In this document: piece by piece, positions 1 through 64,000 of the stretch
Numbering within the stretch: the first letter of the stretch is position 1
Layout of the letters: every line of letters starts with the position of its first letter
Source: Glossina fuscipes
Lineage: Eukaryota; Arthropoda; Insecta; Diptera; Glossinidae
Direction: 5' to 3'
Length of the DNA: 64,000 nucleotides
NCBI RefSeq assembly: GCF_014805625.2
Contig: NW_023998432.1
Location: 4,520,707 to 4,584,706, forward strand
Translations under genes and position numbers: made by a program
The notes under the pieces: model-generated
What the model was told of the DNA's origin: nothing
Database searches by the model: none
Seen by the model: only the letters and a program-made list of their open reading frames with translations

Positions 1-1497
1 AGAAACATAAACAAATTATTTTGGGAACCCTTTTTTTGAAAAAGCTTATTTAATTTGTGCGTGGTATTTGTCTATAAATTTTTTGCGAATATCAATCAAC
101 GTGAAGTTGAAACGCAAAAAGATAAATCTACACAAGTGGAAATTTTGGACATGCTGATCGTATTACCATATTTTGCTTTCCATTATGATTTTATTTATGG
201 AACTAATAGAAAGAAAAATTTTGGTGCAAATTGAATGTTGTCGATTAAAAATTAATCTACTAATTTTATAATCTCAGTCTTAAAAATACCCTCTGTTTTC
301 TTGTGAAATTTTCTGGCTGAAAATGGATTCAAATCATATTTTTTTTGTGACAAATTTACGTATCTCGTTTTTTTTTTTTGCAAATGAGTGAATAACGAGT
401 GTTAGTGTCATGACGTACGCAACCCGGCGGTTCATTTTTTAATGTTTTTTTTTTTTGTTTTATTTTATTAAATAAGAAAATAATTTTATAAGTGCAAACT
501 AATACCGAGCAATTAACTCAAAGGAAATGTAGCCCAGTTCATCAAATTACTAATATCGTGGGGGTCCATACCCATATACCTTGAAAAATAATGAAAAAGT
601 AAAAAAAGGGGTAAAGAAAAACCAAACTGTGAAAAATGCTACAATGCAAACTAAATATTTAAGTATGGGAACATCTGCCGCCCTTTAAGAAACCTTCAAA
701 AAAAGCGAATACAACAATATGACCATGTATATCGGCGAAGCTAAAGAGAGACTCGGATAGAGAAGAAAGCTGTACTCCAACTTAAAGCGCATGAGTAATG
801 CTTTTCATATACTGTGCGCGTCAACAATGTAAACCTTTTCAAGTTTTCTTGATGCGATGACTGCTTTATAAACTTGATTGTTGTCATTTATTTATTTATT
901 TATTTATTTATTTTTGTGTTCATAGCATGCCATAAATAAAGATAAAAATATGATCTTAGAGGAGGAACTCATGAGGTGCATATAAAACTATCTAGGTATT
1001 TATCAAACGTGCATCAAAGATATATAAAGAGCACTTAATATTACATTTGCATTTATTTAGCAAAAAGTGAGGAGTGAACTGTAGATTTCTAGCAGATATG
1101 AAGTAAAGGTGACGTTATTGTAAGATGTTCCAGCTAGAAATCATATATGAACAAGTGTCCACGAGCTCCTAAGGACAGAATCAAATGACATTTAATTTAA
1201 TACCGCGTCGTGAAAAATTCGTTTTACTTACTAATGAACTTTTAGCGCAATCCAGCCGTGTGATAATAAATTATCTTCTGCTACCAGGCTTTTCTTCACA
1301 TTTGACAATATTGTATACATATTTGGCGCATATTATATTAAGATCAAAGCGGTTATCGGAAACATCAATAATAAAAGCAACCATAACACTAAAAACGATA
1401 ACATCAACAGTTAGTGCAGCTTTTTTGCAACTCCAATAGCAACTATACACATATATTTTTTATATATAAGTTGTATTAAAATGAAATTTATTATTTG
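1..1497. other. Non-coding AT-rich stretch
   Basis: No reading frame here resembles a known family. Short open frames such as the one at 1185-1439 lack a recognisable domain and look like chance openings in AT-rich DNA. The only visible structure is an ATTT microsatellite near 885-915. Confidence 0.6.
885..915. repeat. ATTT tetranucleotide microsatellite
   Basis: About seven uninterrupted ATTT units are visible. Such tracts are often polymorphic; no transposon end is recognised beside it. Confidence 0.85.
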
Positions 1498-1605
1498 AAT
1501 ATATACTTTATGGGGTCTCTGGTGCTTCCTTCTGGGCGTTGCAAACGGTTTGACAAAATAAATACACCTCTCATCCTTCTGTGATGGGTATAAAATTTCT
1601 GTAAT
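1498..1605 (-). repeat. DINE-1/INE-1-like element, 5' fragment
   Basis: Read on the minus strand this has a degraded TATACCCATCAC-type terminus, then TTTGCAACGCCCAGAAGGAA and a CCCCATAAAGTATATATTC segment. That order is what I know from the start of dipteran DINE-1/INE-1 interspersed elements. The same AGAAGGAAGC block recurs in the element at 30968-31704. The similarity stops abruptly after the TATATTC, so it is a truncated copy. Confidence 0.6.
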
Positions 1606-1973
1606 TAAATACATTTTCCTGCTTAAGAAATAATTGAAAATAGAACCAGTTGCAGTCAAGGACTCAATTAGCAAACTTCGTTCTAATTTAACTTAAAGTT
1701 AATATAAATATGTAATATATAAAATATATTAAGAATATTTATATATATATATACATTAAGAATGAAAGAAAATCTGGTATGATCATGAAACCGGAGTGCA
1801 GACTATAAGTTGCTGCTGGGAAATACTTTCATGGCATGAAAACGATGATTATGATGATGCGGTTGCCAAAGTTGCTGCTGACAGTAAGATTGCTATTATA
1901 GTTGTTATTAGACTTGCTAAAGTTGCACTGGCTGTTGATGTTATCGTTCTTGGTGTTATGGTTGCTCTTATTG

Positions 1974-3220
1974 AAGAAATCCATTATTTTTTCGGTAGAT
2001 GGCTGCACTGATAGATTTCTCGTAAAGTATCGATCAAACAATTTCCGATACTGTACATTTACAAACTGTACATTTCGCAGTAAAAAAAATTATTTTGCTG
2101 TTTTTTGTTTGGTGCATTCAGTTGTGAGGTACAGCGTGTTAAAAATGGAAGTGAACAAAGAGAAAATTCGGTACATTTTACAGTTTTTCTTTGACAAAGG
2201 CGAAAATGCAAGCCAGGCGGCTAAAATTGTGAATGGTGTTTATGGTTCCGATACTGTAACAGCCAATTATGTGCAATTTTGGTTTCGTAGATTCCGTTCA
2301 GGAATTTTTGATGTTAAAGATGCACCTCGCACAGTTAGGCCGGTCGTCGAAAATGTCGATAAAATCGGAGAAATGATCGAAATTGATCGGCATGTTAGCA
2401 GTCGTAACATCGCCCAGGAGCTAAAAATCGACCATAAAACAGTTTTAAACCATTTACACAAAGCTGGATTCAAAAAGAAGCTCGATGTTTGGGTGCCACA
2501 CCAATTAACAGAAAAAAACATGATGGATCGAATTTCCATCTGCGAAGCCTTGGCCAAACGGAATGAGATAGACCCATTTCTTAAACGGATGGTGACTGGA
2601 GATGAGAAATGGATCACATACGATAACCCTGTGCGAAAACGATCGTGGTCAAAGAGCGGTGAAGCACCTCAAACGGCCAGGAAGGTTTTGCTATGCATTT
2701 GGTGGGACTGGAAGGGGATTATTTATTAAGAGTTGCTTCCATATGGCCAAACGCTAAATTCTGATCTCTACTGTCAACAACTGGACCGTTTGAAGATAGC
2801 GATTGACCAGAAACGGTCAGAATTGGCCAACAAGAGAGGTGTCGTGTTCCACCAGGACAACGCTAGCCCAAATACATCTACTCGCCAGAAACTTCGGGAG
2901 CTTGGTTGGGAAGTTTTAATGCATCCGCGATACAGTCCGGACTTGGCACCAAACGATTATCATCTTTTTCTTGCATTGCAAAATTTCTTTAATGATAAAA
3001 AATTGGAATCTAGGGAGGATTGTGAAAATCGACTACTAGAGTTTTTTGCAAATAGAGACCAGGACTTCTATGAGAGAGGCATTTTGAAGTTACCTTTTAA
3101 ATGGCAACAAATCGTACAACAAAACGGTGCATATTTGACCCAAATCGGACAATTCGAAGCATGTTAAATAAAGTCCTGAAGTTCATATAAAAATAATGGA
3201 TTTCTTTTTCCCCAAACTAA
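1974..3220 (+). mobile_element. mariner transposon copy 1, defective
   Basis: This is about 95% identical at protein level to the intact mariner at 49632-50896. The 3' inverted repeat is complete, ending CCCCAAACTAA followed by a TA. The 5' inverted repeat is damaged: only its inner GAAATCCATTATTTTT part remains and the outer TTAGTTTGGGGAAAAA portion is missing. The right flank continues directly as TATTCTTGATCAGCATC, a DINE-1-like core, so this copy landed in a TA inside such an element. The matching left half of that element is not adjacent, which implies a later deletion or rearrangement at the 5' side. Confidence 0.9.
2145..3167 (+). pseudogene. mariner transposase, inactivated
   Basis: The frame starts at the ATG shared with the intact copy (MEVNKEK) and would encode a 340-residue cut-and-paste transposase. 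The N-terminal helix-turn-helix region, the WVPHQL linker motif, the first catalytic Asp (TGDEKW) and YSPDLAP are all readable. Inactivating changes relative to the other copy are a TAT-to-TAA nonsense at codon 195 (2727-2729), a 6-bp deletion removing two residues between the second and third catalytic Asp (so the spacing is 32 rather than 34), and substitutions in the second-Asp motif (RPH to SPN). An open frame upstream of the ATG from 1902 is 5' UTR reading and not part of the protein. Confidence 0.92.
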
Positions 3221-3222
3221 TA

Positions 3223-4023
3223 TATTCTTGATCAGCATCAAATTCTGGATCAATTTAGGCATGTTCATCTGCCCGTCTTTGCGATGTCCATTGTAAAAAT
3301 TCTCCTGACCGCAAAAATGCAGCTATCGACTGCAAATTTAGCAAAAGCATTGGAAGTCGTTGCACGCAGGTTGGTATTGGAAATTGGCCAAATCGGTGAA
3401 AGAACACGCCCACAGCATCGCGTAAACTGAGAACCCCTCTGGTTTTCAAAAAAAAATGAAAAACTTCTTTTCTGGTCATTACTCATAAACTATAGCAAAA
3501 AAGTGTACAAAAATTTGAAAGCACATTCAGTGGGCGATGCTATAACAATCGTGCAAAAAAATTAACAAAATTGACTACGCCTACCCCATATTACAGTGTA
3601 TACAGCTTTAATGTTTTTTCTTTATAACGCGCGGCAACAAACTTTAAAAATCCTATAAAATCTATTCTTGACTAGTTTCAAATTTGGAATACACCTAAAC
3701 ATATCCCTCTGTATGTCTGTTCATCTATCTGTTTGCGCAATTTTGTAGTATTTGTGGTAAACATTCTACCGTTAGTGAAAGTGAAGATATTGTCTACAAA
3801 TTTGCAAAAGAATTTGGAATTGACCTACACTTTTCAAAGGACACGCCTACAACGCCCACATGCCACTACGATAAAAACTTTTATTTAGCAAATAAAAGAT
3901 ATCAACTGCGCCCATTCCACATTATAGAGCAGGAAAATTTGGTTCTTTTACTTCTTTTGTCTTTTTTAGGATAATATGGGTACAAACGATAAAATCCCGA
4001 GCGAATTTAACTTTCTTACTTGT
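3223..4023 (+). repeat. DINE-1-like nonautonomous element, right part
   Basis: It begins with TATTCTTGATCAGCATC and a Phe/Cys-free 'CATGTTCATCTGCCCGTC' block typical of DINE-1/INE-1 cores, and a diverged second version of that block (CTATTCTTGACTAGTTTC, then ATGTCTGTTCATCTATCTG) follows from about 3661. It ends CTTTCTTACTTGT, the inverted terminal signal shared with the element at 30968-31704. It is interrupted on the left by mariner copy 1. It has no coding capacity; open frames on its minus strand are chance. Confidence 0.6.
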
Positions 4024-5190
4024 TTTTATATATGAGAGGAAATTAACTCAAGTATCTTCAGGCTCAACTTCGGAGTCTCACGGGCCGAACGAGATCATAA
4101 GTAAGGCAGAGTAAAGAATGACCCAGGGCTTAATATAATCCCGTTTGGTAAGGCAGGTTTTGTCCATCAGTCTATTCGTGTATGAACGGATGTGCATTTC
4201 TTTTAGATGAAATCGTCTGTAGAGTGTCCGTCATATAAAATTTAAAGTCCTCTCTCATCTCCCGAACTAGTTAGCTAAGCTATCGTAAGTGCGATAGTTT
4301 CTACAGCGTCCAATTTTCTTTAAGTGGCACCAAAGAGAGGCTCCAGAAATAATACAGCGCCTATACAATAATTGGACAGACTAGAGGATTGCCAGACATA
4401 TTTGTTACCTCCATTGTCTCATCACCATAATATTTCTTCTGTGAACATTGCAACGACACTGTAATTTTTAAGAAAAGAACAGCTTTTCATTAAAGGATAG
4501 ATGCATCGTATTAACAAGGTACAAGTTATGTTATATATTAAGCCAGTATTCACTGGTTCGAATCTTTTATGCGGCAGAGTTTATTTTGGTTGTAGCTATA
4601 AAAGGTGCTCAGTCGCTACAGGCATAATGCTATCAGATTGCATACACACCCACTAGATTGCGTTCATCAACTCCCTATATATTTCTCTTTGATCACTTTC
4701 CTCTGACCGTCACCACGTTGTACGAATAGAGAATAGCTACTTAGTGATTGATCGCATTAAAAAAAAAATTTGACAATTATATTCGAAAATAATCGCCTTT
4801 TTAAAATAAAAATTCTTCTTGTTTTTTGAAAATAACAATCGAAAGAGTGTAGCTGACAATCATTTGTTCTCTGTCGCGATTTAAAAATCACAATTGTTTG
4901 CTCTTCCTGTCTATTGATTGCACGACACTATTTATTTACGTTGTCTTAGCATCTCTTTCAACTAATCTGCGCGAAAGTAAGAAAAGGAAGATGTGTATGT
5001 GAAGCGAGAAAAATTCACCGGCGCATTTTAAATTCTGCATCGCACGTAATGATAATTTCAAAATCGTTCTTTTATAAAATTTGGCAACCCCTCATGAATA
5101 ATTTGCAAATTAAAAAACGAATTTAATACCTTGCTTTATAGGCAAACACTTTTTGTTTGTTAAGAGTTTTTTTGATTCATACGGGAATTG
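4024..5190. other. No gene recognised
   Basis: AT-rich sequence with no domain-bearing frame. A B-box-like GGTTCGAATC at about 4555 has no A box or cloverleaf around it, so I do not call a tRNA. Confidence 0.5.
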
Positions 5191-5202
5191 CAATATGGAA
5201 AA

Positions 5203-5205
5203 AGC

Positions 5206-5236
<31 letters not shown>

Positions 5237-5335
5237 TTAATTTTAGACTAATGAAATGAATTCTTAGACTAAAAAAAAGACATTGACCACTAGCAACACA
5301 GACTATCGGCTCAGGAGGAAAAAGCTAAGGTATAC
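5203..5335 (-). mobile_element. I-clade LINE, 5'-truncated 3' tail
   Basis: On the plus strand an (ATT)n run is followed by TTTTAGACTAATGAAAT, ATTCTTAGACTAAAAA and CACTAGCAACACAG. The same string of blocks borders the (ATT)n run at the 3' end of the I-clade element at 42775-47690. Read on the minus strand it is the last ~100 bp of that family ending in TAA repeats, the hallmark tail of I elements. Nothing of its coding region is attached, as expected of incomplete reverse transcription. Confidence 0.8.
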
Positions 5336-6888
5336 TTCGACTTCGAAAATTGAAAATGCTTGTATCAGAGGCCACCAAACACCGAAAAGGAAAAGAGCCT
5401 CGGATATCCCATAAAATGTGATGTTGTAATTGAATAGAATCAGACCACCTATGTTACAAAAATGACTGAAGAATGGTTTTTCATGTTACTTATAAAACAA
5501 AACAGAAATAACAATAAAAATTCACATCTGTATTCTATGGGTTAGCATGTAGGATCCGTACGAAAATAGGAAACGTTGGCTTTGTGTGAAATTTTATCCC
5601 ACAAAGGCAGCTGTTGCTGATGATGATGTAGATGTCAAAGATGGCATAGTTCACTTTTCTCTTCTGCAGGCTGCTGTTGTTAGTACAACTCTATAAGGGC
5701 CAAATTATTACGAGATACGACGATGTGTTACTATTTCGCATAGTTATTACATGCACTCCAATCTTTTATAGTTAAGTTGGTCTTTAATAATATCGTTACC
5801 CTTACACATATAATCCTAATTACCATTCAGTGTTAAGATTGGGCGTGGAACTTCACAAACTCAACTAATGAAAATTTTCCATTAATATATAACTTTTTAT
5901 CCAATTTAATAAATATTTTCTTTGAATTACGTACGAAAAATAGCAATTAGTTCCAGTCTAAAGCGAAAAGGGATCTCTCTCTTTCTCTTTCTCTTTTCGA
6001 TATAGCTTTCAAACAATGGGTAGTGTATATAAAATTCCAAGGCAACCACTATTTATTTAAGCATTTTTATGAAGTTTACTCTCGCTGTGAACTATCCGTT
6101 ATTTTCATAAATATTTTGATTAAAAGATAGTGATTGTTATATAATTGAATACGTTCTTTACATATATGTAATTTTGATATCACTATTTAAAATGTGACGA
6201 CGTGTAGATTCCTTCAGTTGTATTGTTACCAGCAAATTTATTCCTAAAAAAATCTCTTTATATTGTTTCGGATATATTAGAACAACGGATTTTGCTCAGA
6301 TAATCTTTTCTTTGTCATATAAACTGCCTTATATTAAATATAAAATGTATATCGTATACACTCATTCATACACTCATGCATACATCGAAATTTGTCAAAA
6401 ACTTTTCAGCAAATGTACTCTTCATTAAAGAGTGATCTTTACATGTTTTTGCTTGCACATAAGCAAATTTTACCAACAATTGTATATTAAACCGTTGAAT
6501 CTAAAACCAACAATTGGGATATGATGGAGCAGCATCATCATAAGCTTATGAACGTGTTTGGTGGTCAGCAGATTTCTTCCAATTAACAACAAAAGTAATG
6601 AAGATTGAAAATGCAATTTTGAGCCCTCGATGCAATTAGCGACGGCATACTCTGAATGACCCAATAATATTGAATGGAAAACTGTTATTTTATGTAAAAA
6701 AGGCCTGAGTGGTGGCATTACAGGTTTGTGGTAAAGCATCTTTTTTTTACTGTAGCTGATGATCTGTTTGTATCAAGTATTATTATAAAAAATGAATAAT
6801 AATTATTCGTAAAATCATTGCAACAAGTGCTTAAAAACGATCATTTTGTAGCAGTAGATAGAAGGTCAGAAGCAAATGCTTGTCAGTT
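5336..6888. other. No gene recognised
   Basis: No recognisable protein or RNA. There is a pyrimidine-rich CTCTCTTTCTCTTT tract near 5975-5995. The open frame at 6470-6739 on the minus strand has no family resemblance that I can see. Confidence 0.5.
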
Positions 6889-7212
6889 TTAACCTCTCCA
6901 AAGGTCTCTCCCAGTCTGTTGCGGTTGACGCAAATGTGGCTCGCTCATCGTAAACTGAGGTGTACCCGTTATCGGTCCAAGCTTCGGCACCTGATGTAAC
7001 TGGCTCTGAGCCCCCAAATTCATTATAAATACTAATGAAGGATTAGTTTCTCTCCTGGAGGGAGAAGATGAAAATGCAGGTGATAATGTATTTACTATTG
7101 CTCTTTTGAATTCCTCTCCGCTGCTTGTTAGGCATGGGCTAGAGTCGGTGCCCTCGAGGAAACCTTTTTTCCTATCCACACTTGATCTTTCCATCAAAGT
7201 TGCGGACATCAA
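6889..7212 (-). CDS. Unrecognised 107-aa open frame
   Basis: The frame is Ser/Pro/Gln-rich, less biased to AT codons than its surroundings, and opens just downstream (on the same strand) of a LINE RT fragment at 7319-7507. No zinc knuckle, catalytic motif or membrane segment is visible. It could be transposon gag-like debris or chance. I cannot assign a function and do not claim it is expressed. Confidence 0.2.
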   Translation of the reverse strand: MMSATLMERSSVDRKKGFLEGTDSSPCLTSSGEEFKRAIVNTLSPAFSSSPSRRETNPSLVFIMNLGAQSQLHQVPKLGPITGTPQFTMSEPHLRQPQQTGRDLWRG

Positions 7213-7318
7213 TTTTCATATAACAGACTTATCAACTTAACTCATCAACTTAAATTCTATTAGAAGAAGGCCACGCAACCGGAGCATATTACAATATTGG
7301 TCTCACTAAACTTATGTA

Positions 7319-7507
7319 TTATCTTTTCGTAACATAAGCATCATCAAATTCTCTGGATAATCTTTTGATAAAGCTAACAACAGTCTTTGCTTTATTTATG
7401 GTAAGCTCAACACGTGAGTTGAAACATAATCTTTGATCAAATTTTATCTCCAGAGTAAGATTAGAGATATTACGAACTACACTGCATTGTTCTTCCGCAT
7501 ACGACAT
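7319..7507 (-). pseudogene. LINE reverse transcriptase C-terminal fragment
   Basis: The frame aligns over about 40 residues with the thumb/C-terminal part of ORF2 of the LINE at 16812-20728: DQRLCFN matches DHRLRFN, then FIKRLSREFDDAYVTKR matches FIKRWSKELDDSYMTKR. It is a small relic of the same or a sister family; neither the catalytic YADD nor the endonuclease is present. Confidence 0.8.
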
Positions 7508-8814
7508 AAGAATAGATGCGAGAGTATGCGAGACATCTGAGTAAAAATTGCATTGTTGTTAATAACAGGTATACAAAGATCTTCCGTTTCCCTTTTTGGA
7601 GACCATTCCCAGAAGTCCAAATAACTAAATTCATAAAACGAGGTCTTATATTCCCGAAACTTCACAATCAAAAACGTTGACTAATTCTGAATCTCAGACA
7701 AGCCTTTTTTCGTATGGATATGATATCATTATTCGCAAACCTATTTCTGAAAATTATATTATTCTTTTGGTATTTACTCCTTATAGTTCCTCCTAACTGT
7801 TTATTTTCCTATAATATTATTTATCGTTTACACTGTTGAAGAAACAAGTGTGTCAAGTCAAGAGCTTGGTTTCTCCAACCAAGCATATTGCTTATACTGC
7901 AAGTCTTTAACATCAGAAAGAATTATTGATTGAACCCGTTGCCATTTCTTATAAAAAGTGTTTAACCGAATATGATAAAAGGAAAAGGTCTGATTTGCAA
8001 ACAGCCGTTGTTTAGTGCATTGATTCTCGTCTTAAAGTCAAACAAAAAGCGAAGTTTTTTATTTATACTTTAAGCTTATGATCATTTTGAAAATTCTGAG
8101 CTTATGCTTATTAACATTATATGGAAAATGTGTAATAGGACCTCACCAATAGATGACTCTAACAACCCCTCCCGTTTAATAATTCATAAAAAGGTTTATA
8201 TTAATTCATAAGTTTCATAAACAAAATTTATTAATATTTATTATTCAATTTCCAATGCATTATCTAGCAGCAATCTTATCTGATAATAAACAATCTAGTT
8301 ACTTTTATTGATAAAACTACTAATTTTTTGTATAAAGCTGTATAATCTATTTTGCTCTTGAATCATCATGCACCCTGGATGCCGATGCGCTACATACTAA
8401 GATGTCTTGAGTAATTAGATCATTTAGTATTGCAGAGTTTTCTTTTTCCAAATCATTTGACTAATGCTTTTTAACGATTTTTTTGCAATTCCTTGGTGTA
8501 ATGCTTTAATTTTAACTATGCCGAAGTTGAAAATTACAACTCTGTTAAAATTATAGTGCGCAGGAAAGTTGCAATTGTTACTCTAAAATCCAGTAAAATA
8601 CAACCGTATTCTACTGAAAGTTAATTCTGACGACACTAATTCGACTAATACGGCAATAATTCTTCTCCTTCTAATATGTCAATTCTTCAACGTCAATTCG
8701 TCAACTCTTCAATGCTTCCTCTAAACTGCCTTTAGGCTTCCTGCGTCACAACTAATTTCTCTGGAAATACCTTTCAAATTTAATTTATTGTCGTTACAAA
8801 TGTAATTAATAAAT
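7508..8814. other. No gene recognised
   Basis: AT-rich sequence with only short open frames and no motif I recognise on either strand. Confidence 0.5.
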
Positions 8815-9545
8815 CCCAATTCGTCAGAATTTTCGACTAGACTGCCTCATGGAAAACTAGACAAATGGTCAAGGGAATTTTCTAAACCCTTAATATATTT
8901 CATTGTATAGTTAAAATCTGATAACATGAATATTAAACTTTGGGTACGAACGTCTACCTTGACTTTATTTTCACCAAAAATTGCTAAAAGTGATTTGTGA
9001 TCAGACGCTAATGTAAAATGAATTCCTATTAAATATTGCTTCAATTTTGTTAAGCTTTTGTTAAGCGCAATTGTTAAAGCTTTCTTGTGTAGTACTACAC
9101 TTCGTTTCTATTTAAGTAAGCACCCTTGAAATAAAAGCTGTAGGTTTTTCTACATCATTATCATACTCCTGAGCCAATGTTCCAGCTATTGCCGGATTAA
9201 AAACTGAATTAAAAGTGATAATCTAGGATTAAAATGGACCACAACTTTATCCGATGTAACTTTACTTTTTAGAAACTCAAAAGCACTTGGACATCCCTTA
9301 AGTTTCACATTTCTTCTGAGAAATTCATAAAGAGGAGTCATCACATTAGCCAAATTAGAAATAAATATTGAATAATAATTAACCATACCTACAAAAGCTC
9401 TGGTTTCAGAAACAAGAACTGGTGGTTGCTACAACCGAAACAATCTTGTCCTGATTCATACACAAACCATTGCGATCAATATTGAACCCTAAATAAAACA
9501 CTTTGTGTTTGAAAAATGCACGTTGTTCGTTTTATAGCTAAACAA
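8815..9545 (-). pseudogene. Ty3/gypsy pol remnant (RT to RNase H)
   Basis: Reading the minus strand from 9545 down, there is the end of the RT palm (FFKHKVFYLGFNIDRNG), a GMVNYYSIFISNLANVMTP connection block, then an RNase H block (DHKSLLAIFGE, LSDFNYTMKYIKG). These are classic gypsy-group pol signatures in the right order. The frame is broken by several shifts and stops and no protease, integrase or LTR is visible, so it is an old fragment. Confidence 0.85.
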
Positions 9546-10011
9546 GTATTTATAGGAGCTTATAAGTTATAGCCGCCGTTTCGGGATGTGTATTCTGCTC
9601 TATATGGGAATAGTCTCAAGCTAACTCTCTCTCTGTACTTGAGAAAACAGCAGGCAAAGCCAGGGAAATAATTCAAACTACTCCGTTAACCAATGAAGGT
9701 TTTGAAATGGCTTGAAATGGATTGTATCTAGCCAATATCTGCGAAAATAAACGTATATTAGTAAATTTGTACTTATAAACATCGTTAAGTTTCATTGCAA
9801 AGGACAAACTATCAAAGCTCTAGGACGAACTATTAATGGTAGTATTACTCAATTAACTCGGTTGAAAATTAATATAAAGTGTTTAGATGTTTTATTTGTG
9901 TACATATGCTCCACTTGTTTACCCGGAATTTCCCTAATTTATGGGAACAAAATCAGAAATGAAGGGTAGAGTTAACTACTTAAAACGAAATTAATAATTT
10001 ACGTACCGCTG
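9546..10011. other. No gene recognised
   Basis: Short AT-rich interval between the gypsy remnant and a tandem duplication. No motif recognised. Confidence 0.5.
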
Positions 10012-10189
10012 GAAATCAAACCCTAATATCCATTGCCGAACTCCTATGTTCCATTGGCACTATCGAAATTAAAATCTGTTAAAAATCGTTTAATCAAACC
10101 CGTAGAAATCAAACCCTAACATCCATTGCCGAACTCCTATGTTCCAAAGGCACTATCGAAATTAAAATCTGTTAAAAATCGTTTAATCA
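10012..10189. repeat. 93-bp tandem duplication, two units
   Basis: A unit starting GAAATCAAACCCTAA and ending AAAATCGTTTAATCA occurs at 10012 and again at 10105, a period of 93 bp. The copies differ at only a few bases (for example CTAATATCC versus CTAACATCC, and CCATTGGC versus CCAAAGGC), so the duplication is recent relative to the surrounding debris. No coding function is evident. Confidence 0.9.
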
Positions 10190-13100
10190 TATTATGTCAA
10201 AGTAATTATTTTTCGGAATATGATATATTAGGTCTAAGGCTACCGTTACCGAGTAGTAGTAAGCTTAGTGTGTTTAGCCCTTTTATTGATTGAAAGGGAT
10301 AATACGTATAAACGGATGATTAGTGCAATCCACTTTTCTGACTTATAATGAACATTTTCCGACACTATATGCAGAGTATTCACCCACCTTTTAATTACAC
10401 ATGTTCATATTCACACCATACATGGGAATATCTCTCTTATAATGCGCGTCATTCGACATGAATTTTGCATACCAAAATTGAAGAATGTAGTTAAGATGGT
10501 TGTGCGGTTTGCTGAAATTTGTATACACATTAGAAGGTCAAAAACCAACAGGCTACGGCGGCTCTGTTTCACCGATAATGCTTAAACGTTAGAGCACTAT
10601 GTTCTATTAGTGACGGTCCTAATGATCTCATTGTATTAACCGCAGGCAATTTCCTTATTGGGAATGCAATTTTAATCTCCGCCGAGCAAAACGCTTCTGC
10701 TCTGCGATTAAGTGTCGCCAATACATAGTATAAACTAAAAGCATTGCATCGTGTATGTGAACGAAGATGCAAGAGGGGTACTTTAAAGAACTCCATAACA
10801 AATATAAATCAAAGAATCTCTACAAACATATTGAGATGGGAGATATGTGTAGAAAAATGAGTAGGCGATGGTTTTTGTTTTTTTTGTGAAGCGGGCAACG
10901 CTGATTTGAGTTTGCGGTCATTAGTCAATTGTTTTTTTGAATTGTGAAAAAAAAAGATAGAAAAACTTAAAAGTTCTATCTTGTCTAAAATTTACTGACA
11001 AAAGTCGTCACATCGACAATTATAACTATAGTTTTAGAAATTTCATAAGATATAAGATGCAGACCTCATACCTGCGATATTCTGATTTCGCTTTCTCATG
11101 TCCAATTGACCCTTCTTAATTTTTCAGACGTAGCTAAACCTGCAAATATTAATGGAAGAACTCAAAATTTGACACATACTTTGTTAGATTTTATTATTTA
11201 GATTTGAATCGGGAATGGCTATAATGCGCCTATAATACTTTCCTTTTTTTGGGATCCTGAGTTAAGATGAACTAAGCCAAAATGCCTATAATATTTAAAA
11301 CTATCCAAAAATTTTATACTTCTTCTTCTTCGAAAATTTGCTGGAATGTGCAAAAAAGCCCAAGGTGAATAAAAAGTTCTTTGCTTGGACCTTTCTCAAG
11401 TTGGGGTTAGATTTGGTATATAATATTATTATTTATTTATTTTAGTGATTATTTGAGTTCTTTTTTTTAATTTTGCGTCCCCCACGTTATTTTTTTTTAT
11501 AGTTTTTATTAAAATATGCGCATTAATTGTCCGCTACGTAAAATAGAACGGAAGAGAAGAGCGTAAATTCCGATGTGTATGATGTCATAAAAAGTTGTAT
11601 GAAGAAATTGATGGGATGTTTTCAACGGAAAAGCATTGTGTTTGTAACAGATATAAATATGAAATTTAAATATGAAATATGACAGTCTGGTCAAATCCTT
11701 GGATAGTGATATGTTTTTCTCCATCAGTATTGTAGCATGGTAAGTAAACTTTTAATGTTCTGTTTTTTTTTAATTTTTTCTCTTTTTGTGAGGTGACGCT
11801 ACCAAAATTAAGATCATGAAAGATATAATACATCATTCGTCATTTCATCCATCCAAAGGACAGTCCCATAATTACTGAGATAACAAAGAAGAAAATCAAC
11901 GCCGAGGTGTTGAAGTTGAAAAAAAATAAGGTCGATGTCATCTTTCGCCGGGTTCCAGGTTATTTCGGGAATATTGACGAGGAAATTAGTTAATTTGATC
12001 CGATTTCTTTATGCTAGTACGCTGTCAATTTTGTATATTTTTATTTTTATATATGTATTGATTATACAGTAATATATTATTTATACGTTTAATATATTTG
12101 TGTTGCACGTTTTTAAATCGGAAGCATTCCGGGGAACCCTTCTCCGTCTCATAACAGTTCCCTTTTACGAAGTTTCACCCTCTTTAATTGAATGGTATAA
12201 AATAATTTATCGAAGTATTCTGCCTAATATTTATATATGCTGATTAACACAAAATGATTATTTATTAACTTTTAACAATATATAACTTACCTTTCACAAA
12301 TTCAATTGTTGTTCTTTTTGGTTTCCTGAAACTAAATGGATTAAGCCAAAAAGGAATGTGATTTATGTGTCGACTTAAATAAATTCTAATAAAATCTTTA
12401 AGCAAAAATTTTCCGTTTTTGAAGTTTTTGGCTTTGTGACTATATCAAACGTTTTGGTCGATTAAATTTGATTGTTAACTCGTTTTTTTTAATATTTTCT
12501 TTTAAATTTTTCTTTTGTAAGCAAACAATTTTGGTTGGAATTTTTTTTGTTTTCAATTTAGAGTTGTCCTTATAAATAGTCAATATCACCTCAGGCTGAC
12601 TTTCAGATATGTAATTACTCCATAGTTTTAATATGTCTAACTGTTTCAAATTTTTATCTTCGTTGGATCGATCGTGGACAAATGGCGAAACTTGATCCAA
12701 GGTCAACATAAATCTTTTTTTTTTTTAATTAGATGAACATTCTTATAATATGTTCAAAGATTTCAAAGCAAACCAATTTATACCATATTGTCATATTGTT
12801 GAAAAGTCTTCACTCCTTCAATTTTTTAGAAAATAGATTGTAAAACAACCATCAAGCTAAGAGAAATTATATATGCTTTAAGTACAGCTATATAATACTT
12901 TTTGAAATATATCCGGCTCTTTGCTGACTTTGATTTTTGCTATATTTGCAGTATAATTTTTGTATATATTTTGCTATAATTGCAGTATAAAGTCAGTCTT
13001 ATTCAATTTATTCAAGTTCATGTTGATGTGTGCGTAACCGTTTGTTGGGGTTATTACACTGCGAGTTTGAATAATTATTTGTTTATTTTTTGGTAAACTT

Positions 13101-16100
13101 CAACGTATACTACGAAAAATATGGCACGATATATTTTATTCAAACTATTGTCTATCGATAACCATTATTTTTCCTACCCTTTGGGCAGAAAGAAATTCCG
13201 TGTATAAAACATAATTGGTCGTTTGGGGCTCACTATCTAACATCGCTTTCTATACACGTATAAACTGGGTGATAATTAGGAAGAAAGCAGTAAGAAAAGA
13301 GGGATAAGTTGTGACCGCTCTCTGGAAGGTACGTGCTATACCTGCAAGTGTTATGCCTTTATCGACCGAGGCTTCATTATAACCATGGTAACACCTCAAT
13401 CGCTCTACCGCACTGAGAACGGAAACCAGCTTGGTAGTCGTACTTCGTATCTACAAGCGTATGTGGTGTTATGTAGAAAATTCATGGTATCATGGCTCTT
13501 GGCATATTACACCCATTTTCCGTTTATTGTATCAATTGTTGTTTTCTAATATCTGTTTCGTTTGGTTGGAATAAATCATAATATATTAAACCCATCCAAT
13601 CCCTCCAAATCTGGCCCCTACAAATATTTACCTTTATGTCGATGTTAATGGTTTGCGTAATCTGTGCAATGATTATGTAGGGCTTGGCTAACTTCTACTA
13701 TTGCGTGAAGGTAAAAGGTTGTGCATTCAGATGAAAAAGTCACAATTTTGGTCACTACCTTCTAGCGTTGCTTACACTCAGAGCAAGCATCGAGAACTTT
13801 TTCAATGCGCCAATATATCTTTTCATACTTGGGGATAGCAGAGCTTACGCAATGGGAAAATAGATGAACTGTCTTAGATTTAAAATTCCAAGTTGATCAA
13901 AAATAAACACGTTCTATTAAATTTGCAGTACACATAGATCAGCACTGCTAGCGGATTAAAGAAAAGTTATATGCGATTTAAACCACTTCCTTCCCTTATT
14001 TTTAATAAGGCTATGGCTTTTTAAGAATATAGTGCATTGCGGACCTAAAGAAAATAATACGCATACATAACACGGAAAGTTTAATATTATTGCAGCGTGA
14101 GCATTCTATTATATAATATATCTTTTGGTGTCAACACTATTCACATGAAATTATGTCCACTTGCTGATTCTCACGAAGTTCTAAAGCAGAGTACACCAAG
14201 ACTATCTTGGTCCTACATTCATTTGTTTGGGTCTACTTTTATTTACTGGGGAGGAGCAACACAAACTCAAGACCAACCCATAACGAAGGTATACTAAGCC
14301 ACATGTGTACTAAGGAGTGTTTCAAGGACATACGCTTGCGTTGGAGTGAAATCGAATTAGTCTACGGCATTTCAGCGCTACAAATTTGCATTGCCTTCCG
14401 CGCACTGAAAAAAACAAATTTGCGGGTATAGAGCCAGTGGACAAGGTTCTTTTATAGAAACGGTAAAGTTAACGCTATCAACTTTCAGAAAGCAAAGTTC
14501 CAACTATCTTTGTAAACTTCAACATCTGCTTGAATTTGATTCCTCAGTTAGAATCACATTTGGCTAGAAGGAGCGATATTCAAATATAAATTTCATAATA
14601 ATGTTACTGAAAGTTACGGTTTAATAATCGTGAATTACATATTTATATGTAAAGTTTTTTGAGAAATGTATGAATAAACCTAACCTTGCTGTAATTAGAA
14701 CAATTAAGCCCCGATCATGTCAAAAAGAAATTAAGTTGAGACTATCCGATACCTGACTATAAAAGGACCGATGTACTTTAAACGCATCAAAGTTTCTTTT
14801 TATTGGTGAATTCCAATACGGAATACCTTTACTGAAACAAAGGGAAAACCTGCACGAACAGTAAAAAAGCATAACAATAAGGAGATAACCACAAAATGAT
14901 TAAAAAAGTTAATTAAAACCTAGATGCCTAAGCATCAAACCTTTGTTAGTTATGGGTAAGCCCATGCTTCAAAGCAACTGAATTTCGAATTTAAGTCGAA
15001 AAGAATAACACGCACAACGTCTTGTTGTTTTATAGGATAGTTGAAATCGTTATTGCGATTTCAGAATATGCAGTACATATATCAAAAATCGATCCTCTTT
15101 TGAGAATGCCATAAATATCAGTTTAATTTTTGACCAAAAAACATCATCATTGCAAATTTGGACTAATTTGTAATATTTTTTGTTAGTAAGTTACCTTAAG
15201 CAAATGCTATTTAACTGATCTTATAAGTACTTTATATTCATTTCCCACATATTTGTAACGAATTATGAGTATGCCGTATTTTATTAGAAATATTGAATGG
15301 AAATTATAATACTTTTAATAACAAATGACACGAGGAATGTCAATCGTTTGTTGTTCTTATTAATACGTCACTGGCATTAAACGTAAAAACGTCGTGCGTT
15401 AATGAAGAGTGTAGGTATGAATTGTACAATACGGCGTTTGTTCAAAATTTTTTTCTTACGAATATATTAGAGAGTGTTATTGTTACTAACAACTGAGGCG
15501 TTGACGCACATAACTATCATTTAGTGTACTAAGTTATTCACTAAAAGACGTTAGCGGCTTAACTAAAGTACGTTTTTGTGAGTAGACACTTACAATTAGG
15601 AAAATTGCAAAATCTTCCCGACGATCACATTATACCTATGGGAGCACCTTACAAATGCTAATAGGTTAAAAAGGATTGGGGATTCTTCAAAATAAAATCG
15701 GCGTGTATTTAATAAAACTGCTAGCAACGCAAGTATTAAGCTTTAGAAACAGTTAAAAGTTTTTGTATTTATTTTCTCTAATGCTGGTTAAAAATTTGAC
15801 AAGCCAATTTTCAATGCGCTTCTTTTATGATGGTCAGGCATTTTGGAAATATCGCCTGTCTCTTTCGCTATTAGGTAAAACAAGGAAATAAACAATTAGT
15901 AGACAGGTGATGTGCTGTAATTTTATTTTTGCAGTATTAAGTGGTAGCAGCAGGCGTGCAGCAGAGAAACATAGGAATCCGTCAAGAATATATAATTTGG
16001 TAAGAAACTCAAGTGTTCAGGAAAAAGTTTTCAGACAAAGAAGCTGTGCGAAGTGCTCAACCAAATGAATTTCGGGTATTGTTCTATTAAGCATTCGGAC

Positions 16101-16700
16101 GGCTATGATTAATAGTGCCTATAACCTACAGCTCGCTCATTGAACTATTCTTATTATTTAAGGATTAACAGTCCCTAATTTATTTTACTCCCATAAATAT
16201 AAAGATATATTCCTAGCCTAAGTTGCATACATATTATACAAAGGCACATATCTAACGGTTTTGTGGGCTATACTTATTGGTGTTTTAAGCAAAATCATGT
16301 ATCTAAAAATTCACTTGTGTATTAACAGCTCTGTCAGCATGCTAGGGATGGTATATGAAATGGTTTATTGTTAAACTAACGCACACTTCAATATACTACA
16401 CGTATGAACACATATGTAATGATCTCTAATTTTCTATATTTACAGTTATTCTCATACTTGTATATTAGCAGTTACTTCAATATGCCAAAGCAAACATGTT
16501 GAATTGTTGTTGTTAAGCAGGGATTAATGGCTGCTGTACATGTTTGACCATACGTTTTAGTTGTAAGCGCCAAGCATATATTAACACATAGATGAGATAG
16601 CATTAATATAAGACATACATAAAAGCATCATTGTAACGAACAGAAACGTAAGCGTTAGTATTGCAACACATGTATAATGCGTGCCAGCCTGTCGTTTTGA
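10190..16700. other. 6.5 kb without a recognisable gene
   Basis: I find no conserved protein motif, tRNA, or transposon end. Frames at 12440-12709 (minus, Lys-rich, 89 aa) and 14097-14431 (plus) are open but carry no domain. Host regulatory or intronic sequence cannot be excluded. Confidence 0.4.
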
Positions 16701-16811
16701 TTACAGTACCCAAGGAGGACAGCATATATCTCTGTGTTTGACGTTACTGGATTTTTTTTAGTGATTTGTGTGTCTGTTCTTCATAATCCACAACTGTCTT
16801 TTTGACAGAAC

Positions 16812-17915
16812 ATGGGGTGTTTATATACACCTTCTCGGGCGAAATCAGGCCCGGATTCTGATAGATTGGTTTCTTGTTGGCTCTGCGAGCGCTTTGGTCA
16901 TGCAAAGTGTGCCGGTATTCTCGGCCGTGCTGCTGACGCAGTTGCTGATCCGTCTAAAGGCTTGAGATGGTCATGTCCTGACTGTAGGCAGCGGGACATT
17001 GACTTTTATAAACATTTCACGGAGACCCGTTATGGTTTCTCGGAATTGAGTAGAAATCTCGGCTCCTTGTGGGAGAAGTTTGAGCTCATTAAGTCTAGGT
17101 TTGATGAGTGTCGCTTTATTGGACACTCATCTTCTACTCGTAGTGTAGCGTGTGGGACGTCACCTCTGGCTTTCTCCAAATTTAATTCGTTGGTACAAGT
17201 TACCGCTCCCTCTAACCCTAAAATCAACAGTAATGTTTCCGATATTGCTGAGTCGGTTGGTAGCAAAACAGTTACAAACAAACCGGCAAGTCCATCGGTT
17301 TTAAACTACGCTGAAGTGGCAAGGGTATCTCCGCCCAGAGCCGCTACTCACTCTAATCAAGCGCCATCGCCTAAAAGTAATGAAGAGAAAAATAAATCAT
17401 CCTCTCCTCCTGGCTGTTCGCGTGTGAATGCAGGTCACCAGACTGGGCAAGTCTCACAAGCTGCCGGTACAAAGGCGATAACCCCATCTATATTTTCCCC
17501 AACTCGAAACTCTCCTACCGTGAACCCCCCTCCTGTTCCAAATAATGACATGTGCTTGACGGCAGTTCCTCCTAGAAAAGCAACATTTGTGTCAAGACTG
17601 GCACCTGAAACATCGGTGGATAACATAAAAGGTTATCTGGCGACGAAAGTCCCATCAGTCAATTTAAAGCGTGTTAGCATCTTCAAAATGGCTCCTTCTC
17701 AAGCTAGGGCAATCTCCTCTTTTAAAATATTAGTTCCGACTGAAAACAGTGATATGTTGTTAAACAAATCACTGTGGCCAGTAGGATCCTTAATTAAGGA
17801 ATTTATCCCTCAAGATCGTCTCCGTAATACCAAGGCAATAGTTTTGTCGCCTTCAAAAAACGAATTGTTTCTTCAGGCCCACTATCTCTCATTTATCAAA
17901 ATGTTAGGGGTCTAA
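16812..17915 (+). CDS. LINE ORF1, PHD-like zinc-finger protein
   Basis: The 367-residue product is the nucleic-acid-binding ORF1 protein of the retrotransposon. Near residues 22-60 it has a CWLCERFGHAKC finger, then a WSCPDC pair, a compact Cys/His pattern like the PHD fingers found in ORF1 of many insect LINEs. The middle (about 100-230) is Ser/Pro-rich and probably disordered; the C-terminal third (TFVSRLAPETSV onward) resembles the globular domain of such ORF1s. The ATG at 16812 is the first methionine of the frame ahead of the finger. The frame is uninterrupted, unlike most transposon frames in this window. Its last ~88 nt overlap the beginning of ORF2 in the -1 frame. Confidence 0.85.
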   Translation: MGCLYTPSRAKSGPDSDRLVSCWLCERFGHAKCAGILGRAADAVADPSKGLRWSCPDCRQRDIDFYKHFTETRYGFSELSRNLGSLWEKFELIKSRFDECRFIGHSSSTRSVACGTSPLAFSKFNSLVQVTAPSNPKINSNVSDIAESVGSKTVTNKPASPSVLNYAEVARVSPPRAATHSNQAPSPKSNEEKNKSSSPPGCSRVNAGHQTGQVSQAAGTKAITPSIFSPTRNSPTVNPPPVPNNDMCLTAVPPRKATFVSRLAPETSVDNIKGYLATKVPSVNLKRVSIFKMAPSQARAISSFKILVPTENSDMLLNKSLWPVGSLIKEFIPQDRLRNTKAIVLSPSKNELFLQAHYLSFIKMLGV

Positions 17916-20728
17916 ATTCGAAAATTCGTTCTACTTTTCTAAATTCAGTGAGCACGGAATTTTTCTATTTGGTCTTCACTGAAACTTGGCTAAAACCCGA
18001 ACTTCATTCGTCGGAACTTTTTCATAATTCTTTACAAGTGTTTAGAAATGATCGAGTGAATCGCATTGGTGGTGGTGTATTAATTGCCATATCTGCGTCA
18101 GTCCCGTCCAATTTAATTGAATTTCCCACTTCTCCTGACGTTGAATTTATCGCTATTCGTGCGAATATGCCTGATAAACATCTATTTATAACCTGCTCCT
18201 ATATTCCCCCAAATTCTGATATCTCCATTTACAAGAAAAAGGCTGTCCTCATTTGTGAAGTGGCCGAGCAGTCGAAACCCACCGATTTGGTAGTTGTATT
18301 GGGAGACTTCAATTTGCCTAAATCCACTTGGTGTGACAGTGATAATTCTGGCTGTTTGATTCCTACTTCAACGTCTGATAGAGCTGTTGTGTTCTTTAAC
18401 GAATTATTTGATCATAATTTGGTTCAATATAATCGTAACCCTGATTGCAATGGTAGACTGCTTGATCTCTGCTTTGCCAATTTTCCCGAGATTTACGTAA
18501 ATCGTTGTCCACCTTTTATTTTGCTTGAGGATCCTTATCATCCATCAATATGCATTTCCTTTCATCATATGAATGATGGTTTGTTGAAATGCCTTAATGT
18601 GCCAAATCAAACTTTCTTAAATAAATATTTTGATTTTCATAACATCAATATTGTATTGCTAAAACATCGTCTTGATTTCTCAACCGGAAGTATTGAGAGC
18701 TTATTGCCATCGTTCCACAATACATTAAATCTAGCTATTGCTGCATCTGTTCCGATCAAGCATTGTCGACCTCGAAGCAGGTGTCCCCCGTGGTTTAATA
18801 AGACAATTAAATATCACAAGAATAGAAAAAACTCGCTATTCAAAAAATATTCGAAAAGTGGCTCTGTGCTCGACCATGTCGCTTACTCGGTGGTGAGGCA
18901 TAGATTTAACTCCTTCAACCATCATTATTACTGCAGATACCTTCAGTTCATTAAATCCTCTCTGTTTGCTAATCCTAAATTCTTCTTCAAATTTGTTAAC
19001 TCTAAAAGAAAAATTTCCACATATCCCTCTCATGTTTCTTTTAATGGCTCTGATTCCTCGGATGATTTTGAAATCTCAAATCTATTTGCTGAGTATTTCC
19101 GACGTAACTTTTCGATTGCTAATTTCGATTTATCAGCAAACTACCCATATCCTATAACTAACTCGGTTTCAATACCTAACTTGGTTATTTCGGAAGATGA
19201 CGTTTTTAAAGGGTTGAGTTCTCTAAAATACAGTTGTTCGCCTGGACCTGATGGAATTCCATCATGTGTACTTAAATCTTGCGCTGTCGAGTTATGCGGT
19301 ATGATCTCAAAGATTTTTAACATGTCCTTGTATTTAGGTGTTTTCCCTTCATGTTGGAAGAGTAGTTTCCTTATTCCTATCCAAAAGAGTAGAAGTAGAC
19401 AATTTGTTGAGAACTACAGAGGCATAGCCAAGTTGAGTGTCTTGCCCAAGTTGTTCGAGCGTATTGTGACTCAGCATTTGGCCTTTGCCATTAATTCGTA
19501 TATTTCTCCGCACCAGCACGGCTTTCGTAAAGGGCGATCTACAGTCACCAACTTGTTAGAGTTTACCTGTCATGTTTTCAAGGCTTTTTCAAGTGGCTCT
19601 CGCACAGATGTTATTTACACTGATTTAAGCAAAGCATTTGATATGGTTAACCATAGACTACTTATCTTTAAACTCCAAGCCTCTGGTTTCCCACCCTACT
19701 TAGTGAAATGGATAATCTCTTATCTGCACAATAGATGCTTCAGGGTTTTGTTTAACTCCATCACCTCGGATGAATTCCCCGTTACGTCTGGCGTACCTCA
19801 AGGAAGTCACTTAGGTTTTATTTTATTTAGTTTATACATTAATGATCTCCCATCGGTGGTTAATTCCAGCCAGATTTTAATGTATGCTGATGATGTGAAA
19901 CTGTTTTCTTCCTTCTCTGTTGAATCGCAATCACATCAGCTTCAAGGTGATTTGGATAATTTTGTTGCATGGTGCTCTTTGAATCTTCTGAAACTAAATC
20001 TGAGTAAATGTAAGAAGCTTTCTTTCTCAAGAAGAAAGTCATTCATTACTCAGTATTTCATAGATTCGCATAAGTTGGAGGACGTCGATTCGATTACAGA
20101 TTTAGGCGTTCTATTTGACCATAGGTTACGTTTCAACTTGCATATTGAGCTCTCGATAAGCAAACCTAGGTCCGCGCTTGGTTTTATAAAAAGGTGGTCC
20201 AAAGAGCTTGATGATTCCTACATGACGAAAAGGCTGTACATGTGTTTGGTTAGACCCATACTCGAGTATGCCTCAGTTGTGTGGTCTCCTTCATATAGGT
20301 GCTACGTAGATTCAGTTGAATCTATTCAAAAGCAATTCTTGCTGTTTGCCCTTAGAAATTTGGGTTGGGATCCGATTGCCTCTCTTCCTCCGTATGAAAA
20401 TAGGTTGCTTCTGCTGTCCCTACCGTCTCTTGAGAAACGTAGATTTGTTCCTGGCGTTTCCTTTCTAATTAAAGTAATAAATAGTGCAATTGACTCGCCT
20501 TAATTACTTGGTGAAATAAGCTTTAATGTCCCTAACCACTTCTCTAGGCACTTTATCTTGGTTAAGCTTAATCAGTGTAAATTTAATTATGAGCTGTTCA
20601 ATCCGCTCAGAGTCGTTTGCAAGAACCTAAATGACGTCTACCACTTATTATCGTTATCGGACTCTTTAAAGTCCATTAAAGCAACATTGCTTAATACGCG
20701 CGATTTACCTATGTCGTATTTAAACTAG
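17828..20728 (+). pseudogene. LINE ORF2, endonuclease-reverse transcriptase with one nonsense codon
   Basis: The frame is open from 17828, has no ATG at its start and overlaps ORF1, so it would be reached by reinitiation or frameshifting. Domains in order are an AP-type endonuclease (YQNVRGLNSK, FTETWL, VLGDFN, EDPYHPS) and a reverse transcriptase (HGFRKGRST, TDLSKAFD, SGVPQGSHLG, catalytic YADD), then the C-terminal domain. The first long stretch stops at TAA 20501-20503. The same frame continues downstream without another stop as LLGEISFNVPNHFSRHF to TAG at 20726-20728, which looks like the true C-terminus. So a single nonsense mutation appears to be the only lesion. The natural product would be about 960 aa. 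Confidence 0.88.
17855..17861 (+). promoter_or_regulatory. Candidate -1 frameshift slippery heptamer
   Basis: A_AAA_AAC lies in the ORF1/ORF2 overlap and is phased exactly as the X_XXY_YYZ rule requires relative to ORF1 codons. Slipping back one base moves ribosomes into the ORF2 frame, which is open from 17828 onward. I do not see an obvious stable stem downstream, so termination-reinitiation near the ORF1 stop is an alternative. Confidence 0.4.
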
Positions 20729-21259
20729 CTTTCATCCTTAAAAAGTCGTTACGTTTCGAAAGTGAATTATTGTTAATTTATTATCGGTTGCCAGGCTTAT
20801 GCATGTTTGCGATGGCTTAGGGGTTCATTTGCAATTTNNNNNNNNNNNNNNNNNNNNNNNNNNNNNNNNNNNNNNNNNNNNNNNNNNNNNNNNNNNNNNN
20901 NNNNNNNNNNNNNNNNNNNNNNNNNNNNNNNNNNNNNATTTACCTATGTCGTATTTAAACTAGCTTTTATCCTTAAAAAGTCGTTACGTTTCGAAAGTGA
21001 ATTATTGTCAATTTATTATCGGTTGCCAGGCTTATGCATGTTTGCGATGGCTTGTACCGGTTGTAACTGTGACTCTATGCTGGTAATGTACATGGTTTTT
21101 GTCTTTTTTTTTCCTTCTTATTTGTTTTATTGTACTTATATTAATTTAATATAAGTTTTGCTTTAAGTGCTAATTGAACTCGACTGTTATTTGTCTAGTT
21201 GAGTTTCTAGTATAAGTGGAATAAATAAAATAAATAAATAAAAATAAATAAATAAATAA
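20729..21259 (+). repeat. LINE 3' UTR and A-rich tail, with duplicated segment
   Basis: It includes the sequence common to LINE 3' ends in this window (TTATCGGTTGCCAGGCTTATG). The segment starting at 20703 (just inside the ORF2 end) is repeated at 20938-21054 with only two mismatches over about 117 bp, one copy on each side of the N gap. The second copy leads into a T-rich stretch and the AATAAA-rich tail. Confidence 0.8.
20838..20937. other. Assembly gap (100 N)
   Basis: Exactly 100 N, the conventional placeholder for a gap of unknown length. The near-identical flanks suggest the two contig ends overlap or belong to different LINE copies. The open frame crossing it from 20807 is meaningless. 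Confidence 0.98.
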
Positions 21260-22406
21260 GGCCCCAAAGAAAGTCAAACTTGTAACCCAATCACAATCAC
21301 TAGGATCTTAAACCAACATCCGCTAAATAAAAAAGCCACACTACCATTCTGTTCAGAGTTTAAAATACAAGGAGAAATGGGCTTTTTTATTTTTAAATTC
21401 CATAATTACTTTGACAGACTAACAGGACTTAACATTCTGTATAAACTAAAGGCTATAATAGACTTAAACAACAAGACTCTTATAACGAGTAATTCAAAAA
21501 TACCACTTCATTTTAAACCCAATTTAACTTCAGAAGTACCGTAGAAATTCCGTAATGTTTCGAACGAAGAAAAAACGGCTTGCATCGGACAACCTATTAA
21601 AACAATACCATAGAATGCACAGGATGTTGTAGAAATGAGTAATTTCAATTAAGAAACTAATATCCCTTTTAACACAAGCGACCTTACCAAACTAACAGAG
21701 CATTTAAATAATTAAGAAAAAAAATATTTGCTCAAACTTTGTAAAGAGTTCGAGGAAATTTTTTTCAAAGAAGGTTATGTTCTCACGTTTTCAAAACAAA
21801 TTAAGCACCAAATTAAAACCACAGAAAACAATTCTATTTACACCAAATCGTACCAACACTTTTATGTACACAAGAGATGCGATAACAAATAGATAAAATG
21901 TTGGAACAACGAATCTCAAGCTTGTCGCCATTTGGATAGTTCCAAAAAAGAAGGACTCAAGCAACATAAAGAAATGGAGATTAGTAAAAGATTACCGCAA
22001 ATTATGACAATCTTTCAATCAACGGAACAGCAGGGACAACAATCCACTCCGCTGAAGAAAACAGCAACGATGGAATTCCAGGTTTGGAAAGACCTCTTAA
22101 CGAATTCAATCCTCAAATCATATTGGAAAGAAGCAGTCAAGTTTCCCCAATGATAGTAGAAATCGTATTCAGACAGACAGAGCAAACAAAGAGGAATATA
22201 ACGAAGGTATAATGACGGACATTTTTAAAAAATTTTTTACTCCTTATAAAGTACAAGATATTTATCCCAAATATTTCGCACAAAATAAGCTGTTTAAACT
22301 TATACGCTACAAAACGTTACTACAAGATATCCAAAGCAACAAAAACCAGGATGAATGAATAAACGATTATCACATTAAATGTGATCATAGAGGCATACAA
22401 GAATGG

Positions 22407-22856
22407 TTGGAAAATCTAAAATGCAAATATTGTTTCCCTAACAACTTCATAAAAACCGCAATAAACAAAACGAATCTAAAATTCATAGAACTAACAATAA
22501 ACTTAAATCTGCTAACAATCAAAAGAAGAGAAAAAAAAAGACTTACAAACGGCTTAGGGTTGACCATAAAAAATATGCCAGGAAATGTGGATTACGCGGA
22601 CGCTGAAAGAATTAATAAGGAAATAAACGACTTAACGAACCAGAACAAAAAGATTAACCCCATACTAAACAATCAAATCATACTCAAAACAAATATGATC
22701 AATAGATTCCAGAATATAACAAAACATGTTAATACAGAGCAAGAGCTCCTAGTAAAATCCATTGAGAATATCCAAGAACAAACCCAAAACCCACTCAACA
22801 CCGCGGTGAATAGCCATACGAATTCAACAAATCAACCAAATAAAGTACAACAATGA
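22407..22856 (+). pseudogene. Integrase finger fused to errantivirus env-like region, broken
   Basis: The frame begins in the integrase zinc finger and then, without a stop, becomes the envelope-like protein: a basic furin-type site (RREKKR) is followed by a fusion-peptide-like GLGLTIKN and an Asn/Gln-rich helical stretch, as in insect errantivirus F-type envelopes. The fusion of pol and env reading is the product of an internal deletion. It stops at 22854-22856 with env-like sequence continuing beyond in another frame. Confidence 0.7.
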
Positions 22857-22881
22857 TACAGTAACACAACACATAAATAAC

Positions 22882-23340
22882 ATGGCAAACACATTAATAC
22901 TAGCCAAACTGAACATCATTCCCAAACTAATACTAGACGCAATAGAACTAACACAAATACAAAATACATTAAGCGGTGCAATTAACTTACTTTCAGCACA
23001 GCACATATACGAATTGGTAGAACTAACACCATTTTACAACAACACAAGCATTACACAAACATTCGATATGTCCTAATAATAACTGATGAAACCTTTACCT
23101 TTTCGCACCTTATCCCAACATCATTAAATAAAACATTAAAAATAGTAACAAAAAAGTACGCACTAACGAGAGTAAGTAAACTATTTCTATTAGACCGGAA
23201 GTGTAAACTAATAGGCAAGATATTTTATTGTAAAAGCGCAAATAATATTGATCTTAATTATTGGTGTATTAAAGATATATTTAATAACAAAAGCTCCGCT
23301 TGCTGTCACCTGCAACACGTTGCGGAAAAAACGAACGTAA
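22882..23340 (+). pseudogene. Errantivirus env-like C-terminal fragment
   Basis: The frame at 22882-23076 and the sequence after it continue the envelope-like protein with Cys-containing ectodomain segments up to about 23340. A frame shift separates it from the preceding piece. It is non-functional as it stands. Confidence 0.6.
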
Positions 23341-23387
23341 TGAAATTAGAAGAAGATTAGCCATCGCATCATTCTTGGGAGGAAGAA

Positions 23388-23690
23388 GTTATGGCGATCA
23401 CCAGTCAACCTAAACACAATTAAATCCAAAATTGCCAACCTAAAGGCAGTAAACTTTAGCAGTAGACATTAGGCCAGCATTTCCGGTCAAGCACTACGCA
23501 TCACATTCTTCTTCTTTTTATCAACTTTGTTTATTAAGCATATTTCGATATTGTAAACAAACACATTTTATAAGTTATAAATGTTATTGTAAAGAAAAAA
23601 AGCAAATAATAAATAGAGTTATTTTGAGAACGAAACAACCAAAAGTTGCTTTTGAATTTTTTTTAACGAGCAGCGTTCCGAGATAACGTA
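23388..23690 (+). repeat. Probable gypsy 3' LTR
   Basis: It starts AGTTATGGCG immediately after a purine-rich tract, contains AATAAATAG-type polyadenylation sequence near 23610 and ends in the AACGAAACAACCAAAAG to T-rich region. No 5' LTR is present in the window for comparison, so the right boundary is approximate. Confidence 0.5.
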
Positions 23691-23699
23691 ACATGCACA

Positions 23700-24685
23700 A
23701 TTGAACAAAATTACAAGAGACATCAACCAAAAAAACACTAGGTTGAAATAACATCATCTAACTAATGAAAACTACTAGGCACTGATTATGTACCTTTTCG
23801 TTAATTAGCTCTAATTTGAAAGGCGTACATTGAAAGCCATTTGGTTGAGAGTTATGTATGGCATTCGTCATTCAAAATTTAATCCGAAAAGACAAGAGGA
23901 AAATAAGGGGTAAATTTGACATTTGTTTTTTTACAATGATACAATCAATAACAAAATCATACAAACGTCAAGTCACCGGAGGCATTTAGGTTCTTCTTAT
24001 GTCATCACTCGCATCAATTTTTCATAAACCGTATTCAAAATTCTCTATTGAAATCTGGAACTTTTGCAGAAATCTACGTGTAATAATACGGATGCTTTAA
24101 TTTACCTTTTTGACAAATATGTAAAATCATTTACTTACACATTTTCAGTTAACGTAATAGTAGTTGAAGCGTCCCGCAGAGCATTGCTGCATCTTACAAG
24201 CGTTCATTTTCGCCAATCTCGACATTCCTCTCCTGTCAAATAAGGTAATATGAACGAAGAAGCTATTCCGCCTTATATATATTTATATATTTCTCAACAC
24301 TACTTCATTATTTGATAACAACGTTTTATTTATCTTTATATCCACTGGAGTGATGAGTTTTTATTATTTGTTCATCTTTTGCGCTTTATCAATGATAGTG
24401 ACAGTATCTGATGATGAAAAGATTGATGGTACATAACTGCTTTAAAGCTTTGATGAATTAAGAGTACTAATTAGACAATTGGAGTAAAAACTAAAAAAAT
24501 GAAAGAATTAAGTTACTTATCTTTCACAAAATTCAATTTTTTGTTTTGATTCAGCTGTTCGTAAGTAAACAATTTTTCTGTAAGTATTACGAACATTCAA
24601 TGTAGTGTCCCATCAAAAGCAGTTTCTGTTTCTTTGGTTTTAAGAATTTGGGTTGAAACTCGGTGATCTCCCTGTCTTCTTAGCA
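23700..24685. other. No gene recognised
   Basis: AT-rich spacer between the gypsy remnant and a LINE 3' scrap. No motif recognised on either strand. Confidence 0.5.
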
Positions 24686-24689
24686 AAAT

Positions 24690-25190
24690 AGACAGCTTTT
24701 GTTAGCTTTACCGTCACAAAATATATATCCTTGGTGGTTCCTTCCTAATTATGTTCATAAATGGTACTATCGATTCGCCAACATTACCTGGTTCTGGGAA
24801 ATTCATTTGTATAAAGCTGCGCCTACATTAATAATCACCAGCTCTTCAACTTGTCTAGAGTTGTTTGCAAAAATCGAAACGATATCTACAAATTAATCTC
24901 AATATCGCATTCTTTCAATTCTATCAAATAAACTTCCCTAAATACGCGCGCTTTGCCTATGTCTTAACTGAATTAGCTTCCATTCTACATATCTTCCTAT
25001 GATTCGTGCATTAAAGTTAAAATGTTCACTATTGTCAGTTGCCAAGCTTTTATAGGTTTGCAACGTCTTAGGGTTTGAGGCCCAACCTGGGTCCATACTA
25101 ACTGCAGGCGTACCTTGGTGTTGCATGAGTAAATGCTTGTTTTTCTCTTGCCTATTCATACATGAATTCTGTTCTGCATATAGCTATTTT
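24690..25190 (+). mobile_element. LINE 3'-end fragment (same family as 16.8-21.3 kb)
   Basis: The sequence parallels the end of the large LINE over about 400 bp: AGAGTTGTTTGCAAAAATCG corresponds to its AGAGTCGTTTGCAAGAACC, AATACGCGCGCTTTGCCTAT to AATACGCGCGATTTACCTAT, and GTTGCCAAGCTTTTATAGG to GTTGCCAGGCTTATGCATG. It covers the last part of ORF2 and the 3' UTR only. The short frames called here on both strands are by-products. Confidence 0.85.
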
Positions 25191-26975
25191 TTTTAAAGAA
25201 TACAAAATTTATTTTTAAGAGTTATTTGAATTAGGCAATTAATTCTTTTTAGTTGGAATTCATATGCAAATAAATTAATAAATGATGGTTTTTAATAGCA
25301 GATAACAAGAGTTTAATCGAGATTTCAACTTTTTATCAGATGGACGATTGAATAGCTAACCTGTTTATATTATTTCTAATTGCACGGTGCCGAATACAAA
25401 ACTAAAATTAAACTATTTTACTCTGGTATTTCTTATGTAATCAAAAGAAAAAAGGTTTTTTTATTATCTGAGTAATTTAAGGCGTCAGCATTACCAGATA
25501 CAAATACCTAAGAGCAATAATTGAGATTATGTGTACTTTATTAGATCCGTGATCTGTGAATATTTACTAAATTTAATATAAATCATGAGACGTAACTTTA
25601 AAGAGAGAGCAAGAGTAAGTAAGAACAGTGTGGTTTAAATATTTAATAAACTCTTTAAACACATCTCGTTAATTGCAGCCTGTGTTTAAAGTTAATGATT
25701 TTAAAAAATGTAGTTGTTTAAGCATAGCGTTAGTGAGCTGTTGGTTTTATAGTTAATTTGAATATAAGAGTGTTGATTAAATGTAAATGAAAAAAGAAAA
25801 AGCAATTAAAATAAAAATGTTTATTAGGGTAGAATATTGAAATAATTTAAGTAGTACTCTTTATTTAAAATTTCTCATTTTGTCATGAAAACCAAAAAAA
25901 AATAAAACATACGCGTTCTAGTAAAGTGATGATATGTTTCTTTGTAGTAACTTAATGATAATATTGCCTAACGAGGACTAGGCTTTCCGAGAACTGCTTT
26001 TTTTTTTTGTTTATTTTGTAGTCAACACTATTATCTCCTCGTTATTTTGAAATATAGCTTTTCGTTTTTCGAAAAATCGAACGAAGCAAAGGTTCCAAAA
26101 GTCAACCTTTCGAATAAAATGTTATCTCTAAACAAGAACATCTCATCTTCGCAGCAAGCCAACACCTAATTAATTAGGTTATTGAGAATTTTTTTTTAAG
26201 TTAGTATTAAACATGCAAAAAATATATTGTACTCTAAAACAAGAGAAGAGACTTTGGTGTTAATTAACAGTGTGAGAAATTAAAAAAAAAGAAAAACCCA
26301 AAATCGAAAAGAATTTTTCCCAGATTTTTGTATTCGATTTTGCTTTTTTCTAAACACAAAATAAATATTTTTAATAAATAAATAAAAGTATTAAATAGAA
26401 CTAAATATTCACATTATGAATGAAATTTTTCGTCTGTCGAATGCTCGTAAGCATAAAGAAATCAATTTCAATGTATAAACTGTATAAACACAACTATTTC
26501 CGAGAGTTGACATTACGAGAAGAGAGAAAAAAAGAAACAAGAGAGAAATTTTATGCGTCTTAGGCTGGCTGATTTATTACATACTATACATCGGCGTATG
26601 TTATGATTTGACAAATTTGTTAACCCTAGCTCATCCAGTATTAGAAAATTTGATGCATATGTTAATCTATTTAACTAGTTAATTTAATTCTTTTTCATAT
26701 AAACATATATTATACAACTACAAAACGTATTTGATTTTATTAAGAAATTGTCAAATTTTTCGGGAATTATTATACCTTACTTTACTTATTATGAGATATG
26801 CGAGGTATGAGTGATGTGTGTCCATTCATTTTTGTGTTCAAACAACAGGTCGTAATATTCGCATATTTTGATAAAATTTAATATACTGACATACTTTGGT
26901 TTAAAGAGAAACCATACTGAAAGCAGATTGGATCGAACTAATTTCCATATAACGCATTACTTAAACAAATTATGA
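25191..26975. other. No gene recognised
   Basis: Very AT-rich sequence without a supported gene or transposon terminus. Confidence 0.5.
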
Positions 26976-26984
26976 ATATAAAAG

Positions 26985-27265
26985 GAATGAGCGAATTATA
27001 TTCGGTTGCGGCCGAAGCTTATATATCCACTACTACGCATTTACCTCGTAGAAATTGGTACTGAAAAAAAGCAACACGTTCCCTTTGGAGGCGTCACGTT
27101 TCCCAAAACCCAATGCTCCCCTTATTCGAAGGAATTGGTTCCTCTGAGAAAAAGGCTTATTACAGTAGCAGGCCGAAATCATTAAATTAAGACAAAACGG
27201 GTATACCCCTATCCCTCAGTGGAAAGTATATATATTTTCCATTCCTAATATATATATATATCTTG
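26985..27265 (+). repeat. Terminal fragment of a DINE-1-like element
   Basis: GAATTATATTCGGTTGCGG followed by CCGAAGCTTATATATCCACTAC matches the inverted terminus of the element at 30968-31704 (AATTATATTCGGTTGTGAGCG, CTTTTATATCCATCACCG). Only this end is recognisable, followed by a TA-rich run near 27226-27260. Confidence 0.5.
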
Positions 27266-27290
27266 GCGAACCTATTGAAATTTAGTGTTT

Positions 27291-27626
27291 TCATATATTA
27301 AATGAATTGACAATGAAATGATAATTTTTTTTGTCAAAAATACGTGTAAGAGTAGAGTTCTTTTTAACCAAATGGAATTCTGGCGCAAGAGAATAAGTTG
27401 TTACGTATTTCATGCCATGAACATCACCTAGATATTCATATGCGAGCCTTTTCACGATTGAGCAGCACAAACCGTTAATCACTTCACGGTCTTCTTTAAA
27501 TGCTTTGCCTCGTTCAAAAATGTTTCTGAATGTGCTCAAGCATATCACGCAGGAATATTCATTGTAAAACCACATTTTAGTGTAACCATATATAAATTTG
27601 ATCATATTAGTTGACAGTCTCACCAT
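27291..27626 (-). CDS. Unrecognised 111-aa open frame
   Basis: The frame is longer than most chance frames here and has four cysteines, but no domain, signal peptide or splice evidence that I can see. It may be decayed transposon sequence or chance. Confidence 0.15.
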   Translation of the reverse strand: MVRLSTNMIKFIYGYTKMWFYNEYSCVICLSTFRNIFERGKAFKEDREVINGLCCSIVKRLAYEYLGDVHGMKYVTTYSLAPEFHLVKKNSTLTRIFDKKNYHFIVNSFNI

Positions 27627-28592
27627 CCTAAAAATTGTTCCTCACGATACGGATCATACGAAAATTTTTCTTAATCAATATAAAATTCGCTTATGCGCTC
27701 CTCTTTGTTCTGCTTTCGAAACACTTGTGTTTGAAATGTCAACGTAAATAATTAAAGTGTTTTTTTTCCACTTTGAAAAGTGTCGTAGTCAGCTCATAAG
27801 CATTCCTATAAAAATGATTACTTTTATTATTATTTATTTAAATCAAAGAAATAAATTTTAGAACTAAAAAAGTAGAATGAACACCAGCAAGCGAGACTAT
27901 CTTCTTTTCTTTTTTTAAAAGTAGGTTAGATGGTTTGTCCAGTCGCTTATTATGTTGTCCAGGCACTACCACAGGGTTAGAAGTTCCGAAAAAAAATTTT
28001 GAATGTTAGGAAGGTTTCTTAAGGATCAATTAGCGCGTTGCAAAGACACAGCCAAGGCGAATTTTAAAAAATGTTTTGATCTTCATTTTGTGGACGTTGT
28101 TCGGATATAATGATAAAAGGAGAATCGGATTAACATACCAGTAAAGTGGATGGTACCATTATAGATTTTTTTCCTCAATTTTCTTTTTGACTACTTTTCT
28201 AATATATATTTGAAGGTGAATCTTTTTCATTGTGGCGTCCGTAATTAAAGGTGCTGAAGACACGAATACTACGACTGCGTCTCTAAACAGCTTTAATTTT
28301 TTTCCGTAAGCTTAAAGGGTTTCGGATGGCTGTTATTATCGATTAACTGTCCGTGAAAATAATCGTTTTGCATTTAGTTTCGCGAGCGTTTGTGGCTTTA
28401 AGGACAGCTTTAGCTTCGGGAGTAAGTGTTGACCAGATTATTTCTCTGAAGACGAATTTTAGCGTAAATCCTTTTTTGTATGTTGAGAGGGAAATATTAT
28501 AAGAGTTGAGTTAAGCCCAAGGCGGTTTAAATTCAGATTTTCGAAAGATATTTACGTGAACGATTATTTCTTTATGAACACGCATACAAGAC

Positions 28593-28874
28593 TTAATAGT
28601 AGACTGGTGGCTTTTGATTTTTTTCGGCATTAATAACCTTTTTAATATCTTCGCTAAATATTGAATTCCTAGAGATGAGCAATTTCGGGACAGTATTGGC
28701 TTTCAACTCGTACATGCTATTTTCTAATTCTGGAAAATCTGTCTCGGCAACAATGTTAATGATGAGTGTCATTCCGAAAGCATACGTGCTGGCTCTTATA
28801 ACTAGACAATAAATCGCCTTCAGGATATTTATATTACGCTTGCCGCTTTCATATATGAGCAAACCATAGTACAT
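28593..28874 (-). pseudogene. I-element RT C-terminal fragment
   Basis: INILKAIYCLVIRASTYAFG and PIINI-like residues align with INILKPVYQHALRASCYAFR and TTPINNIKIETG of the I element at 43569-44150. This is the region just after the RT fingers/palm and before RNase H. Confidence 0.8.
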
Positions 28875-29206
28875 TTCGTATGGAGTTCACCCAAGTTTGA
28901 ATGGAATTCTTAACTGAAAGCAGTGTGGCTTCGGAGGGTACCTATATTGGTAAGTTATTTACGTGGTTGAGCCGATTCTCCGCATCACTTAGATGTGTTT
29001 TACAAATGTGCAAGCTTTCTGTGACAGATAGAGTGATTACTGATTGCAACTTGTTGTTAAAGGCTATTTTGAGTATAAATTTTGATTAGCATTTACAAAG
29101 TATGTAATGTATGCACAGGGTGGGGTTTGGGTTAAAAGAAACATTGCCATGGGTTTCTGGAAGGGATGTGAAGCTAGGGTTGAGATCTTTGCTTTTTTGA
29201 TGCCGA

Positions 29207-29497
29207 TTACTTTTTTTGTGAGAATTGTAAAACAATCGCGACAAATGTGACGATTATGGTAAAAGGGTTTAGTCCTTGGTATCTACGGCGAACTCCCTTG
29301 ATCCTACAATAACTTTTAGCTTTGATTTTTAATATTTTCCGCATTTGCAAGTATTGAGGGAAGCCTAAAGTCGAGTGATGGTCATTGCAGTTGATGCAGA
29401 AGGTTCTAAAATATTTACCCGGGTTATGAAGAGTAAGCCTGCAGTTAGCACATTTTGGCTCTTTGTTGTGTGTGAAAGACGCTGACAATTTTTGCAT
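29207..29497 (-). pseudogene. I-element ORF1 zinc-knuckle fragment
   Basis: Two CCHC-type knuckles are readable: CANCRLTLHNPGKYFRTF and CINCNDHHSTLGFPQY. The second matches CINCNDQHSALDKQCPRY of the other I element. ORF1 proteins of I elements bind element RNA through such knuckles. The N-terminal part of ORF1 is recognisable up to about 30025 but in shifted frames. Confidence 0.8.
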
Positions 29498-30030
29498 CGC
29501 GTTTGGGATGTAATACTCAACTTTACATTTATATCAAGTATCATCTATAGTAGACGGATAGCGGAAATTAGTGAGAACTATTTTGTCGTTAGGGGACAGG
29601 GTTGTCCTTCAGTGTTGGGTTTGACGAATTTATAGATGGCGATTACATCCTGAGACTTCACCTGGGGAATTATTTTAGCTTCAGATATATGACATAGACA
29701 AAGAGCACAAATAGCGCTTTGCACAGAAATTAACGTTTCATGTAGATTCGATGAGATAGGGTATAAGTTCCCTAACCTTTTTCAATTGCAAGAACTAATA
29801 AATTGTTGTCACGTCAAATGCCTTTTTTACTGCAAACGGACTTAGTTTGGCCATTAAGTTGTCTTTAGATATATGCACGATTCATTTTTTGTCCAGTAAA
29901 TAGGCGTTATTTGTTGGCAATGATGGAAATCCAATAATTGTTTTACGTTTATTTTAGGAACAGGATGTGGATCCGATAGCATTAGGAACTTGTTAGGGCT
30001 CTTACGCGGTGGACTCAGAGACATAGCGTG

Positions 30031-30967
30031 ATTGATGGATAACTAATAAAATATTGAAGAGAAAAAGCTTTATTTTTATATTGGGAAAACTTTGATGAAA
30101 ATTTAAATTACCAAATTTTCTAAAATTTTTTTTTCAATTTGGTGGAGTTTCTGGTTACTGCGGCACCAAATTAGCACAATCAAGAACATCGCGCCCGCGA
30201 TGGTATACAGATTAATAGGTTCAACCTGTTGATGCTAATTAAAGTTTAAAGACGTCTGGAGAGAAGCTGATTTTTGCGAACGAACAACAAGAGTACATGT
30301 TGTAGCCGTTCCGAAACAAGTTGAACTATATTAAAATTGGAAAAAAAAAACTACATATTGTTGTTCGTGGGCGACTATCTCTCCCAATATTTCATAAAGC
30401 GCATTACAATTGGCCCAGTAACACGCCGATAAATAGCAGAAAGCGTTAAGATATTTATACAATGAATTTTGCTTTATGTAATCGAAAAATACGCCAAATA
30501 TACTAGATGCGAATGCAACTTTATTACGTTTTCAGTATATTTATTATTAGCAAATTACCAAAAATGGGCCGATCACTACTACACCGAACTAAAATAAATA
30601 ATGTTTATAGTAAGCTTTATATACACGCCTTTAGATCAAGCAGCCCATAAATTTTAATTTTGCCGTAATTTCCATAATAATTTTATGTAAAATATATACG
30701 CATGAAATTCTAAAAAATACATAAAAATATTTAACTAAATGATTACTAAGAATAGTAGTAAGCGGATCGCGGGATGTGGATCTGATGTAAGCGTATCAAT
30801 CTTACCCTTTTTCTTGTTTTTTTGACACATTTGGAAGTTATTCAACAATAATTTGTGTAGGATCATGATGAGATTGGTTTAGTCCCTAAATGGATGTTAT
30901 TGCCGATTGTCGACATTCCAGTTCCACTTAATTTTAAACTTAATTTGATAAAAAATTTTAAATAACA
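30031..30967. other. No gene recognised
   Basis: AT-rich spacer without a supported feature. Confidence 0.5.
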
Positions 30968-31704
30968 ACAAGTAAGAAATTTATCTTCAGCCGTGACCGA
31001 ATCTGTTACACCCTTCACCGTGATGCTAAACAAGAGGAAAAGAACTAAATTGTCCTACTCCATAATATTAAGCGTGCGCGGCTGATTTTTCTATTTTCCG
31101 AATGAAAGTCAAAATTTATTTGGCGTATGTGTTGTACATTATGAGTAAAAAGCATGAAACCCGGGAAACAAAGGTCGTTTTTGTCAAAGCGTTTCCAACA
31201 CCCAGAAGGAAGCTTGTAAAACTCCATAAACGTCCAAATGCACACACATCTTATAAAACATACAAAGCTTATAGAGTGTATACCACTGCCGACCAATCTC
31301 TTTACCACTGTCGATTCGGTATTCACCTAGACGTGCCCGTTTGGGGGTTGTCCATCTTTTCGTCTGTCCGTTTGTTCGTTTGCCTAACTGCGTAGCATTT
31401 GCAGTAAATTTTCTCCGCTACGCAAAAATGAACATATAGCCCATAAATTTGCTAAAATATTTCAAAATGACTTAAACCGGTAAAAGGGTAGACTTAGAAC
31501 GCACCAAAATCTGAACACTTGCTTCAACAGGTACACGTAACATCAATTTCTGCCTTCATTGTACAAAAATAGATTAAATCTGCTACGTCCGCCCAACATT
31601 ATAGACTATAAAAATTTATTTTTTTGTTTCTTTTAGTCTTTTTTAGGATAACGGTGATGGATATAAAAGATTCGCTCACAACCGAATATAATTGTCTTAC
31701 TTGT
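30968..31704 (+). mobile_element. DINE-1-like element with inverted termini, complete
   Basis: The left end ACAAGTAAGAAATTTAT with CCGTGACCGAATCTG and CACCGTGA is mirrored at the right by the reverse complement of ACAAGTAAGACAATTATA with GAGCGAATCTTTTATATCC. The termini are imperfect inverted repeats of about 55 bp around a 737-bp element. Internally there is the CACCCAGAAGGAAGC block and a GTCTGTCCGTTTGTTCG block known from DINE-1/INE-1 relatives. It has no coding capacity; the frames within it are shadows. Confidence 0.7.
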
Positions 31705-32642
31705 ATATTATTGGAGAGGTTATGTTGAATTTGGGCAAGATTTGAACTATTGGAATGACAGTTAAGTTCTGTCGATTTTGTCCATTAAACTCTGGTAGTT
31801 TGACATGAACTACAGTTACGTGTGACTCCGAGGTATCTTATCTAAAGAATTATGAAATAGTTCGGAATAGTTCAAGCGTTCACTGCAGGAAAACTGCGCA
31901 CTTAAACGATGGCATCTAATCAGGTGAACTCAATAGAGTCCTTGCTACTACCTTGTTATAACCACTTCCTCCACCTTTCAAGTACTATGAAGCATTTGGC
32001 AGAAATTGATCACGCCATGCACCTAACATTCACGCGGGATACGTTTTTGTTTAATCTCGTTCTCGAGCTGCATTTCACTTTCGATTTTCTAGATTTGTTT
32101 TACATTCATTAGTCTTGGGACTTCATCCAAGAAGGAAAAAGAAAACTAAACAACCTGAATTTCTTCTTTTTCTTCAGTCACTTGGTAGCTTTATGAGGGA
32201 GCGCTTTCGTGCGATCGTATGGTTTAAGTACTTTGGCAGTTGTGAACAAATTGCCAAATTCAGTTTGCAGCCAATATAAATATCTTTATCGGCACTGAAC
32301 GTAACCCAAGTCCATTCGTGATAAAAAATATTTTTTAAATTTAAGAAAAATAAGGTATTTATTTAATTTCTATTGTTTTGATATGAAAATAATATTAAAT
32401 ACACAATATGAATTGTTATTTAAAGCATGTTTAGATCTTAGAAAAACATAATTTTTCTTCATTAGCCCTTGATAGATGGCGAACAGCCAGGGATCTGATT
32501 CAAGTCAAGTATTGTTTCTCTCTTATTTTAAATGTAATTTTTTATTAAATTAAGAATAAAATTGCTTCGTCAAAAAAAAAGCCGCAGAGAAAAATTACCA
32601 TTTAAAAATTTATCCTTGCGGGCTGAGAAAACATTGCCTAAG
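31705..32642. other. Upstream region of the protease gene
   Basis: It lies 5' of the CLIP-protease gene and should contain its promoter. I see no convincing TATA/Inr pair or NF-kappaB (Rel) site. The 67-codon frame at 31909 carries no recognisable domain. Confidence 0.4.
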
Positions 32643-33014
32643 ATGGTCAAGATGCAGCTGTTTTTAAATCTGGCATTAATAACGTCAATGTTTACGTTCA
32701 ATCTAATGCAACTAATTGAAGCAGCTCTTTACAGTAAATTGTTTATGGTGAAAAAATTATAAATATGGACGTCATTTGATTTTTTCTTTATTCTTTTTTC
32801 GGGAAGAAGATGACCCTTGCTATACGAAATCTGAAGTTGGTTTATGTAAGCCTTGGGCAGAATGTCCAACAATTAAGAACTTGCTTGAAAGCGGTGCATA
32901 TAAACTAGAGGAAGTAGAGAATTGTGGTTACGAAGTTAAGGAGGAGATAATATGCTGCCCTAAGCTGAAAACGGATGTCAAGATATCTGATACCACTGAT
33001 CGTACGGGTGTAAC
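32643..33014 (+). CDS. psh: Signal-peptide and CLIP-domain exons (1-2)
   Basis: Exon 1 ends at a GTAAAT donor (phase 1). Exon 2 begins after a GAAGAAG tandem acceptor, so splicing at 32806 or 32809 both keep frame and differ by one residue (Lys-Asp versus Asn at the junction). Exon 2 carries the whole CLIP domain, with the double Cys pair ICCP at its end, and stops at a strong GTAAGT donor at 33015 in phase 2. ATG 32643 is used because it gives a hydrophobic leader; the longer frame from 32562 adds only a Lys/Arg-rich stretch ahead of it. Confidence 0.85.
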
Positions 33015-36000
33015 GTAAGTCTTTTTTTGTGTTGCGGTGTTGACATATTTTATATTTTTCGGAAAATAGTCGTTGTGCGGCATTAAATGTTGTAAAATCC
33101 AGTTTGATTGTTCCCATTCAATTAACTTGTTGGTTCGGGTGGAACTTGTAACACCGTAATTTTTACTTCTCATTAGCTCCCTGTTTCTCTTTACATTTCT
33201 CTTTTTTCACTCTCTACATTTTCTAGTGAAACAACAACAAGAAAAGATTTTTGGTTGGTTTTAATAAGTAGGAAAAATCCAGATTTTTGGCTTGATCTAT
33301 TAGAACCAAAAATAAAAGCTTTGTTGCAAAAAATCCCTAGTACGACGGCAAAGGTAACCGCCACAAATTTATCTGTCATCATAGCATGAAAATCTTTGAT
33401 AATGTCGAGTAAGAAATTGGCTATCAATGACCACCATGATTTTGCGGTACTTTTACGAAATAGGAGCGCAGGTGAAAAAATAATTGATGGTGCAGTTGTT
33501 AATATTACCTTGTTACCTTATTTTAAAAGTAATACCAATAGTCAGGATTTAAGTGCAGGACCAGTTAATATATTTAAAAAAAGTGATAATTGTGGGCAAA
33601 AATATATTGCAAATAATAATCGGTTGCAAGAGCGATGGACAGAAGATATTATCTCTATCAATCAACTAGAACGGTCACGGCAATCAGAAATGCCACCGAT
33701 AGAGACTGGCAAAAGAAATGTGGAAAGTAGCAATGAATCTAGAAATAATGAAACGAGTGAGGTGGGAATGGATTTTGCACAACAACCGACGCAAAGCAAT
33801 GGCAGACTATTCAACAGCGCCTTAGAAAAGCCAATAATTTCAGAGAGGGAATTTTTAAAAATTTTTCGGTATGGTCAGACAAAAACAACAAATACGAGAA
33901 AAAGAGCAACGAAAAAGTGTCCTAAGCAGCAATTCTTCTGCAAATATCCCGAATGCTGTTGTCGCACAGCAAGATCTACGACAACAACAACAAGTACGAA
34001 AGCGCCCAAGTAATACTAATTCTTTGAACGCAGAACAGTTAAGTGGTCAGACATCCCAGACCTTTTCAGATCAAGTAACGCAGCGACAACGACTACAAAA
34101 TTAATCTGCTAACAAAAACCATCAAAGTTTGCAAAGCAATACTGACCTAAAAATTGTTAAAATGTATGCTAGACACTATCAGCAGCAACAATCACAAGTT
34201 GGACAATTGCAGCAAGCATTTGACAATAAATTGCAAAATAAACAGCAACTAAATATTTTAATTTAAATCGGTTTGCTACCCACCAAGGCTCCCAAAATAC
34301 TGGCATTTTATTCAGTAATCCAATGTTTCGTTCGTTACAACGTTTGAATGTGAAACTGTCTGGTTTGCAGTGATCATCGCAGATCAAAATGATTTCACAA
34401 AATAACGAAATTTTGCTAGCAAACCAGAATTTGAATTTGACTCCGTCTTCGATACAACGACTTTCACAAAATAATAGTTTGTTACCAAGCAGCCAAATGC
34501 TTCCAGACGCACAGAACTCATTCCCTACGGAGCTTTTTTCACAAATGAACGGCTTTTTGTCATATAGCCCAGTGCTGTCGGCAACACATGATTTCAAGTT
34601 CAATCTGCCTGCTACGCAACAATCTGCACTAAATAAACATATTTCAGAAAATAACCAAACACTGTCAGCAACACATAACTTCCAGTTGATACCGGCTGCT
34701 GCGCAACTACTTCCACATAATAATAGCTTTTCGCCAAATATTCAAGTGCCACTAGCAATACAAAGCCCTCATTTGAACCCAACCGTGCAGGAACAACTTG
34801 CACAAAATAATGACCTTTTGGCAAATATTGATGTGCAGCGAACAATACCAAACATGAACTTCAATTCCTCTGCAAACCAACAATTTGATTTAAATAAAAT
34901 CACTTTAGAAAGTAATCAGAAAGTTCAACAAAATGTGCGAACGCGATTCCCATGTGATGCGGTTGTGGTTTAAATGTTCGCAAATCAGCAACAGCACATC
35001 ATTCAGCACAATTTCAGCACATCAATGCTAACAGTAGTGAAATAAGAGCATATCCTCCACAACATACTATCCTTCTATGGGTAGAAGACAATAAAGTAAA
35101 ATTCAACAGTAATAGTTCATCAAATTTATTAATTTGTTCAAATTATCCGCAACGTATACATTATCACACTGCCTGCATGCTTAAACAAAAAGTAGAATTC
35201 AAGAACTCAACACAAATTCCACAATTTATTCGTCAAATGCTGGGTAATAATTTGGAAAAGGAGTTATCAGCTACGGGAGTTATCACCCCGAATAATCAAT
35301 CATTGGTGGATAACTTTGAAAATAATATTACCGCAAATGGGGAATACGTAAGTAAGCAGTGCGGGAGGTAAGCCAGCGGGATCTGAATTTCAACAATTCT
35401 TTTCTCCAAGGGATCATCCGAAGAACAGAAAAGTGGAAACAAACTAACGAACTGAAGCAATATTAAGGTGGTTATCATTTGCAAGGTTATGGTATCTAAA
35501 CACATTTTATTGAATTAACATAGTTTTTATCATTTATTTTTTTAATGGTTATGCGAATTTTCTTGAAACTTAATGCTAAAGATTATACATTAAATTAAAG
35601 TATATTTTGTTCTGTTTTTTTCAGTATAAGACGGACTAACATTTCAGAGAGTGGCAACAGCGAAAGAGCGGCGGTAAGAGGTAAGTGTCAAAGATTACAA
35701 CTAGCAGCGGACGCATATTCGACAAATTTATTTTTAAGGTTTCCGTGATTATACTGGTATTTTCTTTCATTTCTGTAAATGTATTCCATGAGCATTATTG
35801 ATATTGTTCATTTATTTATGAAATTCAGCTGAAATAAGCTAACAGCCGACTTCAAATAATTCTTAGAAATAAATGTAATGCTGAGCATTAATAATTATTA
35901 CAAAGTATTTAAGGAAAAACAAAGAAAATATTAAAACATAAAAGGAACAAAATTCATATATAAATAAACAGGAGAAAAAAAAGCAAAAAAAATTATGTAC

Positions 36001-39000
36001 ACATGAAGCACAGAGGCACACACAGCAGGTGTAAATGCGAGTCGAAAGTGAACTCCTAAGACTTTGAAAACATACAAAAGCTTGGCAAGCGATACTAGTG
36101 AAAAAATTTGGTTTAGTTTTCGGATCATGCAAGGATATCAAGATTGAAAGCTAATTAGATACAACATATGGAAAGTACGCGTATTTAGGAAAGCTGATTT
36201 GATAGATGTCGGGGATTGGAATATTGAGATTAAATTAAATTAACAAGAGACAGTTAGGTCATAATCAAATTCTAAGAGTGAAAAAAGCAAGAATTGCTTT
36301 TGAACGGATTCTATTGAATGTAAATAGCGCCTATAGTTCGGAGACTACAAAAAGAGTACTCAAGTATTGATCTAACTAAACTCCTCGTCAAACTCTCTAG
36401 ATTATCGTATAATACAACCGAGCACAGATATTTTTTGCAGCGAGCTTAATGTGCAGATTAAAACGTAATACTTGGTCGAATAAAAAATAGCTAACCTTAA
36501 TACATTATAAAACAAGGATATTAGAGTTTGCATATTCTCAGTAGAATGAAAAGATGAAAGATGTAAACGGCACAATATTGGCTTTATGAAATGCTATTGT
36601 ATATCTGAGCAAGGAGTGTTTAACAAGTTAGATATTTTGAACGGGCCAAGCTGCTTTTAATGAAACGATAAACAAATTTTTGAAGGATACGGATCCTCAC
36701 GTAAAAGTAGACAGCGATTTACAACTATACCTACGAAACTGACAAAGCAAAGATGTAGCAGCCTGCCAGTACAATCACGAGTACGATTACATTTAAATAG
36801 ATTATGGTCAAATACATTGAAAACACGTGAGCCTGAGGACATATTCAATGTTTGTGTGTGGAGCAACTGCAGAATTAGTATATCACGGACGATCCCGCGG
36901 AGTATATTTCTTTATTAAGAATCCTAGTGGCCACAAGGTAGTCTTTTCAAGAATCTCAGTGTTTGCCGTCAGAACTAAAATCTTAAAGGAACGGAAGGCT
37001 CGAATTTGTGATGGAGATAATTTAAAAATGCAAACACAATTAAAGTTAATAGATAGAGCTTTTGCAGCAACGTAAAGTTTTATATTATCGCTTGAGGTGT
37101 TCAGTGGCAGTCTTCATACAAGTAGTGCTTTCCCAGGCGGTACTGCCATCAAGGAGACAACTTTCGCATAAGGACCATAAGGAATCGGGGGCAGAGAATT
37201 CTGAAATAGGGAAAAAAAGAGAGAGCGACTTTTGTTTCTTGTGCAACTTGGTGCTCTGTACATACACAGGATGTACTACGGGTAAAGAGAGAGGAGGTGG
37301 TTTTATTATTTTTACTTACATTATTTTGAGATATGGACTGAATCTATCAGGCGGATGCCCTCTGGCCGTATCAGCCTAACTGATACGATGAGAGTAAGTA
37401 CCGTCATTGACGATAAGCAAGAAGGTTGACCAACATGGGCGGCCATAAGCAAAACCAGAGGAAAAGGATCAGAAGATAAGCTACTTGTTGGTCTTCTACA
37501 GGTTTGAGGAGAAGCTGGGCGCTAAGTATCGACACTCATCGAACATCGATTTAATTTTTTCATATTTTCCAGGCAATGCCGTAAGTTCCCCACTAACTTG
37601 CGAAAAAGCTTTTCTTGACTGTATGAAAACCTTATAAAAATCTATGTCTTGCTTTTTACAGTCGGGACACGACCAACGCAATCCTTTTGATGGACACAAG
37701 GCTGTGTCCGCAGGTCTGCCAGTAACACCCGCACATCTCACGTGATAGTGTCGTTCGTAAAGCCATTAACTGACGCAACAACTTTGGCATGGCAAGGTAT
37801 AAACAAACATTTGACTTTAGAAGAAGGCGAATAAAACAGAATTCATGAAGAGAGAAAAAGCAAACATAAAATTATCCAAGTATCCACATTGTTTACTTAA
37901 GATATCACACAAAATGAGCACTATTAAAACACTGTAAGCAAGGAGAAGACTGTAATCAAGGTAAACAACGAAGATGTTTACAAAGTAGGAACAATCCAAG
38001 CCAAGCAGAAAAGAAGAAATTAGCAAATAATGACAAAGCAAAGCAAAGAACAAATGGTTTTTCAGCCTGCGATACCTATCAAAATTTATTTAAAAACAGA
38101 CTTTGAACACCAGCCAGAAACTCTTCTAAAGGTATGGCCACGAGTGGAACCCAAAACAAGCCAAAGAATGGCCAAAAAAAAAAAAAAAAAAAATACAAAG
38201 AATTTTCCTGACTAGAGCACAACTGTTGACCGCAAAAAGACAAAACGATTAGAACACTTAAAAACAATTTGATGAATATAAATGGCAAACATAATGCGAT
38301 TATTATTGCTTTTGCTTAAAACTGTAAGTAGAAAAGAATTCACAAAATTTCTCAATCCAGGCGAAGGATACGACTCCAGCGCGCAATTTAAATATACATA
38401 TATATGTATAGTTTATGTGACCTTTATTTCGCGAAATTTATCGAGAGATTTATTAGAAATTATGAATTATGCTTGCTTATTTTTGTTATTAAAAATTATT
38501 ATACAAATAAAATTGAGCGACAAATTTTATTAATTCAGCAATTTAATTTTATTTCTGCAACGAATTTTGTTATTTTGTATATTTGCTGATAATACCATAT
38601 ATCATTTATCATTTATGTTAGCATTGGTGTTTGGGACTGTGGTATACGCATACTTCCTTCCTTCTTTCTCTTTTTGCAGAGTACACTCGTGTATATTTTT
38701 AAGTAACTGCATATTATTTGTTCTATTTCTAATGCAGCAAATTACCACCGTTTTAGAAGCTAAAGTAAATTCAATAAGTATTATAATAACTTAATATGAT
38801 GCATCTTGGTAGTATTTGATTTCTTCAACCTTATCAATATTCCTATAGTGGCCTTACGTTGAGTTACTATGTCATTGAAATCGCTAGTTTATATTCCAAA
38901 TTTTAAAAGCTTTATGTTGAATTTACAACAAATCTCTTTTTTTTGCTATTATAAAATTTGTCATTTTGAAATAATGTGTTATCATTAGAGAAAATAATTA

Positions 39001-42000
39001 TATTATTACCTCTTATGCTAATATTATTTTCTGAATTCCACTTAGTTCGGTTTTCTTGTTACGCGCATTCTTAATAACTGGTGTTTCATCATCTACTTTT
39101 TGTCAGGCGCAATTCCTTAATCTTTCTACTTGGATAAGAAATATACACTTTATTTTTAATGTATGCAATCAGTTCGTTAAGTGGGTCTCACTAATACTGA
39201 GTTTTTTCGTTCGGCAAAACACTTGTTAAGCCTAGTCCATTGTCCAAACATAAAAATTTATTTTACTACTTTATATTGCTAGGGAATACATATTAAAATA
39301 TAAAAAAAAGCAAAAGAACACATTATCCCAGTAGAGAAGAAAATAAAATAACATCAAAAACTTCCAAAACATAGAGCCATTAATATTGGGTTTTTCTCAC
39401 ATAAGGAAGAATACGGAGATAAAAAACCGCATAATATTAAAGATTAATGTTCAGTGGGGTATCCATTTTGCTTAATAACGTCATTTAAACGTTATGACTT
39501 TTTTTTTATAAGTTTTCTTGTGTGGGAAACAGGGATGTTATCCCATTCCGCTTATAGTGTGTTTTTCAAGCCTTGGACGAAAGGTATTGAGTGTTTGCGC
39601 ACACGGCGGTCTAATTCATCCCAAATAATTTTGATAGTGAGGGTGAAGCACTTTGTGGCAGTTATATAAGAAACACTCTTAAATTAGGCGGGGCTTGTGC
39701 TTGGTCGTTATCTTGGTAGAATTTAAAGATATGGAAAAACTACTAACTCTAGATGAGTGTTGCTCCGATATTATCGGAAGTTATGAGTTAACAAGTAAAA
39801 AAGTTAATTAAGGCGGGGATTGAATCTCGCATACCTACCACTACATATTTCGCATTCTACTCTCCAAATTATTTTATTTGATATCCATATCGCTAGTATT
39901 ATTAAGAAAGTGTATGGTGTCTACCATACTCATTTTAAAATTAACCAATTTTTAGGCAGACAATATATCTTCCTTATTTCTTCAACGGATACATTATAGG
40001 AAAAAACAAAATGACTATACTTCCGTCTTACAGTGGTGGGTATAAAACGTAAGTTCTATTGGAAATTAAATGGATTGGATATTTTCAATTCCGATGGCTT
40101 TAGAGATGGAAATGGTTCGAGAAATTACGACGGAAATGATAGCGATAAAGAGGTTGATTAAAATTTATAGAAACTGAGGAAGGATTCTGTTTCTATTCAG
40201 ACATTAATCTCGAAGGAGAATGAAACTGCATTGGGAGACATTAGGCAATAAATGTTTTGATAAACAATCAACTCACACAATATTTAAAAAAAACAGCAAA
40301 TCCAACCGCTTAATCGAAGCGAAGCGTTATGCCCGAGGAAGTAAGCATTGCTTTTTGGATATTAATCGCTGACATAATGGGGACCCACGTCAAAATTCGC
40401 GCCGAACAGAAGGAGGAAGATCAGATTGGTGAATTATATGTTTTTATGGACGTATTCAATGGTAGAACCAAGAACAACAAAAATATATAATCAAAAGGAA
40501 CGAAAGATGACGGTATCAAAAAGCATTCAATAAATATAAAACAAAGTATAGTGTAGTAGTACAGTAAGTGGTATAAGTGAAGTCAACTATTTAACCGTCA
40601 ACTGTGGATGTGCCGGCAAAAAGAACACTTTTCCGAAATATCTTCACAGGATTAAAAGTTATAAGCGAAAATATGAAAAAATTATGATTTTTTTCGAGGT
40701 TATTTTATTTTCCCATTTATGGTGACCGTGTGTTTACGCATATCGCAAGCATTTATTTAATATTACATTCCTAATTGACCAAGGAATTTTGTGCAAATTT
40801 CATCTTCTGACTTTTATTTTTGCGATTGTGACATAATGACAAAAATACGGGGTCAGAACGACCCCTTTTTGTAGAAATAGGTATATATAAAAGGTCGGTA
40901 ATTTAATCTTAAATAGTCTACAATCCCTACAGTTATATATCCGAACCATTTTCAATAGCGTTTGTTCTTGGGCCTAAACACGTAATTTCGTCAAAATGTC
41001 CCAAAAATTGTGACTTGTAAGTTGCACCAGGAAAACAAGTGAGACGGATAGACAGACAAAACTAAATCGATTTAGAAAGTGTTTTTGAATCAATCGGTGT
41101 AATAAAGTTTCAGTCTTTTCCAAGCTCTTCTAAGTATTGCACCCATCCACACAAACATAATACACACATGTACCACAAACTGTATAGGGTATAAAAATTA
41201 TATAAATACACTGTGGCTTTCGATGTTGATTTCAAATTAAACGCAAAAGCGCTTACTTGATCCATAGGTATTTTCAGTTAATTTAATTATGCAGATAAGT
41301 CCTTTCGTCTGTTAAAATTCTCGCCCATGGACAATTTTAAGATCGTAAATGTTAAGATAAAAATGTAGATTTTAATACGCATGTTCGCCAATAGATTCTC
41401 CAAGCAGATTTTCGAAACGTATATGGTCAGGTTACAAATACTCCGACAATACCTTAAAACTTGGAACAAATTCAAAAATAGATAAAACCACATATTTGAT
41501 AACAATTACAAGACATTACATTCTGTAATAAAACGTCCATGATTATAGTTAACTTTGATATGCTTTCTGGAAAATACGAGTATGTCATCTTTACCCTCAT
41601 TAAGAATCTTACTTTTTATGGATATGAGTACGCTACTCTTTTCAAATTTGTCTTTTAAATTTTTTTTTTTTTTTTTATATTTCAGCCTGTAAGAAACTGG
41701 AAACTCGTGAACAACCTGCTCACTTGACTCCTCACATATTGGAAGGTGTGCCAGCTGCATTAGGCGAATTTCCACATATGGCCGGGATAGGTTATAGTCG
41801 CAGCATCGGCGACGATAGCCCCCCTTACATTGTACGTTGCGGTGGTGCTCTCATCAGTGCACGATTTGTACTTACAGCTGCTCATTGCGTTGCGTCAAGG
41901 GATAACGTTCCGAAAGCTGTTGTTTTGGGTGTGGTAAATTTTAATGACCCTGAAGAAATGAGTGCAGCGCTGCAAATTAAAATAAAGGTAGTTTAAGGCA

Positions 42001-42700
42001 TAATTCGAAATTCTACGACTGAGGATTTTTTGTTTCACTTTTTTTAGGAAACTCATATACATGACAATTATACATCAAGTACCACCTACAATGATATTGC
42101 GTTGCTTGAGCTCGAACAGGACGCAGAATATTCAGCATTCGTTTATCCTTCTTGTTTACATATCGACGAAAATGATCCTTCAGAAAGTGAAACTCTTCTC
42201 GTGACCGGTTGGGGCACCGTTAATACTGCGAGTAAATTACATTTTTTGCGCCTTATTATTTTACTTGTTCAGATATCCTTTTTTATCACTTGTCTTAGCT
42301 CGTGCCTCCTCTGACATCTTACTGAAGGTTAGTTTGGATATAAAACCTTTAGCGAGCTGCAACGAAATTTTTGCGAAGTATGGTTCAGATCGTCGTCTGA
42401 CCCAAGGTGTTGTCAAAACATTACTATGCGCAGGAGATAAGGAAGCCAAAAAAGATGCATGCTCCGGGGATTCCGGTGGCCCTTTGAATTTAGTGATAGA
42501 TGGTAAGATCACATCTTTTCTTTTGTAGTGTTTTCTAACTCTTTTTGATATTCTGCATAGAATCTTATCGTCAGTATCGCATCGTCGGCATAGTATCGTC
42601 CGGTTTCGGTTGTGGTACTTCAATACCAGGTTTATATACTAGAGTAGCGTTATTTCTTGATTATATTGAAAAAATTGTATGGCCAGATGGTGTGGTTTAA
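32643..42700 (+). CDS. psh: CLIP-domain serine protease, persephone/Hayan type
   Basis: The gene encodes a secreted clip-domain protease; in flies the persephone/Hayan pair relay microbial danger signals to the Toll ligand pathway and to melanization. Exons inferred from GT-AG sites and phase are 32643-32733, 32807-33014, 35625-35680, 41686-41987, 42048-42231, 42299-42502 and 42561-42700: 1185 nt, 394 residues, no internal stop. Residues 1-28 form a signal peptide. CLIP cysteines are 35, 44, 50, 70, 80 and 81. The activation site is PH|ILEG (His135-Ile136), the His-Ile cleavage known for persephone, with ILEG in place of the usual IVGG. The catalytic triad is H185 (TAAHC), D235 (YNDIALLEL) and S339 (CSGDSGGP); D333 at the base of S1 predicts trypsin-like specificity. 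The C-terminus [19 protein letters not shown] and IVWPDG are very persephone-like. Whether it is one-to-one with psh or co-orthologous with Hayan cannot be decided here. Confidence 0.9.
33227..35367 (+). pseudogene. Decayed Q/N-rich cassette exon of the protease
   Basis: A strong polypyrimidine tract and TTTTCTAG acceptor precede 33227 and an AG|GTAAGC donor follows 35367. The entry phase (one base, T) and exit phase (two bases, AG) make it skippable without changing frame. Reading from the CLIP exon gives ACT-Glu-Thr-Thr-Thr-Arg-Lys and then coding-like sequence, but with a TGA at 33387, a frame switch near 33865, a TAA at 34102-34104, a switch back near 34258, a TGA at 34371-34373 and another switch at about 34900-34960 before an open stretch (34958-35367) reaches the donor. 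The exon length, 2141 nt, is not a multiple of three. The composition is Gln/Asn/Ser-rich with imperfect ~29-residue repeats. In flies Hayan has a long isoform with an extended low-complexity linker at the equivalent position. Confidence 0.7.
34380..34930 (+). repeat. Imperfect ~29-codon Q/N-rich tandem repeats
   Basis: Within the cassette exon successive units share a core like [36 protein letters not shown] and [14 protein letters not shown], giving at least six degenerate repeats of about 85-90 bp. Such repeats are prone to replication slippage and could explain the frame switches around them. Confidence 0.7.
35625..35680 (+). CDS. psh: Small linker exon of the protease
   Basis: It is bounded by TTTTTTTCAG and GTAAGT. 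The 56 nt read T-ATA-AGA ... AGA-G, an 18-codon Ser/Arg/Glu-rich linker ([14 protein letters not shown]) that leads by a split Ala codon into the CKKLE of the next exon. Only this phase is open; the other two contain stops early on or break the join. Confidence 0.8.
36657..36866 (-). pseudogene. LINE endonuclease fragment
   Basis: [20 protein letters not shown] with [15 protein letters not shown] matches LFDHNLVQYNRNPDCNGRLL and LLEDPYHPSICISFHH of the LINE ORF2 at 17828-20728. This is the C-terminal half of the endonuclease domain of a related, decayed copy. Confidence 0.85.
37496..37790 (-). pseudogene. LINE ORF1 PHD-like finger fragment
   Basis: [20 protein letters not shown] then [16 protein letters not shown] matches KCAGILGRAADAVADPSKGL and RWSCPDCRQRDIDFYK of the large LINE ORF1. 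It lies upstream of the endonuclease scrap on the same strand, so both derive from one insertion with about 0.6 kb deleted between them. Confidence 0.88.
39440..39790 (-). pseudogene. Tc1-like transposase C-terminal fragment
   Basis: On the minus strand, FYQDND (second catalytic Asp block), a degraded PQS/LNP region, [12 protein letters not shown] and AEWDNIP are readable, the order seen at the C-terminus of Tc1 family DD34E transposases. The frame is broken near 39620 and again by a stop before AEWDNIP. Inverted repeats are not found. The 71-codon plus-strand frame over it is its antisense shadow. Confidence 0.75.
40930..41205 (+). repeat. Interspersed repeat, 3' part (family D)
   Basis: It shares blocks with 51825-52140: CCGAACCATTTTCAATAGCG corresponds to CCGAACCGTTTTCAACAGCG, a GAGACGGATAGACAGAC stretch, and the terminal GTACCACAAACTGTATAGGG matching GTACCACAAGTGGGGTAGGG. 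Non-coding. Confidence 0.75.
41686..42700 (+). CDS. psh: Catalytic-domain exons of the protease (4-7)
   Basis: Four exons separated by 58-67 bp introns encode the complete trypsin-like domain. Splice phases are 0 (41987/42048), 1 (42231/42299) and 1 (42502/42561) and each join restores family residues, for example Asn-Thr-Ala-Thr-Arg-Ala-Ser-Ser at 42231/42299 and Asp-Gly/Glu-Ser-Tyr at 42502/42561. The TAA stop is at 42698-42700. A His, Asp and Ser triad and the CG..C Cys pattern are intact, so the domain shows no sign of decay, in contrast with the cassette exon. Confidence 0.92.
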
Positions 42701-42745
42701 AGATTCGCATGACGCATAAAACAAGATTGAAAATATATGCTTAAT

Positions 42746-42751
42746 AATAAA
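42746..42751 (+). terminator. Candidate poly(A) signal of the protease
   Basis: AATAAA lies 46 nt after the stop codon and only about 25 bp before the (ATT)n tail of the I element. A second AATAAA follows near 42775. This would be an unusually short 3' UTR, consistent with the element having inserted close to the cleavage region. Confidence 0.5.
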
Positions 42752-43059
42752 AATATATATTTTTTTTGCGATAATAAAAATATTATTATTATTATAATTA
42801 TAATTTTAGACTAATGAAATATATTCTTAGACTAAAAAGAAAAGACATTGAGCACTAGCAACACAGGCTATTGGCTCTAATTTGTAGAAATGTACATTAG
42901 ACATTGAGCCTAGTAGTTTTAATAAAGTAATATATTGTATTGATATTGTGTTCTGTAGCTGATTTAGGGTTTATCGTTCTAAATGCAATACTTTTAGCCA
43001 AGGTAAAATTAAGACAGTCACAGAGAATGTGTTTTATAGTGAGCGGCCAACGCGATTTC

Positions 43060-43563
43060 TCAAAAATATTTGGATTTTGATTTTCTCAACATGTGTTGGG
43101 TATAAAGGCGGAGTTCTTTGAGGGTTAATAAAAGAGTAGTGCTGGTGATGGTATTGTAGATTTTCTTCTGTAATTTTCTCTTTAACTTTTCTTGCGATGC
43201 ACCTTTGAAGTTCCAAGAATATTTTGAGCCGTCTGTGTAAAAAACATTCCAACCAGTACTCTCCAATACTTGGGTTTTTTCAGCTATTAGATTCCTGAAG
43301 ACGTAATTTGGAGTATTTTCTTTCTTGTGCATAGACAGCGAGATGTCAAAAGAGCAGTCTTTCAAAATCCATGGAGGTTTAACACCAAAATAGCGAAAAA
43401 TTTTTAAGGGAATGTCCAATTCTTTCGCGAGGTACAAACCATAGTCAATTGCAGATGGTGACTTTTGAATTTTCTTCGCAATAATAATCCTTTTCACGTC
43501 ATCACCGAGAATAGATTTGTTTGAATTAAAAAAGCTTGAGGACTTTTTTAGCTTTGAACTCAT
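43060..43563 (-). pseudogene. I-element ORF2 RNase H domain, partial
   Basis: GWNVFYTDGSK is the first catalytic Asp motif of the RNase H domain carried by I-clade ORF2 proteins. The frame loses similarity soon after, so the remaining catalytic residues are not visible in it. Confidence 0.75.
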
Positions 43564-43568
43564 AAAGT

Positions 43569-45226
43569 CTATTTTCTAAAGTTTGGGATACCAGTTTCAA
43601 TTTTAATATTATTTATGGGCGTCGTCCGAAAAGCATAGCAACTTGCTCTGAGGGCGTGCTGATAGACCGGTTTAAGGATGTTGATATTAGGTTTGCAGCA
43701 ATTGCCATAAATTATCAAAGCACAGTCAATCTTGCCTAACAGAAGCATTTTGGTAAGATAAACAATAGTGTTAAAGTGCGCATGGCTTTTCCAAGCAGCG
43801 TGCTGTGTGAAATTCAACCTTGTTAAAATAGAAATTTTTGACCGAAGACAGTGTGCTTTCCAACGATATTTGTTGGCAAACATGAGCCCGAGAATGTGCA
43901 TCGTATGCAAGTTTATTACTGGTAAGTCATTAATATACATTAGTTGATTTTCTGCGTCGCATATCTGCTTTCGACAAATGTGCATTTTTTTTGGATTTTT
44001 GTATGGAAATTTTAACCGCTGGTGAGTTTGCCTATGCGGAGATCTCTCGTCCAATAGATTCGAGCGTGTTGATTTCCTCCATCTTTTTCTTTTGTTAAAA
44101 TGTATACATCGCCCGCGTAGAGACAACGTTCGACTCTTGGTACACGGCAAAAAATTTTTCTAATTTCGTTGGATGCGATTTGGAAAAGCGTGACAGACAG
44201 AGAAGTTCCTTGCGGAATGCTATTCATTGGCGGAGAGGAATCAGAGAGATGATTGTTGATTCTAACTTTAAGCCGCCGATGCGACATGAATGATTCGATG
44301 TGGTTGAAGAATTTGGATCCAATATTGCACGAATTCGAGAGTCTTCGAATAGCATGAAGACTAACTCTGTTAAATGCTTCTTCGAAATCAATTGAGAGAA
44401 TTGTTACACGATTTTGTTAGGAATTTGAATTGCTTGTAAAATAATCAACATATGAAAGAGTGTCGATGCACCCTCTACCCCGCTTGATACCAACTTGTTG
44501 CTTTGTAATCAGTTCTTGGACTCAAGAAACCAAGATAATCTAGATGCTATAATCTGTTCTAATAGTTTTGAGAGGCGAGATAAAAGAGAAATTGGCGATA
44601 GTCCGATGCGATGAAGATTATTTTTGACTTTGGAATTGGACTGCTGCCAGTTTCCACATGCAGGGTATACGGCCAGTCAAAAATATTGTATTATATAGAT
44701 CCCGTAATTTCATTTTATGTGAATTAGACAGAGTACTGATCATTAGGTATGAGATGCGATCTAGACCAGATGTACTCCTCTTCAGTTTGGAGGGATAACT
44801 TTCAACTTCTAAGGTAGATATACAATTTTTCAGGAACATGGCACATTTGTCAATAGCATTTGAAAGGGAAATTGGCGTCCTTTCATTTTCGATGAAAGCA
44901 TTGGAAAAGTGGCAATCAGAGGAATATTCGCACCACACTTTTCCAAAATAGTTAGAAATCTCATCTGCGTCAGTTAAACTTCCATTGGGAGTGCAGATGG
45001 CAGAAATTTGATTCAAATTTGAAGTCTCATTGAGTGTGTTGATTTTGTTCCAGACAACTTTCATTGATATTCTGTGAATTCTTTTCGAGAAAAGGTCGAA
45101 ATTAAGTGCCTTTGATTTTCGTAATTCCTTCCTGAATAGAGCATTGGCCTTTTTGTATAATAACAAATGATTATTATCAGGACGTCTTTTAAAGCGGTGC
45201 CATAGATCTATTTTGTTTTTCCTCAA
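43569..45226 (-). pseudogene. I-element ORF2 reverse transcriptase, broken
   Basis: The 44618-45226 frame is the RT N-terminal region (RKNKIDLWHRFKRR to STSGLDRISYLMI, IPCMWKLAAV). 44012-44287 holds NSIPQGTSLSVTLF and CLYAGDVYI, where the catalytic YADD has become YAGD. 43569-44150 holds the thumb (MHILGLMFANKY, RASCYAFRTTPINN). Frameshifts separate the three parts. Confidence 0.85.
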
Positions 45227-46014
45227 TAACGAAAGCGTGTTGTTCCACCAAGGAGCCTAGCTCTTTCGGAAAAGCCGTTGGATTGAGGAATAGAAAGGTG
45301 AGCAGCCGTGCGATTCGGTTTAGACATAATAGCAACATCATGGTTGCACTTCCCGTTAAATGACTTTGAGTTCAGAAATGACTCGGCCTGTTTGGAGTAA
45401 TTGATCCAATCCGTATTGTCTAGGAGGAATTTGGCTGTTTTGCTGGAGTAACAGAGGACTTTGAAAGCTTAAGATCGATTATGATTGGAAAGTGATCATT
45501 ATTATGTAGATCATTAGAATTAGACCAGTAAACCAAAGGAAGAAGAGTCGGGGAGCAACATGTTAAATCAATATTAGAAAAGGTGTGATGAGTTGAAAAG
45601 TGCGTTGGTGTTCCATCAATTAAAATGCAGAGATTGCTTTAAATGAAGGCCTTTTCTAAAGCAGTATCACGGCTCCCTGTTGAGCCCCAGATGGTATTCC
45701 ACCAAGTAAAGTCGCCCCGCATAATTAATGGGGGGGAAAGCACAGAGAATAAGTTATAGATTTCTTACTGAGAAAACGATTGCGAAGATGGGATATAGAG
45801 CGAAAGCACGGTAAACTTTATGTTTAAGATTATTTGTATAGCTACGGCTTATATATATGAGCTTAAATTTATGCGTTTGTGATGTATACTTGATTTTATA
45901 AAAACAACAACTCCTTCTTTGGAATATAAATTGATCAGCATTTGGGCGGAATAGAATTAAAAGAGCTTCTGCAATGGGTCTCTTGGAGCGATATAAAGGT
46001 TGGATTAAAATCAC
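45227..46014 (-). pseudogene. I-element ORF2 endonuclease domain, broken
   Basis: Between about 45730 and 45400 the minus strand reads CILIDGTPTHFS, NIDLTCCSPTLLPLVYW and DLHNNDHFPIII, the characteristic endonuclease C-terminal half with the catalytic Asp-His pair (NDH). Stops occur before and after. PWWNNTLSLLRKNK near 45240 links it to the RT domain. Confidence 0.75.
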
Positions 46015-46081
46015 TTATGAGTGTGCGGAATTTACCAGATTTATTAATAATTCGTGACATGGAAATGGAGCGGTACGTGAG

Positions 46082-47401
46082 TTATGTTGACATGTCAGCG
46101 ACTCCGTCGAAAATGTCGCTATAGGAGTTTTGCGTGAATAATTTATTCTTGCCAGCAGAATAATCTGTATTTAGGTGGTTGCGTATATTTGAAGTGGAAC
46201 GAGTGGGCGCACGTAAATAATTTGAAATTGAAAGTTGATTAACGGATGAAAGGTTGGATTCATTACAGCTTACAATTTGTTGACTAGGGCTGAGAGCTGA
46301 TGATTCTGGGGAATTTAGTTTATTAGGGTTTACGATACGTGTAGTTGTTTTAATTTTATCAATATTTGGTGTTGTTTTGATTTTTTTAACATTATTTTTG
46401 GCGGGTGATGTATCTGGTTTCGATATATGATTTTTGGCTGATGGCAGAACAGATTTGACATTCGAAAGTGTTGGAGTTAAAGGCTTATTGGGCTCAATTT
46501 GCGAGGCGACAGGAGCATAGGTATTATTTTTATGAATTTTTTGGGTTCCAGTTGGATATATTTCCCTGCACTTGCGGCGCGATTCTCCCATGCTACACAG
46601 CAATTTTTTATTTTGATTTTTTAAATTTCATCCATTTGTATATAACGTGGGCATTGTTTGTCTAACGCCGAGTGCTGATCATTGCAATTTATACAGCAAC
46701 TACGCGTACGTACAGCTTTCAGAATGTGGAAGAAGACCACAGTTAGCACAAGATAAAGTACTGTTCCACTTTTATGCCATATGACCAAGGCTATAGCAAT
46801 TTTTGTATCTCATGGTATTTGGAACGTAGAGATCCACTTTACATTTATACCAAGCCACATCAACTGTTTTCGATGATCGATAGCAATCACAGGTCACAAT
46901 TATCCTTCCTGTAGGAGGAATTTAATTTGGTGAATTTATAAACTTCAGTCACGCCTTGATGGCTTATTTCGCTAACTATTTCGTCTTCCGGTACATGTTT
47001 AAAGCATGGGGCATATATTACGCCTTTAACGGAGTTAAGTTTGTCATGTAGTTTAGCGGAAATAGCACATTAATTAACTAATGATTTCGATTTTTTGAGG
47101 TTTTCGGCTGCGCGCGGGTTGTCAGCGAGGACAAGTAAATTCCCATCGTATAGAATCGAAATAGACTCTATATATACAGTGTAATGCTATCCAGTGATTT
47201 TTTAATAGCAAAAGAGCTGATTTGTGAAATTGTTATGGTAGGGTTAGTTGAAGAAGTCACAACATATTTTTTCTCAATAGGAGTGATGCTACTGGTTGGC
47301 AACACCGCAAAGTCCGAATTTTTAATTTTTTTTCTTTGGTGGGATACGTCTGCTAATAGATAAAATCTATTTGAGTTTTTATCTGGCGGCCCCGAGCCCA
47401 T
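46082..47401 (-). pseudogene. I-element ORF1 (gag-like), broken
   Basis: The start is at 47401 (MGSGPPDKN). A gag-like middle follows in shifted frames, then a CCHC knuckle at about 46620-46695 (CINCNDQHSALDKQCPRYIQ), and a Lys/Asn/Pro-rich tail (46603-46082) ending GVADMST. It binds element RNA in intact relatives. At least two frame switches interrupt it. Confidence 0.8.
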
Positions 47402-47690
47402 TATGACTTATGGTCGTCTATTATTTAGTAATTTGGGAAGTAACCCCTTACTTGAAAAGGTTTGAGAACTACTGAGGAGAATGTCAATTGATTTCAATTT
47501 TTTATTTTTATTTATTTTTTTGATTTTTTTTATTATATTTTGAGGAAACAAAAGCACATACTATCCGCGATAATCAGTTTTTGTAAAGACACTGAAACGA
47601 CACGAGCTAAACACACAAAAACACCGAAAACAATTAAAAAATCGCAGACGAAAAAGAAAACACGCACTACTCAGAACACAAGTCGACAGT

Positions 47691-49625
47691 TTTTATAATA
47701 AAAATAAACCATTCTATTACAGATAATATTTAAAATATAATTTCTTTTTATTATTAACCAAAGCGATAAATCTTTAAAAGTATTAATACAATATTCACAT
47801 ATTTACGGATATTTATAATAATAACCTTATAAGCCGGCCTTTTAAAGATTTTTTTGCACACGCTTTGATATATGCTATGAAATAAGCTTTCTACCAGTGT
47901 GTGAAAAGCTGCTTCCTTTTTTTTGCTTTGTATCAGAAAAGTTTTGTTGATAGAGTGACCATATGACTAGTTCATCAAGAAGAAACAAGCTTTCATTTCG
48001 TTCTCGGTGCTTAAAAACAGTTTGACACGTGCGTTTTATTTTAGTTTCACACGAAAATTACTTTTAATGTGGTATAACCAACGCAACGCGAAATAACTGG
48101 ATATCGGAGAATTGTTTTGGTTTAAATATAACCTCTCCCTTTCTCTCGCTCTATATATATACATATATAAATGTAATATATGTGTGCATAGATGTGAAAT
48201 TAACTTTTTTTTTATACATATACATATGCTAAATTAATTTTTATTGGAATGGAAATGTGTTTAGTTCATCATAATTGAAGTGTAGCAAAAAGTGAAAAAG
48301 TGCTCCGAAAGGCAGGAAATTTATTTAATTTATACACTTATTTTAATTATTGTTATAATAACATTTTAAGCAACGTAAATATAATAAAATCTATGGGATT
48401 ACTTTTGAAGTGAACCTTTGAAATTTCAATGAAATAACTTCTTAATTATAAAAGGTGAGTAAAATGTTTGTTTATTCGTTAAGCGTTTACCATGCTATCT
48501 TTGTGTTTTACTAATTAATTCATTGCTTATTGATAAATATATTATTTATTTAAAAAATAATAGACAACAGTAGATAAACGAGCAATTTAGCAAGTGGTGT
48601 GTCATTACACTTATTCAATCAAATGTGGAGTTTTCTGCTTCGCAAAAATGTAGGCAATTTTTTGTATTCCCTAGTAGCTTTAAACTAGACTATTGACAGT
48701 TGAAGAATTTATCGATCCACCTGCTATATGTTCCACGGTTTCTTATGTTACGATTCGAGCATATTATCTATCAATATATTCACTAATTAATTCATTGTCT
48801 ACTTATGAATATATTCACTTATAAAAACATAAGAAAAATGAAGAAAAGAAACAAAAGTATCGAAATATTGTATTTTGAGATAAAATAAAACGATGTTATT
48901 ATTTTGTTTCACGTTCACTTTTTCTAATTCCATACGGTGTGAAGTTTTACTTGAATACGAAAAAAAATTTTCAGAATAATAATTCAACCCTTAAACTGGG
49001 TTTCGTTCCTTTTTTCCCTTTTAAGAAATTATTAATCCATTTTCTTATAAAAACTATTCTTAAATAAAAGCTTTCGCCACATATCTATTTTACAAAAAGA
49101 CATGTTTTTTAATAAAGAGATGAGAAATCTCTAGGTAAATAATAGTTTTAACGTATGCTGTTGTTAAAATTTTTACACTGACGGATTCTAACATACTAAT
49201 TCATTACTAAAGTTACCGACGTGGCAGATGCAATGAATTCGAATTATCTTTATATTAGATTGCTTTTAAAGTTTATGGATAAAAAGCATGCTTGAGAAAT
49301 AATTAAAGTAACATAAATGCTTTTTTATATTATTTTATAGGATGAAAGAGAATTTGTGGTTTCGTAAGAAAAAAAGATTGTAACAATGTCAATTGCTCGA
49401 AAACTTTTTAACGAAAAGGAACTGAATTTGAACACTTTTAACTGCATTCAAAAATTCCCTTTTAAAGCGAATTGAAACCATTGCTTAATTTTTCTAACAT
49501 CGACTATAATTTAACAATTGGCTGTATATTTAAGTGTTGGGGGAAATTGACGCCATTTAAATTTGCTCATAAAATAATCCTTTTTGTAACTGAAATTATT
49601 TATAGCAGATTAAATGTAAGATTTT
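47691..49625. other. No gene recognised
   Basis: Very AT-rich sequence between the I element and mariner copy 2. A short TA-repeat lies near 48150-48180. No supported gene. Confidence 0.5.
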
Positions 49626-49631
49626 ATATAT

Positions 49632-50896
49632 AAGTTGGGGAAAAAGAAATCCATTATTTTTATATGAACTTCAGGACTTTATTTAACATGCTTCGGATTG
49701 TCCGATTTGGGTCAAATATGCACCGTTTTGTTGTACGATTTGTTGCCATTTTAAAGGTAACTTCAAAATGCCTCTCTCATAGAAGTCCTGGTCTCTATTT
49801 GCAAAAAACTCTACTAGTCGATTTTCACAATCCTCCCTAGATTCCAATTTTTTATCATTAAAGAAATTTTGCAATGCAAGAAAAAGATGATAATCGCTTG
49901 GTGCCAAGTCCGGACTGTATCGCGGATGCATTAAAACTTCCCAACCAAGCTCCCGAAGTTTCTGGCGAGTCACTGTAGATGTGTGTGGCCTAGCGTTGTC
50001 CTGGTGGAACACGACACCTCTCTTGTTGGCCAATTCTGGCCGTTTCTGGTCAATCGCTATCTTCACACGGTCCAGTTGTTGACAGTAGAGATCAGAATTT
50101 AGCGTTTGGCCATATGGAAGCAACTCATAATAAATAATCCCCTTCCAGTCCCACCAAATGCATAGCAAAACCTTCCTGGCCGTTTGAGGTGCTTCACCGC
50201 TCTTTGACCACGATCGTTTTCGCACAGGGTTATCGTATGTGATCCATTTCTCATCTCCAGTCACCATCCGTTTAAGAAATGGGTCTATCTCATTCCGTTT
50301 GGCCAAGGCTTCGCAGATGGAAATTCGATCCATCATGTTTTTTTCTGTTAATTGGTGTGGCACCCAAACATCGAGCTTCTTTTCGAATCCAGCTTTGTGT
50401 AAATGGTATAAAACTGTTTTATGGTCGATTTTTAGCTCCTGGGCGATGTTACGACTGCTAACATGCCGGTCAACTTCGATCATTTCTCCGATTTTATCGA
50501 CATTTTCGACGACCGGCCTAACTGTGCGAGGTGCATCTTTAACATCAAAAATTCTTGAACGGGATCTACGAAACCAAAATTGCACATAATTGGCTGTTAC
50601 AGTATCGGAACCATAAACACCATTCACAATTTTAGCCGCCTGGCTTGCATTTTCGCCTTTGTCAAAGAAAATCTGTAAAATGTACCGAATTTTCTCTTTG
50701 TTCACTTCCATTTTTAACACGCTGTAACTCACAACTGAATGCACCAAACAAAAAACAGCAAAAGAATTTTTTTTACTGCGAAATGTCACCTTTCCAACGA
50801 GCATAAATATGAAATTGTTTGATCGATACTTTACGAGAAATCTATCAGTGCAGCCATCTACCGAAAAAATAATGGATTTCTTTTTCCCCAAACTAA
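49632..50896 (-). mobile_element. mariner transposon copy 2, apparently intact
   Basis: Inverted repeats of about 30 bp bound a 1.27-kb element: AGTTGGGGAAAAAGAAATCC at the left and, reverse-complemented, TTAGTTTGGGGAAAAAGAA at the right. The left repeat has lost one T relative to the right and to copy 1. TA dinucleotides flank both ends as expected for the mariner target duplication. It encodes a full transposase on the minus strand. Confidence 0.93.
49683..50711 (-). CDS. mariner transposase, full length
   Basis: The 342-aa cut-and-paste transposase starts at ATG 50711 (MEVNKEK); the upstream in-frame extension to 50891 lacks an ATG and runs through the 5' UTR into the inverted repeat. N-terminal paired helix-turn-helix motifs (about 1-110) bind the inverted repeats, WVPHQL (116-121) is the linker signature, and catalytic residues are D153 (TGDEKW), D238 (HQDNARPHTS) and D273 (YSPDLAPSDYHLF), spaced D,D34D. 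Length and motif order match family norms and no stop or shift is present. It resembles the cecropia/mellifera group more than the mauritiana or irritans groups, by inspection only. Activity is not shown by sequence alone. Confidence 0.93.
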   Translation of the reverse strand: MEVNKEKIRYILQIFFDKGENASQAAKIVNGVYGSDTVTANYVQFWFRRSRSRIFDVKDAPRTVRPVVENVDKIGEMIEVDRHVSSRNIAQELKIDHKTVLYHLHKAGFEKKLDVWVPHQLTEKNMMDRISICEALAKRNEIDPFLKRMVTGDEKWITYDNPVRKRSWSKSGEAPQTARKVLLCIWWDWKGIIYYELLPYGQTLNSDLYCQQLDRVKIAIDQKRPELANKRGVVFHQDNARPHTSTVTRQKLRELGWEVLMHPRYSPDLAPSDYHLFLALQNFFNDKKLESREDCENRLVEFFANRDQDFYERGILKLPLKWQQIVQQNGAYLTQIGQSEAC

Positions 50897-51181
50897 TATA
50901 ATATGCGGTTAAATAAACAAATAATTTTGGCTAAATATATGGAAAGAAAAGGGAGGAGAGATATAAAAAAGTAATGTAAAAAGTTAGTGGACTGTCAATG
51001 CAAATATTTAAACAAAACGTTCAAGTTAATATATATATGTTTAAGTTATATATATATATGCGAACAGCGAGCTAACCTGCTAAACTAGAAAGATTTTTTA
51101 TCAATAAAGTGATAACAAACTGGCATTACTGTAAGAAAGAAGCTTTAAACGAATAATTTCGACTCAACACCAGAATAAAAC
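50897..51181. other. Short spacer, AT-rich
   Basis: It contains TATATATATA runs near 51030-51060 and no recognisable gene. Confidence 0.5.
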
Positions 51182-52140
51182 AGGCCCTACACCATATTGT
51201 CTAACGCACTTCTTATTTTTATTATATATATATATATTTTTATATTATTTTTATTATATATAATATAATATTATATTTTGTTTCCATATAAAGGCAAATT
51301 TTTCCAGTGCTTATTTATGTCGAAGCGGGCCCAAATCGCAATCTAATTTAGTACAAATTTAATCCTTAGCTTAGAACTCAAAAATAGGCGTCGATGGTCC
51401 AAATTTTGCAGAGTTCATATTTATATGAAATTATGATAATATTATGGTTCAGTTTTTACCACCACATATTAAAACTTGGGTTTTCTGCTCTACAAAGAAT
51501 CAATTTACTTAAAAATCTTCCATAGGATTCAAATATTAGGACGAGATGGTCTAAATTTGGTACAGTTAATTTTTTTATGTTAAATTACTATTATGATATA
51601 ATTTTCATCATGAAGAATTAAATATGATATCTTTTTATTGTGTGAACTTTAGTTTTCCTTATATGAAGGAGTTCAAAAATGGCCCAAGGCGGTCAGAAGT
51701 TTCCATACCAATTGAGAATGGCGAAATATTACTACTTAGCCACTTTTGCAGAGAAATTTTGAAAATTACAATTTTTTCCCATATAACAACTTTTCAGAAT
51801 AGGGCGTTATATGAGGAGTGGTCGAAAAAGTGGACCGATCCGAACCGTTTTCAACAGCGTTCGTCCTTGGGTTAAAACATTCCACAGTAGTAAATCTATT
51901 TGCAATATCTCAAATTGCGACCTGTAGCTTGAAATTTACATGGACACACATCAGACGGACAGGCGGACCGGCAGGCCTAGATCAATTCTGATAATAACTC
52001 TGAATAATAATCTGAATAAAACTCTGAATGACTCGGCCGGTATAATAAAAGGTGGGTCTATGTGAAGCCGTTTTGCGTGTTACATACGATCGCACTAAGT
52101 TAATATACCCTGTACCACAAGTGGGGTAGGGTGTAAAGAT
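51182..52140 (+). repeat. Interspersed repeat family D, copy 1
   Basis: The first ~640 bp (GGCCCTACACCATATTG onward) are an inverted copy of 56163-56772. The last ~300 bp match 40930-41205 and end TATACCCTGTACCACAAGTG then GGGTAGGGTGTAAA, a terminus common to tephritid and drosophilid nonautonomous repeats. Non-coding; the left terminus is missing. Confidence 0.8.
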
Positions 52141-55100
52141 ATAGATATCATGGCCGTTGTATCCGCAATAAACGTCTCAAACTCGCTTGCGTTGCAGGAG
52201 GAAAATGTTCAATTAATTCGCATAACCATTATAGTCTTTCTACAAACGGATACCCGATCTAGAATCGATCCAATCAATTTAAACAAATATACATGGATCT
52301 CACATACTTCAATCTATTAAAATGTTTTGCACAAACATCAAAATTCAAAACATTTGAAGGTTGATAAAAAAGATACGTGCACTATGTATCTGGTCTTTAC
52401 CTTAATATTTTAGTATTGAAAATTATTATTATATAATATCGTAACTTGCCGTCATTATTGTTCAACTATCTTTCTCTTCTTTTAAACTAAATGCCATATG
52501 AATGAAATAGTATAGCAAGCAATGCTATACATGACGAATTAAGCGTGAGTTAATGATCTAAAATGGTCTTTATTAAACATGTCACATTATTCGTTTAAAT
52601 GGAGCTTGCAAGCAAAAGACATTGTAGGGAGAATAATGAACTTTACAATCGAATTTTAAAGTCTATTTACTGTCTCTCTTAAGTTCTTACCCAAACAATG
52701 TGATAAAAAATAACACGAAGTAAAATTAAAAAAAATAAATAAATAAAAGTTACATAATCTATACAACTCTTGATTTCACCATAAGAACATTTTTTTACTT
52801 GCTATTCTTATTGTGAACTCTAGGTAACGTTTGGACAGTTTTAAAAACTAGAAAGTATATCAATGAATATTTATATAAATAAGTTTTTTTTTTTTTTAAA
52901 CTTTTTTAAGGTTTTTTTTTTGTTTATTTTATAGACGACCTTGCTGACAAAAAACGATTCAATTTTGCGGATTACGAGAAGGTAAATAGTAAATAAATGG
53001 ACTGATGGACGTAGCTAAGTGGTTTTAAAGTTTTACAATTGCATAAGCACAAATATACGTCATGAGATCGCTGACACATAATCTTGAATAAGGTAAGCGA
53101 ATCGCCGAAATTATTGTACTCTCATCTACTATGCCTCGATATTAAAACTTAATACTTTAATATTATTAAGAAAAACGCTATATTAGTTGCTTCTCCAAGT
53201 AGTTTAATTTTTGCTTAATTGTGCAAGTAACTATGGTGCTCCAACGAGTATTTCGAGTATACACTTTCGTACTCAATTTGTGAAGTTGCAATGGTCGCCA
53301 TTTCTTAGATTTTGAAAATAAGATTAGGAAGTAGAGAAAAAAGAAAAGCAGATGGAGAAATGAAGGGATAAATTGGGTCACATGTTTAAGTCAATTTGAG
53401 ATTTCACCGCAATCAAAAGTGCGCATACAACTTGACGAACCGTTTCAGGATTATGTTCTTTTGCCGGAAAAGAATACACAAGAAGTAATTATGTCATGAT
53501 CCAAGCTAATTTCAACACATTTTTTATACAAATTTTAAGTATCTAACGTAAAACTACGAAATGAATATCATATTTAGAACATATGATAATGTCCTTTAAA
53601 AATATTGATTTTAATTAATACTTCTTGTCTTCTTCTTGTTCAACAAACAAATCAACTATAGATGACCATCTGACTGAAGTATTTATTGTGTGTCGACTAT
53701 GATAAGAACTCAATATAATGACTCGCGTAATGGTGGATAAAAGAGCTTGAATTTCATGACTAAAATATCTAAAAAAATAAAAAAGAAAAGGCAATAATGA
53801 ATAAAATATAAAATTTCCTATGCATTTAAAATAAAAAACAAACTGTAAATATCTGACTATTTATAATTATATCATTAAGCTAACATCTCGCAGCCATGCT
53901 ATAGAAATTCAGCTCTTTAAGCATTCAGCCAGCAATTGTTGTGTAAAAAATTAAATTAAAATATTCACCCGAAATTCAGCGATCTGATTGTATCCTTCCG
54001 GTTGATTATTGTGGTTGACTGAGATCAAAATAATCTCACAAGTTTATTGTGAGGACTAAGCGCGTAGCCTAATCGATCCAAAGACTTCGTTTCATTTGAT
54101 TTGTTCGTTTTCATTTGAATAACGTAAGCCATGGATACTCGCGTTGACCAAAATATGTACATTTTGCAGCGTCTCTGATTCGTTTAGCTGGGTGTGAGTT
54201 TGCCAGAAATTATATAAATGAATAAAGATAAGAAAACCTTTGCTTTCTGTAAATTTTGCAAAACCTTCGCTCATATTGACCATTTTGAGTTTAGAGTTGT
54301 TCTAACATCTGTCTTAGAGATTACTCCAAAGGCGACCTATGCGGTTAAAAAAGATATCACGGTGATGAAGGACATCTGCAGGATAAGGGAATGAAAACGC
54401 TAAGAAATCCGAGGAGTTTTTCTACCGAAACTAGACGAAACTCTTTTATGTTTGTCGACTATTTACCCTGGATATATCCCTACATTGGAACAATACGGCC
54501 CACGTTATGCCGACGTGCAATGATACCGAGAGTTTGGTCCACCGTGAGCATACGAGCTTTTCGCTATACATAGTCGAGGGTCCCCAGCCGAGATTCGGGG
54601 TCTCCCGCCCATACCTACGAAAATTGATCGAATATAGACGGTTTAAGTGGTGCTGATATGTATTTTTTCCATCGCTTTAAAAATCGTAGGTCCTTGCTTG
54701 CGTCTTTCAAAACTTCGTATACATGTTCAACGTTTGTCTAAGGAACTGCAATTTGTATTCTCAGACGTAAAATGTCCGTAGGTGCGGATTCTAACAGATA
54801 CAAACACGAGGAGTTGTTTGTGATTACTCCTAACCTTCACAAATTGAGAAAATTTGTGCACAACAACAGCTCTTAATTTGTGTAAGGCTAAAAGTGATAT
54901 GCTTGGTATATTAAGTAACCAAAAATCTTAAAACCCTTTTTTTTTTTTAATAAAACAAGATCCAAAATAAATCATATAGAGGCATGAGCTACGTAGTTTC
55001 AAAGATACCATAAAATATGGGTACAGAAAGTGAGAGTAGACATTTGTTGAATTCATAAATTAGGTGCAGCGCATATTACGCGACTTGGTATGATTGGATC

Positions 55101-56160
55101 TTTTCTCTTAAAGTTATTCTGAGCATAAAGTATAAATGTAAACATAAATCGCTATCTATAAGCGTATAAGTGAAGCGTATTAATGGGCGTTAGCGACGAT
55201 GAAAGAAAATTAATGCAACTTCCTTCTTCGGTGGCGAATAAAATAAAACTTTTCCTTCCTAGATAATCGATGTGGAAAGATAAAACGGAGGGACATTTTT
55301 CTTACCGGAGCTTTTAGAGTTGTATTTTTTTTCTTTCATCATATCACTTAATTTATATTTTCCTATTTAGCTGCTCTTGAAAAAAAAATTTTTTTAAACA
55401 ATGCCGCAATTAATAATGTCAAATTTTCTGCGAATTTTCCGTTTATAAAATTACTACATAGTGTCAAGAAATTTTTTGTTGCATACTTTTTTTCACTGCT
55501 ACAGCAAATATTTTAGTCACACTTGGATAAGGAATTTTCAAACCACACTTCTCATCATATGTTGTTACATGCAATCAAAGAGTTCTTAATTAAATTTAAC
55601 TCTTAATAAGAAAAAATAATATAAAGGTTAATAAATAGATCGCAAATAAAACTGCGTTTGTTAGAAGACTTACCGAAACTTTCAGAATAAACTCTTCTGT
55701 TGACGTTGCTGAAGTTAATATATAAGTAGTTTACGTTGCCATTTGAAGCTGGAGCATTATTGAAAGTGTTGGACGCTCTTAGTTTTTTTGGGAATTGTAG
55801 GGACCTCAAATTTTTTCTTCTAAGGAAGGAGTCCCTCGCCATCTTTAACTCTGTTCAAGCCAGTGTAGATTTTTGTGCCCTGTGGCAGTTACTCAGGTCT
55901 TCAAATATGTTTTAAAAACACGCCGCAAGCTGATCGCAGAAATACATAGTTTCGGGGTATCATCATCCTTCTTTCGGTATATTTTATAACCTCTTAACGG
56001 AAGAATATTAGGAAGTCCTTATGCCGTACCAAATTATTTCCCACTCGTCGGTTTGATTAGAACAATCATGAATTATTAAGCAAATCCTTTTTGCTTGCGA
56101 AAAAAAAATTGTATTAGGTGTTTTTTTAAGTGAACTGAATGATGGAAAATAAATTTTATT
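52141..56160. other. 4 kb without a supported gene
   Basis: No recognised family. At 55842-55680 on the minus strand an ATG in good context begins a short open stretch that meets a GTAAGTC donor, which could be a small first exon, but nothing corroborates it. Confidence 0.4.
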
Positions 56161-56162
56161 CC

Positions 56163-56812
56163 ATCCCTGCTACTCTCCATACAACGCCTTACCCTGAAAA
56201 GTCGTTATATGGAAGCAAATTGTAATTTTCAAAATTTCTCGACAAAACCGGCTAAGTAGTAGTATTGCGGCGTTCTAAATTGCTGCGAAAGCTTTAGACC
56301 GGCTGGGGCAATTTTTGAATCCACTCTCGTATAATAAACTAAAGTTTATATGGCAAAAAGTTATAATTTTCGATTCTCCATGATGAAAATTATATCATAA
56401 TAGTAATTTAACATAAAAAAATTAACTTTACCAAATTTGGACCATCTCCTCCTATTTTTTGAATCGTATCCTAAGGAGGATTTTCAAGGAAATTGATTCT
56501 TTGTAGAGCAGAAAATCCAAGTTTTAATATATGATGAAAACTGAACTATAATAGTTATTTCATAAAAAAATGAATTCTACAAAATTTGGACCATCTACGC
56601 CTATTTTTGGATTATGCCCTATGTAAGAATTAAACTTGTACTACATTAGGTTGCGTTTTGGGCCCGACTCTTCATAAATACGCACATGAGAAATAGAAAC
56701 AAAATATAACTTGTGTTCTATAATAAAAATAAGAATTCGGTTAAACAATGCGGTGTAGGGTATTTAATGGTCGGGCTTGCCCGACTATAATGTTCTCACT
56801 TGTTATGTAAAC
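56163..56812 (-). repeat. Interspersed repeat family D, copy 2 (inverted)
   Basis: In reverse complement this repeats 51182-51824. At its outer end it retains what copy 1 lost: a terminus that reads ACAAGTGAGAACATTATAG on the minus strand, followed by a perfect hairpin GTCGGGC-AA-GCCCGAC and TACCCTACACC. The first ten bases resemble the ACAAGTAAGA termini of the DINE-1-like elements here. Confidence 0.8.
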
Positions 56813-59810
56813 AGTTCTAAATTATTACTATTTCCGAATTAAAGTTCACACCGTGTACATAGTAGCAATAGTGACCATAAGGCAAAGAAAAAAAGTTGTA
56901 AAATACATATTTTATTTTTTATAAGTTTGCACGCTTCCGGTGATGACCTTGTAGAATTAAAAAAATTCCAAAACTTCAATCTTGTAGTCGTCAACTTGTG
57001 ACACGTCGCATTTGTTTCACCCTGGGTAAACGAGATGCGCGGTTAGCAAACAACTTTCTCTTGTCCAAATTTTAATATAAAATGATGAACAAATTGTCTT
57101 TTGATATCTTTGTTACGTTAGCTACCATTTATAAGTTTACTTATTGATTTTTAAGTTTAAGGGATTTAATTGATGTTTTTTACCGTAACGGGCATGAACT
57201 ACATTCAGCATCACATTGAAAGTCATTTAGATGAAGCCGTTTAAAATGACCAAACCACCGAAAAATTGATGCTTATGACAAAAAGGCGATTTTTTTTGCC
57301 TTGTTTAACAAATGTCGTCACTTAAACGACAGTAACGCGCAACCAAATGATCGAAATAGCATGTCATTTGAACACACATCGTTTGGAGCGGCACTTTCTA
57401 AAACTAATGTGAATATTTTTTTAGAAATGACATATGTGTGTGCGTTCCGGGAGTTATTGCTTAATGCATGAATATATAAATATATGAAAAGAGTTTCTGA
57501 TATACTATTAACAAAAATTTGTAAGAAAACAAGTGACGTTTCTTTAAATGCTTCATATTCATTTTGGTTTACGCCTTTGACACAATGAAGAATTCGTTTT
57601 TAAATTTTCGTCAACTATATACTTTATATTATATATTTTTAGTTGGGTTGAGTAGACATATCAACTGTCTACTGAATTCTATTTTAAGTTTTCTAAAATT
57701 TCTCTACCCAAAGAGACTTGGTCATATATGCCATCGTCGAGTTCACTTCGAATACTATGTAAATTGGTCCATAGCTTTCAAAACTCTTATACTGATGTAT
57801 GCAATTCGAGAATGCCATAGAGCTCTTTATTAAAGTTGTCCGTACCCGTATTATGCTTTCTTCAACAAGAACGGTTTACAAATTTTTTGGCATATTACGT
57901 GCCAATCAATTTACTGAAAAAATGTTGGCTCTGATTCACCGTTATTCATATAAAAAAAATGAAATACGACAAAAGTTTCGTCCCCGCTAATGTTTGATCA
58001 AATGTAATTATTATCGTTCTTAACGAAATCATTCAGTCAGAGGTGGCTATCCTGCGATGAAAGAGCTTCTCTTTTTCGATATGACTTATAGAACAAGTAT
58101 TGAAATTTTATCGCGAACCATAATTGCTAAGGCATTTATGTATTTTATCGCCAATAGGAATGGTCACCATTCGAGAAGTAGAATTCGTATAATTGTCTAC
58201 GATTATGAACGGTAGATTTTGACTAGCCTTAGTAAGTTTTAAAAAGGACTGAAATAAGTTCTACACGGCCTATATTACCTTTTGTCATACAATATAAGTC
58301 AAGTTGCTTTGCTCATTTTTTAGCCTTAATGTTCGCTAATCAGTGTTATACCTCGGGATTGTGCATTTACAATAGTATCATTTATTTAGAAACTTAAAAA
58401 ATTATTTGCAAAGTTAACAGGACTTATTAATAGCAATTAAAAATTTATCATTTCACAATAGTTTGCTCCATTAGGCGCACAAAATATATATGATAGATTT
58501 GTTTCCTTGCAGACCACGATTCAATTCTCTCGACTTTAGCAAACTTTTTTACACAAATCACCATTCCTTCTATATGCTGGGTTTGCTTGTATTGCTATTA
58601 GATTAGGAGATTTTCCTTCGCTACGGAAACCGTAATAGATTGTATAACAGTCTTTATTTTTGGATTTATTATAAGATAGAATTAAGCAAATTTGTGCTGT
58701 TTCTAAATATGTATGCAAATGTTAATTTACTTCTTCTACAATCAAGTTAACTTTGAACTTAAATTATTGAATAACACCTACCCTTTTAAGTTGCCGCCAC
58801 GTTCTCGTTCACCTCTATTGGGTGACATTCCTATTTTTCAACCTTTGCAAGCTGTGAATACATAATAAAACTAGTCGACTTCAAGACTACAGTATAAGTA
58901 ACAGTAAAATAAATCGGTTTTCTTATATTTTAATTAACGCTTTACTTGACCGTCCATGGTTTTCTGTTCTAATAACTTTCCCAGCGCTCCCGTTGATAGC
59001 GAAAAAGCGGCAGTCTTTACACATTTTATTGAGGATACGATTTTCGTGGTAACGCGATGCTTAAACTATGTTTGTGCTCACGTAGCTATCTAAACTTATT
59101 GGACTGCTTTAAATGAAACATAATAATTGGTTATTTAAAGGTACGATATATAGCGGACCATCGGCAAATTAAAGTCAGGGTGGTCTTGCGGACATTATCT
59201 TTATCTACACTTGAGTCGGAACTTTCGAACAACGAAAGTCGTCTGTGTTGTTTATGCTAAGTAGAAGAATATAACTTTTTCGGTTTTCCATAATAAAATA
59301 ATAATAGGTACGTTTTATTTACATGCCAGAAGTAGCTATGCTTGTGACAGGCGCTGTCGTTTACGTTGTTTTGTTCAGACAGTTTTTGAAATTTTGATAT
59401 AACATATATCTAATAATATTATAATACGTTCACGTTTTTCCTTATTTGATTAAAAGTAGTTAGTTATTACTGTAACTTTCGATTTTAAATCATTCCTAAA
59501 TTGCAAATATTTGCATAAAATGAATTTAAATTTATTGACTTGTTTTGACTTGTTTTTATAAAACGCAAATTAAATGCTAATTTAATTTATGACAATTTAT
59601 CAGTCTTGTGGTACCAATCAACACTTAAGCGGATGAGATAAATTGGAATTTGTATATTACTTTATAATATTAAATTTAACTAATTTAAATCTACCCTTTA
59701 TCAATAAATTTACGAAAATGAATTTTTAAATGAGCTTAAATTAAGAATTGAAGTATAAGCTCGTATTTGCTCTCGTTTTCGTTGCTTTTATACAATTACG
59801 ATTTTAAAAC
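56813..59810. other. 3 kb without a supported gene
   Basis: Frames at 57564-57990 are open but carry no domain I know. AT-rich throughout. Confidence 0.4.
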
Positions 59811-59813
59811 CGT

Positions 59814-59930
59814 ATGGGGTCTGACATAATCAAATTTCGCTTATATTCCCAGAGCTGGGCAAAAGATTTAAATGATACATTTTTCATAAAAGGGAGGATA
59901 AATTTAGTTTATAATTGTTATATATATACA
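59814..59930 (+). pseudogene. Possible LINE RT C-terminal scrap
   Basis: QSWAKDLNDTFFIKGRI parallels KRWSKELDDSYMTKRLY of the large LINE ORF2. The match is short (about 17 residues) and could be chance, but it is the same region that is preserved in the relic at 7319. Confidence 0.35.
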
Positions 59931-60499
59931 TGTGTTGTACACATAACTTATATATTTATAAAATTCATAAAATTTGTAACTTCAATGTTTTCCCTTAGAG
60001 TGGAGAATATAAGCCTCATTGTGCTTACTACCTATAGTCCATTAACTAAACGAGTTTATGTATTGCGAATCTATCTATAAAAGTTTATTTATTGCTTTTA
60101 CCTCACGTCCATGTACTGCTACAGGCGTCCGACACTAATTCATAAATACCATAGTATACCCTGGCGGAAACATTTCTTTCTCATGTTAACCCTGTCTTGA
60201 TATATTTTCATGACTTCTATCGTTTTCCTTTTGTTCTTGCTCTGTTCCGTATCATGTTGTAACATATTAATTCATTTTTTTTATGTTCCATTTCGACGCC
60301 TTTTCATACATTTTCACATACAATTTTTAGAAAAGGTTTTCGATTCGGGTGTTTGTTTGTCACTACTATTGATTATCGTAATTAGTACAGAATATTTTTA
60401 TATGCTTCACCATGCGTCGCATAGAGGCACATTAAGCTTGTGCGGCAGTACACAACGTCGAAAAGAACTTAAGATAGACGCCACCATTTATCGTACCGA

Positions 60500-60760
60500 A
60501 GGAACCACTTTCTAAGCCGATTTAAGCTAGTCCATTCGTCAGTCTGTCTTATTTGCTTGTCTTCAACTTATGGATCGCAATTTTAGAGATATTTTCCAGA
60601 AATATACCGTTTTGGCTCTTGGATGAGCGCTGCTTAAAATGGTTTACACATCCCATATAACGCTCAGTTTGGAAAAGATGTCATATGAATATCACTAGGA
60701 TGATGTAGGCGATTTAATAGTGCGCTATGGTCCATATAGTGTTTTTGGTTGTTTTTACTT
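60500..60760 (-). repeat. Possible fragment of family D/DINE-1-like repeat
   Basis: TAAGCCGATTTAAGCTAGTC and CGTCAGTCTGTCTTATTTG, then an AGATATTTTCCAGAAATA block, resemble the CCGTCTGTC-containing core of DINE-1-like elements. The alignment is loose and the strand is uncertain. Confidence 0.35.
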
Positions 60761-62706
60761 GTAGAATAATGGTTCACGGTGTATATTTGATTATTCCAAT
60801 CCCATTGCCATCAAAGTAAAGACAGAACGCTGGAATTCGACGAATGAAGCTGTTTATGTTTTCAGGACAAAACGTTAAGAATTGAACGCGATCGGTATGC
60901 AAATTCGCCCGCCATATATCGAAAAAAGTAAATTCAGCATAAACACACGTCAATCTTTGTTGAGGAACTACAACATTCACCGTAAGATAAATCTACCTAT
61001 TTTCACAAATAGAAGGCTTTGATGATAGATTTCATTTATTCCAATTAAATATTAAACCAGTATGCGGCGTAGATCGTAGAGTGTTTCAGAAAATACGCAA
61101 AAAACATTTCTGCCAATCCTAAATTTTTAACACCACTTTCAATAGACAGTCAACAACTAAGTCTTTTATTTTCATTTAAGGGACGTACATGACTTTCGTC
61201 TTTGATAATTTATCTTGATATTTAAATAATACATGCAATTTGTTTATTATATCTCATAAATATACTACAACGTAGAAGCAATTACTCCCAGTATGCTATC
61301 GTCAACCATCTTTTGTACATCCGTAACATTTTGGCCATTCCCTGAAGTTTTTTAGTTCGATATGTTCGCAGGAAGTTCAATTCTTTAAACTCTGTACGAA
61401 TAAGAAAAACTGTAATTGACTGCAGCATACGTGAGACCTCGGTGGGCGAAAGTCACCCTAATGAGTCGAAAATAGTATAACATTTGAAATGCTAAATAAA
61501 GAAACAAAATCAAGTATCAAGACATAACTTCAAAAGAAGCAAACGGAATGAAAAAACATGGACGTTTAACAAAAACGGTTAATTTATATATATATATATA
61601 TATATATAACGTTCTATAATACGTTTATATAATGCATATATATTTATATAATACATATATGTTTATTTTATTAGTTCTTTAAAGTTTACTAGACACGGAA
61701 GGGAAGTTTTATTTTATCAGTACAGAAAGATCGCAGTCGCGTGCTTTCTTTACATATACACTTTATATAATAGATTGCTAATTACAATAACAGCAATATG
61801 AATTTTACCAAGAGACAACAACTGAAATGGTAAATTAATACTTAATGGCAACGCTCTTAAATATGTTTAAGAGTTAGCATATGAGAAATGTGTAGTGATC
61901 GCCCAATCACGAATGAACATAATATAGAATGAACTAGAATATTCTTAAAAAAAAAAAAAAAATGAAACCGAAAGTAGAGTTTCATTATTGATTAATAAAT
62001 AGTAACAGACAACTTACTAAATCATCCGTTGCTAATTTGCTGACCCGCAGAGGACTTAACAGATAACTTAAACTTTCGAAAGCTACATCTCAAAGCCTCT
62101 AAACAACAGATATGGGTTTGGTTTACTCTGTAAGTATATTCACCGAATTTTCTCATTATCCTTCAATGTCTATGACTACAGCTTTTTGATATAATATAGA
62201 AAGGAATAGGGGGATGCAATCTACTACAGGAATGGGCTTCGGCGAGTCTTGAGTTTATATCTACGGAATTTGAAAACGCAATCATATCTGATATTCTAGA
62301 CAGAAAAAGTAGTAAAATTAGTAACGCAAGCAGAAGAGGCAGATAAACGCGCAACAAAGTTACGTTCGGCTATGACCCCATCGTTTACACCTGTCTGCCG
62401 TTATTTACAATGTTGCTATATTACTAACACGTTATTCCTCACCATATATTGAACATACAAACGGACACACTAATACACACACAGACGCGTTCCCAAAAAC
62501 ACACATACCCGTCTTCAAACAATTGACAACACTAACACATACGTAACGTTCGCTAATTTTTATAACAAGCACTATATTCATCATATATTACGAACACTAT
62601 CCACAAATAATAGCGCACGCGTAACGATTGCTGTTTCCCCTTCTCCTAAAGTAACAAAGCAACATAACATGTTCCTCCCAGCTAATTATAAACGCAATAC
62701 AAACAA
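60761..62706. other. No gene recognised
   Basis: AT-rich; a TA microsatellite lies at 61585-61608. No supported gene. Confidence 0.45.
61585..61608. repeat. TA dinucleotide microsatellite
   Basis: About twelve uninterrupted TA units are visible. Confidence 0.9.
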
Positions 62707-62710
62707 TTAG

Positions 62711-62960
62711 GAAGTAAGAAAACTATATTCGTTCGTGACCGAATCTTTTATATCCATCACCGTGGTCCGAAATAATAGGAAAAGAACTAAATTTTCATAC
62801 TCTATAAAATTGGATAGGCGCGGTTGATTTTTCCTATTTCTAGAATAAACGTGACAACTGATATGATGTATGTGTTGTACTTTATGGATAAAAAACAAAA
62901 AACATGGAAAATAAAGGCGTTCACAATTTTGATTACATACTCGTGTGGGCGTTGTGGGCA
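62711..62960 (+). repeat. DINE-1-like element, left part
   Basis: GAAGTAAGAAAACTATATTC, CGTGACCGAATCTTTTATATC and AATAGGAAAAGAACTAAATTT repeat the first ~200 bp of the element at 30968-31704 in the same orientation. The right terminus is not found. Confidence 0.75.
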
Positions 62961-63194
62961 TATTCTTTGGAAAATCTGATCATTTTCAAATTCTTTTGCA
63001 AGTTTTTGAACGATATTTTCATTTTTGCGAATGGAAGAATGTCTATCACAGATACTACTCGAATCCGCAGACGGACAAATGAACAAATGAATGGCGGACA
63101 TGCTTAGGTGCATTCTGTATTTGAAACTTGAGTTTTGAGCCTTGCTGCGCGTCATACAAGTTTTAAATGAAAATGAAAATATGCCACACTTTAA

Positions 63195-63475
63195 AATTAA
63201 ATAGACGTGGGCGATTTCTTCCATTTATGTACAGGTAAACCAGCATCGTCCACAGAACAGACGCTCAAATTTTTGTAGATTTTTCTCTTGTGGTTTTTGA
63301 GTAACAGGCAAAACACCAATCTTCTATTCCTTTTGAAAAACAGAGGTGTTCTCCCATTACGCAGTATTGTAGTCATGTGTTTAACCCATTTACAATACCA
63401 ACCTGCGTGCAAGAACTTTCGATGTTTCTGCCAAATTTGAAGCCAAAAGATTCATTTTTGCGGGAAGCGACCATT
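63195..63475 (-). repeat. DINE-1-like element core, inverted fragment
   Basis: On the minus strand TGCACGCAGGTTGGTATTG and GAGAACACCTCTGTTTTTC match TGCACGCAGGTTGGTATTGG and GAGAACCCCTCTGGTTTTC in the repeat at 3350-3450. It is a partial copy facing the left-end fragment next to it. Confidence 0.75.
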
Positions 63476-64000
63476 GTATTAAACGTTCTCATGTCACATT
63501 CACAAAATATGTCCTTCAAAGAACTCCTTTTTGTTTCTTCATTAGGATGTTCGTAATATAAAAAAGTATTCCTTGAAAGACATAAATTATTTGAGCTGCC
63601 GATAACAACTAAATGGACTCTAGGTGGTGCGACTATTGCATAATATTGCATTTCAAAAACACTCACACGTTTTATAATTCTTTCTCATTTGTATTTTTAT
63701 TATTGGCACTTCCATCTGATAAATACCTCACTGAAAGTGGAAAAACAATCAATGTTATGACACATTATAAACGACAAAAACCCCACATTTCATTTTGTTT
63801 ATTATTTTACAATCATACTTGAAAAAATTTATCGTGAAAAACTGGACAATAAAAGGTAAAATGAATTTTATAGATAACGCTTGTTCACCAATATTTCCAT
63901 CCTATACAAGCAGAATTTTCTCTGAACTTATTCTAAAAATAATCGAACTATCAAGTTAAGGAAGGCAACAACGTTGAATTGAAAAAAGTGTTAAATATCA
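63476..64000. other. No gene recognised
   Basis: AT-rich window edge with short open frames lacking any domain. Confidence 0.45.

What the first reader, a model, noticed from the sequence alone, without database searches (positions are those of the whole stretch)
33227..35367. Phase-neutral cassette exon of a persephone/Hayan-type protease has decayed while the rest of the gene is intact
The seven flanking exons join at every splice phase into a clean 394-codon frame, yet the 2.1-kb exon between the CLIP and linker exons has good splice sites, a matching entry (1 nt) and exit (2 nt) phase, and three in-frame stops plus three frame switches. Skipping it links ACT-Ile-Arg-Arg without disturbing the frame. 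This looks like loss of a Hayan-like long isoform with retention of a short persephone-like isoform. If still included in mRNA, the exon would act as a poison exon giving a secreted CLIP-only product ending at the TGA at 33387. Established: Drosophila Hayan has long and short isoforms differing in linker length. Inference: the isoform split is ancestral and is being resolved here.
Basis: partly seen in the sequence, partly recalled or inferred. Interest (0 to 1): 0.78.

Follow-up and report, generated by a model that had tools for sequence, protein, structure and literature searches.

The report
Decayed long-isoform exon in tsetse protease
A tsetse-fly immune protease gene can still make its short protein, but the large optional exon that would give a second, long version of it is full of stop signals and frame breaks, so this fly has probably lost the long form.

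Summary
The window is from a tsetse fly close to Glossina palpalis. The seven-exon, 394-codon gene is as described: the co-ortholog of Drosophila psh and Hayan, with the His-Ile activation site. The cassette exon is real and was once coding: its three longest stop-free runs total 543 codons (0 of 2000 simulations), its start matches the long isoform of Teleopsis, and its 3' two-thirds matches proteins of G. austeni, G. pallidipes and an unnamed contig. With an end at 35467 the exon is 2241 nt (3 x 747), symmetrical in phase; 33227-35367 is 2141 nt and is not. The full exon holds five stops and four frame switches, not three and three. Relatives are open at three of the stops and two of the switches. 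A separate G. p. gambiensis record shows the same frame relation at two switches, which speaks against base-calling errors there. Best reading: relic of a Hayan-type long-isoform exon, dead in this lineage, short form kept. Poison-exon use is untested, and no RNA data were at hand. Real, moderately interesting, a variant of a known kind.

The parts
32643..32733 (+). exon 1, signal peptide region
   Evidence: open, GT donor
32807..33014 (+). exon 2, CLIP domain (an acceptor at 32810 is also possible)
   Evidence: Pfam CLIP E 0.012, 16.3 bits, below the curated cut-off of 20
33227..35467 (+). decayed long-isoform cassette exon, ancestral extent; 2241 nt = 3 x 747
   Evidence: single copy in the genome
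33246..33305 (+). stretch coding KDFWLVL...NPDFWLDLL, shared with the Teleopsis long isoform
   Evidence: score 57, 0 of 300 shuffles
33387..33389 (+). stop TGA in the entry frame
   Evidence: no open relative covers it
33850..33875 (+). frame switch 1 to 2, near T5-A5-T5 runs
   Evidence: P0121 in frame 2 from 33871, P0001 in frame 1 across it
34102..34104 (+). stop TAA in frame 2
   Evidence: P0121 skips the stretch behind it
34240..34263 (+). frame switch 2 to 1
   Evidence: P0123 begins here in frame 1
34371..34373 (+). stop TGA; R in P0121 and P0123
34971..34973 (+). stop TAA; Q in P0121, P0122 and P0123
34990..35010 (+). frame switch 1 to 0; one frame in P0121, P0122, P0123
35360..35378 (+). 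frame switch 0 to 1, at the derived donor GAG|GTAAGC (35368); one frame in P0122 and P0123
35445..35447 (+). stop TAA; Y in P0122 and P0123
35468..35473 (+). likely ancestral donor GTGGTT
   Evidence: P0122 joins exon 4 here
35625..35680 (+). exon 4, short linker
41686..41987 (+). exon 5, activation site LTPH|ILEG and start of protease domain
42048..42231 (+). exon 6, protease domain
42299..42502 (+). exon 7, protease domain with GDSGGP
42561..42700 (+). exon 8, end of protease domain and stop

Best explanation
The gene is the tsetse co-ortholog of Drosophila psh and Hayan. In an ancestor, one large in-frame exon between the CLIP exon and the short-linker exon could be spliced in, giving a long isoform with a Q/N-rich spacer of about 750 residues. 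In this lineage that exon no longer has an open frame: five stops and four frame switches. At least three of the stops and two of the switches are not shared with morsitans-group relatives. The gene now most likely works through the short isoform made by exon 2 to exon 4 splicing. If the exon is still included at times, translation ends at TGA 33387 and the mRNA is probably degraded. Shown: gene model, lesions, homology, open frames in relatives. Inferred: loss of the long protein, skipping of the exon in mRNA, function of the short form.
For: 394 open codons without the exon. Frame runs beyond chance. Start of the exon matches the Teleopsis long linker. P0121, P0122 and P0123 match exon frames 2, 1 and 0 in turn and are open at 34371, 34971 and 35445 where they cover them. 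Symmetrical length only with the end at 35467. P0001 has the same frame relation at two switches. A search for long relatives of 609-1937 residues with the whole exon found P0001 alone. G. morsitans is modelled as the short form. Exon DNA is single copy.
Against: No RNA. All relatives are predicted models or an ORF, not transcripts or DNA that I could read. None of P0121-P0123 covers 33227-33870, so the stop at 33387 and the first switch rest on the Teleopsis motif, the long open run and P0001. P0001 differs from the window at 13 of 287 exon residues but also at 4 of 97 in the signal/CLIP part, so by that measure the exon is not freer than the CLIP part, only freer than exons 4-8 (0 of 294). 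Open sub-exons exist.
Confidence: 0.8

Rival explanations
1. Exon remodelling: internal splice sites have turned the broken stretches into introns, and a long isoform with a shorter linker survives, as in the G. p. gambiensis model P0001.
For: P0001 is a 680-residue open model with two exon pieces. In this window exon 2 to 33530-34009 to exon 4 is open (160 codons), one of 144 open single sub-exons of 30 nt or more; 35035-35367 with a GTAAGC donor is open too.
Against: The second P0001 junction needs AG where the window reads CG. P0001 reads about 45 codons (33876-34009) in frame 1 where G. austeni matches frame 2. Each Glossina model uses different internal sites. The well-formed acceptor 33227 leads to only one open single sub-exon, of 32 codons.
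Confidence: 0.1
2. Poison exon: the exon is still spliced in on purpose, so that part of the mRNA is destroyed and the amount of protease is tuned.
For: The acceptor at 33227 is intact and a strong-looking donor GAG|GTAAGC lies at 35368; inclusion meets TGA 33387 after 53 codons.
Against: No RNA, no evidence of conservation of the site for that use, and at 2.1-2.2 kb it would be an unusually long poison exon (general knowledge). Intact splice sites are also expected soon after loss of the frame.
Confidence: 0.05
3. Assembly or base-calling errors in an exon that is really open.
For: One switch lies by T5-A5-T5 runs at 33850-33866. No second copy from this species could be checked.
Against: P0001 shows the same frame relation there and at 35370. 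Five lesions are stops. The other seven exons join open, and transposon frames of 415 and 891 codons in the window are open.
Confidence: 0.03

Closest known systems
Drosophila Hayan (short isoform PA; long isoforms PB and PD)
   Same: CLIP domain, His activation site, trypsin-like domain, and an optional long insert between them (PMC10732536, passages)
   Different: Here the insert exon is broken and was about three times longer (about 747 codons against 259 residues); the gene lies outside the Drosophila psh+Hayan group in the tree
Drosophila persephone
   Same: Short linker; CLIP plus protease; His activation site
   Different: psh is a lineage-restricted copy of an ancestral Hayan gene (PMC10732536, passage); the tsetse gene is a co-ortholog of both, not psh itself
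Teleopsis dalmanni persephone-like isoform X2 (P0006)
   Same: Long linker with the same DFW..LL motif pair
   Different: 193-residue linker by the marks, no breaks known
G. palpalis gambiensis model P0001
   Same: Same gene; exons 4-8 identical (0 of 294 residues differ); same frame relation at two switches
   Different: Model splices round the broken stretches; one acceptor it needs is absent here

Membership tests
psh/Hayan-type clip protease | trypsin-like domain with intact catalytic serine motif | tested here: met
   Pfam trypsin 4.2e-44; GDSGGP in the product
psh/Hayan-type clip protease | CLIP domain | tested here: inconclusive
   Pfam CLIP E 0.012, 16.3 bits, below cut-off 20; full-length matches to named psh and Hayan proteins
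psh/Hayan-type clip protease | His at the activation site | tested here: met
   LTPH|ILEG in the product; His reported as the unusual feature of Psh and Hayan (PMC10732536, passage)
psh/Hayan-type clip protease | groups with fly psh/Hayan proteins in a tree | tested here: met
   26 fly rows 100/96, within the calyptrate group 94/93, outside Drosophila psh+Hayan 100/99; midpoint root
Hayan long isoform | optional in-frame exon between CLIP and protease exons | tested here: not met
   position and ancestral length fit, but the exon is not open
Hayan long isoform | sequence relation of the exon to known long linkers | tested here: inconclusive
   Teleopsis 0 of 300 shuffles; Drosophila and Musca linkers not clear, best 24 of 300
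poison exon | included in mRNA and triggers decay | not testable with these tools
   no RNA data

The most novel reading that the evidence does not exclude
Tsetse groups differ in this immune switch: morsitans-group flies still make a long isoform whose giant spacer is kept open though its sequence drifts, while the palpalis group has lost it recently, so the genus is a natural experiment on what the long Hayan isoform is for.
Probability: 0.15. Interest if true: 0.6.

Novelty: new variant of a known kind. Interest (0 to 1): 0.38.

Why it matters
What the long Hayan isoform is for is unclear: short and long Hayan behaved alike in vitro (PMC10732536, passages). A fly lineage that lost the long form, beside relatives whose exon is at least partly open, would let that be tested in nature. 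It also warns that the Glossina models P0001 and P0122 look stitched round broken stretches and should not be taken as proteins without RNA.

Tried and rejected
Paralog with an intact long linker: not found. The exon DNA is single copy. Outside the gene, matches to the short protein over 150 or more residues reach 43% at most among the rows listed. Four regions that I fetched (L014-L017) matched nothing before residue 151 of the product. An own-genome search with the exon protein P0123 did not complete, so a diverged copy of the exon is not excluded. P0001 junctions as the form used here: second acceptor is CG. Pfam on three exon pieces: no match. Direct repeats in the exon: one 24-nt pair; a degenerate SxNN repeat is seen by eye only. 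A bacterial-type promoter scan is not meaningful in a fly. PDB search gave only general serine proteases. Papers: Glossina with Hayan 5 listed, Glossina with persephone and Toll 7 listed, no title or abstract start about this gene; in PMC5231409 the one mention of Hayan is a reference; in PMC6721284 12 of 29 places were seen, none on this gene; clip-domain proteases in tsetse, 10 of 11 listed, not opened; pseudo-exons, listing only. The species within the palpalis group was not settled. Rough age: five stops over an opportunity of about 105 per unit divergence gives about 0.05 substitutions per site since loss, with a wide error.

Full report
What the sequence is. The best matches of the 394-residue product are Glossina palpalis gambiensis (P0001, 100% over 75% of the query) and G. 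morsitans (P0002, 96%) among 120 listed of 2655. The window comes from a tsetse fly close to G. palpalis; the exact species is open, since P0001 differs at 4 of 97 residues of the signal/CLIP part and at 0 of 294 of exons 4-8. The assembly has 366 Mb in 709 contigs.

The gene. Seven exons join at GT/AG sites into 394 codons. Pfam gives trypsin at 4.2e-44 and CLIP at 0.012, the latter below its cut-off. The activation site reads LTPH|ILEG; a His there is the unusual feature of Psh and Hayan (PMC10732536, passages). In a tree of 30 catalytic domains, rooted at the midpoint, the gene sits with Musca, Cochliomyia and Sarcophaga (94/93) and outside the Drosophila psh+Hayan group (100/99), so it is a co-ortholog of both. 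Elsewhere in the genome the listed matches reach at most 43% over 150 or more residues.

The exon was coding. In 33227-35467 the longest stop-free run is 207 codons and the three longest sum to 543; 2 and 0 of 2000 Markov sequences reach these, and 70 tiles of other window DNA give at most 145 and 287. The first 54 residues align with the linker of the Teleopsis long isoform (score 57, 0 of 300 shuffles); linkers of Drosophila and Musca do not align clearly (best 24 of 300 shuffles as good). Of 123 retrieved proteins, 63 had the mark that ends the linker, and 3 of these lacked the CLIP mark; of the other 60, 22 Drosophila proteins have linkers of 202-320 residues, Teleopsis P0006 193 and P0001 323. 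In Drosophila the long Hayan isoform has a 259-residue insert and both forms acted alike in vitro (PMC10732536, passages).

Where it ends and how it is broken. A search with the linker of P0001 found, besides P0001 and the short P0002, three proteins: P0121 (G. austeni), P0122 (G. pallidipes) and P0123 (an ORF of an unnamed 4.2-kb contig). By tblastn P0121 matches frame 2 from 33871 (52% over a stretch whose tail is misaligned), frame 1 over 34290-35006 (74%) and frame 0 over 35006-35353 (68%). P0122 matches frame 1 over 34665-35033 (65%) and frame 0 over 35006-35359 (70%). P0123 matches frame 1 over 34242-35009 (71%) and frame 0 over 34997-35359 (68%). P0122 and P0123 go on in frame 1 from 35379 (83% and 89%), and P0122 then joins exon 4 as IL|SIRP. 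The ancestral donor is therefore most likely at 35468, and the exon 2241 nt = 3 x 747. In the ancestral frame there are stops at 33387, 34102, 34371, 34971 and 35445 and switches near 33870, 34250, 35000 and 35370. Relatives are open at 34371 (P0121, P0123), 34971 (all three) and 35445 (P0122, P0123), and keep one frame across the switch near 35000 (all three) and near 35370 (P0122, P0123). P0123 is one frame of 422 codons.

Limits of that comparison. None of the three covers 33227-33870. P0121 starts inside the exon and lacks CLIP and protease; P0122 jumps from the CLIP exon to 34665 and lacks the protease; P0123 starts near 34236. These may be poor models or contig ends, or may mean that the 5' part is broken in the morsitans group too. 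A search of proteins of 609-1937 residues with the whole exon found P0001 alone, so I saw no full long isoform in any Glossina.

Base-calling. P0001 is a separate record with its own residue differences. It reads on in frame 1 across the T5-A5-T5 tract at 33850-33866 and leaves at 35367 in frame 0, the same frame relations as here. The other lesions have no such check. P0001 avoids the breaks with junctions 33014/33530 and 34009/about 34981; the second needs AG where this window has CG, and its codons over 33876-34009 are in a frame that G. austeni does not share. I read it as an annotation patch; a transcript could prove otherwise.

Rate. The exon pieces differ from P0001 at 13 of 287 residues, exons 4-8 at 0 of 294 (p = 9e-5), but the signal/CLIP part differs at 4 of 97, a like rate. 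The three morsitans-group proteins are about 86% identical to one another. A neutral simulation needs about 0.14 substitutions per site for 71% identity and then adds 6.7 stops in 398 codons; half of that on one branch is about 3, against none in P0123. This hints weakly that the frame was kept open in that lineage while the sequence drifted.

How it most likely works. Splicing joins exon 2 to exon 4 and gives the short protease; G. morsitans is modelled that way. The acceptor at 33227 is intact, so inclusion is possible and would end at TGA 33387. Among 144 open single sub-exons of 30 nt or more, one starts at 33227 (32 codons). Whether inclusion happens cannot be told without RNA.

Verdict. 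Loss of a Hayan-type long isoform with the short form kept is well supported; the poison-exon idea is untested. In the held papers I found no account of this gene in tsetse (listings; passages).

Noticed in passing
window 49686-50930 (-) and 1902-3167 (+): Two mariner copies: the first with one open 415-codon transposase frame (Pfam Transposase_1 and HTH_48), the second split into two frames.
   Followed up: partly
window 16806-20503 (+): Non-LTR retrotransposon with a PHD-like first frame (369 codons, below the Pfam cut-off) and an open second frame of 891 codons with reverse transcriptase.
   Followed up: partly
window 43060-46627 (-): Several broken frames just downstream of the gene that look by eye like an old non-LTR element; the one piece tested (44618-45253) had no Pfam match.
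   Followed up: partly
window 20777-21154 (+): A run of unknown bases (X in the translation) inside an open stretch, with similar sequence on both sides.
   Followed up: no
window 38099-38191 (+): The third piece of the G. pallidipes model P0122 matches intron DNA here (52%), probably a model error.
   Followed up: no
window 35466-35510 (+): P0123 reads on past the donor into the intron with 14 of 15 residues like the window: the intron start is more alike than most of the exon.
   Followed up: no
window 10012-10189: Tandem pair of a 93-base unit, 96% matches.
   Followed up: no
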